Source: Ancylobacter sp. IITR112 (lineage in GTDB: Bacteria > Pseudomonadota > Alphaproteobacteria > Rhizobiales > Xanthobacteraceae). From it: a DNA stretch of 64,000 nucleotides. Every line of letters starts with the position of its first letter. The stretch's first letter is position 1. Of this stretch, positions 1-64,000 are shown piece after piece. The stretch covers positions 558,001-622,000 of the forward strand of contig NZ_JBGCUS010000001.1 of the NCBI RefSeq assembly GCF_041415945.1. Direction: 5' to 3'. Position numbers and translations under genes: made by a program. Below the pieces are notes generated by a model. The model saw nothing but the letters and a program-made list of their open reading frames with translations. It searched no databases and was not told the DNA's origin.

Positions 1-66
1 TGGCCGCCCAGGACCCGTCCGTCCGGGCCGCGCACGGAAGTCCCCTTCGGCCAATAGCCGCCCATG

Positions 67-97
67 AAAAAAGGCGCCGTCGGCTGGCGACGGCGCC
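67..97 (-). terminator. Intrinsic terminator of sodB
   Basis: A perfect 10-bp inverted repeat (73-82 and 88-97, 5-base loop) is followed on the minus strand by six T residues (67-72). It lies 24 bases beyond the sodB stop codon, so sodB is probably a single-gene transcript. Confidence 0.93.
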
Positions 98-120
98 CGA
101 TTTTCGCGCGCGAGGGCCGG

Positions 121-717
121 TCAGACGGCCTTGGAATAGAGCTCGGCGACGTAGTCCCAGTTCACCAGGTTCTCGACGAACGCCTTGAGATAGTCCGGGC
201 GGCGGTTGCGGTAGTCGATGTAGTAGGAGTGCTCCCACACGTCGCAGCCGAGGATCGGGGTGGCGCCGTGCACCAGCGGGCTCTCGCCATTGGCGGTCTT
301 CATGACGACGATCTTGCCGTCCTTGACCGCGAGCCAGTTCCAGCCCGAGCCGAACTGGGTGACGCCGGCCTGGATGAAGTCTTCCTTCATCTTCTCGACC
401 GAGCCGAGATCCTCGACGATCTTCTTCTCAAGCTCGCCGGGAAGGGCGCCACCGCCATTCGGCTTCATCCAGTTCCAGAAATGCAGGTGGTTGAAGTGCT
501 GGCCGGCATTGTTGAACAGGCCGGCATTCTTGCCGAAGGAACCCTTGACGATCTCTTCCAGCGACTGGCCTTCCCACTCGGTGCCCTTCAGCAGGTTGTT
601 GCCGTTGTTCACATAGGCGAGGTGGTGCTTGTCGTGGTGATATTCGAGCGTCTCGCGCGACATGTAGGGGGCGAGAGCATCGTAGGAGTAGGGAAGCTCG
701 GGAAGCGTGAAGGACAT
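121..717 (-). CDS. sodB: Superoxide dismutase, Fe type
   Basis: Cytoplasmic superoxide dismutase that converts superoxide to hydrogen peroxide and oxygen. The 199-residue protein has the usual family length. Metal ligands are visible as His27 in EYHHDKHH, His77 in NHLHFW, and the Asp and His of the C-terminal DVWEH motif. Gln73 in NNAGQHFNH and the YYIDYRN segment are typical of iron enzymes rather than manganese enzymes, though use of either metal cannot be excluded. The start at 717 gives the family N-terminus MSFTLPELPY; an in-frame GTG at 801 would add 28 residues with no family counterpart. It has its own terminator and is divergent from the next gene. Confidence 0.96.
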   Translation of the reverse strand: MSFTLPELPYSYDALAPYMSRETLEYHHDKHHLAYVNNGNNLLKGTEWEGQSLEEIVKGSFGKNAGLFNNAGQHFNHLHFWNWMKPNGGGALPGELEKKIVEDLGSVEKMKEDFIQAGVTQFGSGWNWLAVKDGKIVVMKTANGESPLVHGATPILGCDVWEHSYYIDYRNRRPDYLKAFVENLVNWDYVAELYSKAV

Positions 718-989
718 GGAATCTGTCTCCGCAGAAATGAAATCCGGCCGCGCCGCCTCGGCGCCCCTTGCGGGTGCGCAGGCACCGTGAAAGATCGGCA
801 CCGACTAGATAGGGCGCGGCGCGGCAGGCGACAACCAAAAGCGTCGCGCGCGGCCGAATTCTTCGCCACCCCACCGGCGCCGCGCCCGAGCGGCGAACAA
901 TTGCGCTGCCGGCTTTCGCTAAAGCTGTACTGCACGTAAGGTCTCGTACAAGAAGGGCCGACGGCGAATCGGTCCGGCGGAGTTTCTTC

Positions 990-2153
990 ATGGGTGCAGC
1001 AGTCATCGGAATCGGCGCGGCTCTGGCCGTGCTCGGTCTTGTCTTCGGCCTGATCGGCTTCGGTTCCGCGGAGACGACTTCCGGCGCGGGCCTGATGATG
1101 GTCGGCAGCTCGGTTTTTGTCGGCGGTCTTCTGATGGTCGCCCTCGGCTTCATTCTGCGGATCTTGAGCGACATTGCCGACAAGCTGGAAGGGGCGGTGC
1201 ATTTCGAGCCGCTGGAGGATGAGCATCCCGCCGGGCGTGTCGAGGTGGCGGCGGCGCTCGCGGCCGAGGCGGTGGTCCCGCCTGCGCCGGCTTATGAGGA
1301 GGCGGCCCCGGTGCGGGCGCCACAGGAGCTTGCACCGCTCGACCTCGCCGATACGCGCGAGCCCCCCGCCTGGTTCGGCCGCAAGCGCGCCGCCGCGCCG
1401 CCGCGCGCGGCCGAGGCGGCCTTCGAGCCGGCGCCGGTGATCGCACCTGAACCGGCTTTCGCGGGCGATGGCGAGCCCGATTTCGAGCGGGAGGCCGAGC
1501 CCTTGCCGCCGTTCCGCTCGCCTCTGCCCGGCGCCGCGCGGCCGGAAGGCCGGCGCCTGGAGACGGCGCGGGCCGAACCCCCGCCGGCGGAGGCACCGCG
1601 CCAAGAACCGCCGCGTCACGAGGCGCCGCGTTTCGACGCCCCCCGCGTCGATACTGCCCACACCGAGCCGCGCGGTGAGCCGGTGCGTCCCGAACCGACG
1701 CGCCCCGAGCCCCCGCGTGCCGAGCCCCTGCGTGCCGAGCCCCCGCACGCTGAGCCTCAGCGGGCCGAGCCGGAGCCAGCCGAGCCGCCGCGTCGCGAAT
1801 TGCCGGGCTTCCTGCGCGGGACAGGTGCCGCGCATCCCGCGGAGCGTCCCGCGCCCGCTGCCGCCGTCGAGGAGCTTCCGCCCGCCCTCGTGCGCGAACC
1901 GTACCTGGCCAGGCCCGAACCCGAGCCGGAGAGCGCGCCGTCCGGCTTCCTCCGCGACACCGATCTGCTGGCAGAGGAACCCGCGCCCGCCGAGCCTTCC
2001 GTGACCGTGCTCAAATCCGGCACGATTGGCGGCATGAGCTACACGCTCTATTCGGATGGCTCGATCGAGGCCGACCTGCCTGACGGCGTGCTGCGCTTCG
2101 CCTCGCTGCAGGCTCTGCGCGACCATGTCGCCGGCAGCGTGGCCCGCGATTGA
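990..2153 (+). CDS. Membrane protein with long Pro/Glu/Arg-rich region
   Basis: I cannot assign a function. The 387-residue protein begins with two hydrophobic segments (about residues 2-24 and 33-57). A long disordered-looking stretch rich in Pro, Glu, Ala and Arg follows (about 80-330), including heptad-like RAEPPRAEP repeats. A short folded-looking C-terminus (about 345-385) contains SYTLYSDGSIEADLPDG. Such proteins are common in Hyphomicrobiales as conserved hypotheticals. The start at 990 has a GGCGGAG ribosome site 7 bases upstream. A strong hairpin terminator follows, so it is probably monocistronic. A cell-envelope or localisation role is only a guess. Confidence 0.8.
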   Translation: MGAAVIGIGAALAVLGLVFGLIGFGSAETTSGAGLMMVGSSVFVGGLLMVALGFILRILSDIADKLEGAVHFEPLEDEHPAGRVEVAAALAAEAVVPPAPAYEEAAPVRAPQELAPLDLADTREPPAWFGRKRAAAPPRAAEAAFEPAPVIAPEPAFAGDGEPDFEREAEPLPPFRSPLPGAARPEGRRLETARAEPPPAEAPRQEPPRHEAPRFDAPRVDTAHTEPRGEPVRPEPTRPEPPRAEPLRAEPPHAEPQRAEPEPAEPPRRELPGFLRGTGAAHPAERPAPAAAVEELPPALVREPYLARPEPEPESAPSGFLRDTDLLAEEPAPAEPSVTVLKSGTIGGMSYTLYSDGSIEADLPDGVLRFASLQALRDHVAGSVARD

Positions 2154-2175
2154 ACGGACCGGCCCCCGGATGCGT

Positions 2176-2200
2176 AAAGGGCGCCCGCGGGCGCCCTTTT
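2176..2200 (+). terminator. Intrinsic terminator between convergent genes
   Basis: A 10-bp stem (2176-2185 with 2190-2199) ends in a run of T. It lies 22 bases after the plus-strand stop and 20 bases before the end of the convergent ptrB gene, so it may serve both directions, with the better T tract on the plus strand. Confidence 0.88.
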
Positions 2201-2219
2201 CTTTGCCGGGGCGCGCGCC

Positions 2220-4322
2220 TCAACGCCCGGCCGTGGCGAGGGCGAAAGCGTAGATCATCGCCGTTTCCTCCAGCCGGTCGAAGCGGCCGGCGGCGCCGCC
2301 ATGGCCGGCTTCCATATTGGTGCGCAGCAGCAGCGGGCGTTCGTCGGTCTTGGTTGCCCGCAGCTTCGCCACCCATTTCGCCGGTTCCCAATAGGTCACG
2401 CGCGGATCGGTCAGCCCGGCCAGCGCGAAGATGGCGGGGTAGTCCTGCGCCGTCACATTGTCGTAGGGCGAATAGGCGCGGATGGTGGCGAACGCCTCAG
2501 CGTCGGCGATCGGGTTGCCCCATTCCGGCCATTCCGGCGGAGTGAGCGGCAGCGTGTCGTCGAGCATGGTGTTGAGCACGTCGACGAAGGGCACTTCCGC
2601 GACGATGCCGGCGAACAGGTCGGGCCGCACATTCGCCACCGCCCCCATCAGCATGCCGCCGGCCGAGCCGCCATGGGCGACGATGCGGTCGGGGGCGACG
2701 ATCTTCTCGGCGATCAGATGTTTGGCGGCGGCGATGAAGTCACTGAACGTGTTGGTCTTCTTCGCAAGCTTGCCCTCGCGGTACCAGCGCCAGCCCTTCT
2801 CCGTCCCGCCGCGTATATGGGCTATGGCGAAGACGAAGCCGCGATCCACGAGCGACAGGCGTGAGGTGGAGAAGGCCGCGGGAATGGCGATGCCATAGGC
2901 GCCATAGCCATAGAGCAGGCAGGGGGCGCTGCCGTCGAGCGGGGTGCCGGCGGCATAGAGCAGCGAGACGGGAATGAGCTCGCCATCGGGCGCGGGCGCC
3001 ATCAGCCGCCGGGTGACATAGCGCGCGGGGTCATGGCCCGAAGGCACGTCCTGACGCTTGCGCAGCACGCGGGCGCGGCTCGCCACGTCATAGTCCCACA
3101 CCTCGGAGGGCGTGGTCATGGAGGAATAGGTGAAGCGGATTTCCGTCTTGTCGAAGCCGAAGCCGGGGTCGAAGCCGAGCGAATAGGCCTCTTCGGCGAA
3201 GGCGATGGCGTGCTCGCTGCCATCGCTCAGCGCCCGTACCACGAGGCGGGGCAAGCCGTCCTCGCGCTCCAGCCGGATGAGGTGCGCGCGCAGCACACAG
3301 ACCGAGAGCAGCAGGCGCCCCGGCTTGTGCGGCACCAGATCGCGCCAATTGGCGCGGCGGGGGGCATCGAGCGGGGTCACGACGATCTTGAAGTCCTCGG
3401 CCCCGTCGGCATTGGTCTCGATGACGAGGCTTTCCACGCCATGGAGCGCGGGATGGTGCTCCACCCCGTAGCGCAGGCCCGGTGAGCGCGGCTCCACCAG
3501 AACGGGAGCGTCGAGCGGAGCGTCGAGGTCGAGCAGCCAGACCTCGCTGGTGTCGTGGTCGCCGCAGGAGATCAGGCCGAAGCGGCGCGACTGGGTGTGG
3601 CCGAGCGAGACGAAGAAGCCCTTGTCCGGCTCCTCATAGACCAGCACGTCCTCTGCGGGGTCGGTGCCGAGCCGGTGGCGGTAGACGAAGCTCGGACGGT
3701 GCTCGGCGTCGCGGCGGATGTAGAAGAGATAGGCGCCATCCGCGCTCCACAGCACGTCGCCCGTGGTTTCGGTGACGCGATCGGGTAGGTCGGTGCCGGC
3801 CTCGATGTCGCGGATGCGCAGCGTGTAATATTCCGAGCCGGCCTCGTCGGCGGTCCAGGCATAGAGCTGGTGGTCGGGCGACTGGCGGGCGTCGCCGAAC
3901 TGGAAATAGGCCTTGCCTTCCGCCAGCGCGTCGCCGTCGAGCAGCACGGCCTCCCCGGCGATGGCGCCGGCCGGGCGGCGGCAGATGAGCGGATGCTGGC
4001 CGCCTTCGCGGAAGCGGGTGAAATAGGCGAAGGGACCATCCGTCGATGGCACGGACGAATCATCCTCCTTGATGCGCCCGCGCATTTCCTTGACCAGTTG
4101 GCGGCGCAGTTCGGCATGCGGCGCCAGCCACGCCTCGGCGGCGGTGTTCTCGGCGTCCAGCCAGTCGCGTATGTCGGCGGCGAGAAGCGCCGGGTCGCGC
4201 ATCACCTCGCGCCAGTTGTCGGCCCTCAGCCAGGCATAGGGGTCGCTCAGCGTCTGGCCGTGGAACTGGCGCACCAGCGGCGGATGGTCGGCCGCGGGGC
4301 GCGGCGTCGTGTCCTGGCTCAC
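2220..4322 (-). CDS. ptrB: Oligopeptidase B (prolyl oligopeptidase family S9A)
   Basis: Serine peptidase that cleaves short peptides after basic residues, normally cytoplasmic or periplasmic. The 700-residue length is standard for the family: an N-terminal seven-bladed propeller (about 1-420) gates a C-terminal alpha/beta hydrolase. The nucleophile is Ser553 in GGSAGG, with Asp639 in [13 protein letters not shown] and His674 in EAGHGG completing the triad. No signal peptide is seen. The start codon overlaps the msrB stop by four bases (ATGA at 4319-4322), so translation is probably coupled with msrB, which precedes it in the same transcript. Confidence 0.95.
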
Positions 4323-4753
4323 CCGCGCGTTCCTCCGCCTGCGTCATCCGCCTCGAAAGAGAGCGCGACACCATTGATGCAGAAGCGCTGGCGCGTGGGG
4401 GGCGGGCCATCGGGGAAGACATGGCCGAGATGCGCGTCACAACTGGCGCAGCGCACCTCGATGCGGTGCATGCCGTAGGAATGGTCGTGATAGTCGGCGA
4501 CCGCCCCGGCATCGACCGGCTGGAAGAAGCTCGGCCAGCCCGTGCCCGATTCGAACTTGGCGTTGGAACGGAACAGCGGCGCCTCGCAGCACACGCAGCG
4601 GTAGAGGCCGGGCTCCTTCTGCGACAGGTGGGGACCGCTGAAGGCGCATTCCGTGCCGTGGCCACGGGTGACGCGGTACTGCTCGGGGGTGAGCTGGGCG
4701 CGCCACTCCGCGTCCGACTTCACCACACGGGGACGGCGGGAGATCTGGTCCAT
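4319..4753 (-). CDS. msrB: Peptide-methionine (R)-S-oxide reductase
   Basis: Reduces the R epimer of methionine sulfoxide in proteins, repairing oxidative damage in the cytoplasm. The 144-residue protein carries zinc ligands Cys53 and Cys56 in RCVCC and the later CASC pair, the GTGWPSF segment, and the catalytic Cys in RFCINGVAL. The start at 4753 is chosen because an AAGGA ribosome site lies just upstream and the N-terminus matches the family; an in-frame start at 4807 has no such support. It is the first gene of a two-gene transcript with ptrB, linked by a 4-base overlap. Confidence 0.96.
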
Positions 4754-4805
4754 GGCAAAATCCTTGAGGTTTTCCGAAGAGATAATGGCCCAGGTCGACA
4801 GCGGC

Positions 4806-4845
4806 AAGTGTTCTCATCCGTCACGAAGTGTTCTCATTCTTCACG
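4806..4845. repeat. Tandem 20-bp direct repeat upstream of msrB
   Basis: Two adjacent 20-base copies (4806-4825 and 4826-4845) differ at two positions; a partial third copy starts after them. They sit 53 bases upstream of the msrB start in the msrB/mucR divergent region, in promoter position, so a regulator binding site is possible. No function is known to me. Confidence 0.75.
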
Positions 4846-4974
4846 AAGTTTTGCCCTCGGGATCGCCGGCGGCGGCGGCGCTTCGCCGCAGGCTTTCGTT
4901 TCCGCTCAGCTTTGGCGGCGGGGGAACAGTCTCGTCGGTGCCGCCTGTTGCACAGCTCTTTGCGGCGGGAGACG

Positions 4975-5061
4975 CTTGAAAGACCTTGTTATCCCACCGT
5001 TTCAAGTCTATCTGTAGCTGTAGCGTTGCCGCTCGCGCGAATACGTGAGGTGGTCACGTAT
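4975..5061 (+). promoter_or_regulatory. Inverted repeats upstream of mucR
   Basis: Two perfect dyads lie in the long msrB/mucR intergenic region (4754-5139): CTTGAAA/TTTCAAG (4975-4981 and 5000-5006), and ATACGTGA/TCACGTAT with a 5-base spacer (5041-5048 and 5054-5061). MucR-family genes are commonly autoregulated, so these are candidate operators, but MucR usually prefers AT-rich DNA and another regulator could bind here. No convincing sigma-70 promoter was found. Confidence 0.45.
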
Positions 5062-5139
5062 TTTGACGTACAGTGAAGGGCCGGCGGGCCCATCCGGGAA
5101 ACGCACGAGAATTCCGTAACTTGAATTGAAGAATGTGTC

Positions 5140-5562
5140 ATGAGCGATATCAACGACGCCGACAGCTATATCGAACTCGCCGCCGATATCGTCTCGGCTT
5201 ATGTGAGCAATAATGCCGTTTCGGCCAGTGAACTCGTCACCCTCCTTGCGGAAGTGCACGGCGCGCTGCAGCGTGTCGACAAGGGCGAGGCCGAGGTGGT
5301 GGTCGAACCGCTCAAGCCTGCGGTGCCGCCGAAAAAGTCGGTGATGCCCGATTACATCGTGTGTCTGGAAGACGGCAAGAAGTTCAAGTCGCTCAAGCGG
5401 CACCTGCGGACGCAGTACAACCTCACGCCCGAGGCCTATCGCGAGAAATGGGGCCTGCCGGCCGACTATCCCATGGTTGCGCCCAACTATGCCGCCGCCC
5501 GCTCGGCGCTGGCGAAGGAGATGGGCCTCGGCCAGCAGCGCCGGCGCAGCGCCGCCGGCTGA
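5140..5562 (+). CDS. mucR: MucR/Ros family zinc-finger transcription regulator
   Basis: Global regulator of the Ros/MucR family, which controls exopolysaccharide, motility, virulence and cell-cycle genes in alphaproteobacteria. The 140-residue protein has an N-terminal oligomerisation part (1-60) and the conserved zinc-finger domain (70-135), with CLEDGKKFKSLKRHL followed by NLTPEAYREKWGLPADYP. Cys75, Asp78 and His88 match the usual ligands, but the fourth ligand position, normally His in a THYN-type segment, is Gln92 (TQYN). Zinc binding may be altered; some Ros homologues fold without zinc. The upstream region carries dyads, and a terminator follows at 5600-5627. Confidence 0.95.
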   Translation: MSDINDADSYIELAADIVSAYVSNNAVSASELVTLLAEVHGALQRVDKGEAEVVVEPLKPAVPPKKSVMPDYIVCLEDGKKFKSLKRHLRTQYNLTPEAYREKWGLPADYPMVAPNYAAARSALAKEMGLGQQRRRSAAG

Positions 5563-5599
5563 GCCGCCGCCGCCCGGCGGCAACTCGAAACGATGGAAA

Positions 5600-5627
5600 G
5601 GCCGTCACCCCCGGTGGCGGCCTTTTT
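5600..5627 (+). terminator. Intrinsic terminator of mucR
   Basis: A 10-bp stem with one G-T pair (5600-5609 and 5613-5622, 3-base loop) is followed by five T residues. It lies 37 bases downstream of the mucR stop codon. Confidence 0.9.
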
Positions 5628-5931
5628 CGTTGCCGGCCGCCGCTCCGGCACGCGACACCGCCTCGGCCTCGGCGAGAAGCCGCGCCAGCGCGGCGTGGCG
5701 CGCCGGGTCATAGCCCATGCCAGAGCGTGCGGCCCTCCGCTCCGCCCGTAGCAGGCGGTGCAGCGTGGCGCCGGCCTCGTCCGCCGCCGGACCGAGAAAC
5801 GGCCGCAGCGCTGCCGTGCGCCGGGCGATGATCTCCTCGCGCTCCTCACTGCGGGCGGCGCGGATGCGGCGGGCGGGGCGGTGCGTCGACAAGGGGCCGG
5901 GCGGGGCAGGGTCTTTCATGGCGCGGTTCAT
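5605..5931 (-). CDS. Small hypothetical protein, Arg/Ala rich
   Basis: Uncertain 108-residue frame opposite to mucR and divergent from the GafY-like gene. It is basic and helical in appearance (AARSEEREEIIARRTAALRP) with no signal peptide or membrane segment. Its stop codon lies inside the mucR terminator stem, which is unusual but allows a shared terminator. Starts at 5931 or 5919 are both possible. It may be a real small gene or chance coding in GC-rich DNA. Confidence 0.35.
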   Translation of the reverse strand: MNRAMKDPAPPGPLSTHRPARRIRAARSEEREEIIARRTAALRPFLGPAADEAGATLHRLLRAERRAARSGMGYDPARHAALARLLAEAEAVSRAGAAAGNEKGRHRG

Positions 5932-5988
5932 CCGGAAGCTCGCAGGAAGGGGCGAGTATCGCGGGTCGGAAGCGCGGTGCGGATAAAA

Positions 5989-6003
5989 TTCCTAGTTCAG
6001 GAA
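5989..6003. promoter_or_regulatory. TTCCT-N5-AGGAA operator upstream of the gafY-like operon
   Basis: A perfect dyad TTCCT-AGTTC-AGGAA. The same TTCCT-N5-AGGAA architecture occurs at 31457-31471, directly upstream of the GTA promoter. I searched the intergenic regions by eye and saw no further full copy. It is inferred to be a shared site for a GTA regulator (GafY itself or a repressor). Confidence 0.6.
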
Positions 6004-6010
6004 CGGCGCG

Positions 6011-6042
6011 ACAGTGGCCGGGACTCGAACCGGTCCGACTGT
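6011..6042. other. Long imperfect hairpin resembling a tRNA T-arm
   Basis: ACAGT (6011-6015) pairs with ACTGT (6038-6042), and inner GGCCGG pairs with CCGGTCC with a one-base bulge. On the minus strand the segment reads like a tRNA 3' half (GGTTCGAGTCCCGGCCAC), but no 5' half or cloverleaf is present. It could be a tRNA remnant left by an integration event, or a regulatory hairpin in the gafY leader region; five T residues follow at 6050-6054. Confidence 0.4.
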
Positions 6043-6080
6043 TACGTCCGTTTTTCATTCGCGACGTTCGTGTTTTGTTC

Positions 6081-6109
6081 TTGTCAATCATTCGTTCCGA
6101 GATTAGGCT
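6081..6109 (+). promoter_or_regulatory. Putative sigma-70 promoter of the gafY-like operon
   Basis: TTGTCA (6081-6086), a 17-base spacer, then TAGGCT (6104-6109), 25 bases before the start codon of the gafY-like gene. The local sequence is AT-rich compared with its surroundings. The implied leader would be only about 15 bases. Confidence 0.5.
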
Positions 6110-6133
6110 TTAATTCCTTGATCGGAGAATCCC

Positions 6134-6511
6134 ATGGCTGACCCTTCCTCCCTTTCCCGCGCGGTGCGGCCGGCGGCCGAGCCGTGTCTGCTCGTTGCCC
6201 GGCTGGCGGCGGATGCCACCGCCATCCCGCTGCCGCACCTGCTGCATCCGCGCCGCCTCGACCGGCGCTCCGCCTCCGCCCGTGCGCTGGCCATGTATCT
6301 CGCCCATGTCGGGCTCGGCCTGCCGATGAGCCGGGTCGCCGCCGGCTTCGGCCGCCACCGCTCCACCGTCGCCCATGCCTGCCGCCGGATCGAGGAGCGG
6401 CGCGAGAGTGCCGGCTGGGACCGCTGGGTCGCCGCGCTGGAAGACGACGCGCGGCGGCTGCTGCCTGCGGCACCCGGCGCCGCTCCGCAGGGAGGAGGCG
6501 CCCATGGCTGA
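6134..6511 (+). CDS. gafY: DnaA domain IV-like DNA-binding protein, GafY-like GTA activator
   Basis: A 125-residue protein whose central part (about 47-91) matches the helix-turn-helix DNA-binding domain of DnaA: ARALAMYLAHVGLGLPMSRV, then GRHRSTVAHACRRIE, the counterpart of the DnaA signature DHTTVLHACRKIE. It has none of the DnaA ATPase domain. In Rhodobacter the GTA activator GafA fuses such a domain to a sigma-like C-terminal domain; in Caulobacter they are separate proteins GafY and GafZ. The next gene encodes the matching second half, overlapping by 8 bases, so this is called GafY by family and context. A GGAG ribosome site precedes the ATG. A host regulator unrelated to the GTA is the main alternative. 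Confidence 0.78.
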   Translation: MADPSSLSRAVRPAAEPCLLVARLAADATAIPLPHLLHPRRLDRRSASARALAMYLAHVGLGLPMSRVAAGFGRHRSTVAHACRRIEERRESAGWDRWVAALEDDARRLLPAAPGAAPQGGGAHG

Positions 6512-7046
6512 GCGCCGTATCGACCATGTGGAGGTGGAGATCGAGGGCGAGCGTCGGATGGTCGCCGTCGATCTCGAGGAAAGCCCGCTCGGCTGGTTGG
6601 CGCGCCGGCGCGGACGTGATGGCCGATGCTTCATCGCGCCGCTGCAGCTTCTGGCGGGGGAACGGCTGCGGGCCGATTTCACCCGCGCCGGCATGGCGCC
6701 GCGCGTCACCGCCAATTGGGAGGCGGCGACACGGACCGACCGGGCCGGCGCCGGCGCCGGGCTCAACGCCTCGGAAGCGATGCTCGCCGCCCGCCAGCGG
6801 CTGGCGCGGGCGATGGACGCGGTGGGGCCGGAATTCGCCGGCCTGCTGCTGGATGTGTGCGGCTTCCTCAAAGGGCTCGAACAGGTGGAGCAGGAGCGCG
6901 GCTGGCCCGCGCGGACCGCCAAGGTGGTGCTGGCGCTGGGGCTCGACCGGCTCGCGCGCCATTACGGGCTGAGTGCGGCCGCGCAGGGCCCGAGCCGCGC
7001 CCGTCTCCGCGCATGGAGGGCGCCGGACAGCGCCGGCGCCGATTAG
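6504..7046 (+). CDS. gafZ: DUF6456 protein, GafZ-like GTA activator/antiterminator
   Basis: A 180-residue protein with the DUF6456 pattern: ESPLGWLARRRGRDG (26-40), GERLRADFTRAGMAPRVTANW (52-72), and the C-terminal GPEFAGLLLDVCGFLKGLE with ERGWPARTAKVVLALGLDRL (108-150). The C-terminal part corresponds to the sigma-factor-like region of Rhodobacter GafA, known to contact RNA polymerase; Caulobacter GafZ is reported to act in antitermination of the GTA operon. The start at 6504 has a GGAGGAG ribosome site 6 bases upstream and overlaps gafY by 8 bases, indicating coupled translation. It ends 2 bases into the convergent sufE gene. Assignment rests on family recognition plus the GTA cluster 24 kb downstream. 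Confidence 0.78.
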   Translation: MAERRIDHVEVEIEGERRMVAVDLEESPLGWLARRRGRDGRCFIAPLQLLAGERLRADFTRAGMAPRVTANWEAATRTDRAGAGAGLNASEAMLAARQRLARAMDAVGPEFAGLLLDVCGFLKGLEQVEQERGWPARTAKVVLALGLDRLARHYGLSAAAQGPSRARLRAWRAPDSAGAD

Positions 7047-7480
7047 GGCTGCTGCGTCCCCTGCAGCGCCGCCCGCGCATCGGCGCGGATGCGCTCGACC
7101 ATGGAGCGTACGCCATTGGAACGCTGCGGGCTCAGGTGGTCCTTGAGGCCGATGCGCGCGAACACATTGGCGGGGTCTGCGGCGACGATCTCGTGGGCCG
7201 GACGGTCGGAATAGAAAGCCAGCAGCAGGGCGACGAGGCCGCGCACGATATGAGCGTCGGAATCGCCCTGCAGCACCAGGCGCGGGTCATGGGCGTCGCC
7301 GGTGACATCGCTCACCAGCCAGACCTGGCTGGCGCAGCCCTGCACCTTCGACTGCTCGCTGCGCCGCTCCTCCGGGAAGGGTGGCAGGGCGCGCCCCAGT
7401 TCGATGAGGTAGCGATAGCGGTCGTCCCAATTGTCGAGAAGTTCGAAATCCTCGACGATGCTGTCGATTCTGGATGTCAT
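7043..7480 (-). CDS. sufE: SufE family sulfur acceptor protein
   Basis: Accepts persulfide sulfur from a cysteine desulfurase (SufS/IscS) for Fe-S cluster assembly in the cytoplasm. The 145-residue protein has normal family length. The acceptor Cys lies in VQGCASQVWL; the downstream LVALLLAFYSDR and the C-terminal FARIGLKDHLSPQRSNG are diagnostic. No suf operon is nearby; the gene stands alone, convergent with gafZ and overlapping it by 2 bases. Confidence 0.95.
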   Translation of the reverse strand: MTSRIDSIVEDFELLDNWDDRYRYLIELGRALPPFPEERRSEQSKVQGCASQVWLVSDVTGDAHDPRLVLQGDSDAHIVRGLVALLLAFYSDRPAHEIVAADPANVFARIGLKDHLSPQRSNGVRSMVERIRADARAALQGTQQP

Positions 7481-7551
7481 TCAGTGCCTCGTGCGCCCGC
7501 ATATAGGGGCGCGCCGGCAGGGAACGCAATGGCGCCGGCGCGGAGATACTC

Positions 7552-8091
7552 TCAGGCCGGGCGCTTGGGCGGCAGCGGCACGCCGCCGGGCGTGGCGGGC
7601 GATGCCGGAACAGCGGTCGGCGGCGAGGCTGTCGGTGCCGCTCCCGCCGCGCCGGTGCGCTCGGCCGTTTCGCCCGGGGCCAGGCGCGGGCCCTGCCAGG
7701 CGGGGCTGAGATCATGGGTGGTCAGCGTGTCGCCGGAGCGCGTGCCGGTGGCGCGGGCTGCCGCCTTGCGCTTTTCCTCGACGATCTGATCGGAGAGATA
7801 ACCGAGCGCGAAGCGCGCCCCGGCTTCCGCCCGCTGACCGATCAGTTCGATCAGGCTGGCGCCGATGGCGCAGGCCTGAGGCTGACGGGCACAGAAGCCG
7901 CCGGCATCCGCCGCCGCCGCGCTGGCGGCCGAGAGCGCGTCGAAGGCGCTCACCTTCGGCTCGCTGCCTCCGGTGGCGCCGACCGCCGCCGGCACCTCCG
8001 AGGGGCTGTTGGAAGCCGGGCCGCCGATTACGGTCGGCAGCAGCAGAAAAACGACAGTGAGCCAGAAGGCGACGCGCAGCAGAAAGAACAT
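7552..8091 (-). CDS. DUF5330 family membrane protein
   Basis: Conserved protein of unknown function in Hyphomicrobiales. The 179-residue product starts MFFLLRVAFWLTVVFLLLP, one membrane segment or uncleaved signal at residues 2-20. A central region has CARQPQACAIGASL, whose two Cys may pair, and a Pro/Ala-rich C-terminus ends in PPKRPA. The start at 8091 is chosen because the membrane segment begins there as in the family; 25 upstream in-frame residues lack support. Probably anchored in the inner membrane. Confidence 0.82.
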   Translation of the reverse strand: MFFLLRVAFWLTVVFLLLPTVIGGPASNSPSEVPAAVGATGGSEPKVSAFDALSAASAAAADAGGFCARQPQACAIGASLIELIGQRAEAGARFALGYLSDQIVEEKRKAAARATGTRSGDTLTTHDLSPAWQGPRLAPGETAERTGAAGAAPTASPPTAVPASPATPGGVPLPPKRPA

Positions 8092-8295
8092 GGGTCGTCT
8101 CGCGGTAGTCCTCAAGCGCGCAGGATAACGCCTGCGGGTTGCCCAAGCTGTGTCGAAAAACCGCAAAATCGCCCGATATCGGAAAGCCGATGTTAAGCAC
8201 GCGGTGGGCTTTTAGGGTTCGCTTAAACCCCCGCATGGCACTGTCTGCCGACAGCGCCGCGTGCCCTTCGATTCGGAATTCCAGAACACGGTTCC

Positions 8296-8976
8296 ATGCC
8301 CCGTTCCTATGCCAGCGATCTTCTGGTGGACGACATCGACCTCGATGGCGAGCGCGTCGCGGGGCGCCCCTACCGCCAGGGGCGGCGGCGCTCGGACCTG
8401 TTCATGCTCGTCCTCGCCGCCGGCGCCAGCGCCGCCGTGCTGTTCAACGCGCTGGCGCTGCAGCAGGGCCGTCCCGGTCCGCTGACACGCGGCGGCACGC
8501 CGGGCCTCGCCGCACCCGATATTCGCCAGGTGGAAACGCCGCGCGCCACCCAGAGCATGCCGCCGGTGATCCCGCCCGCGCCCGCCGCCGCCCCTGCAGC
8601 GGCGCCCGCCGCTGCGCTGCCGCTGGACACGGCCCCGGTGCCGGCGCCCGTACCGCCCTCCAAGCCCAACGCGCCGCGCGCGGCCGCCGCCGCTCCCCCG
8701 GCCAGCGTCGCTGCACCGTTGGCGCCGAAAGCCGCCGCGCCGGCGGGTGAATTGCTGCCGCCCGGCGATGTGCCGGTGTCGCCGCGCGTGATGGACATCC
8801 AGAAGGCGCTGGCGCGGCTCGGCTACGGCCCGATCCGCATTGACGGCATTTTCGGCGCCGCCACGGAAGAGGCGATCCAGCGCTTCGAGCGTGACCGCCG
8901 CCTGCCGGTGACGGGGCAGATGTCCGACCGCGTCATCCGCGAACTCACCGCCGTTTCCGGCTTCACCATCCGGTAG
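8296..8976 (+). CDS. Membrane-anchored peptidoglycan-binding protein
   Basis: A 226-residue protein with one membrane segment (about 36-55), a Pro/Ala-rich linker (70-160), and a C-terminal peptidoglycan-binding domain of the PG_binding_1 type (about 165-222), seen as IQKALARLGYGPIRIDGIFG, then ATEEAIQRFERDRRLPVTG. Topology places the C-terminus in the periplasm, where it would bind the cell wall. No catalytic domain is present. DUF1491 follows after 6 bases, so the two are probably cotranscribed. Confidence 0.88.
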   Translation: MPRSYASDLLVDDIDLDGERVAGRPYRQGRRRSDLFMLVLAAGASAAVLFNALALQQGRPGPLTRGGTPGLAAPDIRQVETPRATQSMPPVIPPAPAAAPAAAPAAALPLDTAPVPAPVPPSKPNAPRAAAAAPPASVAAPLAPKAAAPAGELLPPGDVPVSPRVMDIQKALARLGYGPIRIDGIFGAATEEAIQRFERDRRLPVTGQMSDRVIRELTAVSGFTIR

Positions 8977-8982
8977 CCCCGC

Positions 8983-9333
8983 ATGCGGCTGAAAAGCGCG
9001 ATCTTCGTATCCGCCCTGCTGCGCCGCGCCAATGGCGCCGGCGCCTTCGCCGCCGTGCGCCGGCGCGGGGCGGAAGAGGCGGGCGCGGTGTTCGTGATCG
9101 TGGCGACGCAGGATGGCCGGGCCGCGCTGTACGGCCCGGCGCTGCCCTCGCTGGACGCGGCGGCGGCTGAAGACGACGGGGTGCGGCGCTTCACCCTTCT
9201 GGTGCCGCCCGGCAGTCCCGAGAGCGAGGCGGAGGCGCGGATGGCGCGCGAGGCGCGCTATGATTCCGATCTCTGGCTGGTGGAAATCGAAGACCGCGCC
9301 GGCCGTTGCTTTCTCGATCTCGCCTCGGATTAG
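8983..9333 (+). CDS. DUF1491 family protein
   Basis: Conserved alphaproteobacterial protein of unknown function, 116 residues. The family pattern is seen in MRLKSAIFVSALLRR, GAVFVIVATQDG and the C-terminal RYDSDLWLVEIEDRAGRCFLD. No signal peptide or membrane segment. It starts 6 bases after the peptidoglycan-binding gene, probably the same transcript. Confidence 0.9.
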   Translation: MRLKSAIFVSALLRRANGAGAFAAVRRRGAEEAGAVFVIVATQDGRAALYGPALPSLDAAAAEDDGVRRFTLLVPPGSPESEAEARMAREARYDSDLWLVEIEDRAGRCFLDLASD

Positions 9334-9342
9334 CCGCCGTCG

Positions 9343-10431
9343 CTAGCTGCTGCGCTGGCGGTTCTCCGTGACGGAGGGGCTCGTCGCCGGGGCGGCATGG
9401 GGCTGGTTGAAGCTGCGCATCGAGGGCGCGTCTTCCGCCCGCTCGCGCGCCACCCGGCGCTCGGCGCGCCAGGAGGCGACCAGATGCTGGGCGCTGGCGA
9501 GGGGCAGCTCGTCGAACATTTCCGCCAGCCGCGCCATCTCCCCGGCCGAACGTCCGGCCACCGGGTGCAGCCGGAACAGTACGCGCGAGAGGATGGCGAA
9601 AGACAGGCCGAGGGCGCGGGCGACCACGGCGAGCGCCTGGCCGGTTTCCTCCGCAACGATCCGAGCGGCGTTCGCCGGCGTCACGGCGAGCGCGCGCTCC
9701 ATCAGCGCGGCGAGGGCGGCGCTGTCCTTGGCCTTGGCGGCGTCGAGCAGCGCGTCGATGAAGGCGGCCGGCGCCGCCGCCGGGCGTTCGGCCAGCGGCA
9801 GCGGCGGCAGGGTGACGAGGCGGGCGATGAGGGCGGCACGCTCCTCCGGGCCGGCGCGGAAGAAGTCCGGCACCGCCGGCGGGGCGGGCTCGGCGGGCTC
9901 GGCGGGTTTGCCCGAGATGGCGGCGGGCGCGGGGCCGATTGTTGCTGCGTCAGCGTCCGGCCCGTCCTCGGCAGACGCCGGGGTGGGGCCAGCGCTGCGG
10001 CGATGGATGAGTTCGGCGAGTCGCTTGGCCAGCGCCGGCGTCACCTCGCGCCGGGCCGCCATGGCGGCGAGATGGGCGGGGCCGAGCTGCTCGGCGAGTT
10101 CCGTGAGGTCCTTGTCGTCCAGCGCCGGCGACAGGCGCAGGATCGGCCCTGCGAGCGAGAGCGGGCCGGCGGCGAGATGGCGGGCGAGCGCGCGCGGTAG
10201 CCCCGGATGCGCCGCGATTTCGCGCACATGGCGGGCGGCGAGCGCGAGGTCGACACTCTCGATCAGGCGGATGGCGAGGGTGGTGAACCGGGTTTCCGCC
10301 GCCTCGTTCAGAAGCGGCTGGCGCAGGAATTCGCGCATCAGAAGCCGCAGCATCGCCGGCCGGGTGTCCTGGAGGGGACGGCGCGCCGGATCATGCGGGA
10401 GGATGGGGCCGGAACCGGACAGGGAGGGCAT
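9343..10431 (-). CDS. DUF2336 domain-containing protein
   Basis: Alphaproteobacterial family of unknown function with helical HEAT-like repeats. The 362-residue protein has the repeat-rich N-terminal half (RLIESVDLALAARHVREIA, SLAGPILRLSPALDDKDL), an acidic Ala/Pro linker near the middle, and a second helical part (AARIVAEETGQALAVVARAL). No signal or membrane segment. The start at 10431 is tentative; 10488 and 10353 are alternatives and none has a strong ribosome site. Confidence 0.82.
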   Translation of the reverse strand: MPSLSGSGPILPHDPARRPLQDTRPAMLRLLMREFLRQPLLNEAAETRFTTLAIRLIESVDLALAARHVREIAAHPGLPRALARHLAAGPLSLAGPILRLSPALDDKDLTELAEQLGPAHLAAMAARREVTPALAKRLAELIHRRSAGPTPASAEDGPDADAATIGPAPAAISGKPAEPAEPAPPAVPDFFRAGPEERAALIARLVTLPPLPLAERPAAAPAAFIDALLDAAKAKDSAALAALMERALAVTPANAARIVAEETGQALAVVARALGLSFAILSRVLFRLHPVAGRSAGEMARLAEMFDELPLASAQHLVASWRAERRVARERAEDAPSMRSFNQPHAAPATSPSVTENRQRSS

Positions 10432-10572
10432 GGAGGCGGACAGCTCGCATTTGGCACGTCGCACCGCCGATCGGGGGTGCGCAACCAAACTAGCTCCCGA
10501 ATGTTAGAAAGCCGTTAACCATGGTTGTTCCGTACTGAGCCTATGCCGTTTGGCGGGACAGGGGAGGGCGCG

Positions 10573-10743
10573 ATGGGTGCCTTAGTGCCGTTTCCGACAT
10601 GCAGGGCGCACGCACAGCCGGCCGGGGGGCGCGTCATGCCCGACAGCCCGGCCGAGGTGATCATTCTTCCGGTGGTGCAGTATGTGCGCCCCGCGCCGCC
10701 ACCGTCGGTGACGGTGGCCGGCGCAACGCGCGATCCACGCTAG
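10573..10743 (+). CDS. Small conserved protein with EVIILPVV motif
   Basis: A 56-residue protein, MGALVPFP at the start and AEVIILPVVQYVR in the second half. Short proteins with an AEVIILPVVRIER-type motif recur in Hyphomicrobiales genomes; their function is unknown to me. The ATG at 10573 has a GGGGAGGG ribosome site, better supported than the upstream in-frame ATG at 10525. Confidence 0.6.
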   Translation: MGALVPFPTCRAHAQPAGGRVMPDSPAEVIILPVVQYVRPAPPPSVTVAGATRDPR

Positions 10744-10754
10744 GGGACCCGGCG

Positions 10755-11300
10755 TCAGGCGGCGGGTCCGCAATTCGCAAGCTGCATGCGCGCGCGAACC
10801 TCGTCGCGCGCGCTGCGTTCGCGCACGAGGGCGCGGATGAGCACGATACCCTCGTCGCTCGGCGATTCCACGATCAGCCGGTCGGCGGCCGTCACCTCGT
10901 CATCCTCCGGCAGCGCCGCGCGCTGCTTGGCGTTCATCAGGTCGAGCTCGATGATGGAGCGCCCCGCCGAGCGGTCATTGATCGCGTAAAAGGGCAGGCC
11001 GTAGCGGGTGTAGAAGGATACCGAGGTGTAATCCTCGGTCGTCGGCACCCGCACCTTGAGTGGACCGGCGGCGAGATCATAAAGGCAAACCGCCGAGATG
11101 AAGGCGGGATCGCTCGCCGGTAGCACGGCGCCGAGCTCGGACGGGTCGTCGATCGGCTCGACCTCATTGGGGCCGGCTGCGGCCGCGAGGCGCGCATAAG
11201 CGTCGCGTTCGGCGAGATAGGGCAGCATCAGCACCGCAGCGAGATGCACGATAAGGCCCAGCACAAGGCCGGCCAGGGCGGCGAGGATGAAACGGCTCAT
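10755..11300 (-). CDS. DUF1254 family membrane-anchored protein
   Basis: A 181-residue protein with one N-terminal membrane segment (about 4-27) and a periplasmic DUF1254-type domain (AFISAVCLYDLAAGPLKVRV, then SFYTRYGLPFYAINDR). It follows the DUF1214 gene by 10 bases, and the two correspond to the two domains often fused in larger DUF1254-DUF1214 proteins. Function unknown. Confidence 0.85.
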   Translation of the reverse strand: MSRFILAALAGLVLGLIVHLAAVLMLPYLAERDAYARLAAAAGPNEVEPIDDPSELGAVLPASDPAFISAVCLYDLAAGPLKVRVPTTEDYTSVSFYTRYGLPFYAINDRSAGRSIIELDLMNAKQRAALPEDDEVTAADRLIVESPSDEGIVLIRALVRERSARDEVRARMQLANCGPAA

Positions 11301-11310
11301 CGGCGCAGGC

Positions 11311-11934
11311 TCATGAGCTGCGCTCCCAGGGGCAGCGCTCGGTGGTGATGCGCGGCATCTCCGGCGCGTCGCTGGTGCGGTTGGCGAGGCCGACGGAGGT
11401 GTCGTAGAGGCGGAAGGTGAGGATGAGCCGGTCGCGCGCGCCGGTCGGCAGCCAGTTGCCGGCCTGGGCGCGCGGCCCGAGCGCCACGTCCAGCGTGCCG
11501 TCGCGGTTCCACACCACCTCGGCGCTGGTGAAGCCGGTGCGCCGGGCGGCATTGTCGATCAGCCGGCCCTGCGCATCGGTGAGGGTGAGGGTCCAGAAGC
11601 GCGCCTGCGGCAGGCTGCCGGCGACGCGGATGTCGCAGCGCCCGTCGAGCGGCCGGCCGGTCGAATCGGTGGAGGCGACGAAGGCGATGCCGTCCGCCAG
11701 TTCCAGCGGCAACTCGCCGGCGCGGGCGAGCGCGGCGCGGGCATAGGGGTCGGCCGTTTCCGTGCCGGCGCGCGGCCAGGTCTCCCAGGGGCCCGAACGC
11801 ACCAGTCCCGGCCCGTAGCCATTGACCGTGGTGATCCAGGTCAGGCCGAGCCCGACGACGGTGCCGATGGCCAGGATCAGGAGGAACAGCAGGGAGCGCA
11901 CGGGCGGAAGCTCTCCGGTGGAGCGGGCGCCCAT
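11311..11934 (-). CDS. DUF1214 family membrane-anchored protein
   Basis: A 207-residue protein with a membrane segment at about 14-33 and a DUF1214 domain (FWTLTLTDAQGRLI, VALGPRAQAGNWLPTG, LILTFRLYDT). It is upstream partner of the DUF1254 gene in a two-gene operon. The paired arrangement is typical for Hyphomicrobiales. Function unknown; exported domain likely periplasmic. Confidence 0.87.
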   Translation of the reverse strand: MGARSTGELPPVRSLLFLLILAIGTVVGLGLTWITTVNGYGPGLVRSGPWETWPRAGTETADPYARAALARAGELPLELADGIAFVASTDSTGRPLDGRCDIRVAGSLPQARFWTLTLTDAQGRLIDNAARRTGFTSAEVVWNRDGTLDVALGPRAQAGNWLPTGARDRLILTFRLYDTSVGLANRTSDAPEMPRITTERCPWERSS

Positions 11935-11972
11935 GGATGGGCGCTTGCGGGAGGAAGGTCAATCGCGGCGGA

Positions 11973-14207
11973 TCAGTTGTTTCCCACGAGGCTGGCGCCG
12001 GTAGCGGGGGCGATGCCCGCGGTGGGCCGGCGCGGCGGCGCAGCGGCGGCCGCGCCGAGGCGCTCGGACAGTTCCATCAGTCGCGCGGCCGAGGCCGGCG
12101 AGAGGGTGACGGGCCGCTGGACGCCGTCGATCTGGAGCGCCGAGGCCTGCGCCGCCGCGCCGTCCAGCGCGGGCGCCGGCTGGTTGCCGAGGCCGGGGGT
12201 CGGCTTCAGCTCGATGCCCTGATGGGCGAAGGCCATCACCTTCTGCCAGGTCATCGCCGGCAGCGAGCCGCCGGTCATCTTGCGGGTGGACTGGTAGTCG
12301 TCATTGCCGAACCAGATGGCGCCGACATAATTGCCGGTGAAGCCGACGAACCAGGCGTCGCGATAAGCGTTTGTCGTGCCGGTCTTGCCCGAGACCTTGG
12401 TGCCGGGGATCATGGCGCGCCGGCCGGTGCCGTTTTCCACCACGCTGTTCAGCATCGGGTTGATCATGGCGATGATGTCCGGCGGGATGATCTCCTTCGG
12501 CGTCGGCCCGTTCTCGGCGAAGCTCCAAACCGGGTCGCCATTGGGCGTGCGCATCTCGACCACGGCGTGCGCGTCGACGGAATAGCCGCCATTGGCGAAG
12601 ACGGAATAGGCGGTGGCCATGTCCACCACCGTCACCTCGGCGGCGCCGAGGGGGAGGGCGCGGGTGATCTTGAGCTCGGTCTTGAGCCCCATGGAATGGG
12701 CGAGATCGACGATGCGCCCGCGGCCGATATTCTCGGCGAGCTTCACCGCCACCGTGTTCAGCGAGCGGGTGAGGGCATTGATGAGGGTGATGGAGCCGGC
12801 ATAGGAGCGGCCGTAATTCTGCGGGCACCAGTTGCCGATGCAGATCGGCCCGTCGACGACGATGGTGCTGGGCTTGTACTTCCCCGTCATCAGCGCCGCC
12901 GTATAGACGAAGGGCTTGAACGACGAGCCGGGCTGGCGCAGCGCGTCGGTGGCGCGGTTGAACTGGCTCTCGCCATAGTCGCGCCCGCCGACCATGGCGC
13001 GCACCGCGCCGTTCGGCTCCATCACCACCATGGCCGACTGCTTGGCGCCATAGTCCTTACCGAACTGGCGCAGGCTGTCGCGGATGGCGGTGTCGGCGGC
13101 CTTCTGGATGTTGGGATCGAGCGCGGTGCGCACGATGAAGGAGCGTTCGGCATAGGTCTTGGGCAACGTCTCGACGATCTGCTTCACCTGGTCGAAGGCG
13201 TAGTCGAGATAATATTCGGGCAGGTCGTCCTGCTTGCGGTCGACCGGCGTCGCCGGGTTGCGGCGGGCGCCGAACACCTGGCCTTCTGTCATGAAGCCGG
13301 CATCGACGAGATTGTCGAGCACCACGCTGGCGCGCCCGCGCGCCGCCGGCAGATTGATGTGGGGGGCGAATTTCGACGGCGCCTTGAACAGGCCGGCCAG
13401 CATCGCGGCCTCGGCGAGGTTCACGTCGCGCGCCGATTTGCCGAAATAATACTGCGCCGCCGCGTCCACGCCGAAGGCGCCGCCGCCCATATAGGCGCGG
13501 TCGAGATAGAGCTTGAGGATCTGGTTCTTGGTGAGGTGGAATTCCAGCCACAACGCCAGGAAGGCTTCCTTGATCTTGCGCTCCAGCGTGCGCTCATTCG
13601 ACAGGAACAGGTTCTTGGCCAGCTGCTGTGTGAGCGAGGAGCCGCCCTGCACCACGCCGCCGGCGCGCGCATTGGAGAGCACGGCGCGGAAGGTGCCGGG
13701 AATGTCGATGCCGAAATGCTCGTAGAAGCGCCGGTCCTCGGTGGCGAGCACGGCCTTGATGAGGTGGTCCGGGAATTCTTCCAGGGGCACCGTGTCGTTG
13801 TGGCGGATGCCGCGCTCGCCGATCGTGTTGCCGTAGCGGTCGAGGAAGGTGACGGACAGCTCGGCGCGCTTGAGCCAGTCGTCCGAGGTTTCCTGGAAGG
13901 CCGGGACGGCGAGCGCCAGCATCAGCACCGCGCCGACCGCGCCCCAGGTCATCGCCTCCGAGCCGAGCGAAATGGCGAGGCGGGCGGGGCCCTGCACATT
14001 GAAGCGTTCGGTGAAGGCGACGAAGCTGTCCCAGCCAGAGCGCAGATTCACGCCGCCGGAATAGATCGTCGAATCGATCCACGAATCGACGGCCAACAGC
14101 ACATGGCGCAGCCGCCGGCCAAATGCCGATGGCGGCCGCCGGCCGGAAGCGGGTTCCCGTGCCGTCGGCGGCGGGGGATCATTGGACGGTGTGTCGTTCA
14201 AACCCAT
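11973..14207 (-). CDS. Penicillin-binding protein 1A, class A transglycosylase/transpeptidase
   Basis: Bifunctional peptidoglycan synthase of the inner membrane with a periplasmic catalytic part. The 744-residue protein has one membrane segment (about 90-110), a GT51 glycosyltransferase with catalytic Glu in EDRRFYEHFG and the GGSSLTQQLAKNLFL and ERKIKEAFLAL motifs, then a transpeptidase with SxxK as SSFK, SxN as SLN, and KTG as SGKTGTTN. The start at 14207 is uncertain; ATG at 14276 would add 23 residues. It is divergent from the YcgN-like gene. Confidence 0.94.
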   Translation of the reverse strand: MGLNDTPSNDPPPPTAREPASGRRPPSAFGRRLRHVLLAVDSWIDSTIYSGGVNLRSGWDSFVAFTERFNVQGPARLAISLGSEAMTWGAVGAVLMLALAVPAFQETSDDWLKRAELSVTFLDRYGNTIGERGIRHNDTVPLEEFPDHLIKAVLATEDRRFYEHFGIDIPGTFRAVLSNARAGGVVQGGSSLTQQLAKNLFLSNERTLERKIKEAFLALWLEFHLTKNQILKLYLDRAYMGGGAFGVDAAAQYYFGKSARDVNLAEAAMLAGLFKAPSKFAPHINLPAARGRASVVLDNLVDAGFMTEGQVFGARRNPATPVDRKQDDLPEYYLDYAFDQVKQIVETLPKTYAERSFIVRTALDPNIQKAADTAIRDSLRQFGKDYGAKQSAMVVMEPNGAVRAMVGGRDYGESQFNRATDALRQPGSSFKPFVYTAALMTGKYKPSTIVVDGPICIGNWCPQNYGRSYAGSITLINALTRSLNTVAVKLAENIGRGRIVDLAHSMGLKTELKITRALPLGAAEVTVVDMATAYSVFANGGYSVDAHAVVEMRTPNGDPVWSFAENGPTPKEIIPPDIIAMINPMLNSVVENGTGRRAMIPGTKVSGKTGTTNAYRDAWFVGFTGNYVGAIWFGNDDYQSTRKMTGGSLPAMTWQKVMAFAHQGIELKPTPGLGNQPAPALDGAAAQASALQIDGVQRPVTLSPASAARLMELSERLGAAAAAPPRRPTAGIAPATGASLVGNN

Positions 14208-14329
14208 GCTCCAGCGGCGCCAGCGCGCCCCGCCTGCTGTTATAGCCGAGCCCTTGCCGCGCGACGAGGGCAGCATCAAGGCTCGCCACGGCGCGGCGGC
14301 GACGTTATCTAAGGAGTGATTGCCGGTTC

Positions 14330-14884
14330 GTGAAGCGCGGCCCGGCGCCCGAGGCTGCGGAAAATCCCCGACTCATGCACGACGATTCCACCACCCTCGC
14401 GGAGGTGCCGTTCTGGCGCCGCAAAACCCTTGACGAGCTGACCGCCGAGGAATGGGAGAGTCTGTGCGACGGCTGCGGGCGCTGCTGCCTCGTCAAGCTG
14501 CAGGATGAGGATACCGACGCGATCGCCTATACCGACATTGGCTGCCAGCTTCTCGACGATTTCAACTGCCGCTGCCGCAACTACCCCGAACGCCAGAAGC
14601 ATGTGCCCGACTGCGTGCGGCTGACGCCGGAGACGGTGCGCGAGCTGGACTGGCTGCCGCCCTCCTGCGGCTACCGGCTGGTGAAGGAAGGGCGCGACCT
14701 CTATTGGTGGCACCATCTGGTCTCGGGCGACCGTGAGACCGTTCATGCGGCGGGTGTCTCGGTGCGCGGCAAGGTGGCGGCGCTGGAAGACGAATTGCCG
14801 CTGGAGGACTATGTCGACCACATGGTCCGCTGGCCGCTGCGCCTGCCGCGCGGGGCGATGCGGCGCAAGGCGAAGGACGCGTAG
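14330..14884 (+). CDS. YcgN family cysteine cluster protein (UPF0260)
   Basis: Conserved protein with clustered cysteines, suggested metal-binding; function unknown. The 184-residue frame shows [20 protein letters not shown], then [20 protein letters not shown] and PPSCGYRL. The GTG at 14330 lies 13 bases from AAGGAG, which is far; ATG at 14375 starts nearer the conserved [11 protein letters not shown] core and may be the true start (169 residues). Single gene. Confidence 0.9.
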
Positions 14885-14891
14885 GCTCTGA

Positions 14892-15740
14892 TCAGGCGTT
14901 GATCGGCGGTTGGCCCCATTGAAAGCTATTTCCATACTCGGCCACACTTGCTGTGGCGCCTAGAGCGGACTCAGTGAATCGATAAATGAATATGGTTCGA
15001 GAGGTGTTATTGTATCCGAATACATCGTCAAACTTGATCGCGACGTATATGTAAAATGCGCCCGTTCCATCAATGAATCTCTCGTATTCTTCTTCGGTAA
15101 AAGGCTTTAACCTACGAATCTCAGTAGAGGCGGATGCGCCTGATGCGAGTCCTGCGGTATTTTCTCGGCGACCAACAATAAACTGCGAGTGGTCAGGGCT
15201 TTGTGGAAGGTCGCCGAAGATAATTGAGCCTCTCACGTTAACCGGCTGGGCCGGAGTGGCGCCGCTATTGTGGAAACCTACACGCGCCCATGGTTTCTTT
15301 CCAACGGCGATGTCGTGCAAAATGCAGTATTGGGCCGAGACGTAGGCCCTGACCTGAGCCTCTCCAATTCGCTTGGTCACCTCAACCGATTTTATGGCGG
15401 CATCGCTCCCTTTTTCGGCTTGAAGGACAGCGTCGCGAGTGGACTTGAGCGTTTTTTGAAGCAACACCACAGCTAGGACGCTGACGAAGAGAGCAAGTAA
15501 GCCCGTAGCCGCCATTCCCCATTGCGCCAACCCTTCACCCAAATAGAGATAGTCGGCGTTGGCAGGGAGCGTTGGCGCGCCGGCGAACACCTCCGCGAGC
15601 TGTGCGGAGGATTTTTCGGTCAATGTTTGGGCAGCGGCAGTCTGTCTCGCTGTGTTTTCGCGCGCCCCCTCTTGGGCTAGCGCGCTACAGGAAACGGCTA
15701 TTCCAACTGCAATTGCCGTGAGCCGATGGCGGATAAGCAT
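14892..15740 (-). CDS. Exported/membrane hypothetical protein, low-GC orphan
   Basis: Not recognised. The 282-residue protein starts with a signal-peptide-like segment (LTAIAVGIAVSCSALAQE) and has a membrane segment near residues 72-92 (WGMAATGLLALFVSVLAVVL). A helical stretch and a beta-rich soluble C-terminal domain follow (ARVGFHNSGATPAQPVNVRG). The start at 15740 is chosen to begin at the signal; 15818 is the longest frame. Base composition is visibly more AT-rich than the neighbours, with codons such as AAA, ATA and TTT common, suggesting recent acquisition. Confidence 0.7.
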   Translation of the reverse strand: MLIRHRLTAIAVGIAVSCSALAQEGARENTARQTAAAQTLTEKSSAQLAEVFAGAPTLPANADYLYLGEGLAQWGMAATGLLALFVSVLAVVLLQKTLKSTRDAVLQAEKGSDAAIKSVEVTKRIGEAQVRAYVSAQYCILHDIAVGKKPWARVGFHNSGATPAQPVNVRGSIIFGDLPQSPDHSQFIVGRRENTAGLASGASASTEIRRLKPFTEEEYERFIDGTGAFYIYVAIKFDDVFGYNNTSRTIFIYRFTESALGATASVAEYGNSFQWGQPPINA

Positions 15741-15868
15741 CGCGGTAGGAATGCTTTTAAAAGAATGGGCGTCAAGGGCACCGTTCTCTGACGTTTGATC
15801 TCCTTGCGTCAACGCCAACCATTGCAGGCCCGGGAAGACGGATCAGGCTGAACCCGCCACCCCCTTCC

Positions 15869-17005
15869 TCACATCGCCAGCACGCTCCGGTCCACCTGCT
15901 CGATGTCCTTGACGCCGGTGAGCGCCATGGACACGTCGAGCTCCTTACGGATGATCTCGATTGCCTGGGCAACGCCCGCCCGCCCGCCGGCGGCGAGCGA
16001 CCACAGGAACGCCTTGCCCATCAGGCAGCCCTGCGCGCCCAGAGCGCGGGCCTTGAGAATGTCCTGGCCGGACTGCACGCCGCCGTCGAACCAGATCTCG
16101 CTCTTCCCGCCGCCAATGGCGTCCACGATCTTCGGCAGCGCCTTGATCGAGGAAACCGCGCCATCGAGCTGGCGCCCGCCATGGTTCGACACCACGATGG
16201 CGTCGGCTCCGGTGGCGGCGGCGATCTTGGCGTCCTCGACATCGAGCACGCCCTTGAGGATGAGTTTGCCCGGCCAGATGGAGCGCACCCATTCGACATC
16301 CTTCCACGACAGGGAGGGATCGAACTGGCCGGCGATCCACTGCGAGAGGGTGGAGAGGCTGTCGCTCTCCTGCCGCACGGCGAGATTGCCGAAGGAGTGG
16401 CGCTTGCCCATCAGCACGCTGGCGATCCAGCGCGGCTTGGTGGCGATGTCGAGCGCATTGGCCAGCGTCAGCTTCGGCGGCACGGCGAGGCCGTTCTTGA
16501 TGTCCATGTGGCGCTGGCCCTGAATCTGCAGATCAAGGGTCAGCACTAGCGCCGAGCATTTCGCCGCTTTCGCCCGTTCGATCAGCGATTCCGAGAATTT
16601 GCGGTCGCGCATCACATAGAGCTGGAACCAGAACGGCTTGTCGACCGCGCCGGCCACATCCTCGATCGAGCAGATCGACATGGTGGAGAGGGTGAAGGGA
16701 ATGCCCGCCGCCTGCGCCGCGCGGCAGCCATGGATTTCGCCGTCGCCATGGAACAGGCCGGTGAGGCCGGTGGGAGCGATGGCGAGCGGCAGTGCCACCT
16801 TCTCGCCGATCATGGTGGTGGCGGTGGAGCGGTCGGACACGTCGATCATCACCCGCTGGCGCAGCGGGATGGCGGCGAGGTCCGCCTTGTTGGCGCGCAG
16901 CGTCGCCTCGTCATAGGAGCCGCGGTCGGCATAATGGAAGATGGCGCGGGGCACCTTGCGCATCGCGATGGCGCGAAGGTCCTGGATGTTGGTCACAGTG
17001 ACCAT
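15869..17005 (-). CDS. lldD: L-lactate dehydrogenase, FMN-dependent
   Basis: Oxidises L-lactate to pyruvate, passing electrons to the respiratory chain at the inner membrane. The 378-residue alpha-hydroxy acid dehydrogenase barrel has PLAIAPTGLTGLFHGDGE, FWFQLYVMRDR, the catalytic His in SNHGGRQLDG, and the phosphate site DGGVQSGQDILKARALGA. Other 2-hydroxy acids could be substrates. A divergent FCD-type regulator gene and a perfect operator dyad lie in the intergenic region, arguing for lactate-responsive control like that of LldR. Confidence 0.93.
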   Translation of the reverse strand: MVTVTNIQDLRAIAMRKVPRAIFHYADRGSYDEATLRANKADLAAIPLRQRVMIDVSDRSTATTMIGEKVALPLAIAPTGLTGLFHGDGEIHGCRAAQAAGIPFTLSTMSICSIEDVAGAVDKPFWFQLYVMRDRKFSESLIERAKAAKCSALVLTLDLQIQGQRHMDIKNGLAVPPKLTLANALDIATKPRWIASVLMGKRHSFGNLAVRQESDSLSTLSQWIAGQFDPSLSWKDVEWVRSIWPGKLILKGVLDVEDAKIAAATGADAIVVSNHGGRQLDGAVSSIKALPKIVDAIGGGKSEIWFDGGVQSGQDILKARALGAQGCLMGKAFLWSLAAGGRAGVAQAIEIIRKELDVSMALTGVKDIEQVDRSVLAM

Positions 17006-17138
17006 TGGCGGTCTTCCCCTGGGATCATGGCCGGAACGATTGATATACCGGTTCCGGCCGGCGTTACATCATCTCGCCATGGCGGAAGCCGCGCCTCCCG
17101 CGGCTGCCGGCCCTGCCGAACGCGCCATGGTGTGGCGT

Positions 17139-17157
17139 TGGTAAAGTTAATTTACCA
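17139..17157. promoter_or_regulatory. Operator dyad TGGTAAA-N5-TTTACCA
   Basis: A perfect 7-bp inverted repeat with a 5-base spacer in the lldD/regulator intergenic region. It resembles sites of FadR/LldR/PdhR-type regulators (TTGGT/ACCAA half-sites). It is probably bound by the adjacent FCD-domain regulator to control both divergent transcripts. Confidence 0.75.
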
Positions 17158-17246
17158 TGCAAGTCAACTCCCGCCGCGCAGGGACGCTTGCGTGCCGGCG
17201 CGTCTTGGCGCAGCAAGCGGGGGCTGAGACGAGAGGGAGACGTGCC

Positions 17247-18008
17247 GTGGAACGGTTGCGCACACCGAAGCTGGCGGAGGCGATTGCCGAGCATATCGAG
17301 CGGCTGATCCTGGAAGGCGTGCTACGGCCGGGCGAGAAGCTGGCCAGCGAGCGCGACCTCGCCGAGCGGCTCGACGTGTCCCGTCCCTCGCTGCGCGACG
17401 CGCTGGCGCTTCTGGAACAGCGCGGCCTGCTGGCGACCAGCCGCGAAGGCACGCGCGTGACCGAATTCCTCGCCGGGCTGACCGATCCGCTGGCCGGGCT
17501 GCTGCAATCCAACGAGCAGGTGACGGCGGATTATTTCGAGTACCGCACCGCGGTGGAACGGCTGGCGGCGGGTCTCGCGGCGGTGCGCGCCACCGCGCCC
17601 GAGCGGCAGGCGATCCGAGAATGTCTCAACGAGATGCAGGCAGCCCATGCCGCCGCCGATCCCGATCGCGAGGCGGAGGCCGACATCGTCCTGCACCGGC
17701 TGATCTACGCCGCCTCGCACAACCTCGTCATCCTGCATGTCATGCGCGCCTTCTCCGAAATGCTGCGGCGGGACATTTTCTTCAACCGCACCAGCCTTTT
17801 CGCCGAGGCCGAATTCCGCGACGCGCTGCTGGCCCAGCATAAGGCGATCGGCGAGGCGGTGGTGGCCGCCGACCCGGATGCGGCGGAGAAGGCGATCCAC
17901 GACCATCTCAAATTCACCGGTGACACCGTGGCCCGCACCCGCCGCGACGCGGCGCGGGTCGATCTCGCGGTGCGCCGCCTCAACCGTTCGACGCTGCTGT
18001 CTGGCTGA
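17247..18008 (+). CDS. GntR/FadR-type transcription regulator (FCD domain), LldR-like
   Basis: Ligand-responsive repressor or dual regulator, probably of lldD. The 253-residue protein has a winged helix-turn-helix domain (about 5-70; SERDLAERLDVSRPSLRDAL with GLLATSREGTRVT) and an all-helical FCD ligand domain (90-240) with metal-ligand-like residues in DIVLHRLIYAASHN and AEKAIHDHLKF. The GTG at 17247 has GAGGGAG 7 bases upstream; the longer frame from ATG at 17157 would begin inside the operator and is disfavoured. Confidence 0.9.
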   Translation: MERLRTPKLAEAIAEHIERLILEGVLRPGEKLASERDLAERLDVSRPSLRDALALLEQRGLLATSREGTRVTEFLAGLTDPLAGLLQSNEQVTADYFEYRTAVERLAAGLAAVRATAPERQAIRECLNEMQAAHAAADPDREAEADIVLHRLIYAASHNLVILHVMRAFSEMLRRDIFFNRTSLFAEAEFRDALLAQHKAIGEAVVAADPDAAEKAIHDHLKFTGDTVARTRRDAARVDLAVRRLNRSTLLSG

Positions 18009-18180
18009 AGCGGGTCGATAGCCGGAAAAAGACGGAACAGCGCCCCTGCCGTAACGTTAGTCCGGAACAGGGCGGCTGCCGGTCGATGACGATCCGGGCC
18101 GGTTCCAGCGGAACGCGGCCCGCAGTGCGTGGCATATGCCGGCGCCCCTATATCGCAACCCCGTTCATAAGGAGATGGAC

Positions 18181-18723
18181 ATGCGCCGTCTTTCCGTTGC
18201 CATGGCCGCGCTTTGCGCCGCCACGCTGCCGGCTTTGGCCCAGTCTTCCAGTTCCGGCGTCCCGCCCGAAAACACGGCGTCCGCCAGCCTGATCAGTCCC
18301 AAAGGCGAGCAGCTCGGCAATGCCACCTTGAAGCAGACGCCCCATGGCGTGCTCATTTCCGTCGAGCTGCAGGGGATCGCGCAGGGGCCTCATGGCTTCC
18401 ACATCCACGAGACCGGCAAATGCGATCCCGCTGATGGGTTCAAATCCGCCGGCGGGCACTATAATCCGCAGGGCAAGCGCCACGGGCTGCTCGATCCCGC
18501 GGGGCCTCATGCCGGCGATATGCCGAACCAGTTCGTCGGCCCGAGCGGCACATTGAGCGTGCAGGTGCTGAACACCTTCGTCACGCTGGAACCGGGCACC
18601 GCGTCGCTGTTCGACGAGGACGGCTCGGCCCTGATGGTCCATTCCGGCCCGGACGACTACACCAGCCAGCCGGCCGGCGAGGCGGGGGAGCGCGTCGCCT
18701 GCGGGGTGATCGAGCGACCGTAA
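18181..18723 (+). CDS. sodC: Cu/Zn superoxide dismutase, periplasmic
   Basis: Exported superoxide dismutase. The 180-residue precursor has a signal peptide ending ALPALA before QSS. Copper and zinc ligands are visible in HGFHIHETGKCDP, GGHYNPQGKRHG and the final MVHSGPDDY segment; the two Cys in GKCDP and RVACGVI form the conserved disulfide. The ATG at 18181 has AAGGAG 6 bases upstream. It stands alone after the FCD regulator. Confidence 0.95.
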   Translation: MRRLSVAMAALCAATLPALAQSSSSGVPPENTASASLISPKGEQLGNATLKQTPHGVLISVELQGIAQGPHGFHIHETGKCDPADGFKSAGGHYNPQGKRHGLLDPAGPHAGDMPNQFVGPSGTLSVQVLNTFVTLEPGTASLFDEDGSALMVHSGPDDYTSQPAGEAGERVACGVIERP

Positions 18724-18802
18724 GCGCGCGCCCAGCGAGAGGGAACGCCGTGTCCGGGCCGCAACGGTAGGAAAGAACCGGAGGCCGGGAGGTATGCACG
18801 TG

Positions 18803-18830
18803 TTGCTGCGTTGCTGGCCGTGTCTATGAT
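18803..18830 (+). promoter_or_regulatory. Putative sigma-70 promoter of the autotransporter gene
   Basis: TTGCTG (18803-18808), a 16-base spacer, then TATGAT (18825-18830), 132 bases before the autotransporter start. The 239-base gap holds nothing else recognisable. No strong ribosome site precedes the ATG. Confidence 0.45.
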
Positions 18831-18962
18831 GTTTCCGTTCGGCGCGGGAGGGCGCCCCGATTCAAAGGGGCGGCGGCGACGGACGACCTTCCGGGAGTCA
18901 CTGCGTTCGCGTGCCGCGTCCGGTGGGGGCGAGACATATTCTGACCCGGCGGGCGAGCTTCC

Positions 18963-21900
18963 ATGATCCTTAGGCCTTTGCGTTCCGTGCGTTCCGTGGC
19001 GTCGCTGCGGGCCGCGCTGCTTGCTTCCGTCGCGCTCCTCGCCGCGTCGCCCACTCTCGCCCAGTCCGTGAACGGCGCCACCAACCCCACGGGGCCGGGC
19101 GGCAACGGATTGCCCTATGCCGAGGTTCCGCCGGGTGGGGGTGGTGGCGGCGGTGGCGGCGGGGTCACCGGCGGCTTCGGCGCGGCCGGTAACTCGCCCG
19201 AATTTGTCACCATCAATGGCGATGGCGGCGTCGGCGGATTCATTCCGGGGCTGCAGGGCACCGATGGCGGCGACGGCGATCTCGGCGGCTCGGGCGGCGG
19301 CGGCGGCGGCGGCGCGCATGGCTATGTCGGAACCGAGGCGCCAAGCGGGACGGCGATTGGTGGCCAGGGCGGCGATGGCGGCGATGGCGGTGAGTTCAAC
19401 ACCGACTTCGAGGGCATCGCCGGCGGCGGCGGCGGTCCGGGCGCCGGCGGCTATGGCGCGGTCATCGAACTGCAGGGCGGTTCGCTTGTTCTGCTGTCTC
19501 CGGTGCTCGGTGGCGATGGCGGCGATGGCGGCAGCGGCGCCTCGTTCACTTGGGATGGCGGCGACTTTCCGGTCATTCTGGAGGGCGGCGCGGGCAATGG
19601 CGGCGATGGCGGCACCGGCCTCTATCTCTATGGGTCCGGTGGCTCGGTCGGCATCCAGAACGAAGCCAAGGGTGGCGATGGCGGCATGGGCGGCCACGGG
19701 GTGCTGTCGAGTTTCGGGGGGATCGGCGGCAACGGCCTTGAGATCGCCAGCAGCGCCGCCAGCGTGATCATTGAGGCGAATGCGCAGATCACCGGCGGCG
19801 ATGGCGGCATTTCCCTGTCGGGAGGCACGAGCGGGCCGGGCGGCTACGGCATTCTGATCTCCGGCGACAACAATGTCGTCACGCTGTTCGGCACAGCCGC
19901 CGGCGGCATACAGGGCGGCAATCCGGCCGGGCAGTCGGCGGCCATCGCCATCACCGGAGACGGCAACACGCTGGTTCTCACCAACAGCTATGTTGCCACC
20001 GGCGGGGTCGCCGTGTCCGGCGGATCGAACGCGCTCGCCCTCGGCGGAAACGCCGGCGACGAGGGGGTCTTCGATGCCGGCAGCCTTGGCAGCAGCTTCT
20101 ACGGCTTCACGGAATATGCGGTTCTCGGCGGCACGACGTGGACCCTATTCGGCGAATCGTCCTTCGCGGCGGCCTGGAATGTCGAGTACGGCACCCTGTC
20201 GATCGACGACGCCCTGTCGCTCGGCCCCGATGGTGACCTGCTCATTTCCAATTCCGGTCAGTTGACGACCACCGCCACGATGCTGATCGGCCAGCCGATC
20301 GAACTGAGCGGCGGCGACGGGCCGGGCGCGACCTTCAATGTCGAAAGCGGCACGGTGCTGAACCTGTCGGGACAGATCCAGGGGGACGGCAATCTGATCG
20401 TCACCGGGGGCGGGATGCTCGTCCTCAGCGGCGATAACGACATCTCCGGGACGACGACCGTCGCGCAGGGCACCCTCTCGCTCCTTGGCGCCAGCCCGCT
20501 TGGCGCCGCCGCGGGCACGCTCATCCTCGCCGATGGCGCCACCCTCGAATTCGCGACCAATGGCAGCCCGTCGGGTCCGGTCGTCACGGGGGCGGTGACC
20601 CTCGCAGGCTCTGTCACCTTCCTGTCCGATTATGGCACCACCGGGACGATCAGCGGAAACATCAGCGACGGGGCCAGCAGCGGCGGCTTCACACTTAGCG
20701 GCCAGGGCTCGCTGCTGCTGACCGGCACGAACAGCTTCACCGGCCCGGTGACGGTGAGCGCCGGCACGCTGATCCTCGGCTCCGCGGCCGCGCTGCCGGC
20801 CAGCGCCGCCGTTACGGTGGACGAAAGCGCGACGCTGCAAGTGACCTCCTCCGTCGCTGCCGCAAGCCTCGCGGGAGCGGGCGCCGTCAATCTCGGGACC
20901 AACACGCTGACGGTCGGCGGCGGCAATGGTTCGAGCACCTTCTCGGGTAATTTCATCGGCACGGGCGGCCTCATCAAGACCGGCGCCGGGACATTCACCC
21001 TCGCGGGCGCCACGGGTACGCTCGGCTCGCTGACCGTCACCGGCGGCGCGGGCGGATCGCTCATCCTCAACGCGCCGTCCGTCCTGGCGTCGAGCGCCGA
21101 GGTCAGCGTCACCAGCAATTCTATGCTACAACTGGGCGCCAGCCTCACCATTGGCAGCCTGAGCGGCGACGGCGCGCTCGATCTCGGTAGCTCCACGCTC
21201 ACGGTCGATGCGGCGAGCGACAGCGCGTTCGCGGGCATCCTTTCCGGCAGTGGCAGCCTGGTGAAGAGCGGGGCCGGCACCCTGACGCTCTCCGGCACCA
21301 ACGCTTCTTCCGGTCCGATCCTCATTCAGGCGGGGGCGCTGGTGCTGGCCGGGGGAGCGGCGATCGGCGATCTCACCGCCGTCACCGTGGCGAGCGGTGC
21401 GCAACTCACCTTGAACACCAGCGAGACCATCGGTTCGTTCAGCGGCAGCGGCGCCATCGCGCTTGGCGGCAACACGCTGACATTTGGCGGGGACGGTCTC
21501 GCGACGACCTTTTCGGGCACGATCAGCGGCGGCAGTCTGGTCGACCAGAACGTGGGCTCGACGCTGTTAACCGGCACCTACGACCTTACCAGCCTGACCA
21601 TCGGGGGCGGCACGTTGCAGATTGGCGACGGCGTCACGGCCACCAGTTTCGCCGGGACGATTGTCAATAATGGCACGCTGGTGCTCGACCCGGCGCAGTC
21701 CATAGTGATGGCGGATGCGATCTCCGGCAACGGCAGCGTCAGCATCAATGGCCAGAATGGCGTGGTTACCTTCACCGGTGCCAAGACCTATACCGGCGAC
21801 ACCTCCATCATGTCCGGGACGCTGAATCTCGGCAGCGGGACGTCGGTCGGCTCGGTCGCGGGCAATATCGTCAATGACGGCGCGCTCGTCTTCAACTCCA

Positions 21901-24900
21901 GCGCGAGCCAGACCTATGCCGGAGTGATCATGGGCACCGGCAGTGTCAGCGCCGCAGGGGGCGGGTTGGTGACGCTGAGCGGCACCAACCTCTACGCGGG
22001 CGGCACCTCCGTCAGCAATGGCTCCACGATTTCGGTCAGCAGCGACGCCAATCTGGGCGCGACGAGTGGGGGCGTCGCTCTCTCCAACGGCACGCTCTCG
22101 GCCACAGCCTCCTTTGCCAGCGCGCGGACGGTAACGCTGACCGGCAGCGGAACGGTCAATGTCGACTCGGGCCAGACGCTGACGCTCAGCGGCAGCCTCG
22201 GCGAATCCGGATCCTCGCAGCTTATCAAGGAGGGCCTCGGCACGCTCGTCCTGACCGGCAGCAACAGCTATTCCGGCGGCACCGCGATCTATGATGGCAT
22301 GGTGCAGGTGGCCGCCGACGCCAATCTCGGCGCCGCCCTTGGCGGGCTGACGCTGGACAACGGCACCCTTGCCACCAGCGCCAGCTTCACCACCGAGCGG
22401 GCCGTGACGCTTGGCGGCGGCGGGGGCACTTTCAGCGTCGCCGCCGGCACGGTGCTGACGCTGGCGGGCACGATCAGTGGCGCCGGCGCGGTGGCCACGA
22501 CGGGTGGCGGCGAACTCGCGCTGACCGGCGTGGCGACCTATACCGGCGGCACGACGGTGGGCGCCGCCACGCTGGGGCTCTATGGCGGCAGCCTGGCGAC
22601 CTCCGCCGTGACCATTGCCGATGGCGGCACGCTGCAGGGGTTCGGCAGCATCGCCGGCGTGGTGACGGTGCAGTCCGGCGGCACGCTGGCCGGTGGCGCG
22701 GTGGGCCAGCCCAACACGCAGAACACGGCGTTGATGACCGGACAGCTCAGTCTCGACAGCGGCTCCGGCGTGTCGCTGGTGCTGGGCGGGGCCGGCAATG
22801 CCGGTGTTGCCGAAGTGTCGGGCGACCTCGCGCTGGACGGCACGCTGAGCGTCTCCGGCGAGGCGGTGCACGGTGCCGGCATCTACCGTGTCTTCACCTA
22901 TACTGGCACTGCGAGCGGCAACTTCGCCTCGCTCGATCTCTCCGGCCTCGCGGATTCCGCCTCCTATACCGGCACCATCGAAACCGGCGATTCGGGGCGT
23001 GTGAACCTGCTGCTGAGGGATGATAGCGCGGTCCAGGTCTGGACCACCGACGATGGCACCAGCTTTGGCGGCTCGGGCATCTGGTCGTCGACCAGCACCA
23101 CCTGGGATCTGCTGTCTTCGGGCCAGACGATCCCGTGGGGCGGCGAGACCGGCATCTTCACCGGAACCGCCGGGACGGTGACAGTGAGCGGCGCACAGAA
23201 CTTCAAGAAGCTGGAATTCGTCACTGACGGCTATGTCCTGCAAGCCGATGGGGGCGACGCCACCTCGGCGCTGAATGTGACGGACGGCGGGGTGCTGTGG
23301 GTGGAGGGACACGATGTCACCGCCACGATCGGCGCACCGATCACCGGCACGGGCGGCATCGAGAAAGTCGGCACCGGCACGCTTATCCTCACCGGCGCCA
23401 ATACCTATACCGGCGGCACCAAGGTTTCCGGCGGGTTCCTCAGCGTCGCCAGCGCGGCGTCGCTGGGCGCCGCCGGCAATGTACTGACGCTTGCGGATGG
23501 CGGGCTGGAGGCCACCGGCTCCTTCACTCTCGCCAGCGCCGTGGTTCTCGATGGCTTCGGCACGCTGAAGCCGGCCGCCGGCCAGACGCTGACCGTCTCG
23601 GGCGTCATTTCCGGCACGGGCAACCTGCGCAAGGACGGGGCCGGCACGCTCGTGCTCAGCGCGGCCAACACCTATGTCGGCAGCACCGTCATCGTCGCGG
23701 GCACGCTCGAGGCGCAGGGTGGCAGCGCGCTGCCCGACGCCTCGGCGGTGCGGATCGAAGCCGCCGGCACGCTGCAACTCGACGCCAATGAGGGCATCGG
23801 CTCGCTCTCCGGCAGCGGTGCGGTGAATCTGCAGAGCAACACGCTGAGCGTCGGCTATGACGACACCGACACGGTGTTCGCCGGCTCGATTTCCGGAACG
23901 GGGGGGCTGACGAAGGTCGGGGCGGGGACGCTGACGCTCACCGGCGCCAGCACCTATTCCGGCACTACCACCATTTCCCAGGGCGCGCTGATCATCGGCG
24001 ATGGCGGCACCAATGGCAGTATCGCCGGCAATGTCACGACGAACGGCACGCTCTCCTTCGACCGCAGCGACGAGATCCTTTTCCTCGGCACGATCAGCGG
24101 TTCTGGCGGCGTGCAGCAGCTCGGCAGCGGCACGCTGATCCTCACCGGCACCAACACCTATGCCGGCGGCACGCTGGTGGCCGAAGGCACGCTGCAGGTG
24201 AACGCCGACGCCAATCTCGGCAACTCCTCGGGAGCGATCGTGATCGAGGACGGCACGCTGCAGATCGGGACCAGCTTCACCTCCGCGCGCGTCGTCCTGC
24301 TGACCAATGGCGGCCGAATTGAGCCCGTCGCCGGCACGACCCTGACACTGACCGGCTCGATGGTCGGCACGGGCGGGCTGACGAAGCAAGGCGGCGGCAC
24401 GCTCATCCTCGCCGCCGACAATGCCTTTGCCGGCACCACCACGATCAAGGCCGGTGTGCTGCAACTCGGCAATGGAGGCACCACGGGCTCGGTCGTGGGC
24501 AACATCGTCAATGACGGCACGCTCACCCTGAACCGCAGCACGGCCTTCACCTTCAGCAACATCGTCACCGGCTCGGGCACGGTCATACAGGCCGGCATAG
24601 GCGCGATGGTGGTGACGGGCGGGCTCTATGCGAGCGGGGGCCTGCAGATAAACCAGGGCACCACGGTGCAGATGGGCAATGGCACGAGCTGGGGCGAGAT
24701 TACCGGGCCCATCGTCAATAACGGCACGCTGATCTACAACGAGCCCGGTACTCAGGCGGTGTTTTCCGTCATTTCCGGCACGGGCCAGGTGGTGCAGAGC
24801 GGGCCCGGCGATCTCTCTCTCGCCGCCGCGAACACCTATTCCGGCGGCACCTTCATCATCAATGGCAGCAAGCTGCGTGTCCTCGCCGACAGCGCTCTCG

Positions 24901-27900
24901 GCGCCCCGACCGGCGGCATCACCCTGGCGACCGGCATCCTCTCGGTCGATGTCGGTTTCGCCAGCGTCCGCAACGTCACGCTGGTCGGCGGCGGCACCAT
25001 CAATGTCGAGGGCGGGGAGACGTTCACTCTTTCCGGCTCCATCACCGGCACCGGCGACCTCACCCTTACCGGCGGCGGCACGCTGGTGCTGACCGGGAAC
25101 AGCGCCTATTCCGGCAACACGGTCGTTGCGGCCGGGACGCTGCAGGTCGGCGACGGCGGCACCTCGGGCAGCATCTCCGGCAATGTCGTCAATGCCGGCA
25201 CGCTCGTGTTCCAGCGTTCGGACAACATTCTTTATGCCGGCACCGTTTCAGGGTCGGGCACGCTCGAACAGGCTGGCTCCGGCACGCTGGTGCTGACGGG
25301 AACCAACACCTACACCGGCGGCACGCGGATTTCCGGTGGCACATTGATGCTCGGCAATGGCACCGCCACGGGCTCCATAGCCGGCGATGTGATCAATGAC
25401 GGCGACCTGTCGTTCAACCGGACGGAGGCGCTGACTTTCGGCGGGGTCATCTCCGGCAGCGGGCAGGTGTCCCAGTTTGGTTCTGGCACGATCACCCTGA
25501 CGGGGGTCAACACCTATGCCGGCGGGACGCTGATCGGCGCCGGGGCCACGCTGCAGGTGGCCTCCGACGGCAATCTCGGCGCCGCCGCTGGCACCCTCAC
25601 GCTGGCAAATGGCATTCTGGCGCCCACCACCTCCTTCACGAGCGCGCGGACGGTCACGCTCACCGGCACGGGCGGCTTCAGCGTCGGCAGCGGCATCACC
25701 CTCGCGCTCACGGGCAAGGTCGGCGGCGACGGCGGGCTGGTGGTCGCCGGCGGCGGCACGCTGGAACTCGGCGGCATCAATTCCTATGCCGGCGGCACTC
25801 TGGTCTCCGGCGCCACGCTGGCGGTGCATGCCGACGAGAGTCTCGGTGCGTCGGGGACCGGGCTGTCGCTGGACGGGGCGGCGCTGAAGGTGCTGCACAG
25901 CTTCAGCACCGCGCGCGACATCACCCTCAGCGCGGCCGGCGCGGTAATCGAGGTGGCGGAGGACCGCTTCCTTGCCGTCTCCGGCACGGTGACCGGTACG
26001 GGCGTGCTGACCAAGACGGGCGATGGACGGCTCACCCTCACCGGCGCCAATGCTTTTGGCGGACTCATCATCCATGCTGGAACCGTTGTCGGCACCGCGG
26101 GTTCGATCCAGGGCGACGTGCTCGACAATGGCGCCCTCGTCTTCGACCAGCCGGCGGCAGGCACCTTCGCCGGGGACATTGGCGGCACCGGCAGCCTCAG
26201 CGTGAAGGGGGAGGGCACGCTGATTCTCACCGGAAACGCCTTCCACACCGGGGGGACGACAATCGACGGCGGCACGCTGCAGATCGGCGATGGTGGCACC
26301 TCCGGCTGGCTCAGCGGGGCGATCTTCAATAATGGGACGCTCATTTACGATCTCGCCGCGCGCTACACCTTCCCCACCGCGCTCAGCGGGCCGGGGCAGG
26401 TGATTCTGGAAGGCGGCGGCACGGTCGACTTTGCCGGCTCGACCTATGCGGGTCTCGTCCAGGTGAACGATGCGCGCGTTCTCGTGCGGCACGGGACCGT
26501 CTCGGACGCCAATTTCAGCGTCGCGGCTGGGGGCGTGCTCGGCGGCTCCGGCACCGTCGGGATCGTCGACATTCTCGACGGCGGCACCATCTCGCCCGGC
26601 TTCTCGCCGGGAACGCTCAATGTCACCGGCAAGATGGCGCTGGCGGCGGGGTCGACCTATCGGGCGGACGTTACCGCCGGAAGCGGCCATGACCTGATCG
26701 CCGTCACCGGGGCGGTCGGCATCAACGCGACCAGCACGCTCGACGTGCACGCCCAGCGCGGCACCTATGCCGACTATAAGAGCTTCACCATTCTCACCGC
26801 CAGCGACGGCGTGCATGGCGTGTTCGGCACGGTGACGACCAATTTCGCCTTCCTTGATGCACTGGTCGACTACACCGACAACGAGGTCATCCTGAATCTG
26901 GTGCGGCGCGACATTCCCTTCTGGCGCGAGGCTCATAGCTGGAATCAGCTCGCCACCGCGAATGCCGTGGAATCGCTCGGGGCCGGCAACGAGATTTACG
27001 ACGCGGTCGCCTCGCAACTGAAGTCGGAGGCGTTCATCGCCTTCGATGCCCTGTCCGGGGAGATCTACGCCACCACCGGCGCGGTGATCCAGCAGCAGTC
27101 GGTCTTCACCCGCGATGCGGTGGGGGCCCGGTTGCGGCAGGCGGCTTTCGAGGGCGGCGGCGCGCCGCTCGCCTATGCCTCCGATGGCCCGCAGACGGCG
27201 GGCCTCGGTAGCGACAGCGCCGCCACCATGTGGATTCAGGGCTTCGGCGCGCGGGGCGATATCGGCTCCAACGGCAATGCCGCCTCCGCCTCCGACACGA
27301 TCGGCGGCTTTGTCGGCGGCGTCGACGCCGCCCTCGCGGAGACCGCGCGGCTCGGTGTCTATGGCAGCTACAGCAGTTCCTGGTTCAACGTGTCCGGCCG
27401 GGATTCGTCCGGCTCGATGGACAATTACGAACTCGGCCTCTACGGCGCCCTGCAGCAGGGGCCGCTCGCCCTGCGGCTCGGCGCGGGCTATGCGTGGCAC
27501 GACATGTCGCTCGCGCGCACGGTGGCCTTCCCCGGCTATTCCGCCAGCAATAATGGCGACGTGACCACGGGCTCGGCGCAGCTCTTCGGCGAGATCGGCT
27601 ATGACCTGCCCGTCGGCTCGGCCGATCTGGAGCCGTTCCTCGGCCTCGCCTATCTGCATCTCGATGGCTGGAACCTCGTTGAGCGTGGCTCCAACTCGGC
27701 GCTCAGGGTCGACACGGACACGATGGACACGTTCTACACGACGCTCGGCCTGCGCGGCGGGCAGGCGATCGACGTGAACGGCGTGCCGATCACCGCCAGT
27801 TTTACGCTGGGCTGGCAGCACGCCTTCGGCGACACCGTGCCGGCGGCGGTGATGAGCTTCGTCACCGGCTCGGCGCCGTTCTACATCGAGGGCGCGCCGA

Positions 27901-28043
27901 TCGCGCCCGACACCTTCGTGTTTGGCGGCGGGCTGGCCTATGAGCTGAACCCGAATACCCGGCTCGGTCTCCGCTATGACGGGCAGATCGCCAGCAGTGC
28001 GCAGCAGAACGCGATCAGCGGCGGGCTGCAGATTCGCTTCTGA
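18963..28043 (+). CDS. Giant autotransporter adhesin with PATR repeats
   Basis: A 3026-residue type V secreted protein. Residues 1-34 form a signal peptide (ending SPTLAQ). A Gly-rich stretch (about 45-300) carries GGDGGDGG runs. The passenger (about 350-2600) consists of many beta-helix repeats of the autotransporter-associated type, with a recurring GSGTLVLTGTNTYTGGT-like core followed by AGTLQVGDGG. A junction-like segment (about 2520-2590, GGTISPGFSPGTLNVTG) precedes the C-terminal beta-barrel (about 2745-3026), which ends in the outer-membrane signature QIRF. It is predicted to be surface-anchored and to act in adhesion or biofilm; the ligand is unknown. The long repeat array makes copy-number variation likely. 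Confidence 0.93.
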   Translation: MILRPLRSVRSVASLRAALLASVALLAASPTLAQSVNGATNPTGPGGNGLPYAEVPPGGGGGGGGGGVTGGFGAAGNSPEFVTINGDGGVGGFIPGLQGTDGGDGDLGGSGGGGGGGAHGYVGTEAPSGTAIGGQGGDGGDGGEFNTDFEGIAGGGGGPGAGGYGAVIELQGGSLVLLSPVLGGDGGDGGSGASFTWDGGDFPVILEGGAGNGGDGGTGLYLYGSGGSVGIQNEAKGGDGGMGGHGVLSSFGGIGGNGLEIASSAASVIIEANAQITGGDGGISLSGGTSGPGGYGILISGDNNVVTLFGTAAGGIQGGNPAGQSAAIAITGDGNTLVLTNSYVATGGVAVSGGSNALALGGNAGDEGVFDAGSLGSSFYGFTEYAVLGGTTWTLFGESSFAAAWNVEYGTLSIDDALSLGPDGDLLISNSGQLTTTATMLIGQPIELSGGDGPGATFNVESGTVLNLSGQIQGDGNLIVTGGGMLVLSGDNDISGTTTVAQGTLSLLGASPLGAAAGTLILADGATLEFATNGSPSGPVVTGAVTLAGSVTFLSDYGTTGTISGNISDGASSGGFTLSGQGSLLLTGTNSFTGPVTVSAGTLILGSAAALPASAAVTVDESATLQVTSSVAAASLAGAGAVNLGTNTLTVGGGNGSSTFSGNFIGTGGLIKTGAGTFTLAGATGTLGSLTVTGGAGGSLILNAPSVLASSAEVSVTSNSMLQLGASLTIGSLSGDGALDLGSSTLTVDAASDSAFAGILSGSGSLVKSGAGTLTLSGTNASSGPILIQAGALVLAGGAAIGDLTAVTVASGAQLTLNTSETIGSFSGSGAIALGGNTLTFGGDGLATTFSGTISGGSLVDQNVGSTLLTGTYDLTSLTIGGGTLQIGDGVTATSFAGTIVNNGTLVLDPAQSIVMADAISGNGSVSINGQNGVVTFTGAKTYTGDTSIMSGTLNLGSGTSVGSVAGNIVNDGALVFNSSASQTYAGVIMGTGSVSAAGGGLVTLSGTNLYAGGTSVSNGSTISVSSDANLGATSGGVALSNGTLSATASFASARTVTLTGSGTVNVDSGQTLTLSGSLGESGSSQLIKEGLGTLVLTGSNSYSGGTAIYDGMVQVAADANLGAALGGLTLDNGTLATSASFTTERAVTLGGGGGTFSVAAGTVLTLAGTISGAGAVATTGGGELALTGVATYTGGTTVGAATLGLYGGSLATSAVTIADGGTLQGFGSIAGVVTVQSGGTLAGGAVGQPNTQNTALMTGQLSLDSGSGVSLVLGGAGNAGVAEVSGDLALDGTLSVSGEAVHGAGIYRVFTYTGTASGNFASLDLSGLADSASYTGTIETGDSGRVNLLLRDDSAVQVWTTDDGTSFGGSGIWSSTSTTWDLLSSGQTIPWGGETGIFTGTAGTVTVSGAQNFKKLEFVTDGYVLQADGGDATSALNVTDGGVLWVEGHDVTATIGAPITGTGGIEKVGTGTLILTGANTYTGGTKVSGGFLSVASAASLGAAGNVLTLADGGLEATGSFTLASAVVLDGFGTLKPAAGQTLTVSGVISGTGNLRKDGAGTLVLSAANTYVGSTVIVAGTLEAQGGSALPDASAVRIEAAGTLQLDANEGIGSLSGSGAVNLQSNTLSVGYDDTDTVFAGSISGTGGLTKVGAGTLTLTGASTYSGTTTISQGALIIGDGGTNGSIAGNVTTNGTLSFDRSDEILFLGTISGSGGVQQLGSGTLILTGTNTYAGGTLVAEGTLQVNADANLGNSSGAIVIEDGTLQIGTSFTSARVVLLTNGGRIEPVAGTTLTLTGSMVGTGGLTKQGGGTLILAADNAFAGTTTIKAGVLQLGNGGTTGSVVGNIVNDGTLTLNRSTAFTFSNIVTGSGTVIQAGIGAMVVTGGLYASGGLQINQGTTVQMGNGTSWGEITGPIVNNGTLIYNEPGTQAVFSVISGTGQVVQSGPGDLSLAAANTYSGGTFIINGSKLRVLADSALGAPTGGITLATGILSVDVGFASVRNVTLVGGGTINVEGGETFTLSGSITGTGDLTLTGGGTLVLTGNSAYSGNTVVAAGTLQVGDGGTSGSISGNVVNAGTLVFQRSDNILYAGTVSGSGTLEQAGSGTLVLTGTNTYTGGTRISGGTLMLGNGTATGSIAGDVINDGDLSFNRTEALTFGGVISGSGQVSQFGSGTITLTGVNTYAGGTLIGAGATLQVASDGNLGAAAGTLTLANGILAPTTSFTSARTVTLTGTGGFSVGSGITLALTGKVGGDGGLVVAGGGTLELGGINSYAGGTLVSGATLAVHADESLGASGTGLSLDGAALKVLHSFSTARDITLSAAGAVIEVAEDRFLAVSGTVTGTGVLTKTGDGRLTLTGANAFGGLIIHAGTVVGTAGSIQGDVLDNGALVFDQPAAGTFAGDIGGTGSLSVKGEGTLILTGNAFHTGGTTIDGGTLQIGDGGTSGWLSGAIFNNGTLIYDLAARYTFPTALSGPGQVILEGGGTVDFAGSTYAGLVQVNDARVLVRHGTVSDANFSVAAGGVLGGSGTVGIVDILDGGTISPGFSPGTLNVTGKMALAAGSTYRADVTAGSGHDLIAVTGAVGINATSTLDVHAQRGTYADYKSFTILTASDGVHGVFGTVTTNFAFLDALVDYTDNEVILNLVRRDIPFWREAHSWNQLATANAVESLGAGNEIYDAVASQLKSEAFIAFDALSGEIYATTGAVIQQQSVFTRDAVGARLRQAAFEGGGAPLAYASDGPQTAGLGSDSAATMWIQGFGARGDIGSNGNAASASDTIGGFVGGVDAALAETARLGVYGSYSSSWFNVSGRDSSGSMDNYELGLYGALQQGPLALRLGAGYAWHDMSLARTVAFPGYSASNNGDVTTGSAQLFGEIGYDLPVGSADLEPFLGLAYLHLDGWNLVERGSNSALRVDTDTMDTFYTTLGLRGGQAIDVNGVPITASFTLGWQHAFGDTVPAAVMSFVTGSAPFYIEGAPIAPDTFVFGGGLAYELNPNTRLGLRYDGQIASSAQQNAISGGLQIRF

Positions 28044-28079
28044 GCGCGGCGCCGCCCGTCTCGGCGGCGCCGGCCAGGC

Positions 28080-28979
28080 TTACGCGCCGGGATGTTCGGC
28101 CACCGCCTCGGCCCGGCCGAGGCGGATGACGCCGAGAACCAGCGCGCAGCCCGCCGCGATGACCACGCCGCCGGCGATCTGCGGCAATGTCAGCGGTTCG
28201 TTCAGCAACAGCGTGCCGATGGTGACGGCGACGCCGGTGACGCCGAATTCCACGCTGATGGCGCGGGTGGGGCCGATGGAGGCGATCAGCCGGTAGAAGA
28301 TCACATAGGTGATGGCGCTCATCAGCACGCCGGCGATCAGCAGCGTGCCGATGTCGCCAAGCCCCGGCACGCCCGGCAGCGGCACGAGCGCGACGAGCGG
28401 CAGGCTGAGCAGGCCACCGAAGAAGAAGGCGCCGATGGTGATTTCCCACGAGCCCGTCTTCGCCAGCCGCCGCCCGGCATAGACGCTGCCGAAGGCGGCG
28501 GAGAGGGTGGAGGCGAGGGTCGCGGCGCAGCCGATGAGAAACGCCGTCGTCACCGGCTGCGACGGGAAGCCCACCAGCAGCACGATTCCCGCCGCGCCGA
28601 GCAGGACGCCGACCAGCCCGCCGAGCCGGAACCGCTCGACGCCCCACAGCGCGGCGATCAGCATGGTGAAGAGCGGGATGGTGGCGACGAGGATGGCCGA
28701 CATGGCAGTGCCGATCTGCGGCAGGCCGTAGGAGAGAAAGCCGAGCTGCATGGCGACCGTGGTCAGCCCCACCACGAACAGTGGGAACGGGCCGCAGGAA
28801 AAATCCAGTCGCCGGCCCGTCGCGCGGGCCGCCAGGAACAGGGTGCCCGAAGCCAGGAAGGAGCGGAACGACACCGAGCCGGCCCAGCCGAAGGCTTGGA
28901 TATTGTGGTCCATGACCACGAAGGACGAGCCCCAGACCAGCGCCAGGAACAGGTAGGAAGCCACATCTCTGGGAGCCAT
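28080..28979 (-). CDS. EamA/DMT family transporter
   Basis: Inner-membrane drug/metabolite transporter with about ten membrane segments, built from two EamA repeats. The start YLFLALVWGSSFVVMDHNIQ and the second-repeat pattern (IASIGPTRAISVEFGVTGVA, LLLNEPLTLPQIAGGVVI) are typical. Substrate is unknown. The ATG at 28979 is used; a GTG at 28988 adds three residues. Convergent with the autotransporter gene, 36 bases apart. Confidence 0.9.
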   Translation of the reverse strand: MAPRDVASYLFLALVWGSSFVVMDHNIQAFGWAGSVSFRSFLASGTLFLAARATGRRLDFSCGPFPLFVVGLTTVAMQLGFLSYGLPQIGTAMSAILVATIPLFTMLIAALWGVERFRLGGLVGVLLGAAGIVLLVGFPSQPVTTAFLIGCAATLASTLSAAFGSVYAGRRLAKTGSWEITIGAFFFGGLLSLPLVALVPLPGVPGLGDIGTLLIAGVLMSAITYVIFYRLIASIGPTRAISVEFGVTGVAVTIGTLLLNEPLTLPQIAGGVVIAAGCALVLGVIRLGRAEAVAEHPGA

Positions 28980-29090
28980 CACGCGCACACCGCCGTCCCG
29001 CGAGGCGGCTCACCCGGCCGGATCGCGCGCGGAAACTAGTTGCTCGCAGGCGGCTGTCAATCGGCGCAAAAAAGAGATAAGGGAAGCGGC

Positions 29091-29471
29091 ATGAAATCAG
29101 TCGATTCCTTCAAAGACCGCCAGAAGAATGCCGCCGAAGCCCGCGCCCGGCTGGTGTCCCGCCTTGCCGAACGCCCCAGCGCCGATGACCCGGCGGTGAT
29201 CGCCCGCGCGGCCGAGCGCAAGGCCGCGGCCGAGGCGCGGCAGGCGGCGCAGGCCGCCAAGGCGGCGGAAAAGGCCGCGCGCAAGGAAGCGGAGGCGGAG
29301 GCCGCCCGCCTTGCCGCCGAGGCCGCCGCTGCGGACGCGGCCGCCGCCGCGGAAGCGGAGATCGCGGCCAAGGCCGCCGCCATCGAGGAAGCCGCCGCTG
29401 CCGCCGCCGCCGCCAAGGCCCGGCGCGATGAGCGCTACGCCGCCCGCAAGCAGCGCGTCGGCCGCCGCTGA
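29091..29471 (+). CDS. DUF6481 family protein, Ala-rich coiled coil
   Basis: A 126-residue protein almost entirely of Ala, Glu, Arg and Lys, predicted as one long helix or coiled coil, with the conserved start SFKDRQKNAAEARARLV. The DUF6481 family is widespread in alphaproteobacteria and has no known function. The ATG at 29091 has AAGGGAAG just upstream; the 17 upstream in-frame residues are not supported. Confidence 0.8.
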   Translation: MKSVDSFKDRQKNAAEARARLVSRLAERPSADDPAVIARAAERKAAAEARQAAQAAKAAEKAARKEAEAEAARLAAEAAAADAAAAAEAEIAAKAAAIEEAAAAAAAAKARRDERYAARKQRVGRR

Positions 29472-29477
29472 GGCCGT

Positions 29478-30035
29478 TCAGCCGGCCGCGCGCTGGCCGG
29501 CGAACTGCCCGCCATAGCTGCGCTGGGGCACCCCCAGCGTCTGCTCCAGGATCAACTGGCACACCTTCATGCCCGCCCGCAGGCGGATGGGGCGCGGCCC
29601 GAGATTGATGATCTCGAGCTGGATCTGCCCGGTCGATCCGGCGTGGATGGTCGGTGCGGTGAGGTGGACGATGAGACCGATCCGGGCGAGCGAGCTCTTG
29701 CCCTCCACCCGCGCCGCCAGCCGCGCCCCCGGCCGCAGGTCCACCCGCTCCAGCGTCCAGCCCAGCACCAGCCGCCCGGGGTCGAGCACGAACCCCTCCG
29801 TCCCGATGTCGATGTCGCCGGCCAGGCGGGTGATCGCCTCGCGGAAACTGTAGCCCGGTCCGGCGGGGTCGATCACCGGGTCTTCCCCCGGCGCGGGGTC
29901 GCGATACAAAGTGAGCCGGGCGTCGAGCCGCAGGTCGACGCCGTTCGGGGCGTAGAATTCCGGCGGCGGGGGCGGCTCGATCAGCACCGAGCCTTCGGCC
30001 ATGGCATCGAGAATGTCGCGGTCGGTCAGGATCAC
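29478..30035 (-). CDS. dcd: dCTP deaminase family protein
   Basis: Predicted to deaminate dCTP to dUTP in the pyrimidine deoxynucleotide pathway. The 185-residue protein has the core motif EGKSSLARIGLIVHLTAP followed by GQIQLEIINLG, whose Glu matches the catalytic Glu of Dcd, and RAGMKVCQLILEQ. A GTG start at 30035 is chosen because GAGGGG lies 7 bases upstream and it gives the family N-terminus VILTDRDI; a TTG at 30050 is the longer alternative. Catalysis is inferred, not shown. Confidence 0.86.
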   Translation of the reverse strand: MILTDRDILDAMAEGSVLIEPPPPPEFYAPNGVDLRLDARLTLYRDPAPGEDPVIDPAGPGYSFREAITRLAGDIDIGTEGFVLDPGRLVLGWTLERVDLRPGARLAARVEGKSSLARIGLIVHLTAPTIHAGSTGQIQLEIINLGPRPIRLRAGMKVCQLILEQTLGVPQRSYGGQFAGQRAAG

Positions 30036-30092
30036 GGGCAGGCCCCTCAAAAGGATCGCGCGCGGTTTTTACCGCGCTGCGGGAGAGCTAAC

Positions 30093-30215
30093 ATGGCCTC
30101 TCGCTATGACAATTTCCATGCCAATGCGGCCATGGCCGCGCCGCCCGGCGGCGAGCCGGCGTTTTCCGGTGCGGCGCATTGTGTTTCATGCGGCAATGCA
30201 ATGAAAGGGGCTTGA
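30093..30215 (+). CDS. Possible 40-residue protein with CxxC motif
   Basis: A short frame with a good GGGAGAG ribosome site, encoding MASRYDNFHANAAMAAPPGG and ending CVSCGNAMKGA, which has a zinc-ribbon-like CxxC. No homologue is known to me. It could be real or a chance frame in the dcd/FMN reductase gap. Confidence 0.28.
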   Translation: MASRYDNFHANAAMAAPPGGEPAFSGAAHCVSCGNAMKGA

Positions 30216-30275
30216 GCCCGGCGGCGCGGCGCCACAAGCTGCGCCACCCACCCCTTTCCACCAGTGGAGTTTTTG

Positions 30276-30845
30276 ATGACCGACCGCCCGAAGCTTCTCG
30301 GCATTTCCGGCAGCCTGCGCTCCGGCGCCTATTCCACCGCCGTGCTGGAAGCGCTGAAAGCCGCGCTCGCCCCGACGGCGGACCTCACCGTGCTGACGCT
30401 GAACGACGTGCCGCTCTACAATCAGGACGAGGACGGCGCCACCCAGCCGGCCGGCGCGGCGGCGCTGCGCGCGGCGATCGCCGCGGCGGACGGGGTGATC
30501 TTCGCCTCGCCGGAATATAATTACGGCCCTTCGGGCGCGATGAAGAACGCGGTGGACTGGGGTTCGCGCCCCTATGCGAAGGGCGCGCTGCTCGGCAAGC
30601 CGGTGCTGGTGCTCACCTCCTCGCCCGGCTCCACCGGCGGCATCCGGGCGCAGGCCTCGCTGCGCGAATCGCTGAGCGCGGCGGGCGCGCGCATTGTCGC
30701 CTATCCCCACCTCGCCATTCCCAATGTCGGCGACAAGATTGCCGATGGCGCCTTCACCGATGAGAAGACGGTGAAGTTCCTCACCGGCGGCGTCGAGGCG
30801 CTGATCAAGGAAATCCACCTGCTGGCGGCCCACGCCAAGGGCTGA
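30276..30845 (+). CDS. NADPH-dependent FMN reductase family protein
   Basis: Flavodoxin-fold oxidoreductase of 189 residues, probably reducing quinones, azo dyes or chromate with NAD(P)H. The FMN phosphate loop is GISGSLRSGAYSTA near the N-terminus, and SPEYNYGPSGAMKNAVDW is the diagnostic second motif. The ATG at 30276 has GGAG 7 bases upstream. Natural substrate unknown; gene stands alone. Confidence 0.93.
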   Translation: MTDRPKLLGISGSLRSGAYSTAVLEALKAALAPTADLTVLTLNDVPLYNQDEDGATQPAGAAALRAAIAAADGVIFASPEYNYGPSGAMKNAVDWGSRPYAKGALLGKPVLVLTSSPGSTGGIRAQASLRESLSAAGARIVAYPHLAIPNVGDKIADGAFTDEKTVKFLTGGVEALIKEIHLLAAHAKG

Positions 30846-30866
30846 GGCCGGCACGACCTGCGGGCG

Positions 30867-31361
30867 TCCTCCTGGCCGGGCTTGACCCGGCCACCCAGAT
30901 ATTCGGCACTGTGCCGTTTGAAGGGCTGGGTCCCCGGGTCAAGCCCGGGGATGAGGGTGTGTTGGCGGGGAGGGCTGGGGGTGGCCAAGAGCCATCCCTG
31001 GGTTCCGGATCGGCGCGGCACGTGGTGCCGCTGGTGCGGGACACGGGACGGGGCGCTGCCAGCGAAACGCCCTCATGGCCGGGCTTGACCCGGCCACCCA
31101 GATATTCGGCACTGTGCCGTTTGAAGGGCTGGGTCCCCGGGTCAAGCCCGGGGATGAGGGTGTGTTGGCGGGGAGGGCTGGGGGTGGCCAAGAGCCATCC
31201 CTGGGTTCCGGTCGTCGCGGCACGCTGTGCCGCTGGTCCGGGATACGGGAGGGGGCGCTGCCAGCGAAACACCCTCATGGCCGGGCTTGACCCGGCCACC
31301 CAGACTTTTCGCCGGTTGCCGTTGGGAAGGCAGGATTCCCGGGTCAAGCCCGGGGATGAGG
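30867..31361. repeat. Tandem 202-bp direct repeat with REP-like palindromes
   Basis: About 2.45 copies of a 202-base unit: copy 1 at 30867-31069, copy 2 at 31070-31271, partial copy 3 at 31272-31361. Each begins with a type A palindromic element (CCTCATGGCCGGGCTTGACC to GGGTCAAGCCCGGGGATGAG, about 90 bases), followed by a non-palindromic spacer that is also repeated. It fills most of the gap between the FMN reductase gene and the GTA promoter. The same element recurs elsewhere in the window. Confidence 0.9.
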
Positions 31362-31446
31362 GGGGCGTGGAGCCGGGTTTCGGCCGAAGAGCTTCCCCCG
31401 GGGCCCCGGATCGGTGCGGCGCGGGGCATGACGGCTTCAGGGCATA

Positions 31447-31471
31447 AGGAACATAATTCCTAAACTAGGAA
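31447..31471. promoter_or_regulatory. Phased AGGAA/TTCCT/AGGAA operator at the GTA promoter
   Basis: Three half-sites, AGGAA (31447-31451), TTCCT (31457-31461) and AGGAA (31467-31471), are spaced exactly 10 bases apart, one helical turn. The second and third form the dyad TTCCT-N5-AGGAA, the same architecture as 5989-6003 upstream of the gafY-like operon. It ends 8 bases before the -35 box, a typical activator position. Confidence 0.65.
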
Positions 31472-31479
31472 ATTAATCC

Positions 31480-31508
31480 TTGACAGCGTGACGCTGGCCG
31501 GGTAGCTT
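31480..31508 (+). promoter_or_regulatory. Sigma-70 promoter of the GTA operon
   Basis: A consensus -35 box TTGACA (31480-31485), 17-base spacer and -10 box TAGCTT (31503-31508). The expected transcript start is near 31515, giving an approximately 120-base leader before the first GTA gene. This is the best sigma-70 match I saw in the window. Confidence 0.75.
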
Positions 31509-31539
31509 TCCCTCATGCTCCACAACTGCGTCGGAAGCG

Positions 31540-31566
31540 GCGGGGGTTGATCCCTCCGGCCCCCGC
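31540..31566 (+). promoter_or_regulatory. Leader hairpin of the GTA transcript
   Basis: GCGGGGG (31540-31546) pairs perfectly with CCCCCGC (31560-31566) across a 13-base loop, inside the predicted GTA leader and just before the leader terminator. It could act as a pause or recognition element. Confidence 0.5.
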
Positions 31567-31581
31567 GCGGTGTGGCTGTTC

Positions 31582-31605
31582 AGCCGGCCTTCGGGCCGGC
31601 TTTTT
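31582..31605 (+). terminator. Intrinsic terminator in the GTA leader
   Basis: AGCCGGCC (31582-31589), a TTCG tetraloop, GGCCGGCT (31594-31601) and an immediate run of five T residues (31601-31605). It lies downstream of the GTA promoter and 30 bases before the first GTA start codon, so transcripts from that promoter should stop here unless antitermination occurs. Termination of readthrough from upstream is the alternative role. Confidence 0.85.
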
Positions 31606-31634
31606 CGTTTCCGTGCTCGATCGGCGGAGGTGGC

Positions 31635-32234
31635 ATGTCGGTTCCCGGGCGGTCGGTTTCGCCGGAAGCGCTGGAAGAGGCGCGCCGGCTCTATGAACGC
31701 ACGAATGTGCCGGTGCAGCAGGTGGCGGATCTGCTCGGCATTTCCAAATCCACCTTCAATCTGCGCCGGCAGCGCTGGGGCTGGACGCCGCGCATGGCGC
31801 GCATTCCCGGCGCGCCCGTGTCGCCTGCCGATCCGCTCCCGCAAGATACGCCTTCGCAACACGAGGCGCCGGCCGACCCGCCGCCCGTCCACTTGGCGGG
31901 GGGCGCCGCCACCCCGGCGGAAACCGCGCCCGCCTCGCGCGGGGAACTGATCAACCGGCTGGTGCGGCGGATCGAGCGCGAGATCGCCGCGCTGGAGCGG
32001 CTGGTCGCGCTGGCCGGCCTCGCCGTCGCGGCACGGCCGGAGGCGAGCCAGGCCGACAGCGAACGCGCCGCGCGCACGCTGGCCATTCTGGTGCGCTCGC
32101 TGCGCGAACTCGCGGCACTGGACAGAGAACAGCCCGACGGGAGCGACGATGACGCCGACCGCGACGCCGACGCCTTCCGACGCGAGCTTGGCCGCACGCT
32201 TGAGCGCGTGCTGGCGGGCGGGGAAGCTGCCTGA
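31635..32234 (+). CDS. GTA small terminase-like protein (gp1)
   Basis: A 199-residue protein at the head of the GTA cluster. An N-terminal helix-turn-helix (about 10-45; EEARRLYERTNVPVQQVADL, then GISKSTFNLRRQRWGW) precedes a Pro-rich linker (60-100) and a helical C-terminus (ELINRLVRRIEREIAALERL). Position and architecture match gp1, the small terminase of RcGTA, which binds DNA weakly and starts packaging. The start at 31635 has GGAGG 5 bases upstream; an in-frame start at 31572 would lie inside the terminator. It overlaps the large terminase gene by 86 bases. Confidence 0.82.
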   Translation: MSVPGRSVSPEALEEARRLYERTNVPVQQVADLLGISKSTFNLRRQRWGWTPRMARIPGAPVSPADPLPQDTPSQHEAPADPPPVHLAGGAATPAETAPASRGELINRLVRRIEREIAALERLVALAGLAVAARPEASQADSERAARTLAILVRSLRELAALDREQPDGSDDDADRDADAFRRELGRTLERVLAGGEAA

Positions 32235-33522
32235 GGCGCTGCAAGCGCTCGACGCCCCGACCCTCGACTGGCTGCGCCATCACTGGCCGCTGATCGGCCG
32301 ACCCTCGCAGCGCCCGCCCGACACGGCGCAGGGCGGCGGCGACTGGCTGACCTGGCTGATGCTGGGCGGGCGCGGCGCCGGCAAGACGCGGGCGGGGGCG
32401 GAATGGGTGCGCGCCCTCGTTCACGGCGGCGCCGGGCCAAAGGCCGGGCGGCTCGCCCTGGTGGCGGAAAGCCATGCCGATCTGCGCGATGTGATGGTGG
32501 AGGGCGTTTCCGGCCTTCTCGCCATCCATCCGCGCCAGGAGCGCCCGAGCTGGGAGCCGACGCGCCGGCGCCTCGTCTGGCCGAACGGGGCGGTGGCGCA
32601 GGGCTTTTCCGCCGACGACCCCGAGAGTTTGCGCGGGCCGCAATTCGACGCCGCCTGGTGCGACGAACTGGCGAAATGGCGCTACGCGCAGGCCGCGTTC
32701 GACATGCTGCAATTCGGCCTGCGGCTCGGTGAGCGGCCGCGCCAGATGGTGACGACCACGCCGCGCCCCACCGCGCTGATCCGCGCGCTGCTCGCCGACC
32801 CGCGCACGGCGGTGACGCGCATGGGCACAGCGGAAAACGCCGCGCATCTGGCGCCGCGCTTTCTCGACACCGTGGTCGGCCGTTATGCCGGCACCCGGCT
32901 CGGCCGGCAGGAACTCGGCGGCGAACTGATCGAGGACCGGCCGGACGCGCTGTGGAACCGCGCGGCGCTGGAGGCGGGGCGGCTGGAGGCCGCGCCGGAG
33001 CTGGCGCGTTCGATGGAGCGCATCGTGGTGGCGGTGGACCCGCCGGCCTCCTCCGGCAAGCGGGCGGATGCCTGCGGCATTCTCGCGGCGGGGATCGACG
33101 CGGCGGGCATCGTGCATGTGCTGGCGGATGACAGCGCGCAGGGTCTGACGCCCAATGGCTGGGGAGGGCGCGCCATCGGCCTGTTCCAGAAGCTGGAGGC
33201 CGACCGGGTGGTGGTGGAGGTGAACCAGGGCGGGGAGATGGTGCGGACCATCCTCGCCGGCATCGACCCCACGGTGCCGGTCGCCGAGGTGCGGGCCACG
33301 CGCGGAAAATGGCTGCGCGCCGAGCCGGTGGCCGCGCTCTACGAGCAGGGACGGGTGCGCCATGTCGGCCCGTTCCCGGCGCTGGAAGACGAGATGTGCG
33401 ATTTCGGCCCGGACGGCCTCTCCAATGGCCGCTCGCCCGACCGGCTCGACGCGCTGGTCTGGGCCGTCACCGCGCTGGCGCTCGGCCCCCGCGCCACGGC
33501 GCCCCGGGTGCGGCGGGTGTGA
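32149..33522 (+). CDS. GTA large terminase (gp2)
   Basis: DNA-packaging motor, 457 residues, used to fill GTA heads with host DNA. The ATPase has Walker A GGRGAGKTRAGAEW (about 74-87) and Walker B FDAAWCDE; the nuclease domain has VVAVDPPASSGKRADACG with the metal-binding Asp. The ATG at 32149 has GGGAG 7 bases upstream and lies in a different frame inside the small terminase gene, an 86-base overlap. Family: phage terminase large subunit GpA/gp2-like of RcGTA type. Confidence 0.95.
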   Translation: MTPTATPTPSDASLAARLSACWRAGKLPEALQALDAPTLDWLRHHWPLIGRPSQRPPDTAQGGGDWLTWLMLGGRGAGKTRAGAEWVRALVHGGAGPKAGRLALVAESHADLRDVMVEGVSGLLAIHPRQERPSWEPTRRRLVWPNGAVAQGFSADDPESLRGPQFDAAWCDELAKWRYAQAAFDMLQFGLRLGERPRQMVTTTPRPTALIRALLADPRTAVTRMGTAENAAHLAPRFLDTVVGRYAGTRLGRQELGGELIEDRPDALWNRAALEAGRLEAAPELARSMERIVVAVDPPASSGKRADACGILAAGIDAAGIVHVLADDSAQGLTPNGWGGRAIGLFQKLEADRVVVEVNQGGEMVRTILAGIDPTVPVAEVRATRGKWLRAEPVAALYEQGRVRHVGPFPALEDEMCDFGPDGLSNGRSPDRLDALVWAVTALALGPRATAPRVRRV

Positions 33523-33582
33523 GGGGGCCTTGCCGTGCTCCGCGTCATCCCGGACGGCCTTGTTTTCAACCGGAGCCCCTTC

Positions 33583-34743
33583 ATGAAGCTCTTTCCCTTC
33601 TCGCTGCGTCGCCGCCTCGCGCCGCCGGAGACCAAGGCCTCGCGCACCCAGGCGCTGGTGGCGCTGCTTTCCGGCCATCGGCCGCAATGGACGCCGCGCG
33701 ATTATGGCGCGCTCGCCCGCGAGGGCTATCAGCGCAACGCCATCGCCTATCGCTGCGTGCGGCTGATCGCGCAGGGGGTGGGCGAATTGCGCCCGCTGCT
33801 GAGCGAGGACGGGCGCGAGAGCGCGAGCCATCCGCTGCTCGACCTGCTGGCGCAGCCGAATGCCCGCCTTGCCGGGGCGGGGCTGATGGAAGCGCTCGCC
33901 GCGCATCTGCTGCTGGCCGGCAATGCCTATGTCGAGGCGGTGAGCCTCGGCGGCGCGCCGCGCGAACTGCATGTGCTGCGCCCGGACCGGATGCGCGTGG
34001 TGCCCGGCGCCGATGGCTGGGCGCTGGCCTATGACTACACGGCGGGCGGGCGCTCCGTGCGCTTCGTGCAGGAAGGGGTGCCGCCGCCGATCCTGCATGT
34101 GGCGCTGTTCAACCCGCTCGACGACCATTATGGCGCCCCGCCGCTGGAGGCGGCGCAGATGGCGCTCGACCTGCACAACGCCGCCGGCGCCTGGAACAAG
34201 GCCCTGCTCGACAATGCCGCGCGCCCCTCCGGCGCGCTGATCTATGGCGGGGCGGGCAACCTCTCCGACGAGCAGTTCGACCGGCTGAAGGAGGAGCTGG
34301 AGGCGAATTTCGCCGGCAGCGCCAATGCCGGGCGGCCGCTGCTGCTGGAGGGCGGGCTCGACTGGCGCCCGCTCTCGCTCTCGCCGCATGACATGGATTT
34401 TCTTGAGGCGAAGAACGCCGCCGCGCGCGAGATCGCGCTGGCCTTCGGCGTGCCGCCCATGCTGCTCGGCATCCCCGGCGATGCCACCTATGCCAATTAC
34501 GCCGAAGCGAGCCGCGTGCTGTGGCGCCAGACCATTCTTCCGCTCGGCCGCCGTCTGCTGCATGAGCTGAGCCTCTGGCTCGCCCCCGCCTATGGGCCGG
34601 GCCGGCTGGTGCTGGAGCCGGACCTCGACGCAATCGAGGTGCTGCATGGCGAACGCGAGGCGCTGTGGCGCCGGGTGAACGAGGCGACCTTCCTCACCGA
34701 CGACGAAAAGCGCCAGGCCGTGGGCTATGGGGTGCGGGGGTAG
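33583..34743 (+). CDS. GTA portal protein, HK97 family (gp3)
   Basis: Portal ring subunit at one capsid vertex, 386 residues. Typical HK97 portal segments: YGALAREGYQRNAIAYRCVR, HPLLDLLAQPN, LLLAGNAYVEAV, and AFGVPPMLLGIPGDATYANY near the C-terminus. The start at 33583 has GGAG 7 bases upstream; a GTG at 33535 in the same frame is less likely. 60 bases after the terminase. Confidence 0.95.
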   Translation: MKLFPFSLRRRLAPPETKASRTQALVALLSGHRPQWTPRDYGALAREGYQRNAIAYRCVRLIAQGVGELRPLLSEDGRESASHPLLDLLAQPNARLAGAGLMEALAAHLLLAGNAYVEAVSLGGAPRELHVLRPDRMRVVPGADGWALAYDYTAGGRSVRFVQEGVPPPILHVALFNPLDDHYGAPPLEAAQMALDLHNAAGAWNKALLDNAARPSGALIYGGAGNLSDEQFDRLKEELEANFAGSANAGRPLLLEGGLDWRPLSLSPHDMDFLEAKNAAAREIALAFGVPPMLLGIPGDATYANYAEASRVLWRQTILPLGRRLLHELSLWLAPAYGPGRLVLEPDLDAIEVLHGEREALWRRVNEATFLTDDEKRQAVGYGVRG

Positions 34744-34795
34744 GGGCCTCCGCGCTACCGGGCCGGCCGATGGCCGGCACCTCACATCGCCACCG

Positions 34796-34899
34796 CGTCA
34801 TCCCGGATGCCGCAGGGCGGCGATCCGGGATCGGGGGCTGCCGGGTGCGCCTGCCGTGGCGCGATCCCGGCTCTGCGCTTCGCTTCGGCCGGGATGACG
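34796..34899. repeat. REP-like palindromic element type B1
   Basis: Starts CGTCATCCCGG and ends CCGGGATGACG, with internal GATCCGGGATC and GCGATCCCGGCTCTGCG. It sits between the portal gene and the small membrane protein gene. Related copies are at 36201-36290, 53029-53113 and 57659-57762. Confidence 0.8.
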
Positions 34900-34953
34900 A
34901 CCTTGGGGGTCGCAATAACGACCAGCGCCGCAAACGGGCCGAGGAGGCAACCC

Positions 34954-35142
34954 ATGCAGCCGCTCATGACAGCCTTTGCTGACAAAGCCGACATCGCCCA
35001 TCTCGCTTTGCTGATGTGGGCGCTGGGGGCCTCCGCGCTGGCCGGGCTCGCGCTGCGCGAATTGGGCCGCGCGGTGCGGCGCTTCGATGATTTCGTGCGC
35101 GAGATCGCGCGCTTCAACGCCCTGTTCGGAGACGAGACATGA
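34954..35142 (+). CDS. GTA small membrane protein (gp3.5-like)
   Basis: A 62-residue protein with one membrane segment (about 14-32; ALLMWALGASALAGLALREL) and an amphipathic C-terminus (RRFDDFVREIARFNALFG). GGAGG lies just upstream. A small gene in this position, between portal and protease, is usual in RcGTA-type clusters. Its stop overlaps the next start (ATGA at 35139-35142). Confidence 0.8.
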   Translation: MQPLMTAFADKADIAHLALLMWALGASALAGLALRELGRAVRRFDDFVREIARFNALFGDET

Positions 35143-35321
35143 GTTCGACCCCGCGCATCCGGGCCTTCCTGCCCGGCCGCTTCACCGGGCTTTCCCCGCT
35201 TCTGCCGGCGCCGGACCGGGCCGGGCAGGCGCCGCAGGTGTTTCGCCAGTTCGGCCGCACGCTCGGCCGGCTGGAACGCACGGCCGCGACCCGCCGGCCG
35301 GGCACGGGGGTGGGGGCATGA
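35139..35321 (+). CDS. 60-residue GTA-operon protein of unknown function
   Basis: Basic, Pro/Arg-rich 60-residue frame (RIRAFLPGRFTGLSPLLPAP). It overlaps both neighbours by four bases (ATGA at 35139-35142 and 35318-35321), the pattern of translationally coupled genes, which argues that it is translated. No family recognised. It may serve mainly to couple translation into the protease gene. Confidence 0.6.
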   Translation: MSSTPRIRAFLPGRFTGLSPLLPAPDRAGQAPQVFRQFGRTLGRLERTAATRRPGTGVGA

Positions 35322-35899
35322 GCCTCGACGCGCGCTCCTTCCCCCCGCGCGAGACCAAGGCCGGGGCCGCGCCCTTTGCCGGCGCGCTCGCCAGCATCGC
35401 GCCCGATGGCCGCTTCGAGGGCTATGCGGCGCTGTTCGGCCGGGTCGATCTCGGCCGCGACCTGATCCTGCCCGGCGCCTTCGCCCATTCGCTGGCCGAA
35501 CGCGGCGCCGGCGGCGTGCGGCTGCTGTTCCAACACGATCCGGCCGAGCCGATCGGCACCTGGATCCGGCTCGCGGAGGATTCGGTCGGGCTCTATGTGC
35601 AGGGCCAGCTCACCCTCGATGTCGCCCGCGCCCGCGAGGTGCTGGCGCTGATGCGCGCCGGGGCCATTGACGGGCTCTCCATCGGCTTTCGTGCGGTGGA
35701 GGGCCGCACCGATCCGCGCACGCGGGTGCGACGGCTCTCGCGCATCGACCTGTGGGAGGTGTCGGTCGTCACCTTTCCCATGCAGCCGGATGCCCGCATC
35801 GCGGCGGTGAAGCGGGCGGGCGATCATTTGGCGGGCGCGATCCGCCGTGGCGCCCGCCGCCTGCGCGCCTTGCCCGGGCTGCGGCCGGTTTTGGGGTAG
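35318..35899 (+). CDS. GTA prohead protease, HK97 family (gp4)
   Basis: Serine protease that trims capsid protein during head maturation, peptidase family U35, 193 residues. Family motifs: FEGYAALFGRVDLGRDLILPGAF, catalytic His in LLFQHDPAEPIGTW, catalytic Ser in IDGLSIGFRAV, and SRIDLWEVSVVTFPMQPDA. The start overlaps the preceding stop by four bases. Confidence 0.95.
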   Translation: MSLDARSFPPRETKAGAAPFAGALASIAPDGRFEGYAALFGRVDLGRDLILPGAFAHSLAERGAGGVRLLFQHDPAEPIGTWIRLAEDSVGLYVQGQLTLDVARAREVLALMRAGAIDGLSIGFRAVEGRTDPRTRVRRLSRIDLWEVSVVTFPMQPDARIAAVKRAGDHLAGAIRRGARRLRALPGLRPVLG

Positions 35900-35910
35900 C
35901 GGCCTGCGTG

Positions 35911-36009
35911 CTTCGAGGCCGGCCTGCGGCCGGCACCTCAGCATGACGAGGCTTCTGCATCACGAGTGCCGTCATCCTGAGGTGCGAGCGAAGCGAGCCT
36001 CGAAGGATG
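35911..36009. repeat. REP-like palindromic element type C
   Basis: Left arm GCTTCGAGGC...CCTCAGCATGACG and right arm CGTCATCCTGAGGTGCGAG...GCCTCGAAGG. The CGTCATCCTGAGG-type repeat is common in Hyphomicrobiales genomes. It starts 12 bases after the prohead protease gene. Confidence 0.8.
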
Positions 36010-36029
36010 GTTTGCGCGCGCGATGCCTC

Positions 36030-36119
36030 CCCTCATGGCCGGGCTTGACCCGGCCACCCAGACTTCTGGCCGGCCGCTGCAGGAAAGGCTGGGTCCCCGG
36101 GTCAAGCCCGGGGATGAGG
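36030..36119. repeat. REP-like palindromic element type A4
   Basis: Same structure as the units at 30867-31361: GGCCGGGCTTGACCCGGCC arm and CCCCGGGTCAAGCCCGGGG arm. One of three palindromes filling the 420-base gap between protease and capsid genes. Confidence 0.88.
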
Positions 36120-36200
36120 AAGGCGGAGGGGCCCCCCGGATCGGCGCCGCGCGGCGCGCGGCTTGTCCGGGGCACCGTTTCCCCGCGGCGCCCCCGCCGC

Positions 36201-36290
36201 CGTCACCCGGACGGTCCGCAGGACCGATCCGGGATCGCAACGTCATTTCACGATCCCGGCTCTCCGGCTGCGCCTGCGGCCGGGATGACG
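36201..36290. repeat. REP-like palindromic element type B2
   Basis: CGTCACCCGGACGG at the left and CCGGGATGACG at the right, with internal GATCCGGGATCG. It ends 29 bases before the capsid start codon, so it forms most of the capsid gene leader. Confidence 0.78.
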
Positions 36291-36319
36291 GCGCTCTTCT
36301 TGTAAAGGATACGAGCCAC

Positions 36320-37564
36320 ATGGAACCCAGCATGCCCGCACCCGAATGCAAGTCCGCCGGCCCGGAAGTCTCCGCCGCCTTCGAGGAATTCATGAGCGCC
36401 TTCGAGGCGTTCAAGGACGCCAATGACCAGCGGCTCGGCGCGCTGGAACGGCGCGGCGGCGATGTCGTCGCCGATGACAAGGTGGCGCGCATCAATGCCG
36501 CGCTGGACGCGCAGAAGGCGCTGATCGACGAACTGGTGCTGAAAGCCCGCCGGCCGGCGCTCGGCGGCGGCGATCCCGTCAGCGACCTCGCCGCGCGCGA
36601 GCACAAGGCGGCGTTCGACGCCTATGTCCGCACCGGCGAAGCGGCGGGGCTGAAGCGGCTGGAGGCGAAGGCGCTTTCCGCCGGCGTCGGCGCGGATGGT
36701 GGCTACACCGTGCCCACCGAGACCGAGCGCGAGATCGGCAAGCGGCTTGCCGCGCTGTCGCCGATCCGCGCGCTGGCCGATGTGCGGGTGATTTCCGCCG
36801 GCACCTACAAGAAGCCGTTCATGACCTCCGGCCCGGCGGTGGGCTGGGTGGCGGAAACCGGCGCGCGCGGCCAGACCGCCAGCCCGGTGCTTGATGAGAT
36901 CGCCTTCCCGGCGATGGAACTCTATGCCATGCCGGCGGCGACGCAGACGCTGCTCGACGATTCGGCGGTGAATATCGACGAATGGCTCGCCATCGAGGTG
37001 GAAGCCGCCTTCGCCAGCCAGGAAGGCACGGCGTTCGTCACCGGCGACGGGGTGGGCAAGCCGAAGGGCTTTCTCGCCTATGACACGGTGGCGGACAGCG
37101 CCTGGGCGTGGGGCAAGCTCGGCTTCCTCGCCACCGGCGCGGCGGGCGATTTCCCCGCCGCCAGCCCCTCCGACCCGCTGGTCGACCTCGTCTATGCCGT
37201 GAAAGCCGGCTACCGGCAGAATGGCAGCTTCCTGATGAGCCGGCGCACGCAGGGCGCGGTGCGCAAGCTGAAGGACGAGAACGGCCAGTATCTGTGGGCG
37301 CCGCCCAGCGCGCCGGGCACGCCGCCGAGCCTGATGGGCTTTCCCGTGCACGAGGCGGAGGAGATGCCGGGCATCGGCGCGAACAGCCTCTCCATCGCCT
37401 TCGGCGATTTCCGCCGCGGCTATCTCGTGGTCGACCGCGCCGGGGTGCGGGTGCTGCGCGATCCCTATTCCGCCAAGCCCTATGTGCTGTTCTACACCAC
37501 CAAGCGCGTCGGCGGTGGGGTGCAGGATTTCGACGCCATCAAGCTGCTGAAATTCGCCGCCTGA
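36320..37564 (+). CDS. GTA major capsid protein, HK97 family (gp5)
   Basis: Main head shell protein, 414 residues. An N-terminal helical delta domain (about 10-80; VSAAFEEFMSAFEAFKDAND) is removed by the protease. The HK97-fold core follows, with GGYTVPTETEREIGKRLAAL, FPAMELYAMPAATQTLLDDS, and the C-terminal DRAGVRVLRDPYSAKPYVLF. An AAGGAT ribosome site lies about 10 bases before the ATG at 36320. The delta domain and protease together show that maturation chemistry is retained. Confidence 0.95.
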   Translation: MEPSMPAPECKSAGPEVSAAFEEFMSAFEAFKDANDQRLGALERRGGDVVADDKVARINAALDAQKALIDELVLKARRPALGGGDPVSDLAAREHKAAFDAYVRTGEAAGLKRLEAKALSAGVGADGGYTVPTETEREIGKRLAALSPIRALADVRVISAGTYKKPFMTSGPAVGWVAETGARGQTASPVLDEIAFPAMELYAMPAATQTLLDDSAVNIDEWLAIEVEAAFASQEGTAFVTGDGVGKPKGFLAYDTVADSAWAWGKLGFLATGAAGDFPAASPSDPLVDLVYAVKAGYRQNGSFLMSRRTQGAVRKLKDENGQYLWAPPSAPGTPPSLMGFPVHEAEEMPGIGANSLSIAFGDFRRGYLVVDRAGVRVLRDPYSAKPYVLFYTTKRVGGGVQDFDAIKLLKFAA

Positions 37565-37567
37565 GCC

Positions 37568-37587
37568 GCGTCGCGTAAGCGCGACGC
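37568..37587. other. Hairpin after the capsid gene
   Basis: Perfect 8-bp stem GCGTCGCG/CGCGACGC with a TAAG loop, four bases after the capsid stop codon. It is followed on the plus strand by A residues, not T, so it is not a plus-strand terminator by the usual rule; it may protect the transcript 3' end. Confidence 0.6.
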
Positions 37588-37617
37588 AAAAAAGGGGCGC
37601 CCGGTGAGGGGCGCCCC
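37588..37617 (-). terminator. Intrinsic terminator of the DUF680 gene
   Basis: On the minus strand, an 8-bp stem (37594-37601 with 37610-37617) is followed by six T residues (37588-37593). It ends the inverted DUF680/protease block that interrupts the GTA cluster. Confidence 0.85.
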
Positions 37618-37664
37618 AGAAAGACGGTCAGGTCTCGAACAGAGTCAGATCGTGCAGTGCCGGC

Positions 37665-37892
37665 TCACTTGGTCGAGCGGGCATTCGCCTCGACGGCCTG
37701 GTTGATATAGGCGTCGGAAACGGTCGGGGTGGTCAGGGTGGCGTTGCGCCCTTCCACGACCGGCTGCGCGGTCTGGCTCTGCACCTGCGGGGCCGGGTGG
37801 GTGCCGTAAATGGTGGCGTCACGGCCGGCGGCCTGGGCGCCCGCGGCGCCGAGGGTGGCGAAGGCAACAGCGGCGATGAGGATCTTGTTCAT
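37665..37892 (-). CDS. DUF680 family small exported protein
   Basis: A 75-residue protein with a signal peptide (KILIAAVAFATLGAAGAQA) and a short mature part (RDATIYGTHPAPQVQSQTAQ). DUF680 proteins are small exported proteins of Hyphomicrobiales with unknown function. It is a tandem paralogue of the next gene, about 70% identical by eye. On the strand opposite to the GTA genes. Confidence 0.88.
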   Translation of the reverse strand: MNKILIAAVAFATLGAAGAQAAGRDATIYGTHPAPQVQSQTAQPVVEGRNATLTTPTVSDAYINQAVEANARSTK

Positions 37893-37907
37893 GGTCGATA
37901 CTCCGTG

Positions 37908-37945
37908 AAAAATGGCCGGCGCGCGCTCTCACGGGGGCGCCGGCC
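37908..37945 (-). terminator. Intrinsic terminator of the second DUF680 gene
   Basis: On the minus strand GGCCGGCGC (37937-37945 complement) pairs with 37914-37922, followed by ATTTTT (37908-37913). It lies between the two DUF680 paralogues, which are therefore probably separate transcripts. Confidence 0.75.
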
Positions 37946-37964
37946 GAGGGGGATTGGGCGGGGA

Positions 37965-38192
37965 TCAGTTGGTCGAGCGGGCGTTGGCTTCGACCGTGCG
38001 CTGGATATAGGCGTCGGAGACGGCAGGCGCCGCGACGGCGGCGTTGCGGCCTTCGACGACCTTGTTCTGCGCCTGGCTCTGAACCTGCGGCGCCGGATGG
38101 GTGCCATACACGGTGCTGTCGCGGCCGGCGGCCTGGGCGCCGACGGAGCCGAGCGTGGCGAGGGCGACAGCGGCGATGAGGAGCTTGTTCAT
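37965..38192 (-). CDS. DUF680 family small exported protein, paralogue
   Basis: A 75-residue protein with signal peptide KLLIAAVALATLGSVGAQA and mature RDSTVYGTHPAPQVQSQAQN; nearly collinear with its neighbour, so the pair arose by tandem duplication. The start at 38192 gives the family N-terminus MNKLLIA; a start at 38267 would put 25 unrelated residues before the signal. A 16-bp dyad lies upstream at 38303-38318. Confidence 0.88.
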   Translation of the reverse strand: MNKLLIAAVALATLGSVGAQAAGRDSTVYGTHPAPQVQSQAQNKVVEGRNAAVAAPAVSDAYIQRTVEANARSTN

Positions 38193-38302
38193 TTTCGTCT
38201 TCTCCGAAGAGTGGGTGGGCGGCATGTTTCGGCCGCGCCGTTCATGAGGAGAAGCTAGTTCCGGCATCGGCGCATGGCCAGTTGCGATTAAGCGCCGTCA
38301 GG

Positions 38303-38318
38303 ATTGCGTTTACGCAAT
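38303..38318. promoter_or_regulatory. Palindrome upstream of the DUF680 genes
   Basis: ATTGCGT-TT-ACGCAAT, a perfect dyad of 7-bp arms in the 207-base gap between the DUF680 gene and the trypsin-like protease gene. It is a candidate operator for the minus-strand DUF680 transcript. The gap is AT-richer than its surroundings. Confidence 0.55.
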
Positions 38319-38399
38319 AACAACTGCGTGTTTGGCTCTGGCGGCGCAGCGTCGCGGCACCTATGGCGCAGTCGATAAGATCGCGTACGATTCGAATGC

Positions 38400-39119
38400 C
38401 TAACGCGTCAGCCCGCGCAACGTGGCGTCGATCCAGGCGCGCTGCGGGCCGATCAGCGTCGCGCCGGTGACGCCGCCGCAGCCGCGCGCGCCGCCCGCCG
38501 CCGTCGACCAGCCGATGATGCCGGCGACGACGCCGTCGATCAGCACCGGCCCGCCGCTGTCGCCGGTGCAGCCGCCCTTGGCGGCGCCGTCGGACAGCCG
38601 GACCATGATGCCGCCCGTGGTGCCGATGCTGGGGAGAGTCACCGCGCGCAGCGTGCCGGCGCTCTTGCCGTCGCCGTCCTTGGTCACGCCATAGCCGGCG
38701 ACGGTGAAGGCGGTGCGCTTGGGCGGCAGCGCCACCTGGTCGCTGAGCGCGGCCGGGCGGAAGCTGGCGGGAAGCGTCTCGCTGAGCCGCACCAGAGCGA
38801 GGTCCGGCGTCGGGCGGCGCGTCTCGAACGAGTTCGGATCGAAGGACGGGTGCACCGCCTTGCGGTCGATCGGGATGAGGCGCGGCGTGCCGGCCTCGAA
38901 CACCACCACCGCATAATCCGCCGCCGGCTCGACGCAATGGGCGGCGGTGAGCAGCACGTTTGGCCCCAGCACCACGCCGGTGCAGGTGGCGCCGCGCGTC
39001 GACACGATCATCGCCGTCTCCGCCGCCAGACCCGGCTCCGCCGGCCCGCCGCCGACAATGGCACGGGCGGGGCTGGCGAGGGCGAGGGCGATCAGGGCGG
39101 CGGGCAGCAGCAGGCGCAT
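38400..39119 (-). CDS. Trypsin-like serine protease, exported (S1 family)
   Basis: Exported endoprotease, 239 residues. Signal peptide LLLPAALIALALASPARA, then IVGGGPAEPG as the mature N-terminus. Catalytic His in LTAAHCVE, Asp in PDLALVRL and Ser in GCTGDSGGPVL; the flanking Cys fit trypsin-like disulfides. It is oriented against the GTA genes and separates capsid from connector genes. A host gene or a late addition to the cluster are both possible. Confidence 0.93.
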   Translation of the reverse strand: MRLLLPAALIALALASPARAIVGGGPAEPGLAAETAMIVSTRGATCTGVVLGPNVLLTAAHCVEPAADYAVVVFEAGTPRLIPIDRKAVHPSFDPNSFETRRPTPDLALVRLSETLPASFRPAALSDQVALPPKRTAFTVAGYGVTKDGDGKSAGTLRAVTLPSIGTTGGIMVRLSDGAAKGGCTGDSGGPVLIDGVVAGIIGWSTAAGGARGCGGVTGATLIGPQRAWIDATLRGLTR

Positions 39120-39203
39120 CGGCGGGTTCCGAACAGGGACGCGCCGTTGTGGCGGCGCCCGGCCGCAAGGTCAATCGCCGGAACTCATTCACAGAGAGGC
39201 ACC

Positions 39204-39770
39204 ATGCCCGCCATCCTTCTCGCCGGGCCCGCCGCCGAGCCGCTGACGCTCGCCGAGGCCAAGACCTATCTGCGCATCGACCACGGTGCCGAGGACGCGC
39301 TGATCGCCTCGCTGATCACCGCCGCGCGGGCGACCGTGGAGGCGCTGACACGGCGGATGCTGATCGACCAGAGCTGGCGCCTCGTGCGCGACGCCTGGCC
39401 CGCCAGCGGGGTGATCGCCGCGCCGGCCAACCCGCTGCGCGCGCTCACCGCCGCGCGGGTGATCGCCGCCGACGGCACCGAAACCGCCGTGCCGCTCGAT
39501 GCCTTCACGCTCGACACTGCCCGCCTGCCCGGCCTGATCCGCGTCGCGCGCGGGGCGGTGCCGGCGCCGGGGCGGGCTCTGGCGGGGATTGCCCTCGACA
39601 TCACCGCCGGACATGGGCCGAACGCGGACCATGTGCCCTCGCCGCTCATCGAGGCGGTGCGGGTGGTTCTTGCCCATTTCTACGAGCATCGCGATGTCGC
39701 GGGAGCCGGCGCGGCGTTTCCCGCCCGGCTGGACGCGCTGGTGGCGCCGTTCCGGGTGGCGCGGCTGTGA
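39204..39770 (+). CDS. GTA head-tail connector protein, gp6-like
   Basis: Connector below the portal, 188 residues, of the phage gp6/phiE125 gp8 family: PLTLAEAKTYLRIDHGAEDALI, then LITAARATVEALTRRMLIDQ, and ALDITAGHGPNADHVPSPLI with IEAVRVVLAHFYEHRD. GAGAGG lies before the ATG. GTA gene order resumes here after the inverted insertion. Confidence 0.93.
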   Translation: MPAILLAGPAAEPLTLAEAKTYLRIDHGAEDALIASLITAARATVEALTRRMLIDQSWRLVRDAWPASGVIAAPANPLRALTAARVIAADGTETAVPLDAFTLDTARLPGLIRVARGAVPAPGRALAGIALDITAGHGPNADHVPSPLIEAVRVVLAHFYEHRDVAGAGAAFPARLDALVAPFRVARL

Positions 39771-40087
39771 GCGGCATCGGGGCCCTGCGGCACCGTCTGG
39801 TGCATGAGACGCCGGTGGAGATGCCGGACGGCATGGGCGGCGTCACCCGCAGCTTCCTCGCCGTCGACAGCCTGTGGGCGGCGATCGCGACGCGCGGCGC
39901 GGCGGCGGAGATCGCCGACCGTCCCGGCGCCGTGCTCGCCCATAGCGTCACCGTGCGCGCGCCCGCCACGGTGCAGCCGGGCGACCGGCTGCGGCTCGGC
40001 GCCCGGCGCTTTCTCGTCGAGGCGGTGAGCGACCCGGACGGGCGCGGGCGCTTCCTTGTTTGCGACTGCCGGGAGGAGACGCCATGA
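39767..40087 (+). CDS. GTA head-tail adaptor (gp7-like)
   Basis: A 106-residue head closure protein: IGALRHRLVHETPVEMPDG, then TRSFLAVDSLWAAI and the C-terminal RLRLGARRFLVEAVSDPDGR. It starts with GTG at 39767, overlapping the connector stop by four bases (GTGA), and ends overlapping the next mini-gene (ATGA). Confidence 0.9.
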   Translation: MSGIGALRHRLVHETPVEMPDGMGGVTRSFLAVDSLWAAIATRGAAAEIADRPGAVLAHSVTVRAPATVQPGDRLRLGARRFLVEAVSDPDGRGRFLVCDCREETP

Positions 40088-40164
40088 AATTCGTAACCCG
40101 CCTGCGCGGGCTGGAGGCGCTGCGCCGCCGGCTGGCGCAACGCGCAACCGGGAGGCGGCGTTGA
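40084..40164 (+). CDS. 26-residue mini-gene, possible HK97 gp10 remnant
   Basis: MKFVTRLRGLEALRRRLAQR and six further residues, then stop. It overlaps the adaptor stop (ATGA, 40084-40087) and the tail-terminator start (TTGA, 40161-40164). The sequence resembles the N-terminus of HK97 gp10-type morphogenesis proteins, which normally have about 130 residues and occupy this position. It may be a truncated remnant kept for translational coupling; too short for certainty. Confidence 0.5.
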   Translation: MKFVTRLRGLEALRRRLAQRATGRRR

Positions 40165-40577
40165 GCACCGCGGCCGGTCCCGCCGTCGCGCTGCGCCGGG
40201 CGATCCACGCCGCGCTCACCACCGACGCCGCCCTGACCGCCGCGCTGGGCGCGGGGCGTATCCACGATGTGCCGCCCGCCAGCCCGGCCTTTCCCTATGT
40301 GACGCTGGGCGAGGCGCAGGTGACCGACTGGTCCACCGGCACCGAGGCCGGGGCGGAGCACCGGCTGACGCTGGCCTGCTGGTCGCGCGAGGGCGGGCAC
40401 GGCGAGGCGCATGCGCTGGCTCACCTCGTGCAGCAGGCGCTACACGACGCGCCGCTCGCTCTTGACGGGCACCGGCTGGTGAATCTGCGGTTCACCTCGG
40501 CGGACATCCGCCGCGAGCCCGGTGGGCGCAGCTATCGCGCGCTGCTGCGCTTCCGCGCCGTGACCGAGCCCGCGTGA
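40161..40577 (+). CDS. GTA tail terminator, DUF3168 family (gp8)
   Basis: Tail completion protein at the head-tail joint, 138 residues. DUF3168 pattern: ALRRAIHAALTTDAALTAAL, then IHDVPPASPAFPYVTLGEA, and a C-terminal RSYRALLRFRAVTEPA. I chose a TTG start at 40161 because GGGAGG lies 6 bases upstream and the codon overlaps the preceding stop; no ATG or GTG fits the family N-terminus. Confidence 0.88.
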   Translation: MSTAAGPAVALRRAIHAALTTDAALTAALGAGRIHDVPPASPAFPYVTLGEAQVTDWSTGTEAGAEHRLTLACWSREGGHGEAHALAHLVQQALHDAPLALDGHRLVNLRFTSADIRREPGGRSYRALLRFRAVTEPA

Positions 40578-40936
40578 CGGGCGCAGCCGGCAGCATTCGC
40601 GTGCAAATGATTCTGCCGACTCGGGAATTCGCGCCGGGTTGAATCGGAATGTGAGCAGGCGGGCGGCTGCGGCGCCTTCCCGGCCGCACCGGACGCGCGA
40701 AGCGGATTGTTGTTTTGGCAGACCCGCGAAGAAAACCGCGCAAGCGATTCAGGCGACTCAATAATCCGCCTGAAGTTGATTCAGAACATGAAGTCACTTG
40801 GCGGCGTTTGCGGAATCAAACTGCAAACCCGGCCAGATCAGCCGCCGCGCCTGGGTCGGAGCTGACTGTACTTCCCAAGGGTTAACCATCTCTGAATACC
40901 GCCGCAAGGCGGCTGAGGCAAGCAAGGGAGCGGCCG
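40578..40936. other. 359-base gap within the GTA cluster
   Basis: Between tail terminator and tail tube genes. No gene seen. It is less GC-rich than the flanking genes and contains a dyad TTCAGGCG/CGCCTGAA (40748-40755 and 40767-40774) with an 11-base spacer and no T run. It is not a REP element. It may hold an internal promoter or a regulatory RNA structure. Confidence 0.55.
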
Positions 40937-41344
40937 ATGGCGGCGCAAAAGGGCAAGGACCTGCTGTTGAAGATCCATGACGGCACCAGCTTCGCCACCG
41001 TGGCCGGGCTGCGCTCGCGGCAGATCGCCTTCAATGCCGAGGCGGTGGACGTGACCCATGCCGAGAGCGCCGGGCGCTGGCGCGAACTGCTCGCCGGGGC
41101 CGGGGTGAAGCGGGCCTCGGTTTCCGGCTCCGGCGTGTTCAAGGACGGCGCCTCCGACGCGCTGATCCGCCAGAGCTTCTTCGACGGCACCATCCGCAAC
41201 GCGCAGATCGTGGTGCCGGATTTCGGCACGCTGGCCGGGCCGTTCCAGATCACCAGCCTGGAATTCGCCGGCGAGCATGACCGCGAGGTGACATTCGACA
41301 TCGCGCTGGAAAGCGCGGGTGAGATCACCTTTGTCGCGCTGTGA
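40937..41344 (+). CDS. GTA major tail tube protein (gp9)
   Basis: Forms the tail tube, 135 residues, of the TP901-1 tail protein family: KGKDLLLKIHDGTSFATVAG, then VDVTHAESAGRWRELLAGAG and FQITSLEFAGEHDREVTFDI. A GGGAG-type site lies before the ATG. Confidence 0.95.
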   Translation: MAAQKGKDLLLKIHDGTSFATVAGLRSRQIAFNAEAVDVTHAESAGRWRELLAGAGVKRASVSGSGVFKDGASDALIRQSFFDGTIRNAQIVVPDFGTLAGPFQITSLEFAGEHDREVTFDIALESAGEITFVAL

Positions 41345-41383
41345 AGGCGGCGCTGTGACGGGACGGCGCGGCGAGGAACAGCG

Positions 41384-41474
41384 CCCTCATGGCCGGGCTT
41401 GACCCGGCCACCCAGACTTCAGAGCGGCTTCGGGCGGCTGCGCTGGGTCCCCGGGTCAAGCCCGGGGATGAGGG
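41384..41474. repeat. REP-like palindromic element type A5
   Basis: CCCTCATGGCCGGGCTTGAC to GTCAAGCCCGGGGATGAGGG, between the tail tube and gp10 genes. It lies 40 bases after the tail tube stop and ends 43 bases before gp10. Confidence 0.88.
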
Positions 41475-41517
41475 GTGGGTTTTAGCGTCAGCTTCAGCCC
41501 TCGGAGAGGAGCACATC

Positions 41518-41883
41518 ATGGCCAATCGCCACCGCGGCGAGATTTCCGCCGAACTCGACGGGCGCCGGCGCACGCTGGTGCTGACCCTCGGCGCGCTGGC
41601 GGAGCTTGAGGACGCTTTCGGCGCCGCCGATCTGGTGGCGCTGACCGGGCGCTTCGCGCAGGGGCGCCTCGCCGCGCGCGACGCCATCCGCCTGCTCGCC
41701 GCCGGGCTGCGCGGGGCGGGGGAGACCGTCACCGAGGCGGAGGTGGCGCGCATGACCACGCCCGGCGGGGCGGCCGGCTTCGCCCGGATCGTCGGCGCGC
41801 TGATCGCCGCGACTTTCGGCGGGGAAGAGGCGGGCGAGGGAGCGGCGCGCCCTTTACCCGATCCTCCGGAGGCGAGGGGATAG
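41518..41883 (+). CDS. GTA tail assembly protein gp10 (PF11836 type)
   Basis: A 121-residue protein of the GTA-gp10 family, a tail assembly chaperone-like protein: RHRGEISAELDGRRRTLVLT, then LGALAELEDAFGAADLVAL. The ATG at 41518 has GAGAGGAG upstream. A longer frame runs through the REP element and is not used. Confidence 0.92.
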   Translation: MANRHRGEISAELDGRRRTLVLTLGALAELEDAFGAADLVALTGRFAQGRLAARDAIRLLAAGLRGAGETVTEAEVARMTTPGGAAGFARIVGALIAATFGGEEAGEGAARPLPDPPEARG

Positions 41884-41963
41884 GCGGGCCGGCTCAGCTC
41901 GTCGGGGAGGGCGTCCCGCCCCTTCCCGGGGAGGGCGTCCCGCCCTTCCCCTGGGAGGAGGCG

Positions 41964-42122
41964 ATGGCCTTCGGCTTCGGCCGGCTGAATCTGTCGTCAC
42001 CTGCCTTCTGGCGGATGACGCCGCGCGAACTCGCCGCCGCGCTGCGCGCCTTTGCCGGCCCGGCGCGGGCCCCGCTGGACCGCGCCGGCCTCGCCGCGCT
42101 GATGGCGCGGTTCCCGGACTGA
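41964..42122 (+). CDS. GTA gp10.1-like tail assembly protein (rcc01693 type)
   Basis: Short protein of the rcc01693/Phage_TAC_6 family: MAFGFGRLNLSSPAFWRMTP, then RELAAALRAFAG and DRAGLAALMARFPD. From the ATG at 41964 it has 52 residues. The conserved PFPWEEAM segment of the family extends upstream of this ATG in frame, back to a codon ATA at 41880 that overlaps the gp10 stop; no ATG, GTG or TTG is available there. The start is therefore unresolved. A duplicated segment encodes GEGVPPLPGEGVPPFPW just upstream. Confidence 0.75.
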   Translation: MAFGFGRLNLSSPAFWRMTPRELAAALRAFAGPARAPLDRAGLAALMARFPD

Positions 42123-42144
42123 GGGGGCCGTCTTGCCGCCCATG

Positions 42145-42287
42145 CCCTCATCCCCGGGCTTGACCCGGGGACCCAGCTCGGCCGCCCGCACCCGGTCTGA
42201 ACTCTGGGTGGCCGGGTCAAGCCCGGCCATGAGGGAGCGAGGGGGGCAGACGGCCGGGTCAAGCCCGGCCATGAGGGAGCGAGGGGG
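42145..42287. repeat. REP-like element type A6 (inverted) plus duplicated half
   Basis: 42145-42235 is a type A element in opposite orientation (CCCTCATCCCCGGGCTTGAC to GTCAAGCCCGGCCATGAGGG). Its right arm with flank (42211-42246) is duplicated at 42252-42287. It separates gp10.1 from the tape measure gene. Confidence 0.85.
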
Positions 42288-42353
42288 CGTTCGGCGCGGC
42301 GCCTGCGCCTCCGCTGGGACGGAACACGGCACCATTTCATTCAGGAGGGCAGG

Positions 42354-42953
42354 ATGGCTGCGGGCGACGCGGATGCGTTCGACGACGGGCTGACGGTGGA
42401 AATCCGCGCCGATACCAGCGCCTTCCAGCGCGAGATCGCAGAAGCGGAGCGGCTGGCGCGCGGTTTCGGCCGGGCGGTGGGCGATGCGCTCGCCGGCGCC
42501 ACGGTGAAAGGCCGCGAGGCCGACGATGTGCTGCGCACGCTGGCGAGCCGGCTGTCCTCGCTGGCGCTCGACATCGCCTTCAAACCGCTGGAACAGGGGA
42601 TTTCCGGTCTTCTTCAGGGTGCGCTCGGCGGCCTTTCCGGCTTCGCAAAAGGGGCGGCGTTCGACAAGGGCCGCGTCACCCCCTTCGCCCAGGGCGGGGT
42701 GGTGGCGGCGCCGACCTATTTCCCCATGGCCGGCGGTGCGCTCGGGCTGATGGGCGAGCGCGGCGCGGAGGCGATCCTGCCGCTGGCGCGCGGGGCCGAT
42801 GGCCGGCTCGGTGTCGCCGCGCAGGGCGGGACGCGCGGAACGCAGGTGACGGTGAATGTTTCGACGCCCGATCCGGGCGCCTTCCGCCGCTCCGACGCCT
42901 ATCTCGCCGGCCTCATCGCCCGCGCCGTGGCGCGCGGGGAAAGGAGCCTGTAG
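42354..42953 (+). CDS. GTA short tail tape measure protein (gp11)
   Basis: A 199-residue protein. The short length fits RcGTA, whose tape measure is also only about 220 residues, far below typical phages. N-terminal helical part (FQREIAEAERLARGFGRAVG), then GRVTPFAQGGVVAAPTYFPM and GALGLMGERGAEAILPLAR, the usual C-terminal tape measure motif. AGGAGG lies before the ATG. Confidence 0.92.
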   Translation: MAAGDADAFDDGLTVEIRADTSAFQREIAEAERLARGFGRAVGDALAGATVKGREADDVLRTLASRLSSLALDIAFKPLEQGISGLLQGALGGLSGFAKGAAFDKGRVTPFAQGGVVAAPTYFPMAGGALGLMGERGAEAILPLARGADGRLGVAAQGGTRGTQVTVNVSTPDPGAFRRSDAYLAGLIARAVARGERSL

Positions 42954-43595
42954 ATGCCCGGCTTTCACGAGGCGCTGTTTCCGCTCGACATCGCGCTCGG
43001 CGCGGCGGGCGGGCCGGAGCGGGCGACGGAAATCGTCACCACGCTGACCGGCCACGAGGAGCGCAACACGCGGCTCGCTCATTCCCGCCGGCGCTGGGAT
43101 GCCGGCTATGGCGTCACCTCGCTGGCGCAGCTTTCCACTGTTGTCGCCTTTTTCGAGGAGCGGCGCGGCCGGCTGTTCGGCTTTCGCTGGCGCGACCGGC
43201 TCGACCACGCCTCCGGCGCGCCGGGGGCGGCGGTGACGCCGCTCGACCAAGCGCTGGGCAGCGGCACCGGAGCGCGCGCGCAATTTCAGTTGGTGAAAAC
43301 CTATGGCGGCGCGCACGCGCCCTATCAGCGCCCCATCGCCAAGCCGGTCGCCGGCTCGGTGCGGGTGGCGGTGAACGGGGCGGAGCGGGTGGCGGGCACG
43401 CATTTCAGCCTCGACACGGCGGCCGGGCTCATCAGCTTCCTGCCCGGCCATGTGCCGGCGCTGGGGGCCAGCGTGACCGCCGGCTTCCTGTTCGATGTGC
43501 CGGTGCGCTTCGACACGGATTTTCTCGAAGTGAACCTCTCCGCTTTCGAGGCCGGGGCGATCCCGCGCATTCCCATTCTGGAGATACGGCCGTGA
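42954..43595 (+). CDS. GTA distal tail protein, DUF2460 (gp12)
   Basis: A 213-residue baseplate ring protein of the DUF2460/TIGR02217 family: FHEALFPLDIALGAAGGPER, then HEERNTRLAHSRRRWDAGYG and FDVPVRFDTDFLEVNLSAFE. It begins directly at the tape measure stop codon. Confidence 0.95.
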   Translation: MPGFHEALFPLDIALGAAGGPERATEIVTTLTGHEERNTRLAHSRRRWDAGYGVTSLAQLSTVVAFFEERRGRLFGFRWRDRLDHASGAPGAAVTPLDQALGSGTGARAQFQLVKTYGGAHAPYQRPIAKPVAGSVRVAVNGAERVAGTHFSLDTAAGLISFLPGHVPALGASVTAGFLFDVPVRFDTDFLEVNLSAFEAGAIPRIPILEIRP

Positions 43596-44461
43596 GGCAA
43601 ATCCCCGAAGGCCTCGCCGCGTCGCTCGCGGGCGGGGTGACGACGCTCGCGCGCTGCTGGCGGATCACCCGTCGCGACGGCGTGGTGGTGGCGCTGACCG
43701 AGCATGACGAGGATCTTGCCGTCGACGGCACGCTGTTCCGCGCCGCCGCCGGCGCCTCAGGCAGCGAGGATGCCGCCGCGCTCGGCTTCGCGGTGGGCGG
43801 GGGCGAGATGGCGGCGGCGCTCACCTCCGAGCTGATCGACGACGCCGATCTCGACGCCGGGCGCTATGACGGGGCGGGGATCGAGCTGATCCTCGCCGAC
43901 TGGTCGGCGCCGGAGCATTTCCTGCTGCTGCGCCGGGCGCATCTGGGCGAGGTGCGGCGGAGCGAGGGAAGCTTCACCGCCGAACTGCGCGGGCTCTCAT
44001 CCGCGCTGAATGTGGTGCGCGGGCGGCTGTTCACCGCCGGCTGCGACGCCGATCTCGGCGATGGACGCTGCCGGATCGACCTCGCCGGGCCGGCCTATAC
44101 CGGCCATGGCACGGTGAGCGCGGCGGAGGGGCCGGGGCTGATCGTGGCGGAAGGGCTCGGCGCCTTTGCGGGCGGTTGGTTCACGCAGGGCAGGCTGGTG
44201 TTCACCGGCGGCGCTTCTGCCGGCTTCGCCACCGAGGTGAAGGCCCACACGGTGAGCGCCGCCGGGGATGTGCGGCTGGAATTGTGGCAGCGCCCGCCGG
44301 TGACGCCTGTGCCGGGGGAGAGCTTCACCGTCACCGCCGGCTGCGACAAGCGCTTCGCCACCTGCCGCGACCGCTTCGCCAACACGCTGAATTTTCGCGG
44401 CTTTCCGCACATGCCGGGCAATGACGCGGTGCTGCGTGTGGCGACGCCGGGGAGGCCGTGA
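43592..44461 (+). CDS. GTA baseplate hub protein, DUF2163 (gp13)
   Basis: A 289-residue hub protein of the DUF2163/TIGR02218 family. Cys residues in GCDADLGDGRC and GCDKRFATC correspond to the four ligands of the Fe-S cluster described in the RcGTA hub. The start is GTG at 43592, a GTGA overlap with gp12. C-terminal signature NTLNFRGFPHMPG. Confidence 0.95.
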   Translation: MRQIPEGLAASLAGGVTTLARCWRITRRDGVVVALTEHDEDLAVDGTLFRAAAGASGSEDAAALGFAVGGGEMAAALTSELIDDADLDAGRYDGAGIELILADWSAPEHFLLLRRAHLGEVRRSEGSFTAELRGLSSALNVVRGRLFTAGCDADLGDGRCRIDLAGPAYTGHGTVSAAEGPGLIVAEGLGAFAGGWFTQGRLVFTGGASAGFATEVKAHTVSAAGDVRLELWQRPPVTPVPGESFTVTAGCDKRFATCRDRFANTLNFRGFPHMPGNDAVLRVATPGRP

Positions 44462-44898
44462 TGGGCGAGGGGGATGTGCGCGCGCGGATCGTGGCCGAGG
44501 CGCGGGACTGGATCGGCACGCCCTATCTCCACCGCGCTTCGCTGAAGGGCGAGGGCGCGGACTGCCTCGGCCTCATTCGCGGCGTGTGGCGGAAGGTTTT
44601 GGGGCCGGAGCCGCAGGACCTGCCGGCCTATGCGCCGGACTGGGCGGAGGCGACGCGCGCCGAGCAGATGGCGGAGGCGGCCGGCCGGCACATGCGCGCC
44701 GTGCCGCTGGAGGCGATCTCCCCCGGCGATGTGCTGCTGTTCCGCTGGCGCGACGGCTTTCCCGCCAAGCATGCCGCCCTGCTGGTGGGCGCGGACCGCA
44801 TGGTGCACGCCCATGACGGGGCGGCGGTGGCGGAAGTGTTCCTCGCCCCCTGGTGGCGGCGCCGGCTCGCCTTCGCCTTCGCCTTTCCCGGCGCGTGA
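44458..44898 (+). CDS. GTA NlpC/P60 cell-wall peptidase (gp14)
   Basis: A 146-residue peptidoglycan endopeptidase at the tail tip, TIGR02219 type. Catalytic Cys in GADCLGLIRGVW, His in AKHAALLVG, and HAHDGAAVAEV. Either GTG at 44458 (GTGA overlap with gp13) or ATG at 44461 starts it. Confidence 0.94.
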   Translation: MMGEGDVRARIVAEARDWIGTPYLHRASLKGEGADCLGLIRGVWRKVLGPEPQDLPAYAPDWAEATRAEQMAEAAGRHMRAVPLEAISPGDVLLFRWRDGFPAKHAALLVGADRMVHAHDGAAVAEVFLAPWWRRRLAFAFAFPGA

Positions 44899-44943
44899 GG
44901 GGGGCTCGCTATGCCGCATCCAGCCCTTCACCCCCAACTTTAC

Positions 44944-45033
44944 GCCCTCATGGCCGGGCTTGACCCGGCCACCCAGCCTTCGGCCGGGTGCGGCGGTCGG
45001 GCTGGGTCCCCGGGTCAAGCCCGGGGATGAGGG
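44944..45033. repeat. REP-like palindromic element type A7
   Basis: CCCTCATGGCCGGGCTTGAC to GTCAAGCCCGGGGATGAGGG, filling the gap between gp14 and gp15. Confidence 0.88.
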
Positions 45034-45105
45034 CGCGCGTGGTGGGCTTCGCCAGACCGAGCGCAAATGGGCGCCAAAGGCGTCATTCCAACAAGCGGAG
45101 CGACC

Positions 45106-48100
45106 ATGGCCACACTCATTCTCGGCGCGTTGGGCGGGACGATCGGCGGGGCGCTGTTCGGGCCGGTGGGGGCGCTGGCCGGGCGGGCGCTTGGCGCGCT
45201 CGGCGGCTCGGCTATTGACAGCCTGGTGCTGAACCCCGGCCAGCGCACGCAGGGCCCGCGCCTCGCCGAGTTCGGCACCATGACCTCCACCGAGGGCGCG
45301 GCGCTGCCCCGGCTCTATGGCCGGGCGCGGCTTTCCGGCCAGGTGATCTGGGCGGCGCCGGTGCAGGAGGTGGTGTCCACCCAGACGCAGGCCTCCGGCG
45401 GCAAGGGCGGCATGGCGGGAGGTGGCGCCAGCACCACCACCTACAGCTATTTCGGCAGCTTCGCCGTCGGCCTGTGCGAGGGCCCGGTGACGCGGCTCGG
45501 CCGCATCTGGGCCGATGGAAGGCTGCTCGACACCCGCGCGCTCAATGTGCGCCTGCACAAGGGCGGCGAGGACCAGCTTCCCGACCCGCTGATCGAGGCG
45601 CGCGAGCCGGGGGCGCCGGCCTATCGCGGCCTCGCCTATCTCGTCTTCGAGCGCCTGCCGCTGGCGCGCTTCGGCAACCGGCTGCCGCAGATTTCCGTCG
45701 AGGTGGAGCGCGCGGTGGGGGCGCTGGAGAACGCCGTGCGGGCGGTGACGCTGATCCCCGGCGCCACCGAGTTCGGCTATCAGCCGCGCGAGGTGCTGCG
45801 GGTGGACCGGCCGGGGGTTTATCAGCTTGAAAACCGGCATGTGACCACCCATCCCAGCGATCTTTCCGCCGCCCTCGACCAGTTGCTCGCCACCTGCCCG
45901 AATCTCGAACGGGTGGCGCTGGTCGTCGCCTGGTTCGGCAACGATCTGCGCGCCGGCCAGTGCCTGATCCGTCCGGCGGTGGAGCGGCGCGTCAAGCCGA
46001 CGCAGATGGGGCTGGTTCCCGTGGCGTGGCAGGTGGCGGGACTGACCCGCACCAGCGCCGCGCTGGTGAGCCAGTATGACGGCAAGCCGGCCTATGGCGG
46101 CACGCCGTCCGACGACAGCGTCATCGCGGCGATCGAGGCGCTCAAGGCGCGCGGGTTGAAGGTGACGCTGAACCCGTTCGTGATGATGGACATTCCCGCC
46201 GGCAACGCCCTGCCGGACCCCTATGCGCCGGGGGCGATGCAGCCGGCCCACCCCTGGCGCGGGCGCGTCACCTGCCACCCCGCCCCCGGTGTCGCCGGCT
46301 CGCCCGATGGCACGGCGGCGGCGGGCGCGCAGGTGGCGGCGCTGTTCGGCACCGCGAGCGCGGCGCAGTTCGGCGCCTCTGGCGGGCGCGTCACCTATGC
46401 CGGCCCGGCGGAATGGACGCTGCGCCGCATGGTGCTGCACTATGCCAAGCTCAGCCAGATCGCCGGCGGGGTGGACGCCATCCTCATCGGTTCGGAAATG
46501 GCGGCGCTGACCCGCGTGCGTTCCGCGCCGGGCGTCTACCCGGCCGCCAGCGCCTTCGCCGCGCTGGCGGGCGAGGTGCGGGCGATGCTGGGGCCGGGCA
46601 CGCAGATCGGCTATGCCGCCGACTGGACGGAATATGGCGCGCATGTGCGGGACGGCGGGGCGGAGCTGCGCTTTCCGCTCGACCCGCTCTGGGCCTCGCC
46701 GGCGCTCGATTTCATCGGCATCGACTGGTACCCGCCGCTGGCCGACTGGCGCGAGGGCGACGCCCATCTCGACGCGGAAGCTCATGAGAGCGGGCATGAC
46801 CGCGCCTATCTCGCCGGCAATCTCACGGGGGGCGAAGCCTTCGACTGGTATTACCCGGATGAGGCCGCCCGCGCCGCGCAGGCGCGCGCCCCGATCACCG
46901 ATGGCGCCTATGGCGAGGCGTGGGTATTTCGCCAGAAGGATATCGCCGGCTGGTGGAGCCACGCGCACCACGAGCGCGTCGGCGGCGTGCGGCAGGCCAG
47001 CCCGACCGCGTGGGTGCCGGGTTCCAAGCCGGTGCGGCTGATGGAGGTGGGCTGTCCGGCGGTTGACAAGGGTGCCAACCGGCCCAGCGCCTTTCCCGAC
47101 CCGAAATCCGCGGAGGGCGGGTTGCCGCCCTTTTCCAGCGGCGCGCGCGACGATTTGATCCAGCGCCGGCATCTGGAAGTGAGCCTTGCCGGCTTTGCCG
47201 GCTCCACGGCGCTGAACCCGCCGGCCCCGGCGCTGCCGGGCGGGCGGATGATCGACCCGGCGGCGATCCATCTCTGGACCTGGGACGCGCGGCCCTTCCC
47301 GGTCTTTCCGAGCGCCACCTCCGTCTGGGCCGACGGGGCCAACTGGCAGACCGGGCACTGGCTCAATGGCCGGCTCGGCGCCGCGCCGCTCGCCGAACTC
47401 ACCGCCCGGCTGGCGGCGGATTTCGGCGTGGTGGACATCGCTACCGACACGTTGCGCGGCATTGTCGACGGCTATGTCGTCGACCGGCCGATGACGGCGC
47501 GGGCGGCGCTGGAACCGCTGGCGCGGGCCTTCGCCTTCGATCTCGCCGAGCGCGGCGGCGCGCTGGCGCTGGCGGCGCGCGGCGGCGGGGTGCGGGCGAC
47601 GCTCACCGATGACGACCTCGTCACCGGCGACGACGTGGCCGCGCCGTCGCTGGTGCGGGCGGCGGAGGGCGAATTGCCGCTCGCCGTCACGCTCGGCTTC
47701 ATCGACGGCACCGGCGACTATCGGCACGCCACCGCCGTCTCGCGCCGTCTGGCCGGCGCGGCCCGGGCGGAAACCGGGATGGACATCGCCATGGTGGCCG
47801 ATCCCGCTCTCGTCGCCGGCCTCGCCGAGCGCTGGCTGCAGGACGCCTGGGCCGGGCGCGACACGGCGAGCCTCAACCTGCCGCCCTCGCATCTCGCTCT
47901 GGAGCCGGGCGATGTGGTGCGGCTGGAACGTGACGGGCGGTCCCGGCTGCTGGAGATCACCGCCATCGAGGATCGCGGCACGCGGACGGTGAATGCGCGC
48001 AGCATCGACCCCGCCGTGTTCGCCCTCGCTTCGCGCGAGGCGCCGGCGGGCGAGGTGGAACTGCCGGGTGGCGAGGGGCCGGCGCTGGTGCATCTCCTCG

Positions 48101-49008
48101 AACTGCCGCTGGCGGGCGGGGAGGGCGCGCCGGTGCTGGCCTGGCTCGGCGCCTTCCTCACCCCCTGGCCGGGCAGCCTGACCGTGTGGCGGGCGGTGGA
48201 CGGCGGCAGCTTCGAGCCGGCGGCGTCACTTTCGGCGGCGGCGGTGACGGGGACGACGCTTGGGGCGCTGCCCGCCGGCCCGCTGTGGCGCTGGCAGCGC
48301 GCGAGCCTCGATGTCGAACTCGACGGCGGCCTGCTCGCCGGGGCGAGCGCGGAGGCGGTGCTCGGTGGGGCCAATGCGCTGGCGCTGATGGACGGGGCGG
48401 GCGCGGTGGAGGTGATCCAGTTCACCGAGGCCGAGCTGATCGGCCCCTCGACCTGGCGCCTCTCCGGCCTGCTGCGCGGACAGCTCGGCACCGAGGCGCG
48501 CGCGGGCGCCGACTGGCCGGCGGGGACGCGGCTGATGAAAATCGACGCCAATCTGGTGCCGGTCGCGAGCGGGCTCGACCTGATCGGCCGCGCCGTCACC
48601 TACCGCGTCGGCCGCTCCGACCGCGACCATGGCGACGACGCCGTCACCGAGATCGCCGCCACGCTGGGCCCGCAGGCGCTGCGGCCCTTCGCGCCGGTGC
48701 ATGCGCGGGCCCGGCGCCGGGCGGCGGGGGTGGAACTGAGCTGGACGCGCCGCGCCCGCCGCGACGGCGATTCCTGGGATCTGGTCGAGGTGCCGCTGGG
48801 CGAATCGACGGAAGCCTATGAGATCGAGATCCTGAGCGGGGCCAGCGTGAAGCGCCGCGTGACCGCCACCGCGCCGGTCTTTCTCTACGCGGCGGAAGAC
48901 GAGATCGCCGATTTCGGCGCGGCGCAGCCTTTCCTCGATGTGCGCATCGCCCAGCTTTCCGCCGAAGTCGGCGCCGGCGCGGCGCTGACCGCGCGGCTGC
49001 GGCCCTGA
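45106..49008 (+). CDS. GTA megatron/host-specificity tail tip protein (gp15)
   Basis: The largest tail protein, 1300 residues. A hydrophobic Gly-rich N-terminus (ATLILGALGGTIGGALFGPV) leads into the hub-binding part. A TIM-barrel-like domain (about 420-720) contains DAILIGSEMAALTRVRSAPG and SPALDFIGIDWYPPLADW. A phage-tail domain (about 780-940) and beta-rich C-terminal domains follow (LEPGDVVRLERDGRSRLLEI). It forms the tail needle and receptor-contact part of the baseplate. The ATG at 45106 has GGAG upstream; an in-frame ATG at 45067 is weaker. Confidence 0.95.
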   Translation: MATLILGALGGTIGGALFGPVGALAGRALGALGGSAIDSLVLNPGQRTQGPRLAEFGTMTSTEGAALPRLYGRARLSGQVIWAAPVQEVVSTQTQASGGKGGMAGGGASTTTYSYFGSFAVGLCEGPVTRLGRIWADGRLLDTRALNVRLHKGGEDQLPDPLIEAREPGAPAYRGLAYLVFERLPLARFGNRLPQISVEVERAVGALENAVRAVTLIPGATEFGYQPREVLRVDRPGVYQLENRHVTTHPSDLSAALDQLLATCPNLERVALVVAWFGNDLRAGQCLIRPAVERRVKPTQMGLVPVAWQVAGLTRTSAALVSQYDGKPAYGGTPSDDSVIAAIEALKARGLKVTLNPFVMMDIPAGNALPDPYAPGAMQPAHPWRGRVTCHPAPGVAGSPDGTAAAGAQVAALFGTASAAQFGASGGRVTYAGPAEWTLRRMVLHYAKLSQIAGGVDAILIGSEMAALTRVRSAPGVYPAASAFAALAGEVRAMLGPGTQIGYAADWTEYGAHVRDGGAELRFPLDPLWASPALDFIGIDWYPPLADWREGDAHLDAEAHESGHDRAYLAGNLTGGEAFDWYYPDEAARAAQARAPITDGAYGEAWVFRQKDIAGWWSHAHHERVGGVRQASPTAWVPGSKPVRLMEVGCPAVDKGANRPSAFPDPKSAEGGLPPFSSGARDDLIQRRHLEVSLAGFAGSTALNPPAPALPGGRMIDPAAIHLWTWDARPFPVFPSATSVWADGANWQTGHWLNGRLGAAPLAELTARLAADFGVVDIATDTLRGIVDGYVVDRPMTARAALEPLARAFAFDLAERGGALALAARGGGVRATLTDDDLVTGDDVAAPSLVRAAEGELPLAVTLGFIDGTGDYRHATAVSRRLAGAARAETGMDIAMVADPALVAGLAERWLQDAWAGRDTASLNLPPSHLALEPGDVVRLERDGRSRLLEITAIEDRGTRTVNARSIDPAVFALASREAPAGEVELPGGEGPALVHLLELPLAGGEGAPVLAWLGAFLTPWPGSLTVWRAVDGGSFEPAASLSAAAVTGTTLGALPAGPLWRWQRASLDVELDGGLLAGASAEAVLGGANALALMDGAGAVEVIQFTEAELIGPSTWRLSGLLRGQLGTEARAGADWPAGTRLMKIDANLVPVASGLDLIGRAVTYRVGRSDRDHGDDAVTEIAATLGPQALRPFAPVHARARRRAAGVELSWTRRARRDGDSWDLVEVPLGESTEAYEIEILSGASVKRRVTATAPVFLYAAEDEIADFGAAQPFLDVRIAQLSAEVGAGAALTARLRP

Positions 49009-49033
49009 CCCCTTCGTCCCACAGGATGATCCC

Positions 49034-49723
49034 ATGAGCGAGACGACGCCCCTGCTCGCGCTGCCGCTGCTCGCGGCGGCGCAGGCGCAGAAACATGTGA
49101 CGCATAATGAGGCGCTGCTGCGGCTCGACGCCGCCGTGCAACTCGCCGTGCTCGACCGCACCCGCGCCCTTCCCCCGGCCGCGCCGCTGCCGGGCGACCG
49201 GCATCTGGTCGCGTCCGGCGCCGGCGACGCCTTCGCCGGCCATGAGGGTGAGATCGCGCTCTACGATTCCGGCTGGCATTTCCTCGCCCCCCGCGCCGGC
49301 TGGCGCGCCTATGTCGTCGCGGAAGGGGTCACGCTGCTGTTCGACGGCAGCGTCTGGCGCGAGGCGCTCGTCCTCGCCCCTTCCGGCGCCGCCGCGACGC
49401 TGCGCGTCGCCGAGGCGGAGGTGAACCTCGCCGGGGCCTTCGCGGTCTCGACACTGGTCATTCCCAGCCGCGCCATCTGCCTCGCGGTCGCCAGCCGCAC
49501 CGTGGCGGCGGTGACCGGGGCGACGTCCTACGAGGTCGGCATATCCGGCGAGACGGCGAAATTCGGCGGGCTGCTCGGCATCGCCGCCGGCGCCGGCAAT
49601 ATCGGCGTGATCGGCCCGCAGGCCTTCTATGCCGACACGCCGCTGCGCGTCACCGCGCTGGGCGGCAGCTTCACCGGCGGGCGGGTGCGGCTCGTCCTGT
49701 CCTACCTCGCCTTCACCCTCTGA
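49034..49723 (+). CDS. DUF2793 tail fibre-like protein
   Basis: A 229-residue protein with the N-terminal DUF2793 module found in GTA and phage fibres (LALPLLAAAQAQKHVTHNEA, then LLRLDAAVQLAVLDR) and a beta-rich C-terminus. In Rhodobacter a DUF2793 protein forms part of the GTA tail fibre. It follows gp15 by 25 bases. Confidence 0.88.
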   Translation: MSETTPLLALPLLAAAQAQKHVTHNEALLRLDAAVQLAVLDRTRALPPAAPLPGDRHLVASGAGDAFAGHEGEIALYDSGWHFLAPRAGWRAYVVAEGVTLLFDGSVWREALVLAPSGAAATLRVAEAEVNLAGAFAVSTLVIPSRAICLAVASRTVAAVTGATSYEVGISGETAKFGGLLGIAAGAGNIGVIGPQAFYADTPLRVTALGGSFTGGRVRLVLSYLAFTL

Positions 49724-49740
49724 TATCAGGGAGCGAACCC

Positions 49741-50046
49741 ATGCCCTATGATGCCGCCAAAGACCCCTGGCACCGCCGCGCTCTCTCCCCCGCTGGCCTC
49801 GGCCGCGCCGGGGCGCTGGTGGCGCCGAGCGACGCCGCCGACCTGCCGCGCTATGCCCGGCTGCGGGTGTTCGCGCCGGCCACGCTGGCGAGCGCCGAGA
49901 TCCGCATCCTCCCCGTCGATGCCGCTGACGACGCGCCGCTGACCCTGCCGCTGCCGCCTGGCCAGGTCAGCGTGCTGGAGTTTCTGGTCCGGCGCGTGCT
50001 GGCCACCGGCACCACGGCCGGGCTCGTCATTCACCGGGTCGACTGA
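49741..50046 (+). CDS. GTA head spike base-like protein (Rcc01079 family)
   Basis: A 101-residue protein ending in VRRVLATGTTAGLVIHRVD, the C-terminal signature of the spike base protein family RCAP_Rcc01079, and with a preceding beta segment (AEIRILPVDAADDAPLTLPL). In Rhodobacter the spikes bind capsular polysaccharide on recipient cells. The call rests on this pattern and position; the N-terminus is divergent. Confidence 0.62.
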   Translation: MPYDAAKDPWHRRALSPAGLGRAGALVAPSDAADLPRYARLRVFAPATLASAEIRILPVDAADDAPLTLPLPPGQVSVLEFLVRRVLATGTTAGLVIHRVD

Positions 50047-50047
50047 G

Positions 50048-50932
50048 ATGGCGGCCTTCGGCTTCTCGCTTTCGCTCGCCCATCGCGGCGCGCGCCCGGC
50101 GGCGCGGCCGGTGCTCGACGCTTTCGCCGGCACGCTCTATGCCGCCTACGGCCTGACGCGGCTTCTGACCGCGCAGACCGGCCCCGGCGTTCGGGTCCGC
50201 CGATCCAGCGATGGCGCCGAGGCCGATATCGGCTTCACCCCGCTGGGCGCGCTGGACAGCGCCGCGCTGCTCGCCTTCGCCGGCACGGCCAGCGCCTATG
50301 CCGTCATCTGGTACGACCAGAGCGGGAATGGACGCCACGCCACGCAGAGCGTGACGGCCGCGCAGCCGCGCCTGGTCAATGCCGGCGCGCTCGACACCGG
50401 CCCCAATGGCCGGCCGGTCCTCGCCTTTTCCGGCAGCCAGAATTTCGGCATTGCCGGCGCCGCGGACTTTGCGCGCAAGGCGGACAACGTCACCATCGGT
50501 GTCGCCGGCCTGTCGTCGGCCACCGCCGGCTCCGCAGCCTTCTTCAGCGCCTCGAAGGGGGCAAACCTGTCCTGGTATCGCGCGGGGATCCTGCATACGC
50601 CGACATTGGCGGCGGCCCGCTTCGCCGCCTCCGCCAATGATTTGGACAATCCGCCGCTCGCCTCGCGAGGCTATGTGATGGGTTCCTGGGCCCGGTTCAT
50701 CGGCCGGGCACGATTCCTTGAAGACGGGCTCGACTTCGCCATCGACGGCGCCACGACAATGGTGGCACTCGGCACTTCGACGGCGTCGGTCGACAGCGAC
50801 AGCACGGTGCGGATCGGCGTCAGCCCCAATGGCGGCGCCCCGCTTTACGGCCAGATGTCGGCACTGGTTCTCGCGCGCGCGCCACTCGCTATCGCCGCGC
50901 TCGATGCCGCCCTGCAGGGAACGTTGCCATGA
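50048..50932 (+). CDS. Lectin-like spike or fibre protein
   Basis: A 294-residue protein with an arabinofuranosidase B-like/concanavalin-type module: AYGLTRLLTAQTGPGVRVRR and AVIWYDQSGNGRHATQSV are common in phage fibre proteins. It lacks evident catalytic residues, so it probably binds cell-surface carbohydrate. It starts one base after the spike-base gene, and the pair may form the head spikes (GhsA/GhsB-like). Confidence 0.72.
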   Translation: MAAFGFSLSLAHRGARPAARPVLDAFAGTLYAAYGLTRLLTAQTGPGVRVRRSSDGAEADIGFTPLGALDSAALLAFAGTASAYAVIWYDQSGNGRHATQSVTAAQPRLVNAGALDTGPNGRPVLAFSGSQNFGIAGAADFARKADNVTIGVAGLSSATAGSAAFFSASKGANLSWYRAGILHTPTLAAARFAASANDLDNPPLASRGYVMGSWARFIGRARFLEDGLDFAIDGATTMVALGTSTASVDSDSTVRIGVSPNGGAPLYGQMSALVLARAPLAIAALDAALQGTLP

Positions 50933-51201
50933 ACTATCTGATCTTTGCCTCGCCCGCGCAGGCGGCCGATCGCAGCGCCGCGGCGTGGCAGGCGCTGGGC
51001 GCCCCCGCCGGGGCGACGCAATTCCTCTGGGCCTGGCATGTGCACCCCACCGACGGGCGGGCGGCGCTGGCGATACCGGCGACGCCGAGGGCGGTGCAGA
51101 TCGACATCCCGCAGGAGCGGTATGAGCGACTGCTCGGCGAGGAGGAGCGCGCCGCCCTGACGGCGACGCGGCCCGGCGAGGGGTGGGACGGAGACGACTG
51201 A
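50929..51201 (+). CDS. Small GTA-operon protein of unknown function
   Basis: A 90-residue acidic protein (NYLIFASPAQAADRSAAAWQ, later GATQFLWAWHVHPTDGRAAL). It overlaps the spike/fibre gene by four bases (ATGA), so it belongs to the same transcript. Possibly a fibre assembly chaperone; family not recognised. Confidence 0.7.
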   Translation: MNYLIFASPAQAADRSAAAWQALGAPAGATQFLWAWHVHPTDGRAALAIPATPRAVQIDIPQERYERLLGEEERAALTATRPGEGWDGDD

Positions 51202-51205
51202 GCGC

Positions 51206-51676
51206 CTATTCGGCGGCGGCGCGCATGCCGCGGCCGGCCGCGCTCGGCGGCCCCGCCGGCGCCGGCGGCTGCGGGCCGATGAAGGCAGCGGCGGGTCCGG
51301 CTTCGCCCGCTCCCGCCGCGCTCGCGGCGGCGGCCTTGGCGGCGGCGGTCGCCACCGGCTTGGCGGCGATGGTCGGCCGGGCAATGATGCGGCGCTTGGC
51401 GGTTTCGACCACGGTGGCGATCTTCTCGAACCGCTTCAGCCGGTCGATCTCGGCATTGAGCCGATCCAGTTCGTCGCCAATGGCGCGGCAGATCGCCCGG
51501 TAGCTCTCGGGTGTCAGCCGGTCGCGCATATAGGCCACGCCGCGCTCGGAATCGGTGCTTTTCAGCACCACCGGGGCGACAGCCAGAAGCGCCTCCGCCT
51601 GCACCTGGCCGGAGCTGCGCCGTGCTTCATCGAAAATGCCGCGCAGGTCTTCGACGAGTCGATCTTCTCTTGCCAT
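51206..51676 (-). CDS. Hypothetical protein opposite to the GTA genes
   Basis: Not recognised. From ATG at 51676 it has 156 residues: a compact helical part (REDRLVEDLRGIFDEARRSS, DRLTPESYRAICRAIGDELD, LNAEIDRLKRFEKIATVVE) and an Ala/Pro-rich tail. It is cytoplasmic and basic-acidic mixed. A longer in-frame start at 51787 would extend into the upstream dyad. It lies between the end of the GTA structural genes and the lysis cassette, divergent from the endolysin, so a regulator role is conceivable. Confidence 0.6.
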   Translation of the reverse strand: MAREDRLVEDLRGIFDEARRSSGQVQAEALLAVAPVVLKSTDSERGVAYMRDRLTPESYRAICRAIGDELDRLNAEIDRLKRFEKIATVVETAKRRIIARPTIAAKPVATAAAKAAAASAAGAGEAGPAAAFIGPQPPAPAGPPSAAGRGMRAAAE

Positions 51677-51765
51677 GCCGTGCAGAGCCCCGTTCGGTAG
51701 CCAGCTTCTCAAAAGGAATCTCGATATTCGGGTATTTTTGCAACCGTGCTCGGGTAGTGAGACCC

Positions 51766-51780
51766 TTAACATAGCGTTAA
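51766..51780. promoter_or_regulatory. Dyad TTAAC-N5-GTTAA upstream of the lysis cassette
   Basis: A perfect dyad, TTAAC (51766-51770) and GTTAA (51776-51780), in the AT-rich divergent region before the endolysin (51677-51822). Same 5-5-5 geometry as the TTCCT/AGGAA site but a different sequence. Candidate operator for the lysis genes. Confidence 0.5.
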
Positions 51781-51822
51781 TCCCCAAAATTTACCCCCTA
51801 ATTTTTGCAGTGGAGTCATGCC

Positions 51823-52629
51823 ATGACCGCGTCGGGCTTCGACGGGGCGCTTAAGCGCGTGCTCGTCCACGAGGGCGGCTATGCCGACCACCCCGCCGAT
51901 CCCGGCGGAGCGACGATGAACGGCATCACCCAGCGCGTCTATGATGGCTGGCGTCGGCGCCATGGGCTGCCGTTACGGGAGGTGCGGCGGATCGCGCCGG
52001 AGGAGGTCAGCGCGCTGTATCGCCGCCAGTATTGGGACGCGGTGCGCGCCGACGACCTGCCGGCCGGGCTCGACTATGCGCTGTTCGACGCGGCGGTGAA
52101 TTCCGGGCCGGCGCAGGCGGCGAAATGGCTGCAGCGCGCGCTCAAGGTCACTGCGGACGGGCAGGTGGGCGAGGCGACGCTGGCGGCGCTGGAGGCGCGC
52201 GCCGTGTCCGCGCTGATCGACGGCGTGTGCGACCGGCGGCTTGCCATGCTGCGGACCTTGCGCACCTTTCCGACCTTCGGCGCCGGCTGGACCCGGCGCG
52301 TCGGCGAGGTGCGGGCGGCGGCGAAGGCGCTGGCGGGCGCGGCGCAGGCAGGTTCGGCACAGCCGGAGGCCGCGCGGGAAACCGGCGGCGCCGCCCGCGC
52401 CCGCCCGGCCGACACACGGCTCTCGCGCACGCCGGAAGGCGCCGGCGGGCTTCTGAGCGGGGCCGGTATGCTCGGCGCCGTCGTGGCCGAACAGGCCGAC
52501 CGGCTGGCGCCGCTCGCCAGCCTCGCCGAACCGCTGAAATGGGCGTTCGCGGCGCTGATGCTGGCGGGCGTGGCCCTCACCCTTCGCGCGGCGCTGGCGC
52601 GGATCGAGGCCGGCGAGGTGACGCCGTGA
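51823..52629 (+). CDS. Endolysin, glycoside hydrolase family 108 with C-terminal membrane segment
   Basis: Muramidase-type lysis enzyme, 268 residues. The GH108 motif with catalytic Glu is VHEGGYADHPADPGGATMNG; a peptidoglycan-binding part follows (DAAVNSGPAQAAKWLQRALK). A C-terminal hydrophobic helix (about 240-262; LKWAFAALMLAGVALTLRAA) suggests membrane attachment. GGAG lies 9 bases upstream of ATG 51823. It probably releases GTA particles or belonged to an ancestral phage; the next gene overlaps by four bases. Confidence 0.9.
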   Translation: MTASGFDGALKRVLVHEGGYADHPADPGGATMNGITQRVYDGWRRRHGLPLREVRRIAPEEVSALYRRQYWDAVRADDLPAGLDYALFDAAVNSGPAQAAKWLQRALKVTADGQVGEATLAALEARAVSALIDGVCDRRLAMLRTLRTFPTFGAGWTRRVGEVRAAAKALAGAAQAGSAQPEAARETGGAARARPADTRLSRTPEGAGGLLSGAGMLGAVVAEQADRLAPLASLAEPLKWAFAALMLAGVALTLRAALARIEAGEVTP

Positions 52630-52916
52630 CGGCGCTGCTCGGCCTGCTGGCGAGCCCGCTCGGGCGCACCGCCGCGCTGCTTTTCGCCGCCGCCGCGCTG
52701 GCGGGCGGGATTTATCTCAAGGGCCGCGCCGAAGGACGGGCGGCATGCCTGGTGGAAGGAGAACGCGATGTGCTGGAGACGATCGCGCGCGCGGACCGCG
52801 CGCGGGCTGCTGCTGATCGCCGCAACGTTGACGGCGGCCGGCTGCGCGACGACGACACCTTCCGCCGCGACGAGGGGCGCCTGCGGGGTGTTCCGGCCGA
52901 TAAGCTGGGCGAGTGA
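52626..52916 (+). CDS. i-spanin (Rz)-like membrane protein
   Basis: A 96-residue protein with one N-terminal membrane segment (about 12-29; AALLFAAAALAGGIYLKG) and a charged helical rest (VLETIARADRARAAADRR), the layout of an inner-membrane spanin. It starts with GTG at 52626, overlapping the endolysin stop. Most of a second, out-of-frame lipoprotein gene begins inside it, as in classical Rz/Rz1 pairs. Confidence 0.7.
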   Translation: MTALLGLLASPLGRTAALLFAAAALAGGIYLKGRAEGRAACLVEGERDVLETIARADRARAAADRRNVDGGRLRDDDTFRRDEGRLRGVPADKLGE

Positions 52917-52995
52917 GGACACCGACCCCACCATCCGCCAGGTGAAGGCGCACAACGCGGTGGGGCGGGAACTGTGCGGCTGGCGGGGGAAGTGA
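52768..52995 (+). CDS. o-spanin (Rz1)-like lipoprotein embedded in Rz
   Basis: A 75-residue protein with a lipoprotein signal (RGLLLIAATLTAAGC, lipobox around TAAGC), then a short mature part (GVFRPISWASEDTDPTIRQV). The first half overlaps the i-spanin-like gene in another frame. An outer-membrane o-spanin fits the size, lipobox and embedded position, completing the lysis cassette. Confidence 0.72.
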   Translation: MCWRRSRARTARGLLLIAATLTAAGCATTTPSAATRGACGVFRPISWASEDTDPTIRQVKAHNAVGRELCGWRGK

Positions 52996-53028
52996 GGGGG
53001 GCGCGGGTGAGGCCCTGTCCCGGTTTGC

Positions 53029-53113
53029 CGTCATCCCGGCCGTAGCGCAGAGCCGGGATCGTCCGCCGGATGCCGCGCGATCCCGGATCGGCCTGCGGCC
53101 GTCCGCGATGACG
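53029..53113. repeat. REP-like palindromic element type B3
   Basis: CGTCATCCCGGCCGTAGCGC to GATGACG, between the lysis cassette and feuP. It fills much of the 220-base gap. Confidence 0.8.
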
Positions 53114-53215
53114 AACGGGCCTGGGCGCCCCGCACCCCGCACCTGACATCCGCCACACTCGGTGGCATGCTCGCAGCGCCGCGTGCCCCCCGCGCGGTGT
53201 GCGTGAGGAACTGCC

Positions 53216-53899
53216 GTGCGCCTGCTTGTCGTCGAGGACGATCCCGATCTGAACCGCCAGATGCATGAGGCGCTGGTCGAGGCCGGTTATGCCGTCGACC
53301 GCGCCTTTGACGGCGAGGAGGGCCATTTCCTCGGCGATACCGAGCCTTACGACGCCGTGGTGCTCGATATCGGCCTGCCGAAGATGGACGGGCTCTCGGT
53401 GCTGGAAGCCTGGCGGCGGGCGGGGCGGAAAATGCCGGTGCTGATTCTCACCGCCCGGGACCGCTGGAGCGACAAGGTGCAGGGCTTCGATGCCGGCGCC
53501 GACGATTATGTCGCCAAGCCCTTCCATATGGAGGAGGTGCTGGCGCGCCTCCGCGCTTTGCTGCGCCGTTCCGCCGGCCATGCCGCCAGCGAACTCACCT
53601 GCGGCCCGGTGATGCTCGACACCCGCTCCGGCCGGGTGACGGTGAGCGGGCGGCAGGTGAAGCTGACCTCGCATGAGCACCGGCTGCTCGCCTATCTCAT
53701 GCACCATACCGGGCGGGTGGTGTCGCGCACGGAGCTGGTCGAACATCTCTATGATCAGGATTTCGACCGCGATTCCAATACGATCGAGGTCTTCGTCGGC
53801 CGGCTGCGCAAGAAGCTGGAGGTGGACGTGATCCAGACCGTGCGCGGGCTCGGCTATCTGCTCGTCGCGCCGGAGACGACGCGCGAGGCGCCGCGCTGA
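53216..53899 (+). CDS. feuP: Response regulator, OmpR/PhoP family (FeuP)
   Basis: DNA-binding response regulator, 227 residues, GTG start with GTGAGGAA upstream. Receiver domain (1-120) with VVEDD, the phosphorylated Asp in VVLDIGLPKMDG and Lys in DDYVAKPF; winged-helix output (125-220) with VSRTELVEHLYDQDF and RLRKKLEVDVIQTVRGLGY. The order feuP-feuQ-lipoprotein-ccm genes-degP matches Sinorhizobium, so FeuP is the likely identity. FeuPQ there controls envelope and glucan export genes. Confidence 0.9.
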   Translation: MRLLVVEDDPDLNRQMHEALVEAGYAVDRAFDGEEGHFLGDTEPYDAVVLDIGLPKMDGLSVLEAWRRAGRKMPVLILTARDRWSDKVQGFDAGADDYVAKPFHMEEVLARLRALLRRSAGHAASELTCGPVMLDTRSGRVTVSGRQVKLTSHEHRLLAYLMHHTGRVVSRTELVEHLYDQDFDRDSNTIEVFVGRLRKKLEVDVIQTVRGLGYLLVAPETTREAPR

Positions 53900-55278
53900 T
53901 GCGCTCCGGCTCGCTGGCGCTGCGCCTGTTCGTTTCGGCGACGGTCGTCAGCGTTCTCGTGCTGGCGGTCACCGGCTTCACCCTGCATCAGGTCTACCGC
54001 GCGGCGGTGGAACGCGCCTTCGACCAGCGGCTCGATGTCTATCTCAAGACCATCGTCGCCGATGTCGCCAACTCGCCCTCCGGCACCATGCCGGAGCCGA
54101 CGACGCTGGGCGACCCGCTGTTCAACTTCCCGATTTCCGGCTGGTACTGGCAGATCACCCGCACCGACGGGCCGGCGGCGCAGGTGAAGACCTCGCGCTC
54201 GCTGCCCGAGGGCAAGCTGCCGCTCCTGTTCGAGCGCCAGCCCGATTCGGATGTCTCGGGGCTGCGCGAATCCTATGCCGACGGCCCCTCCGGCCAGAGG
54301 CTGCGCATTGTCGAGCGGGTGGTCGATCTCGGCGAGGATGGGCGCTATGCGGTGGCGGTGGCGGCCGATGCGGGTGAGATCGAGGAGGAGGTCGCCGGCT
54401 TCGACCAGGCGCTGGCGGTGACGCTGGCGATTCTCGGCGGCGCCTTCCTGCTGACGCTGGTGTTCCAGGTGCTGTTCGGCCTGCGTCCGCTCAAGCGCAT
54501 GCTCGCCGCGCTGCACGAGGTGCGCACCGGCCGCGCCGATCGCATTGAGGGCGACTACCCCATCGAGATCGCCCCCCTGGCGGCGGAGGTGAACGCGCTC
54601 ATCGACACCAATCGCGAGATTGTCGAGCGCGCCCGCACCCATGTCGGCAACCTCGCCCATGCGCTGAAGACGCCGATTTCCGTGCTGCAGAACGAGGCGG
54701 CACGGGGCCATGGGCCGGACGCGCCGCTCGCCGCCAAGGTGACCGAGCAGGCGCAGATCATGAAGGACCAGGTGGCGCATCATCTGGAGCGGGCGCGCAT
54801 GGCCGCGCGTGCTTCCGTCGTCACCACGGTGGAGGAGGTCGAGCCCATCGTCGCGCGCATCGCCGCGACGCTGGCCAAGGTCTACCGCGCCAAGGGCGTG
54901 GCGGTGGAGTCAGAGGTGGCGGCGAGCCTGCGCTTTCGCGGCGAGCGGCAGGATCTTGAGGAGATCCTCGGCAATCTCGTCGACAATGGCTGCAAATGGG
55001 CGCGCACGCTGGTGGAGATCGCCGTCGTAGCGGTGCCGGGCGCGGCGGGCGAGCGCGATTATTTCGACATCACCATCGACGATGACGGCCCCGGCCTGAC
55101 GCCGGAGCAGCAGACCGAGGCGCTGAAGCGCGGCAAGCGGCTGGACGAGACCCGGCCGGGCTCCGGCCTCGGCCTGTCCATCGTCGCCGAACTGGTAGGA
55201 CTTTACGGCGGCCGGCTCAGCTTCGGCCGTTCCCCGTTCGGCGGGCTGCGCTGCGTGGTGCGGCTGCCGGCGGCCTGA
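53899..55278 (+). CDS. feuQ: Sensor histidine kinase (FeuQ)
   Basis: Partner kinase, 459 residues. Two membrane segments (about 8-30 and 172-194) flank a periplasmic sensor domain; a HAMP-like linker precedes the dimerisation helix with His in NLAHALKTPISVLQNE, and the ATPase boxes are LVDNGCKWA, DDDGPGL and GSGLGLSIVAELVGLYGG. The ATG overlaps the feuP stop by one base (TGATG). PhoQ-like in overall layout. Confidence 0.92.
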   Translation: MRSGSLALRLFVSATVVSVLVLAVTGFTLHQVYRAAVERAFDQRLDVYLKTIVADVANSPSGTMPEPTTLGDPLFNFPISGWYWQITRTDGPAAQVKTSRSLPEGKLPLLFERQPDSDVSGLRESYADGPSGQRLRIVERVVDLGEDGRYAVAVAADAGEIEEEVAGFDQALAVTLAILGGAFLLTLVFQVLFGLRPLKRMLAALHEVRTGRADRIEGDYPIEIAPLAAEVNALIDTNREIVERARTHVGNLAHALKTPISVLQNEAARGHGPDAPLAAKVTEQAQIMKDQVAHHLERARMAARASVVTTVEEVEPIVARIAATLAKVYRAKGVAVESEVAASLRFRGERQDLEEILGNLVDNGCKWARTLVEIAVVAVPGAAGERDYFDITIDDDGPGLTPEQQTEALKRGKRLDETRPGSGLGLSIVAELVGLYGGRLSFGRSPFGGLRCVVRLPAA

Positions 55279-55370
55279 TCGGCGAAAGGGGTGACGGAGC
55301 CGCGCTTTCGCCCTATTCCTCTCTTCCTTGGTGCGCGAGATGCCGTGCCGAAGCTGGAGGATAGATTTTC

Positions 55371-55838
55371 ATGCGCGCATACCAATTCGTCGCCGTGGGC
55401 CTTGTCGCCGGCGTGCTCGCGGGCTGCAGCACCGCGCAGGAAAACCCGAACACTGTCGGCGGCGCGGCCATTGGCGCGGTTGCGGGCGGCATCATCGGCC
55501 AGGCAGTCGGGCACAACACCGCGAGCACGCTGGTCGGCGCGGCGGTGGGCGGCCTGATCGGCGGCACCATCGGTAATGCGCTCGACCAGGCCGACCGGCA
55601 GCGGGCGCAGCAGGCCGAAACGCAGGCGCTGGAATATGGCAGTCCCGGCGCGCCGGTGAGCTGGCGCGGCGATAGCGGCGCCTATGGCACCATCGTCCCC
55701 GGCCCGACCTATGCGCGGGGCGGCTCGCCCAAGTGCCGGGAGTTCACCCACACCATCTATATCAACGGCCAGCCGCAGACCGCGCGCGGCACCGCCTGCC
55801 GCAACCCGGACGGCACCTGGTCGCCCGTCGCCGGCTGA
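55371..55838 (+). CDS. Lipoprotein with glycine zipper domain
   Basis: A 155-residue outer-membrane lipoprotein: signal with lipobox VLAGC (Cys near residue 19), glycine-zipper/2TM-like segment (about 30-65; GGAAIGAVAGGIIGQAVG, STLVGAAVGGLIGGTIGNAL), and a C-terminal domain with a Cys pair (KCREFTHTIYINGQPQTARG, then TACRNPDGTW). Similar to the 17-kDa surface antigen/RT0821 type. GGAGG precedes the start. Confidence 0.9.
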   Translation: MRAYQFVAVGLVAGVLAGCSTAQENPNTVGGAAIGAVAGGIIGQAVGHNTASTLVGAAVGGLIGGTIGNALDQADRQRAQQAETQALEYGSPGAPVSWRGDSGAYGTIVPGPTYARGGSPKCREFTHTIYINGQPQTARGTACRNPDGTWSPVAG

Positions 55839-55874
55839 GCCGCGCGGCGGGGTGACGCAGGCCGGTCCCGCAGG

Positions 55875-55962
55875 GGTCCGCGTCCTCGCAGGCAAAGCGG
55901 ACCTGAAGCGGTCCGCGTCCCTCGCAGGCAAAGCGGACCTGAAGCGGTCCGCGTCCTCGCGG
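55875..55962. repeat. Tandem 35/36-bp repeat with internal hairpins
   Basis: Two copies (55875-55909 and 55910-55945) and a partial third (55946-55962) of GGTCCGCGTCCTCGCAGGCA... Within each unit GCGGACC can pair with GGTCCGC. It lies between the lipoprotein gene and ccmI; possible transcript-end or REP-like element. Confidence 0.75.
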
Positions 55963-56051
55963 CACTGTGAGCCTGCGGCGATCCGACTGAGGGTGTTACG
56001 GATTGGCGACAGGCTCGAGGTCGGCTACCTCAGCGCATTAGAGGAAAACTA

Positions 56052-57179
56052 ATGTTGCTGTGGATCGCCTTCTCGCTGATGACCGGCGCCGCCATTCTGG
56101 CGGTGCTGTGGCCGCTGCGCACCGGCGCGGCGGCGCCCGCCGCCAGCACCGCCGAGGCCGATCTCGCCGTCTATCGCGACCAACTGGCCGAGATCGAGCG
56201 CGACCGCGCCGCCGGCCTGATCGCCCCGGCCGAAGGCGAGGCCGCCCGCACCGAGGTGGCGCGGCGCATCCTGCGCGCCACCGCCGAGCGGGCGAGTGAG
56301 GGTGAGGGCTCCGGCGAGGGTCGGCGGCGGCGCGTGGTCGCCGTGGTGGCGCTGCTCGGCGTGCCGCTGCTGGCCGGGGGGCTGTATCTTTCCCTGGGCT
56401 CGCCGCTTTATCCGCCGCAGCCGCTGGCGCAGCGTCTGGAGGCGCAGCCCAACCCTTCCGACATCGCCATCCTCATCCGCAAGGTCGAGACCCATCTCGA
56501 AGCCAACCCGGATGACGGGCGCGGCTATGAGGTGGTGGCGCCGATCTATGCCCGCATCGGCCGGCTCGACGATGCCGCCCGCGCCTGGGCCAACGCCATC
56601 CGCCTGCTCGGCCCCAATGCCCAGCGCGAAACCGGCCTTGGCGAAGCGCTCACCGCGCAGGCGGGCGGGGTGGTGACGGCGCAGGCGAAACAGGCATTCA
56701 CGGCGGCGCTGGCCGCCGACCCGCAAGACCCCAAGGCGCAGTATTTTCTCGGCCTCGCCGCCGAGCAGGACGGGCAGACGGCGGAGGCGGCGGCGCGCTG
56801 GAGCGCGCTGGTCGCCCAGTCCCCGCCCGATGCGCCCTGGCTCGGCCTGCTGCGCGAGGCGCTGACCCGCATCGGCGCGCCGGTCCCGGCCACCGCCGGC
56901 CCCGGTCCCGGCGCGGCGGACATGGCGGCGGCGGAAAGCCTGACGCCGGAGCAGCGCGAGGCCATGGTGCGCGGCATGGTGGAGCGGCTGGAGGCGCGGC
57001 TGGCGCAGCAGGGCGACGATATCGAGGGCTGGCTGCGGCTGATGCGCGCCTGGACCGTGCTCGGCCAGCAGGACAAGGCCAAGACCGCCGCCGGCCAGGC
57101 CCGCACCCATTTCGCCAGCGATACGGCGGCGCTCGGCCGCATCGACGCGCTGGCGCGCGAACTCGGGCTGGAGAGCTGA
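56052..57179 (+). CDS. ccmI: Cytochrome c maturation protein CcmI
   Basis: Membrane protein that holds apocytochrome c for heme attachment, 375 residues. Two membrane segments (about 2-23 and 97-117) enclose a cytoplasmic domain with the coiled [20 protein letters not shown] motif; the periplasmic C-terminal part has TPR-like repeats ([20 protein letters not shown]). AGAGGAAA lies before ATG. First gene of the ccm operon. Confidence 0.93.
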
Positions 57180-57183
57180 CGCC

Positions 57184-57630
57184 ATGACCCGCAAAGGACG
57201 CCGCCTTCTCGTCATTTCCGGCGCCGCCGGCGTGCTCGCCCTCGCCGCCGGGCTGGTGCTGTTCGCGCTCAGCGACACCATCGTGTTCTTCCGCACGCCG
57301 AGCGAGATCGCCGCCGAGGGCACGATGCCCGGCACGCGGCTGCGGCTCGGCGGGCTGGTGAAGGACGGCAGCGTCGAGCACACCGACGGCACCCATGTGC
57401 GCTTCGTCATCACCGATCACGGCGCGGATATGCGCGTCGCCTATGTCGGGCTGCTGCCCGATCTGTTTCGCGAGGGGCAGGGGGTGATCGCCGAGGGCGT
57501 CATCGCCCCCGATGGCAGCTTCACCGCCGACAGTGTGCTCGCCAAGCATGACGAGAACTACATGCCGAAGGAAGTCGCCGACGCGCTGAAGAAGCAGGGC
57601 GTGTGGAAGGAAGGGGAGGCGACGCCGTGA
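57184..57630 (+). CDS. ccmE: Heme chaperone CcmE
   Basis: Carries heme covalently in the periplasm, 148 residues. N-terminal membrane segment (about 8-28), OB-fold domain with [17 protein letters not shown], and the heme-binding His in the [11 protein letters not shown] motif. It starts 4 bases after ccmI. Confidence 0.96.
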
Positions 57631-57658
57631 GCGTTCTTCCGCTGGGTCCCTGGTCAAC

Positions 57659-57762
57659 GTCATCCCGGACGCGGCACGGCCGCGAGCCGGGATCGGCTTC
57701 CGCTTTCCGTGCCATTATCGGCCCGCGATCCCGGATCGGCCTGGCGGCCGTCCGGGATGACA
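57659..57762. repeat. REP-like palindromic element type B4
   Basis: CGTCATCCCGGACGCGGCAC to GTCCGGGATGACA with internal GAGCCGGGATCGG and CGCGATCCCGGATCGGCC. It lies between ccmE and ccmF in the operon. Confidence 0.82.
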
Positions 57763-57817
57763 GCTTCTTGAGCGAGGCGGCCACGACGCATAGGGGCCGG
57801 CAGGGAAGGCTAAGCCC

Positions 57818-59815
57818 ATGAACCCGGAAATCGGCCATTACGCGCTGGTGCTCTCGCTCGCCGTCGCCATCCTGATGACGGTGATCCCGATCTGGGGGGC
57901 GCGCACCGGCGACGCGGCGCTGATGCGCGTCGGCTCGACCCTGGCGCTGGTGCTGGCGGGCTTTGTCGGCCTGTCCTTCGCGGCGCTGGTGGTGGCCTAT
58001 GTGCAGTCCGATTTCTCGGTGCTGAACGTGGTGGAGAATTCGCATTCGGCCAAGCCGCTGCTCTACCGCATCACCGGCACCTGGGGAAACCATGAGGGCT
58101 CGATGCTGCTCTGGGTGCTGGTGCTGGCGATCTTCGCGGCGCTGGTGGCGCTGTTCGGCGGCAATCTGCCGGCGCGGCTGAAGGCCAATGTGCTCGGCGT
58201 GCAGGGCGCGGTGGCGGTGGCGTTCCTTTTGTTCATCCTGCTGACCTCCAACCCGTTCATCCGGGTGGTGCCGCCGCCGGCGGAAGGGCAGGACCTCAAC
58301 CCGATCCTGCAGGATATCGGCCTCGCCATCCATCCGCCGCTGCTCTATCTCGGCTATGTCGGCTTCTCCATCACCTTCGCCTTCGCCGTCGCCGCGCTGA
58401 TCGAAGGGCGGATCGACGCCGCCTGGGCGCGCTGGGTGCGGCCCTGGGCGCTGACCGCCTGGGCATTCCTGACACTCGGCATCGCCATGGGCTCCTATTG
58501 GGCCTATTACGAACTGGGCTGGGGTGGCTGGTGGTTCTGGGACCCGGTGGAGAACGCCTCGCTGATGCCGTGGTTCGCCGGCACGGCGCTGATCCATTCC
58601 GCCGTGGTGATGGAAAAGCGCGACGCGCTGAAAGTGTGGACGGTGCTGCTCGCCATCCTCGCCTTCTCGCTGTCGCTGCTTGGCACCTTCCTCGTGCGCT
58701 CGGGCGTGCTCACCTCGGTGCATGCCTTCGCCACCGATCCCTCGCGCGGCGTGTTCATCCTCGCCATTCTCGTCTTCTTCATCGGCGGCTCGCTGGCGCT
58801 CTATGCGCTGCGGGCGCCGATGCTGCGGCAGGGCGGGCTGTTCGCGCCGGTCTCGCGCGAGGGCGCGCTGGTGCTGAACAACCTGCTGCTCACCGCCGCC
58901 GCCGCCGCCGTGCTGGTCGGCACGCTCTACCCGCTGGCGCTGGAAGCCTATAACGGCGCCAAGATCACGGTCGGACCGCCCTATTTCAATCTCACCGTCG
59001 GCGCGCTGATGCTCCCCGTGGCCTTCGCCATGCCGTTCGGCCCGCTGCTGGCGTGGAAGCGTGGCGATCTCGCCGGCGCCGCCCAGCGGCTGATGGCGGC
59101 GTTCGGCGCCGCCATCGTCATCGCCGCGCTGGCAGCCTATGCGCAGGGCGGCGGGCCGTTGCTGGCGCCGTTCGGCATGGGCCTCGCCGCCTTCGTGGTG
59201 ATCGGCGCGGTGGCGGAAGTGACGGAGCGCGCCGGCTTCGGCCGCGTGCCGGCCAAGACCGCGTTCGCCCGGCTGCGCGGCCTGCCGCGCGCGGTGTTCG
59301 GCGCCGCGCTTGCCCATGCCGGCGTCGGCGTGTGCCTGTTCGGCATCGTCGCCGAGACGAGCTGGAACGCCGAGCGCATCACCGGGGTGAAGGTTGGCGG
59401 CAGCTTCGAGGTCGGCGGCTATGAACTGACCCTCGACCGGCTGGAGCCGCGCAACGGGCCGAATTACCGCGACCTCGCCGGCGTGTTCACGGTGCGCCGG
59501 GGCGGGGTCGATATCGGCACCATCGAATCCTCCAAGCGCCTGTTCACCGCCCGCAACATGCCGACGACGGAATCGGGCATCCGCACGCTCGGCTTCAGCC
59601 AGCTCTATGTCAGCCTCGGCGACGAACTGCCCGGCGGCGGGGTCGGCGTGCGCGCCTATTGGAAGCCCTATGTGACGCTGATCTGGATCGGCTCCATCAT
59701 CATGGCGCTGGGCGGCGCGCTCTCGCTCAGCGACCGGCGCCTGCGCGTCGGGGCGCCCAAGCCGGCGAAGAAGCCGAAGGCGGCGGCCGAGCCGAAGGTG
59801 GTGGCGGCGGAATGA
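57818..59815 (+). CDS. ccmF: Heme lyase subunit CcmF
   Basis: Large inner-membrane subunit of the cytochrome c heme lyase, 665 residues with about 14 membrane segments. The WWD-type heme motif is [19 protein letters not shown], with conserved His in [10 protein letters not shown] and HPPLLYLGY, and a periplasmic loop ([20 protein letters not shown]). The start has GGGAAGG upstream. The stop overlaps the upstream ATG of the ccmH frame. Confidence 0.96.
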
Positions 59816-59829
59816 GCATCCACACGTCT

Positions 59830-59921
59830 CCCTCATCCCCGGGCCTGACCCGGGGATTCCGTTTTGCCGCTGGTGCGCGGGTTCGAGATCTGGGTGCCCG
59901 GGTCAAGCCCGGGCATGAGGG
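59830..59921. repeat. REP-like palindromic element type A8 (inverted)
   Basis: CCCTCATCCCCGGGCCTGAC to GTCAAGCCCGGGCATGAGGG, inserted between the end of ccmF and the conserved start of CcmH, in frame so that an open frame passes through it. Confidence 0.85.
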
Positions 59922-59940
59922 AGGTGCGCGCTGGCGGGCG

Positions 59941-60444
59941 ATGCTCGCTGTCGCCCTGCTCCTCGGCCTCGCGTTCATAACCCCCGCCGCCGCCGTGCAG
60001 CCGGACGAGGTGCTGCCCGATCCGGCGCAGGAGGCGCGGGCGCGCGAGCTCTCCAAGGAGCTGCGCTGCATGGTGTGCCAGAACCAGTCCATCGACGATT
60101 CCGACGCGCCGCTGGCGCGCGACCTGCGCCTTCTGGTGCGCGAGCGTATCCAGCAGGGTGAGAGCGACCAGCAGGTGCTCGACTATCTCGTCGCCCGCTA
60201 TGGCGAGTTCGTGCTGCTGCGCCCGACCTGGCACGGAGCGAACGTCATCCTCTGGCTGGCGCCCTTCGCGGTGCTGGTGTTCGGCGGGCTCGGCCTCGTT
60301 ATCGCCTATCGCCGCCGGGCGGCGCAGGCGGGGGCGGGCGAGGCGCCGGCCGCCGTGCCGCTGTCGCCGGAGGAAGAGGCGCGGCTGCGGGAGGCGCTGG
60401 CCGAGCGGCCAGCCGACGCCCCCGACGACGTTACGAAAGTTTAA
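59941..60444 (+). CDS. ccmH: Cytochrome c maturation protein CcmH
   Basis: Thiol-redox component that keeps apocytochrome c reduced, 167 residues from ATG 59941. Signal peptide [19 protein letters not shown], redox motif [19 protein letters not shown], and a C-terminal membrane segment ([20 protein letters not shown]). An in-frame ATG at 59812, overlapping the ccmF stop, would add 43 residues encoded by a REP element (SSPGLTRG...RVKPGHEG). I prefer 59941 because the signal peptide begins there, though translation may start at 59812. Confidence 0.93.
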
Positions 60445-60536
60445 CCCGCTCGCCAGACTGCGTTAAGGCGACGGTCTCTAGGTTCTCGTTCAACGCTCCC
60501 GGTGGGGAGAGTGATTTGTCGAACGAGGAACGACAC

Positions 60537-62099
60537 ATGTCGCGCACCGCGCCCAACACGACCCGCACCCCTTCGTCCACGCTGCGCAAGAGCCGTTCCC
60601 GGCTGCTCGCCGGCGTGTTCACCCTGGCCCTCGCCGGTGGCACTGTCGGCGCCTTCGTGCTGCCCGAGATCATCACTCCCGCCCAGGCCCAGCTGACCAC
60701 CAACCAGCCCGCCGGCACCTTCTCCTTCGCCGACATCGTCGAGAAGGTCTCCCCCGCCGTCGTCAGCGTGAAGGTGAAGAAGGACGAGGACAAGCTCGCC
60801 GCCAATGACGAAGAGGGCCTCGGCGGCCAGAACATCCCCCCGCAGATCGAGCGCTTCATGCGCCGCTTCGGCTTCGGCCCCGGCGGCCCCGGCGGCCCGG
60901 ATATGGGCCCGCGTCGCGGCCCCGGTCACCGTGGCGTCGTCGGCCAGGGTTCCGGTTTCTTCATCTCCAATGATGGCTATGTCGTCACCAACAACCATGT
61001 CGTCGACGGCGCGTCCGAGGTCGATGTCACCACCACCGACGGCAAGAGCTACACCGCCAAGGTGATCGGCACCGATCCGCGCACCGATGTGGCGCTGCTC
61101 AAGGTCGACGGCAAGTCGGACTTCCCCTGGGTGAAGCTCGCCTCCAAGGCGCCGCGCGTCGGCGACTGGGTGGTCGCGGTCGGCAATCCGTTCGGTCTCG
61201 GCGGCACCGTGACGGCCGGCATCGTCTCGGCGCGTGGCCGCGACATCGGCTCCGGCCCCTATGACGACTTCATCCAGATCGACGCCCCGATCAACCGCGG
61301 CAATTCCGGCGGCCCGACCTTCAGCCTCGACGGCGACGTGATCGGCATGAACACCGCCATCGTCTCGCCCTCGGGCGGCAATGTCGGCATCGCCTTCGCC
61401 ATTCCCTCCGAAACCGTCTCCGAAGTGGTCGAGGCGCTGAAGGATGGCGGGCAGGTGGCGCGCGGCTATGTCGGCGTGCAGATCCAGCCGGTCAGCGACG
61501 ATGTCGCCGAGGCGCTGAACCTGAAGGAAGCCGAAGGCGCGCTGATCGCCCAGGTGCAGCCCGGCACGCCCGGCGAGAAGGCCGGCCTCAAGCCCGGCGA
61601 CGTGGTGACGGCGATCGACGGCGAGAACGTCAAGGACTCCCGCGAAATGTCGCGCGAGATCGCCCGCAAGAAGCCCGGTACCACGGTCAAGCTGAGCGTG
61701 CTGCGCGACGGCAAGTCGATGACCATTCCGGTTACGCTGGAACAGTTGCCGACCGATGTCGCCTCCGCCGACAAGGGCCAGGCCGGGCAGGGCGAGGAAG
61801 ACGGCAAGGGCATTCCGCGCCTTGGCCTGTCGCTGGCGCCCGCCAAGGGTGTCGCCGGCGCCGGTGATATCGGCGTGGTCGTTACCGATGTCGACCCGAA
61901 CGGCCCGGCGGCCGAGCGCGGCATCAAGGCGGGCGATGTCATTCTCGATGTCGGCGGCAAGCCGGTCATGACCCCGGCGGAAGTCCGCGACGGCCTCGCC
62001 ACCGCCAAGAAGGACAACCGCAAGGCTGTGCTGATGCGCGTCAAGTCCGAGCAGGGCACCCGTTTCGTGGCCATCTCGCTGGGTGACCAGAAGGGCTGA
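60537..62099 (+). CDS. degP: Do-family serine protease/chaperone
   Basis: Periplasmic quality-control protease, 520 residues. Signal or N-terminal anchor (about 20-45), a Gly/Pro-rich loop (about 100-130), and a trypsin-like domain with His in VVTNNHVVDGA, Asp in RTDVALLKVDG and Ser in INRGNSGGPTF. Two PDZ domains follow (about 300-390 and 415-515; GVQIQPVSDDVAEALNL, DPNGPAAERGIKAGDVILDV). ATG 60537 has GAGGA 8 bases upstream; a TTG at 60516 is weaker. Confidence 0.95.
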   Translation: MSRTAPNTTRTPSSTLRKSRSRLLAGVFTLALAGGTVGAFVLPEIITPAQAQLTTNQPAGTFSFADIVEKVSPAVVSVKVKKDEDKLAANDEEGLGGQNIPPQIERFMRRFGFGPGGPGGPDMGPRRGPGHRGVVGQGSGFFISNDGYVVTNNHVVDGASEVDVTTTDGKSYTAKVIGTDPRTDVALLKVDGKSDFPWVKLASKAPRVGDWVVAVGNPFGLGGTVTAGIVSARGRDIGSGPYDDFIQIDAPINRGNSGGPTFSLDGDVIGMNTAIVSPSGGNVGIAFAIPSETVSEVVEALKDGGQVARGYVGVQIQPVSDDVAEALNLKEAEGALIAQVQPGTPGEKAGLKPGDVVTAIDGENVKDSREMSREIARKKPGTTVKLSVLRDGKSMTIPVTLEQLPTDVASADKGQAGQGEEDGKGIPRLGLSLAPAKGVAGAGDIGVVVTDVDPNGPAAERGIKAGDVILDVGGKPVMTPAEVRDGLATAKKDNRKAVLMRVKSEQGTRFVAISLGDQKG

Positions 62100-62160
62100 C
62101 CTTAAGGGTTCCGGTTGCGGCTCGTTCCGTCGCCCCTTGGGCTGCGGCCGGTTCGGTGGC

Positions 62161-62186
62161 GCGGGGAATCCGGGAGGATTCCCCGC
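62161..62186 (+). terminator. Hairpin after degP
   Basis: A perfect 11-bp stem (62161-62171 with 62176-62186, 4-base loop) 61 bases after the degP stop. No clear T run follows, so it may be a weak terminator or a transcript-stabilising structure. Confidence 0.55.
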
Positions 62187-62367
62187 GTCATCTATTTCGG
62201 GGGCGCCCCGGCGGGACGCCAATATAGGCGCGAGGCTCGAAATGACGTACATGGAGACGAATTCGAATCGTACCGCTGCCTCCGATTCCGCGCGGGGCCG
62301 AGAGGGCCCATTCATCGAACTCGCGGATTTCCGGAGAGCGGCCCGCAAGAATGCCGACGAGTCCCCC

Positions 62368-63048
62368 ATGCGCCTGCTCATCGTCGAGGACGACCGCGAC
62401 GCCGCCGATTACCTGCGCAAGGCGTTCCGCGAGGCCGGGCATGTGGCGGATGTGGCCTCCGACGGCGAAGAGGGCCTCGTGCTCGCCCGCGACGGGGGCT
62501 ATGACGTGCTCATCGTCGACCGCATGCTGCCGCGCCGCGACGGCCTGTCGGTGATCGCCGATCTGCGCGGGCGCGGCGACAAGACGCCGGCGCTGATCCT
62601 TTCAGCCCTCGGCCAGGTGGATGACCGCGTGACCGGCCTTCGCGCCGGCGGCGACGACTACCTGCCCAAGCCCTATGCCTTTACCGAATTGCTGGCGCGC
62701 GTCGAGGCGCTTGCCCGGCGCGGCGGGCCGCAGGCGGCCGATACGGTGTACCGCGTTGCCGATCTCGAACTCGACCGGCTGGCGCATCGCTGCACCCGCT
62801 CCGGCCACGAGATCGCGCTGCAGCCGCGCGAGTTCCGCCTGCTCGAATATCTCATGCGCCATGCCGGGCAGGTGGTGACCCGCACCATGCTGCTGGAAAA
62901 TGTGTGGGACTATCATTTCGACCCGCAGACCAACGTGATCGACGTTCACGTCTCGCGGCTGCGCGCGAAGATCGACAAGGGCTTCGATCCGCCGCTGCTC
63001 CACACGGTGCGCGGCGCGGGGTACATTATTCGTGACGGCGCTCGGTAA
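62368..63048 (+). CDS. Response regulator, OmpR family
   Basis: A 226-residue regulator: receiver domain with IVEDDRDAADYL, the phosphorylated Asp in VLIVDRMLPRRDG and Lys in DDYLPKPYAF, then a winged-helix domain (QPREFRLLEYLMRHAGQVVT, VWDYHFDPQTNVIDVHVSRL). The ATG at 62368 gives a standard N-terminus MRLLIVEDD; an upstream ATG at 62242 has a GCGAGG site but would add 42 unusual residues. The kinase gene starts inside its 3' end. Confidence 0.92.
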   Translation: MRLLIVEDDRDAADYLRKAFREAGHVADVASDGEEGLVLARDGGYDVLIVDRMLPRRDGLSVIADLRGRGDKTPALILSALGQVDDRVTGLRAGGDDYLPKPYAFTELLARVEALARRGGPQAADTVYRVADLELDRLAHRCTRSGHEIALQPREFRLLEYLMRHAGQVVTRTMLLENVWDYHFDPQTNVIDVHVSRLRAKIDKGFDPPLLHTVRGAGYIIRDGAR

Positions 63049-64000
63049 GCTCATCCGCACCACCGCGTTCAAGCTGCTCGCGGCCTATCTGTTCATCTTC
63101 GCCATTTTCGGCGCCTCGGTGATCGCCTATCTCGGCTGGCACACACAGCGCCTGGTGACACGCCAGGCGGTGGAGACGATCGAGAAGGACACGCGCTTCA
63201 TGCAGGCGCAGTTCGAGCGCGGCGGCATCAGCCGGCTGGTCAATCTGGTCAACCGGCGCGCCGGTGCGCCCGATGCCGGGCTGTTGCTGGTGACCAGCTT
63301 CAACGGCGATCCGCTGGCCGGCAACATGATGAACCTGCCGCTGAACTTCCTCGACCGGCAGGGCTGGCGCGAGATCAGTTACATCCGCACCGAGGATTCC
63401 GCCGCGCCGCCGAGCCGGGCGCTGGTGCATGTCATCTTCCTGCCGGGCGAATACCGGCTGCTGATCGGCCGCGACGTGGTCGAGCGCGAGGAGCTGCGCC
63501 AGATCATCATCGGCCCGGCGGTGTGGGGACTGGCGCTGCTGGTCGTGCTCGGCATGGCGGGCGGACTGTTCATCACACGGCGCGTGCTCAAGCGCATCGA
63601 CCAGATGACGGCGATCTCCGACGGCATCATGGCCGGCGATCTCTCCGGCCGTCTCGCCGTCTCCGGCACCGGCGACGAGTTCGACCGGCTGGCGCTCAGC
63701 CTCAACGCCATGCTCGACCGCATCGAGGCGCTGATGGCGGGGCTGAAAGAGGTCTCGGACAATATCGCCCACGACCTCAAGACCCCGCTCACCCGGCTGC
63801 GCAACCGGGCCGAGGACGCGCTGCGCACCGCCGCCTCCGAGGAGGAATGGCGCCTCGCCACCGAACGCACGATCGAGGAATCGGACGGCCTGATCCGCAC
63901 CTTCGACGCGCTCCTGATGATCGCGCGCGCCGAAGCGGGACAGGCGAGCGCCAAAATGCTGCGCTTCGACTTCGCCGAGACGGTGGCGGGAGTGGCGGAA
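63032..64000 (+). CDS. Sensor histidine kinase, partial at window end
   Basis: Runs off the window; 323 residues visible. GTG start at 63032 overlaps the response regulator by 17 bases. First membrane segment about 15-35 (LLAAYLFIFAIFGASVIAYL), a short periplasmic region, second segment about 158-178, a HAMP domain (RVLKRIDQMTAISDGIMAGD), and the dimerisation helix with His in NIAHDLKTPLTRLRNR. The ATPase domain lies beyond the window. Confidence 0.92.
   Translation, partial: MTALGKLIRTTAFKLLAAYLFIFAIFGASVIAYLGWHTQRLVTRQAVETIEKDTRFMQAQFERGGISRLVNLVNRRAGAPDAGLLLVTSFNGDPLAGNMMNLPLNFLDRQGWREISYIRTEDSAAPPSRALVHVIFLPGEYRLLIGRDVVEREELRQIIIGPAVWGLALLVVLGMAGGLFITRRVLKRIDQMTAISDGIMAGDLSGRLAVSGTGDEFDRLALSLNAMLDRIEALMAGLKEVSDNIAHDLKTPLTRLRNRAEDALRTAASEEEWRLATERTIEESDGLIRTFDALLMIARAEAGQASAKMLRFDFAETVAGVAE

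Follow-up and report, generated by a model that had tools for sequence, protein, structure and literature searches.

A GTA main promoter that is probably a pause-and-load antitermination switch under a repressor

The main promoter of a GTA cluster in an Ancylobacter-like genome is probably a pause-and-load antitermination switch held under a repressor. Within the 64,000 nt that we analyzed (the window: G000:C1:558001-622000, part of a 5.0-Mb genome), the account with most support combines a repressed sigma-70 promoter, independent of any activator, with an antitermination step in which a loader would board a paused RNA polymerase. Antitermination of the Q or AlpA type, and the role of GafZ in GTAs, were already known; what is new is a putative pause element, a perfect -35 abutted by a likely repressor site, and a terminator lying before the first gene. 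If true, this account shows how gene-transfer particles may be held off and turned on.

Domain matches of the gene products show a typical GTA cluster beginning at 31635, with terminase, portal, prohead protease, HK97 capsid, connector, tail tube, DUF2460, hub, NlpC/P60, and GTA_TIM proteins. The argument concerns its first genes and the DNA just before them, all on the plus strand:

31447..31465, plus strand: extra half-sites further upstream (GGAA-N5-TTCC, 31448-31460), which some genus leaders have and others do not
31466..31479, plus strand: conserved operator TAGGAAATTAATCC (GGAA-N4-NTCC) abutting the -35, a predicted RogA operator from its conservation and the published motif
31480..31485, plus strand: -35 TTGACA, in 28/28 genus and 48/50 family leaders
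31484..31496, plus strand: palindrome CAGCG-TGA-CGCTG, predicted GafZ loading site (ZBE-like), from its conservation
31503..31508, plus strand: -10 TAGCTT, 17-nt spacer from the -35; A-11 and T-7 invariant in 49/49 distinct family leaders
31514..31519, plus strand: -10-like element CATGCT at -1..+5, predicted sigma-dependent pause element, from CAnnnT conservation and the register test
31515, plus strand: predicted transcription start (+1 = A), placed by its spacing to the -10
31527..31530, plus strand: TGCG at +13..+16, possible elemental-pause sequence (TGnG in 28/28 genus and 44/50 family leaders)
31540..31566, plus strand: leader hairpin, 10 pairs in the fold, probably incidental
31582..31605, plus strand: leader intrinsic terminator, stem AGCCGGCC-TTCG-GGCCGGCT at 31582-31601 and T at 31601-31605
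31635..32234, plus strand: first GTA gene (ATG at 31635), an HTH protein in the small-terminase position (terS), its HTH matches weak and below Pfam cut-offs
32149..33522, plus strand: GTA large terminase (Terminase_6N and 6C)

Other features of the region are noted for completeness. After the capsid gene, the stretch 37594-39119 holds a trypsin-like gene on the minus strand (38400-39119) and a small ORF (37965-38267), both antisense within the cluster, and a 9-pair minus-strand terminator (37594-37617). Upstream of the cluster, a 3026-residue ORF (18963-28043) looks autotransporter-like by eye.

We compared 28 leaders from the genus (Ancylobacter-like: the best-matching named relatives of the GafZ-like protein are mostly Ancylobacter), 63 GTA loci from other genera of the family, and 68 from other families. 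Loci outside the genus are the DNA upstream of large-terminase genes: within the family, 63 of 99 such places were examined (99 is a hand count), and in other families 68 of 80 were used, 11 not having been fetched and one stretch being too short. Family-leader counts refer to the 50 loci with a promoter score above 5, from 22 other genera (counted by hand from labels), and counts of invariant columns use distinct sequences (26 in the genus, 49 in the family). Homologues of the first GTA gene were found in 28/30 genus genomes, and those of gafZ and rogA in the same 28; none of the three was found in G022 and G026 among the 30 genus genomes searched. By eye, the leader in some other genera (L275, L139, L273, and L265) is followed by an ORF with VETPTEAR...PS(V/I)LALL in place of the HTH gene.

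A first, sequence-only reading had placed four elements at 31447-31634 (half-sites, promoter, leader hairpin, and terminator), and all four are there when the letters are read directly. Its term "consensus promoter" is right for the -35 and wrong for the -10, which matches only 3/6 letters of TATAAT; an automated promoter scan did not list the window's promoter. Comparison across genus and family showed a nearly invariant block from -50 to about +25 around 31515, composed of a half-site pair abutting the -35, the perfect TTGACA, the palindrome, the -10, and a second -10-like element. It is kept in gap-free alignment in 28/28 genus leaders, and these upstream regions read TAGGA-N7-CC-TTGACA-17-TAGnTT-N5-CATRCTCCA, save for TGGGA in one genome and CA for CC in one. 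Mean information per 10-base window in the genus leaders is 0.85-1.87 bits from -50 to +30 and 0.11-0.26 bits from -61 to -260, with 0.08 for unrelated letters. We then scored the other loci with a weight matrix of the genus promoter from -49 to -7, with the letters after the -10 outside it: 50 of the 63 other-genus loci of the family exceeded a score of 5, as did 5 of the 68 from other families, and the best of 131 shuffled controls reached -1.5. Searching named genomes for the promoter pattern gave 32 matches against about 30 estimated by chance, none of them bearing a name of the window's family; records near the window's genome may lie outside that search.

The second -10-like element follows at -1..+5. 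CAnnnT is found there in all 78 leaders that have the promoter (28/28 genus, 50/50 family), and among the 49 distinct family leaders C-1, A+1, T+5, C+6, T+13, and G+14 are invariant, A+10 varies once, and +2, +3, and +4 are variable. Like the true -10, the hexamer is fixed at A2 and T6 and free in between; it is located 11 bp below the -10. When the two hexamers were set 2 to 11 nt apart, the 5-nt spacer (11 bp below the -10) was matched by 49/63 family loci and 8/68 other-family loci, and each of the nine other spacings by one locus at most; shuffles gave 0 to 0.2. The eight positive other-family loci belong to families f2, f105, and f37, and the pattern was not found in the other 60 of the 68. 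Earlier and weaker tests at class level had given 5/68 against 1.35 by shuffling, and 9/68 against 4.25. A related CATCTCCAGAA block occurs in four f11 loci, though not at the same register. The f37 promoters differ in the rest of their sequence (e.g. TTGAC...CATTATGGGTACATAAT): loci L171, L205, L208, L165, and L210 show near-repeats in the spacer, such as TGTGC...TGTGCA, and, 11 bp below the -10, CATAAT, CATAGT, or CATTCT; the register is shared, the sequence is not.

This position has published precedents. The Pseudomonas promoter PalpB has a -10-like CACGAT at -1..+5, in which changing A+1 or T+5 harms AlpA antitermination (PMC9371919); in E. coli, distal sigma-dependent pauses go with a -10-like element placed some 11 bp below the -10 (PMC7876045); and Q proteins require a -10-like sequence together with a site between the -35 and -10 (PMC6606751). 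By analogy, the conserved CAnnnT register is, on its letters, that of the sigma-dependent pause used by AlpA, and we regard a pause-and-load step at this promoter as quite likely. The block may contain other signals besides the -10-like element, as C+6, T+13, and G+14 show no more variation than A+1 and T+5; TGnG at +13..+16 stands where, presumably, an elemental pause is expected from its consensus. A search of the open-licence literature found nothing in print on pausing at GTA promoters.

The palindrome between the -35 and the -10 has perfect arms in 26/28 genus and 37/50 family leaders; across the family columns the arms hardly vary, in contrast to the three letters at the centre. Of the 30 genus genomes, 23 carry exact TTGACAGCRYRRCGCTG a single time, and its coordinates always put it just before the GTA; G022 and G026, the genus genomes with no terS match, have none. 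In G329, which belongs to another family, both arms are altered together (CACCG-CAA-CGGTG), as expected of a site that would be bound with two-fold symmetry. In Caulobacter, GafZ enrichment and GTA production both depend on a near-palindrome between the -35 and -10, and GafZ, which travels with NusA, NusE, and NusG, enables RNA polymerase to get past terminators (PMC11150451). From the like placement of the two sites, GafZ is predicted to load at the palindrome here. The window encodes the likely protein partners:

6134..6511, plus strand: gafY-like gene (DnaA-type HTH; PF08299)
6504..7046, plus strand: gafZ-like gene (DUF6456; PF20057, E 2e-47), predicted antiterminator

We take GafZ to be a DUF6456 protein, and both genes are named here from their domains. 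Their products match one and the same phage family, a 316-residue PHROG, near its two ends, as expected if they were a split GafA. A model of GafZ built from 40 of the 120 homologues listed resembles sigma region 4 and 21Q among the best Foldseek chains listed; AlpA and lambda Q are absent from those chains, a list uninformative about either, and the GafZ profile had no sequence match to PDB chains. By coordinates, gafYZ and the GTA cluster share a contig in 27/28 genus genomes, roughly 13-50 kb apart, and lie on different contigs in G005.

Upstream of the -35 we read half-sites AGGAA (31447-31451), TTCCT (31457-31461), and AGGAA (31467-31471), and an imperfect fourth, ATCCT (31476-31480), that runs into the -35. 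GGAA-ATTA-ATCC at 31468-31479 matches 7/8 letters of the RogA motif GGAA-N4-TTCC, and GGAW5NNCC is present in 27/28 genus and 41/50 family leaders. In Caulobacter, RogA is a 213-residue LexA-like repressor that binds two GGAA-N4-TTCC repeats in the gafYZ core promoter region (PMC9632790, in the sections available). Exact TTCCT-N5-AGGAA occurs twice in the 64 kb, at the GTA leader and before gafY; allowing one mismatch raises the count to 3, where 0.46 would be expected and 1/100 shuffles reaches 3. Searched through the strain's own genome, the pattern TAGGAWWWWWNNCC gave 7 matches against 1 in the reversed control: the GTA copy, the gafY copy, one about 30 bp before a gene for a 208-residue HTH and peptidase-S24 (rogA-like) protein, and four overlapping ORFs, one of which (L288) is a YkuD gene. 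No regulon of accessory GTA genes emerged from this search, in which the GTA, gafY, and rogA-like sites were followed. The features outside the leader are the following:

5981..5994, minus strand: operator copy upstream of gafY, by sequence likeness
6081-6109, plus strand: likely gafY promoter, TTGTCA-17-TAGGCT, hexamers assigned by eye
6105..6119, plus strand: second operator-like copy AGGCTTTAATTCCTT, by sequence likeness, overlapping the likely gafY -10
C1:4365957-4366580 of the genome (L291:845-1471), minus strand: rogA-like gene (HTH and S24), its product the LexA-like homologue P0121

The name of the rogA-like gene rests on length, domains, and operator. A GTA-operator matrix exceeded the 99% point of its null in 25/28 rogA and 25/28 gafY upstream regions of the genus. 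Single sites are weak, because single null samples reach above the median rogA score (16.6 vs 14.6), and the weight lies in the number of sites; the strict GGAA-TTCC match score before rogA did not separate from the null (1/28 at 8.5 or more). A motif of the same shape stands before rogA in 20/23 other-genus regions (1.1% in shuffles), with a pattern written after the genus sites had been seen; the 23 are the regions with loci returned, from 139 matching genomes (7 in the genus). RogA is not GTA-specific in the family, since its homologues are found in 139/149 family genomes and the GTA terminase, at cut-off, in 89/149.

The likeness to the RogA site, and its recurrence before the rogA-like gene and gafY, point to a repressor of the RogA type as the probable owner of the operator, and we hold this with good confidence. 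Other XRE-type repressors, such as CdxB, which acts on gafYZ in Caulobacter (available part of PMC13236601), may also own it. The sequence-only reading had given the half-sites to GafY and GafZ, and GafY was likewise our first candidate as owner; we gave it up for RogA after the genome operator search, the rogA-like gene, and the published motif. In that alternative, GafY would bind the upstream half-sites as an activator and contact sigma beside the -35, and GafZ would antiterminate as in Caulobacter. Caulobacter GafY binds the gafYZ and GTA promoters and contacts sigma domains 3-4, and the YBE mutation there hit ACTATG (available sections of PMC11150451); the same kind of site is found here in both the gafYZ and GTA promoter regions, and its minus strand reads GGACTATTTTCC in 15/28 genus leaders. 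However, the site fits GGAA-N4-TTCC and recurs before the rogA-like gene, where it spans TATAAT in 20/28 genus genomes. A perfect -35, moreover, should work with no activator, since a near-consensus -35 freed the Caulobacter promoter from GafYZ, with about sixfold weaker activity (PMC11150451, same sections). We therefore consider ownership by GafY unlikely; RogA fits the operator better, and GafZ is better placed at the palindrome.

The RogA-like proteins of the genus keep the Ser of GDSM in 24/28 cases and the Lys in 26/28; four genus genomes encode a RogA-like protein that has no GDSM Ser. In the window strain's protein the Ser and Lys are 37 residues apart, the spacing of LexA. Given this LexA-like spacing of the retained residues, the genus protein might, in contrast to Caulobacter RogA, undergo cleavage in the SOS response.

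Between promoter and first gene, a strict intrinsic terminator is present in 23/28 genus leaders (2/140 shuffles), at distances of +76 to +155. The sequence-only reading would have been refuted by a leader terminator absent from all related GTA clusters, which is not the case. Other genera of the family show the strict form in 5/50 leaders (2/250 shuffles), and at class level 3/5 leaders have it. A relaxed test gave 26/28 in the genus (22/84 shuffles) and 19/50 in the family (15/150 shuffles); weaker forms are seen in G006 and G020 by that test and in G007 by eye. With 23/28 strict terminators in the genus against 5/50 in the family, the terminator before the first gene appears mainly confined to the genus and the loading module wider, so the loader elsewhere would act on other terminators or in another way. 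Within the genus, we think it likely that the leader terminator is the stop that GafZ would control.

A terminator that merely insulates, or is a chance repeat, with the GTA controlled at initiation only, would agree with the 45/50 other-genus leaders that have no strict terminator. For an insulator, however, a place between the promoter and the first gene is the wrong one to block upstream transcription, and chance sits poorly with a terminator kept in 23/28 genus leaders and with its being the only one listed with more than 5 pairs on the plus strand of 31400-51300, a stretch whose scan gave overall fewer terminators than shuffles (5 vs 7.9). We judge this alternative quite unlikely, and keep the terminator as the candidate GafZ-controlled stop. 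The leader hairpin, tried as a conserved RNA element, was rejected: across the genus its stability does not exceed that of shuffles (mean z -0.64, 4/28 below -2; -0.9 in the window). The whole 120-nt leader of the window folds at z -2.36.

Two other readings of the block after the start were dropped. A leaderless short peptide (ATG CTC CAC ...; MLHNCVGSGGG-stop in the window, by eye) controlling the terminator by attenuation would suit the ATG at +1 in 26/28 genus leaders, but this ATG is poorly kept in the family (30/50, against 50/50 for CAnnnT), and the idea is very improbable. Equally improbable is a boxA of the rrn or N type read in RNA by NusB-NusE, despite the TGCTC...AAC of the block, which we take to resemble the E. 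coli rrn boxA, and the NusA, NusE, and NusG that accompany GafZ in Caulobacter (PMC11150451, sections available): the strain's own rrn leader has a different boxA-like AGCTTTTTGACA (found by eye), and the AAC positions vary among family leaders.

From the elements, their invariance and registers, the shared operator, and the gafY-, gafZ-, and rogA-like genes, we infer a course of binding, pausing, termination, and read-through events. A LexA-like repressor of the RogA type would sit on GGAA-N4-NTCC beside the -35 and keep the promoter off, as it would gafYZ and rogA itself. Once the repressor is gone, sigma-70 RNA polymerase would initiate near 31515 from the consensus -35, with no far-upstream activator. 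Sigma region 2 would then hold CATGCT (-1..+5), and the polymerase would pause with about 15 nt of RNA, to be boarded by palindrome-bound GafZ, perhaps together with GafY. Polymerase not boarded by GafZ would stop near 31605 and leave a leader RNA about 90 nt long, whereas boarded polymerase would read through into the GTA genes. The layout likened at the outset to lambda pR'/tR' is supported, and strengthened by the conserved -10-like element and the palindrome, neither of which had been named earlier.

GafZ antiterminates in Caulobacter, and the conserved -10-like element may bear on how it boards RNA polymerase; with the element in 78 leaders at a register proven for AlpA, a test of the boarding step comes down to two single-base changes. 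The element also ties GTAs to the control of phage late genes, the operator at the main promoter suggests a direct repressor input that is absent from the Caulobacter model, and the conserved block offers a sequence signature for locating GTA main promoters. It is conceivable, if somewhat doubtful, that alphaproteobacterial GTAs ancestrally turn on their structural genes by sigma-dependent promoter-proximal pausing and a DUF6456 antiterminator with a 21Q-like fold. The phage from which they descend would have used this switch for its late genes, it would have survived domestication, and the host's LexA-like RogA would have come to sit right on it.

The closest known system is PgtaT of Caulobacter crescentus with GafY, GafZ, and IHF (Tran and Le 2024, PMC11150451, in the sections available), which has in common with the window the gafY and gafZ(-like) genes, a palindrome between the -35 and -10, and antitermination proposed through the cluster. 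PgtaT has a degenerate -35, AATCAT, whereas the window has the perfect TTGACA. Its GafY site at -123..-113 and its IHF site face a region, from -61 to -260, in which the genus leaders conserve nothing at a fixed distance (sites at varying distance are possible). The Caulobacter terminator consists of three 150-bp repeats after the first gene, whereas the one in the window is simple and precedes it; no 150-bp repeat array like terGTA was found in 31400-45000, nor direct repeats of at least 40 bases in 31400-37700. The -10-like element is present in the window, while the words "pause" and "pausing" do not occur in PMC11150451. A search of 385 genomes for the Caulobacter promoter by its published letters gave one match only, in G495, about 23 kb from that genome's terminase and by eye in coding DNA.

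AlpA at PalpB of Pseudomonas aeruginosa (PMC9371919, in part) likewise has a loader site between the -35 and -10 and an intrinsic terminator downstream. Its CACGAT, with the A and T needed, occupies the position of CATGCT in the window; the loader sites differ (GGGACG against a 13-bp palindrome), and the likeness of GafZ to AlpA is one of layout. Among lambdoid Q proteins 21Q comes nearest, with a site that is a direct repeat where the window has a palindrome (PMC6606751, in part); the similarity in fold between the GafZ model and 21Q is moderate and is shared with sigma region 4. GafA of Rhodobacter capsulatus is one fused protein that contacts the omega subunit, and its C-terminal, GafZ-like part binds an RcGTA promoter fragment with the -35, -10, and start; the available sections of PMC6363796 and PMC9638019 describe neither a pause element nor antitermination for it.

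Caulobacter RogA (Gozzi 2022, PMC9632790, in the sections available) is likewise a LexA-like protein of about 210 residues with HTH and S24 domains, its operator being GGAA-N4-TTCC (GGAA-N4-ATCC in the window) and its target gafYZ. It lacks key cleavage residues, whereas the genus proteins mostly keep the Ser and Lys. In those same sections it is seen only at gafYZ and CCNA_02002, so direct control of the GTA main promoter by RogA would be a difference: unlike in Caulobacter, the operator here also abuts that promoter and precedes the rogA-like gene.
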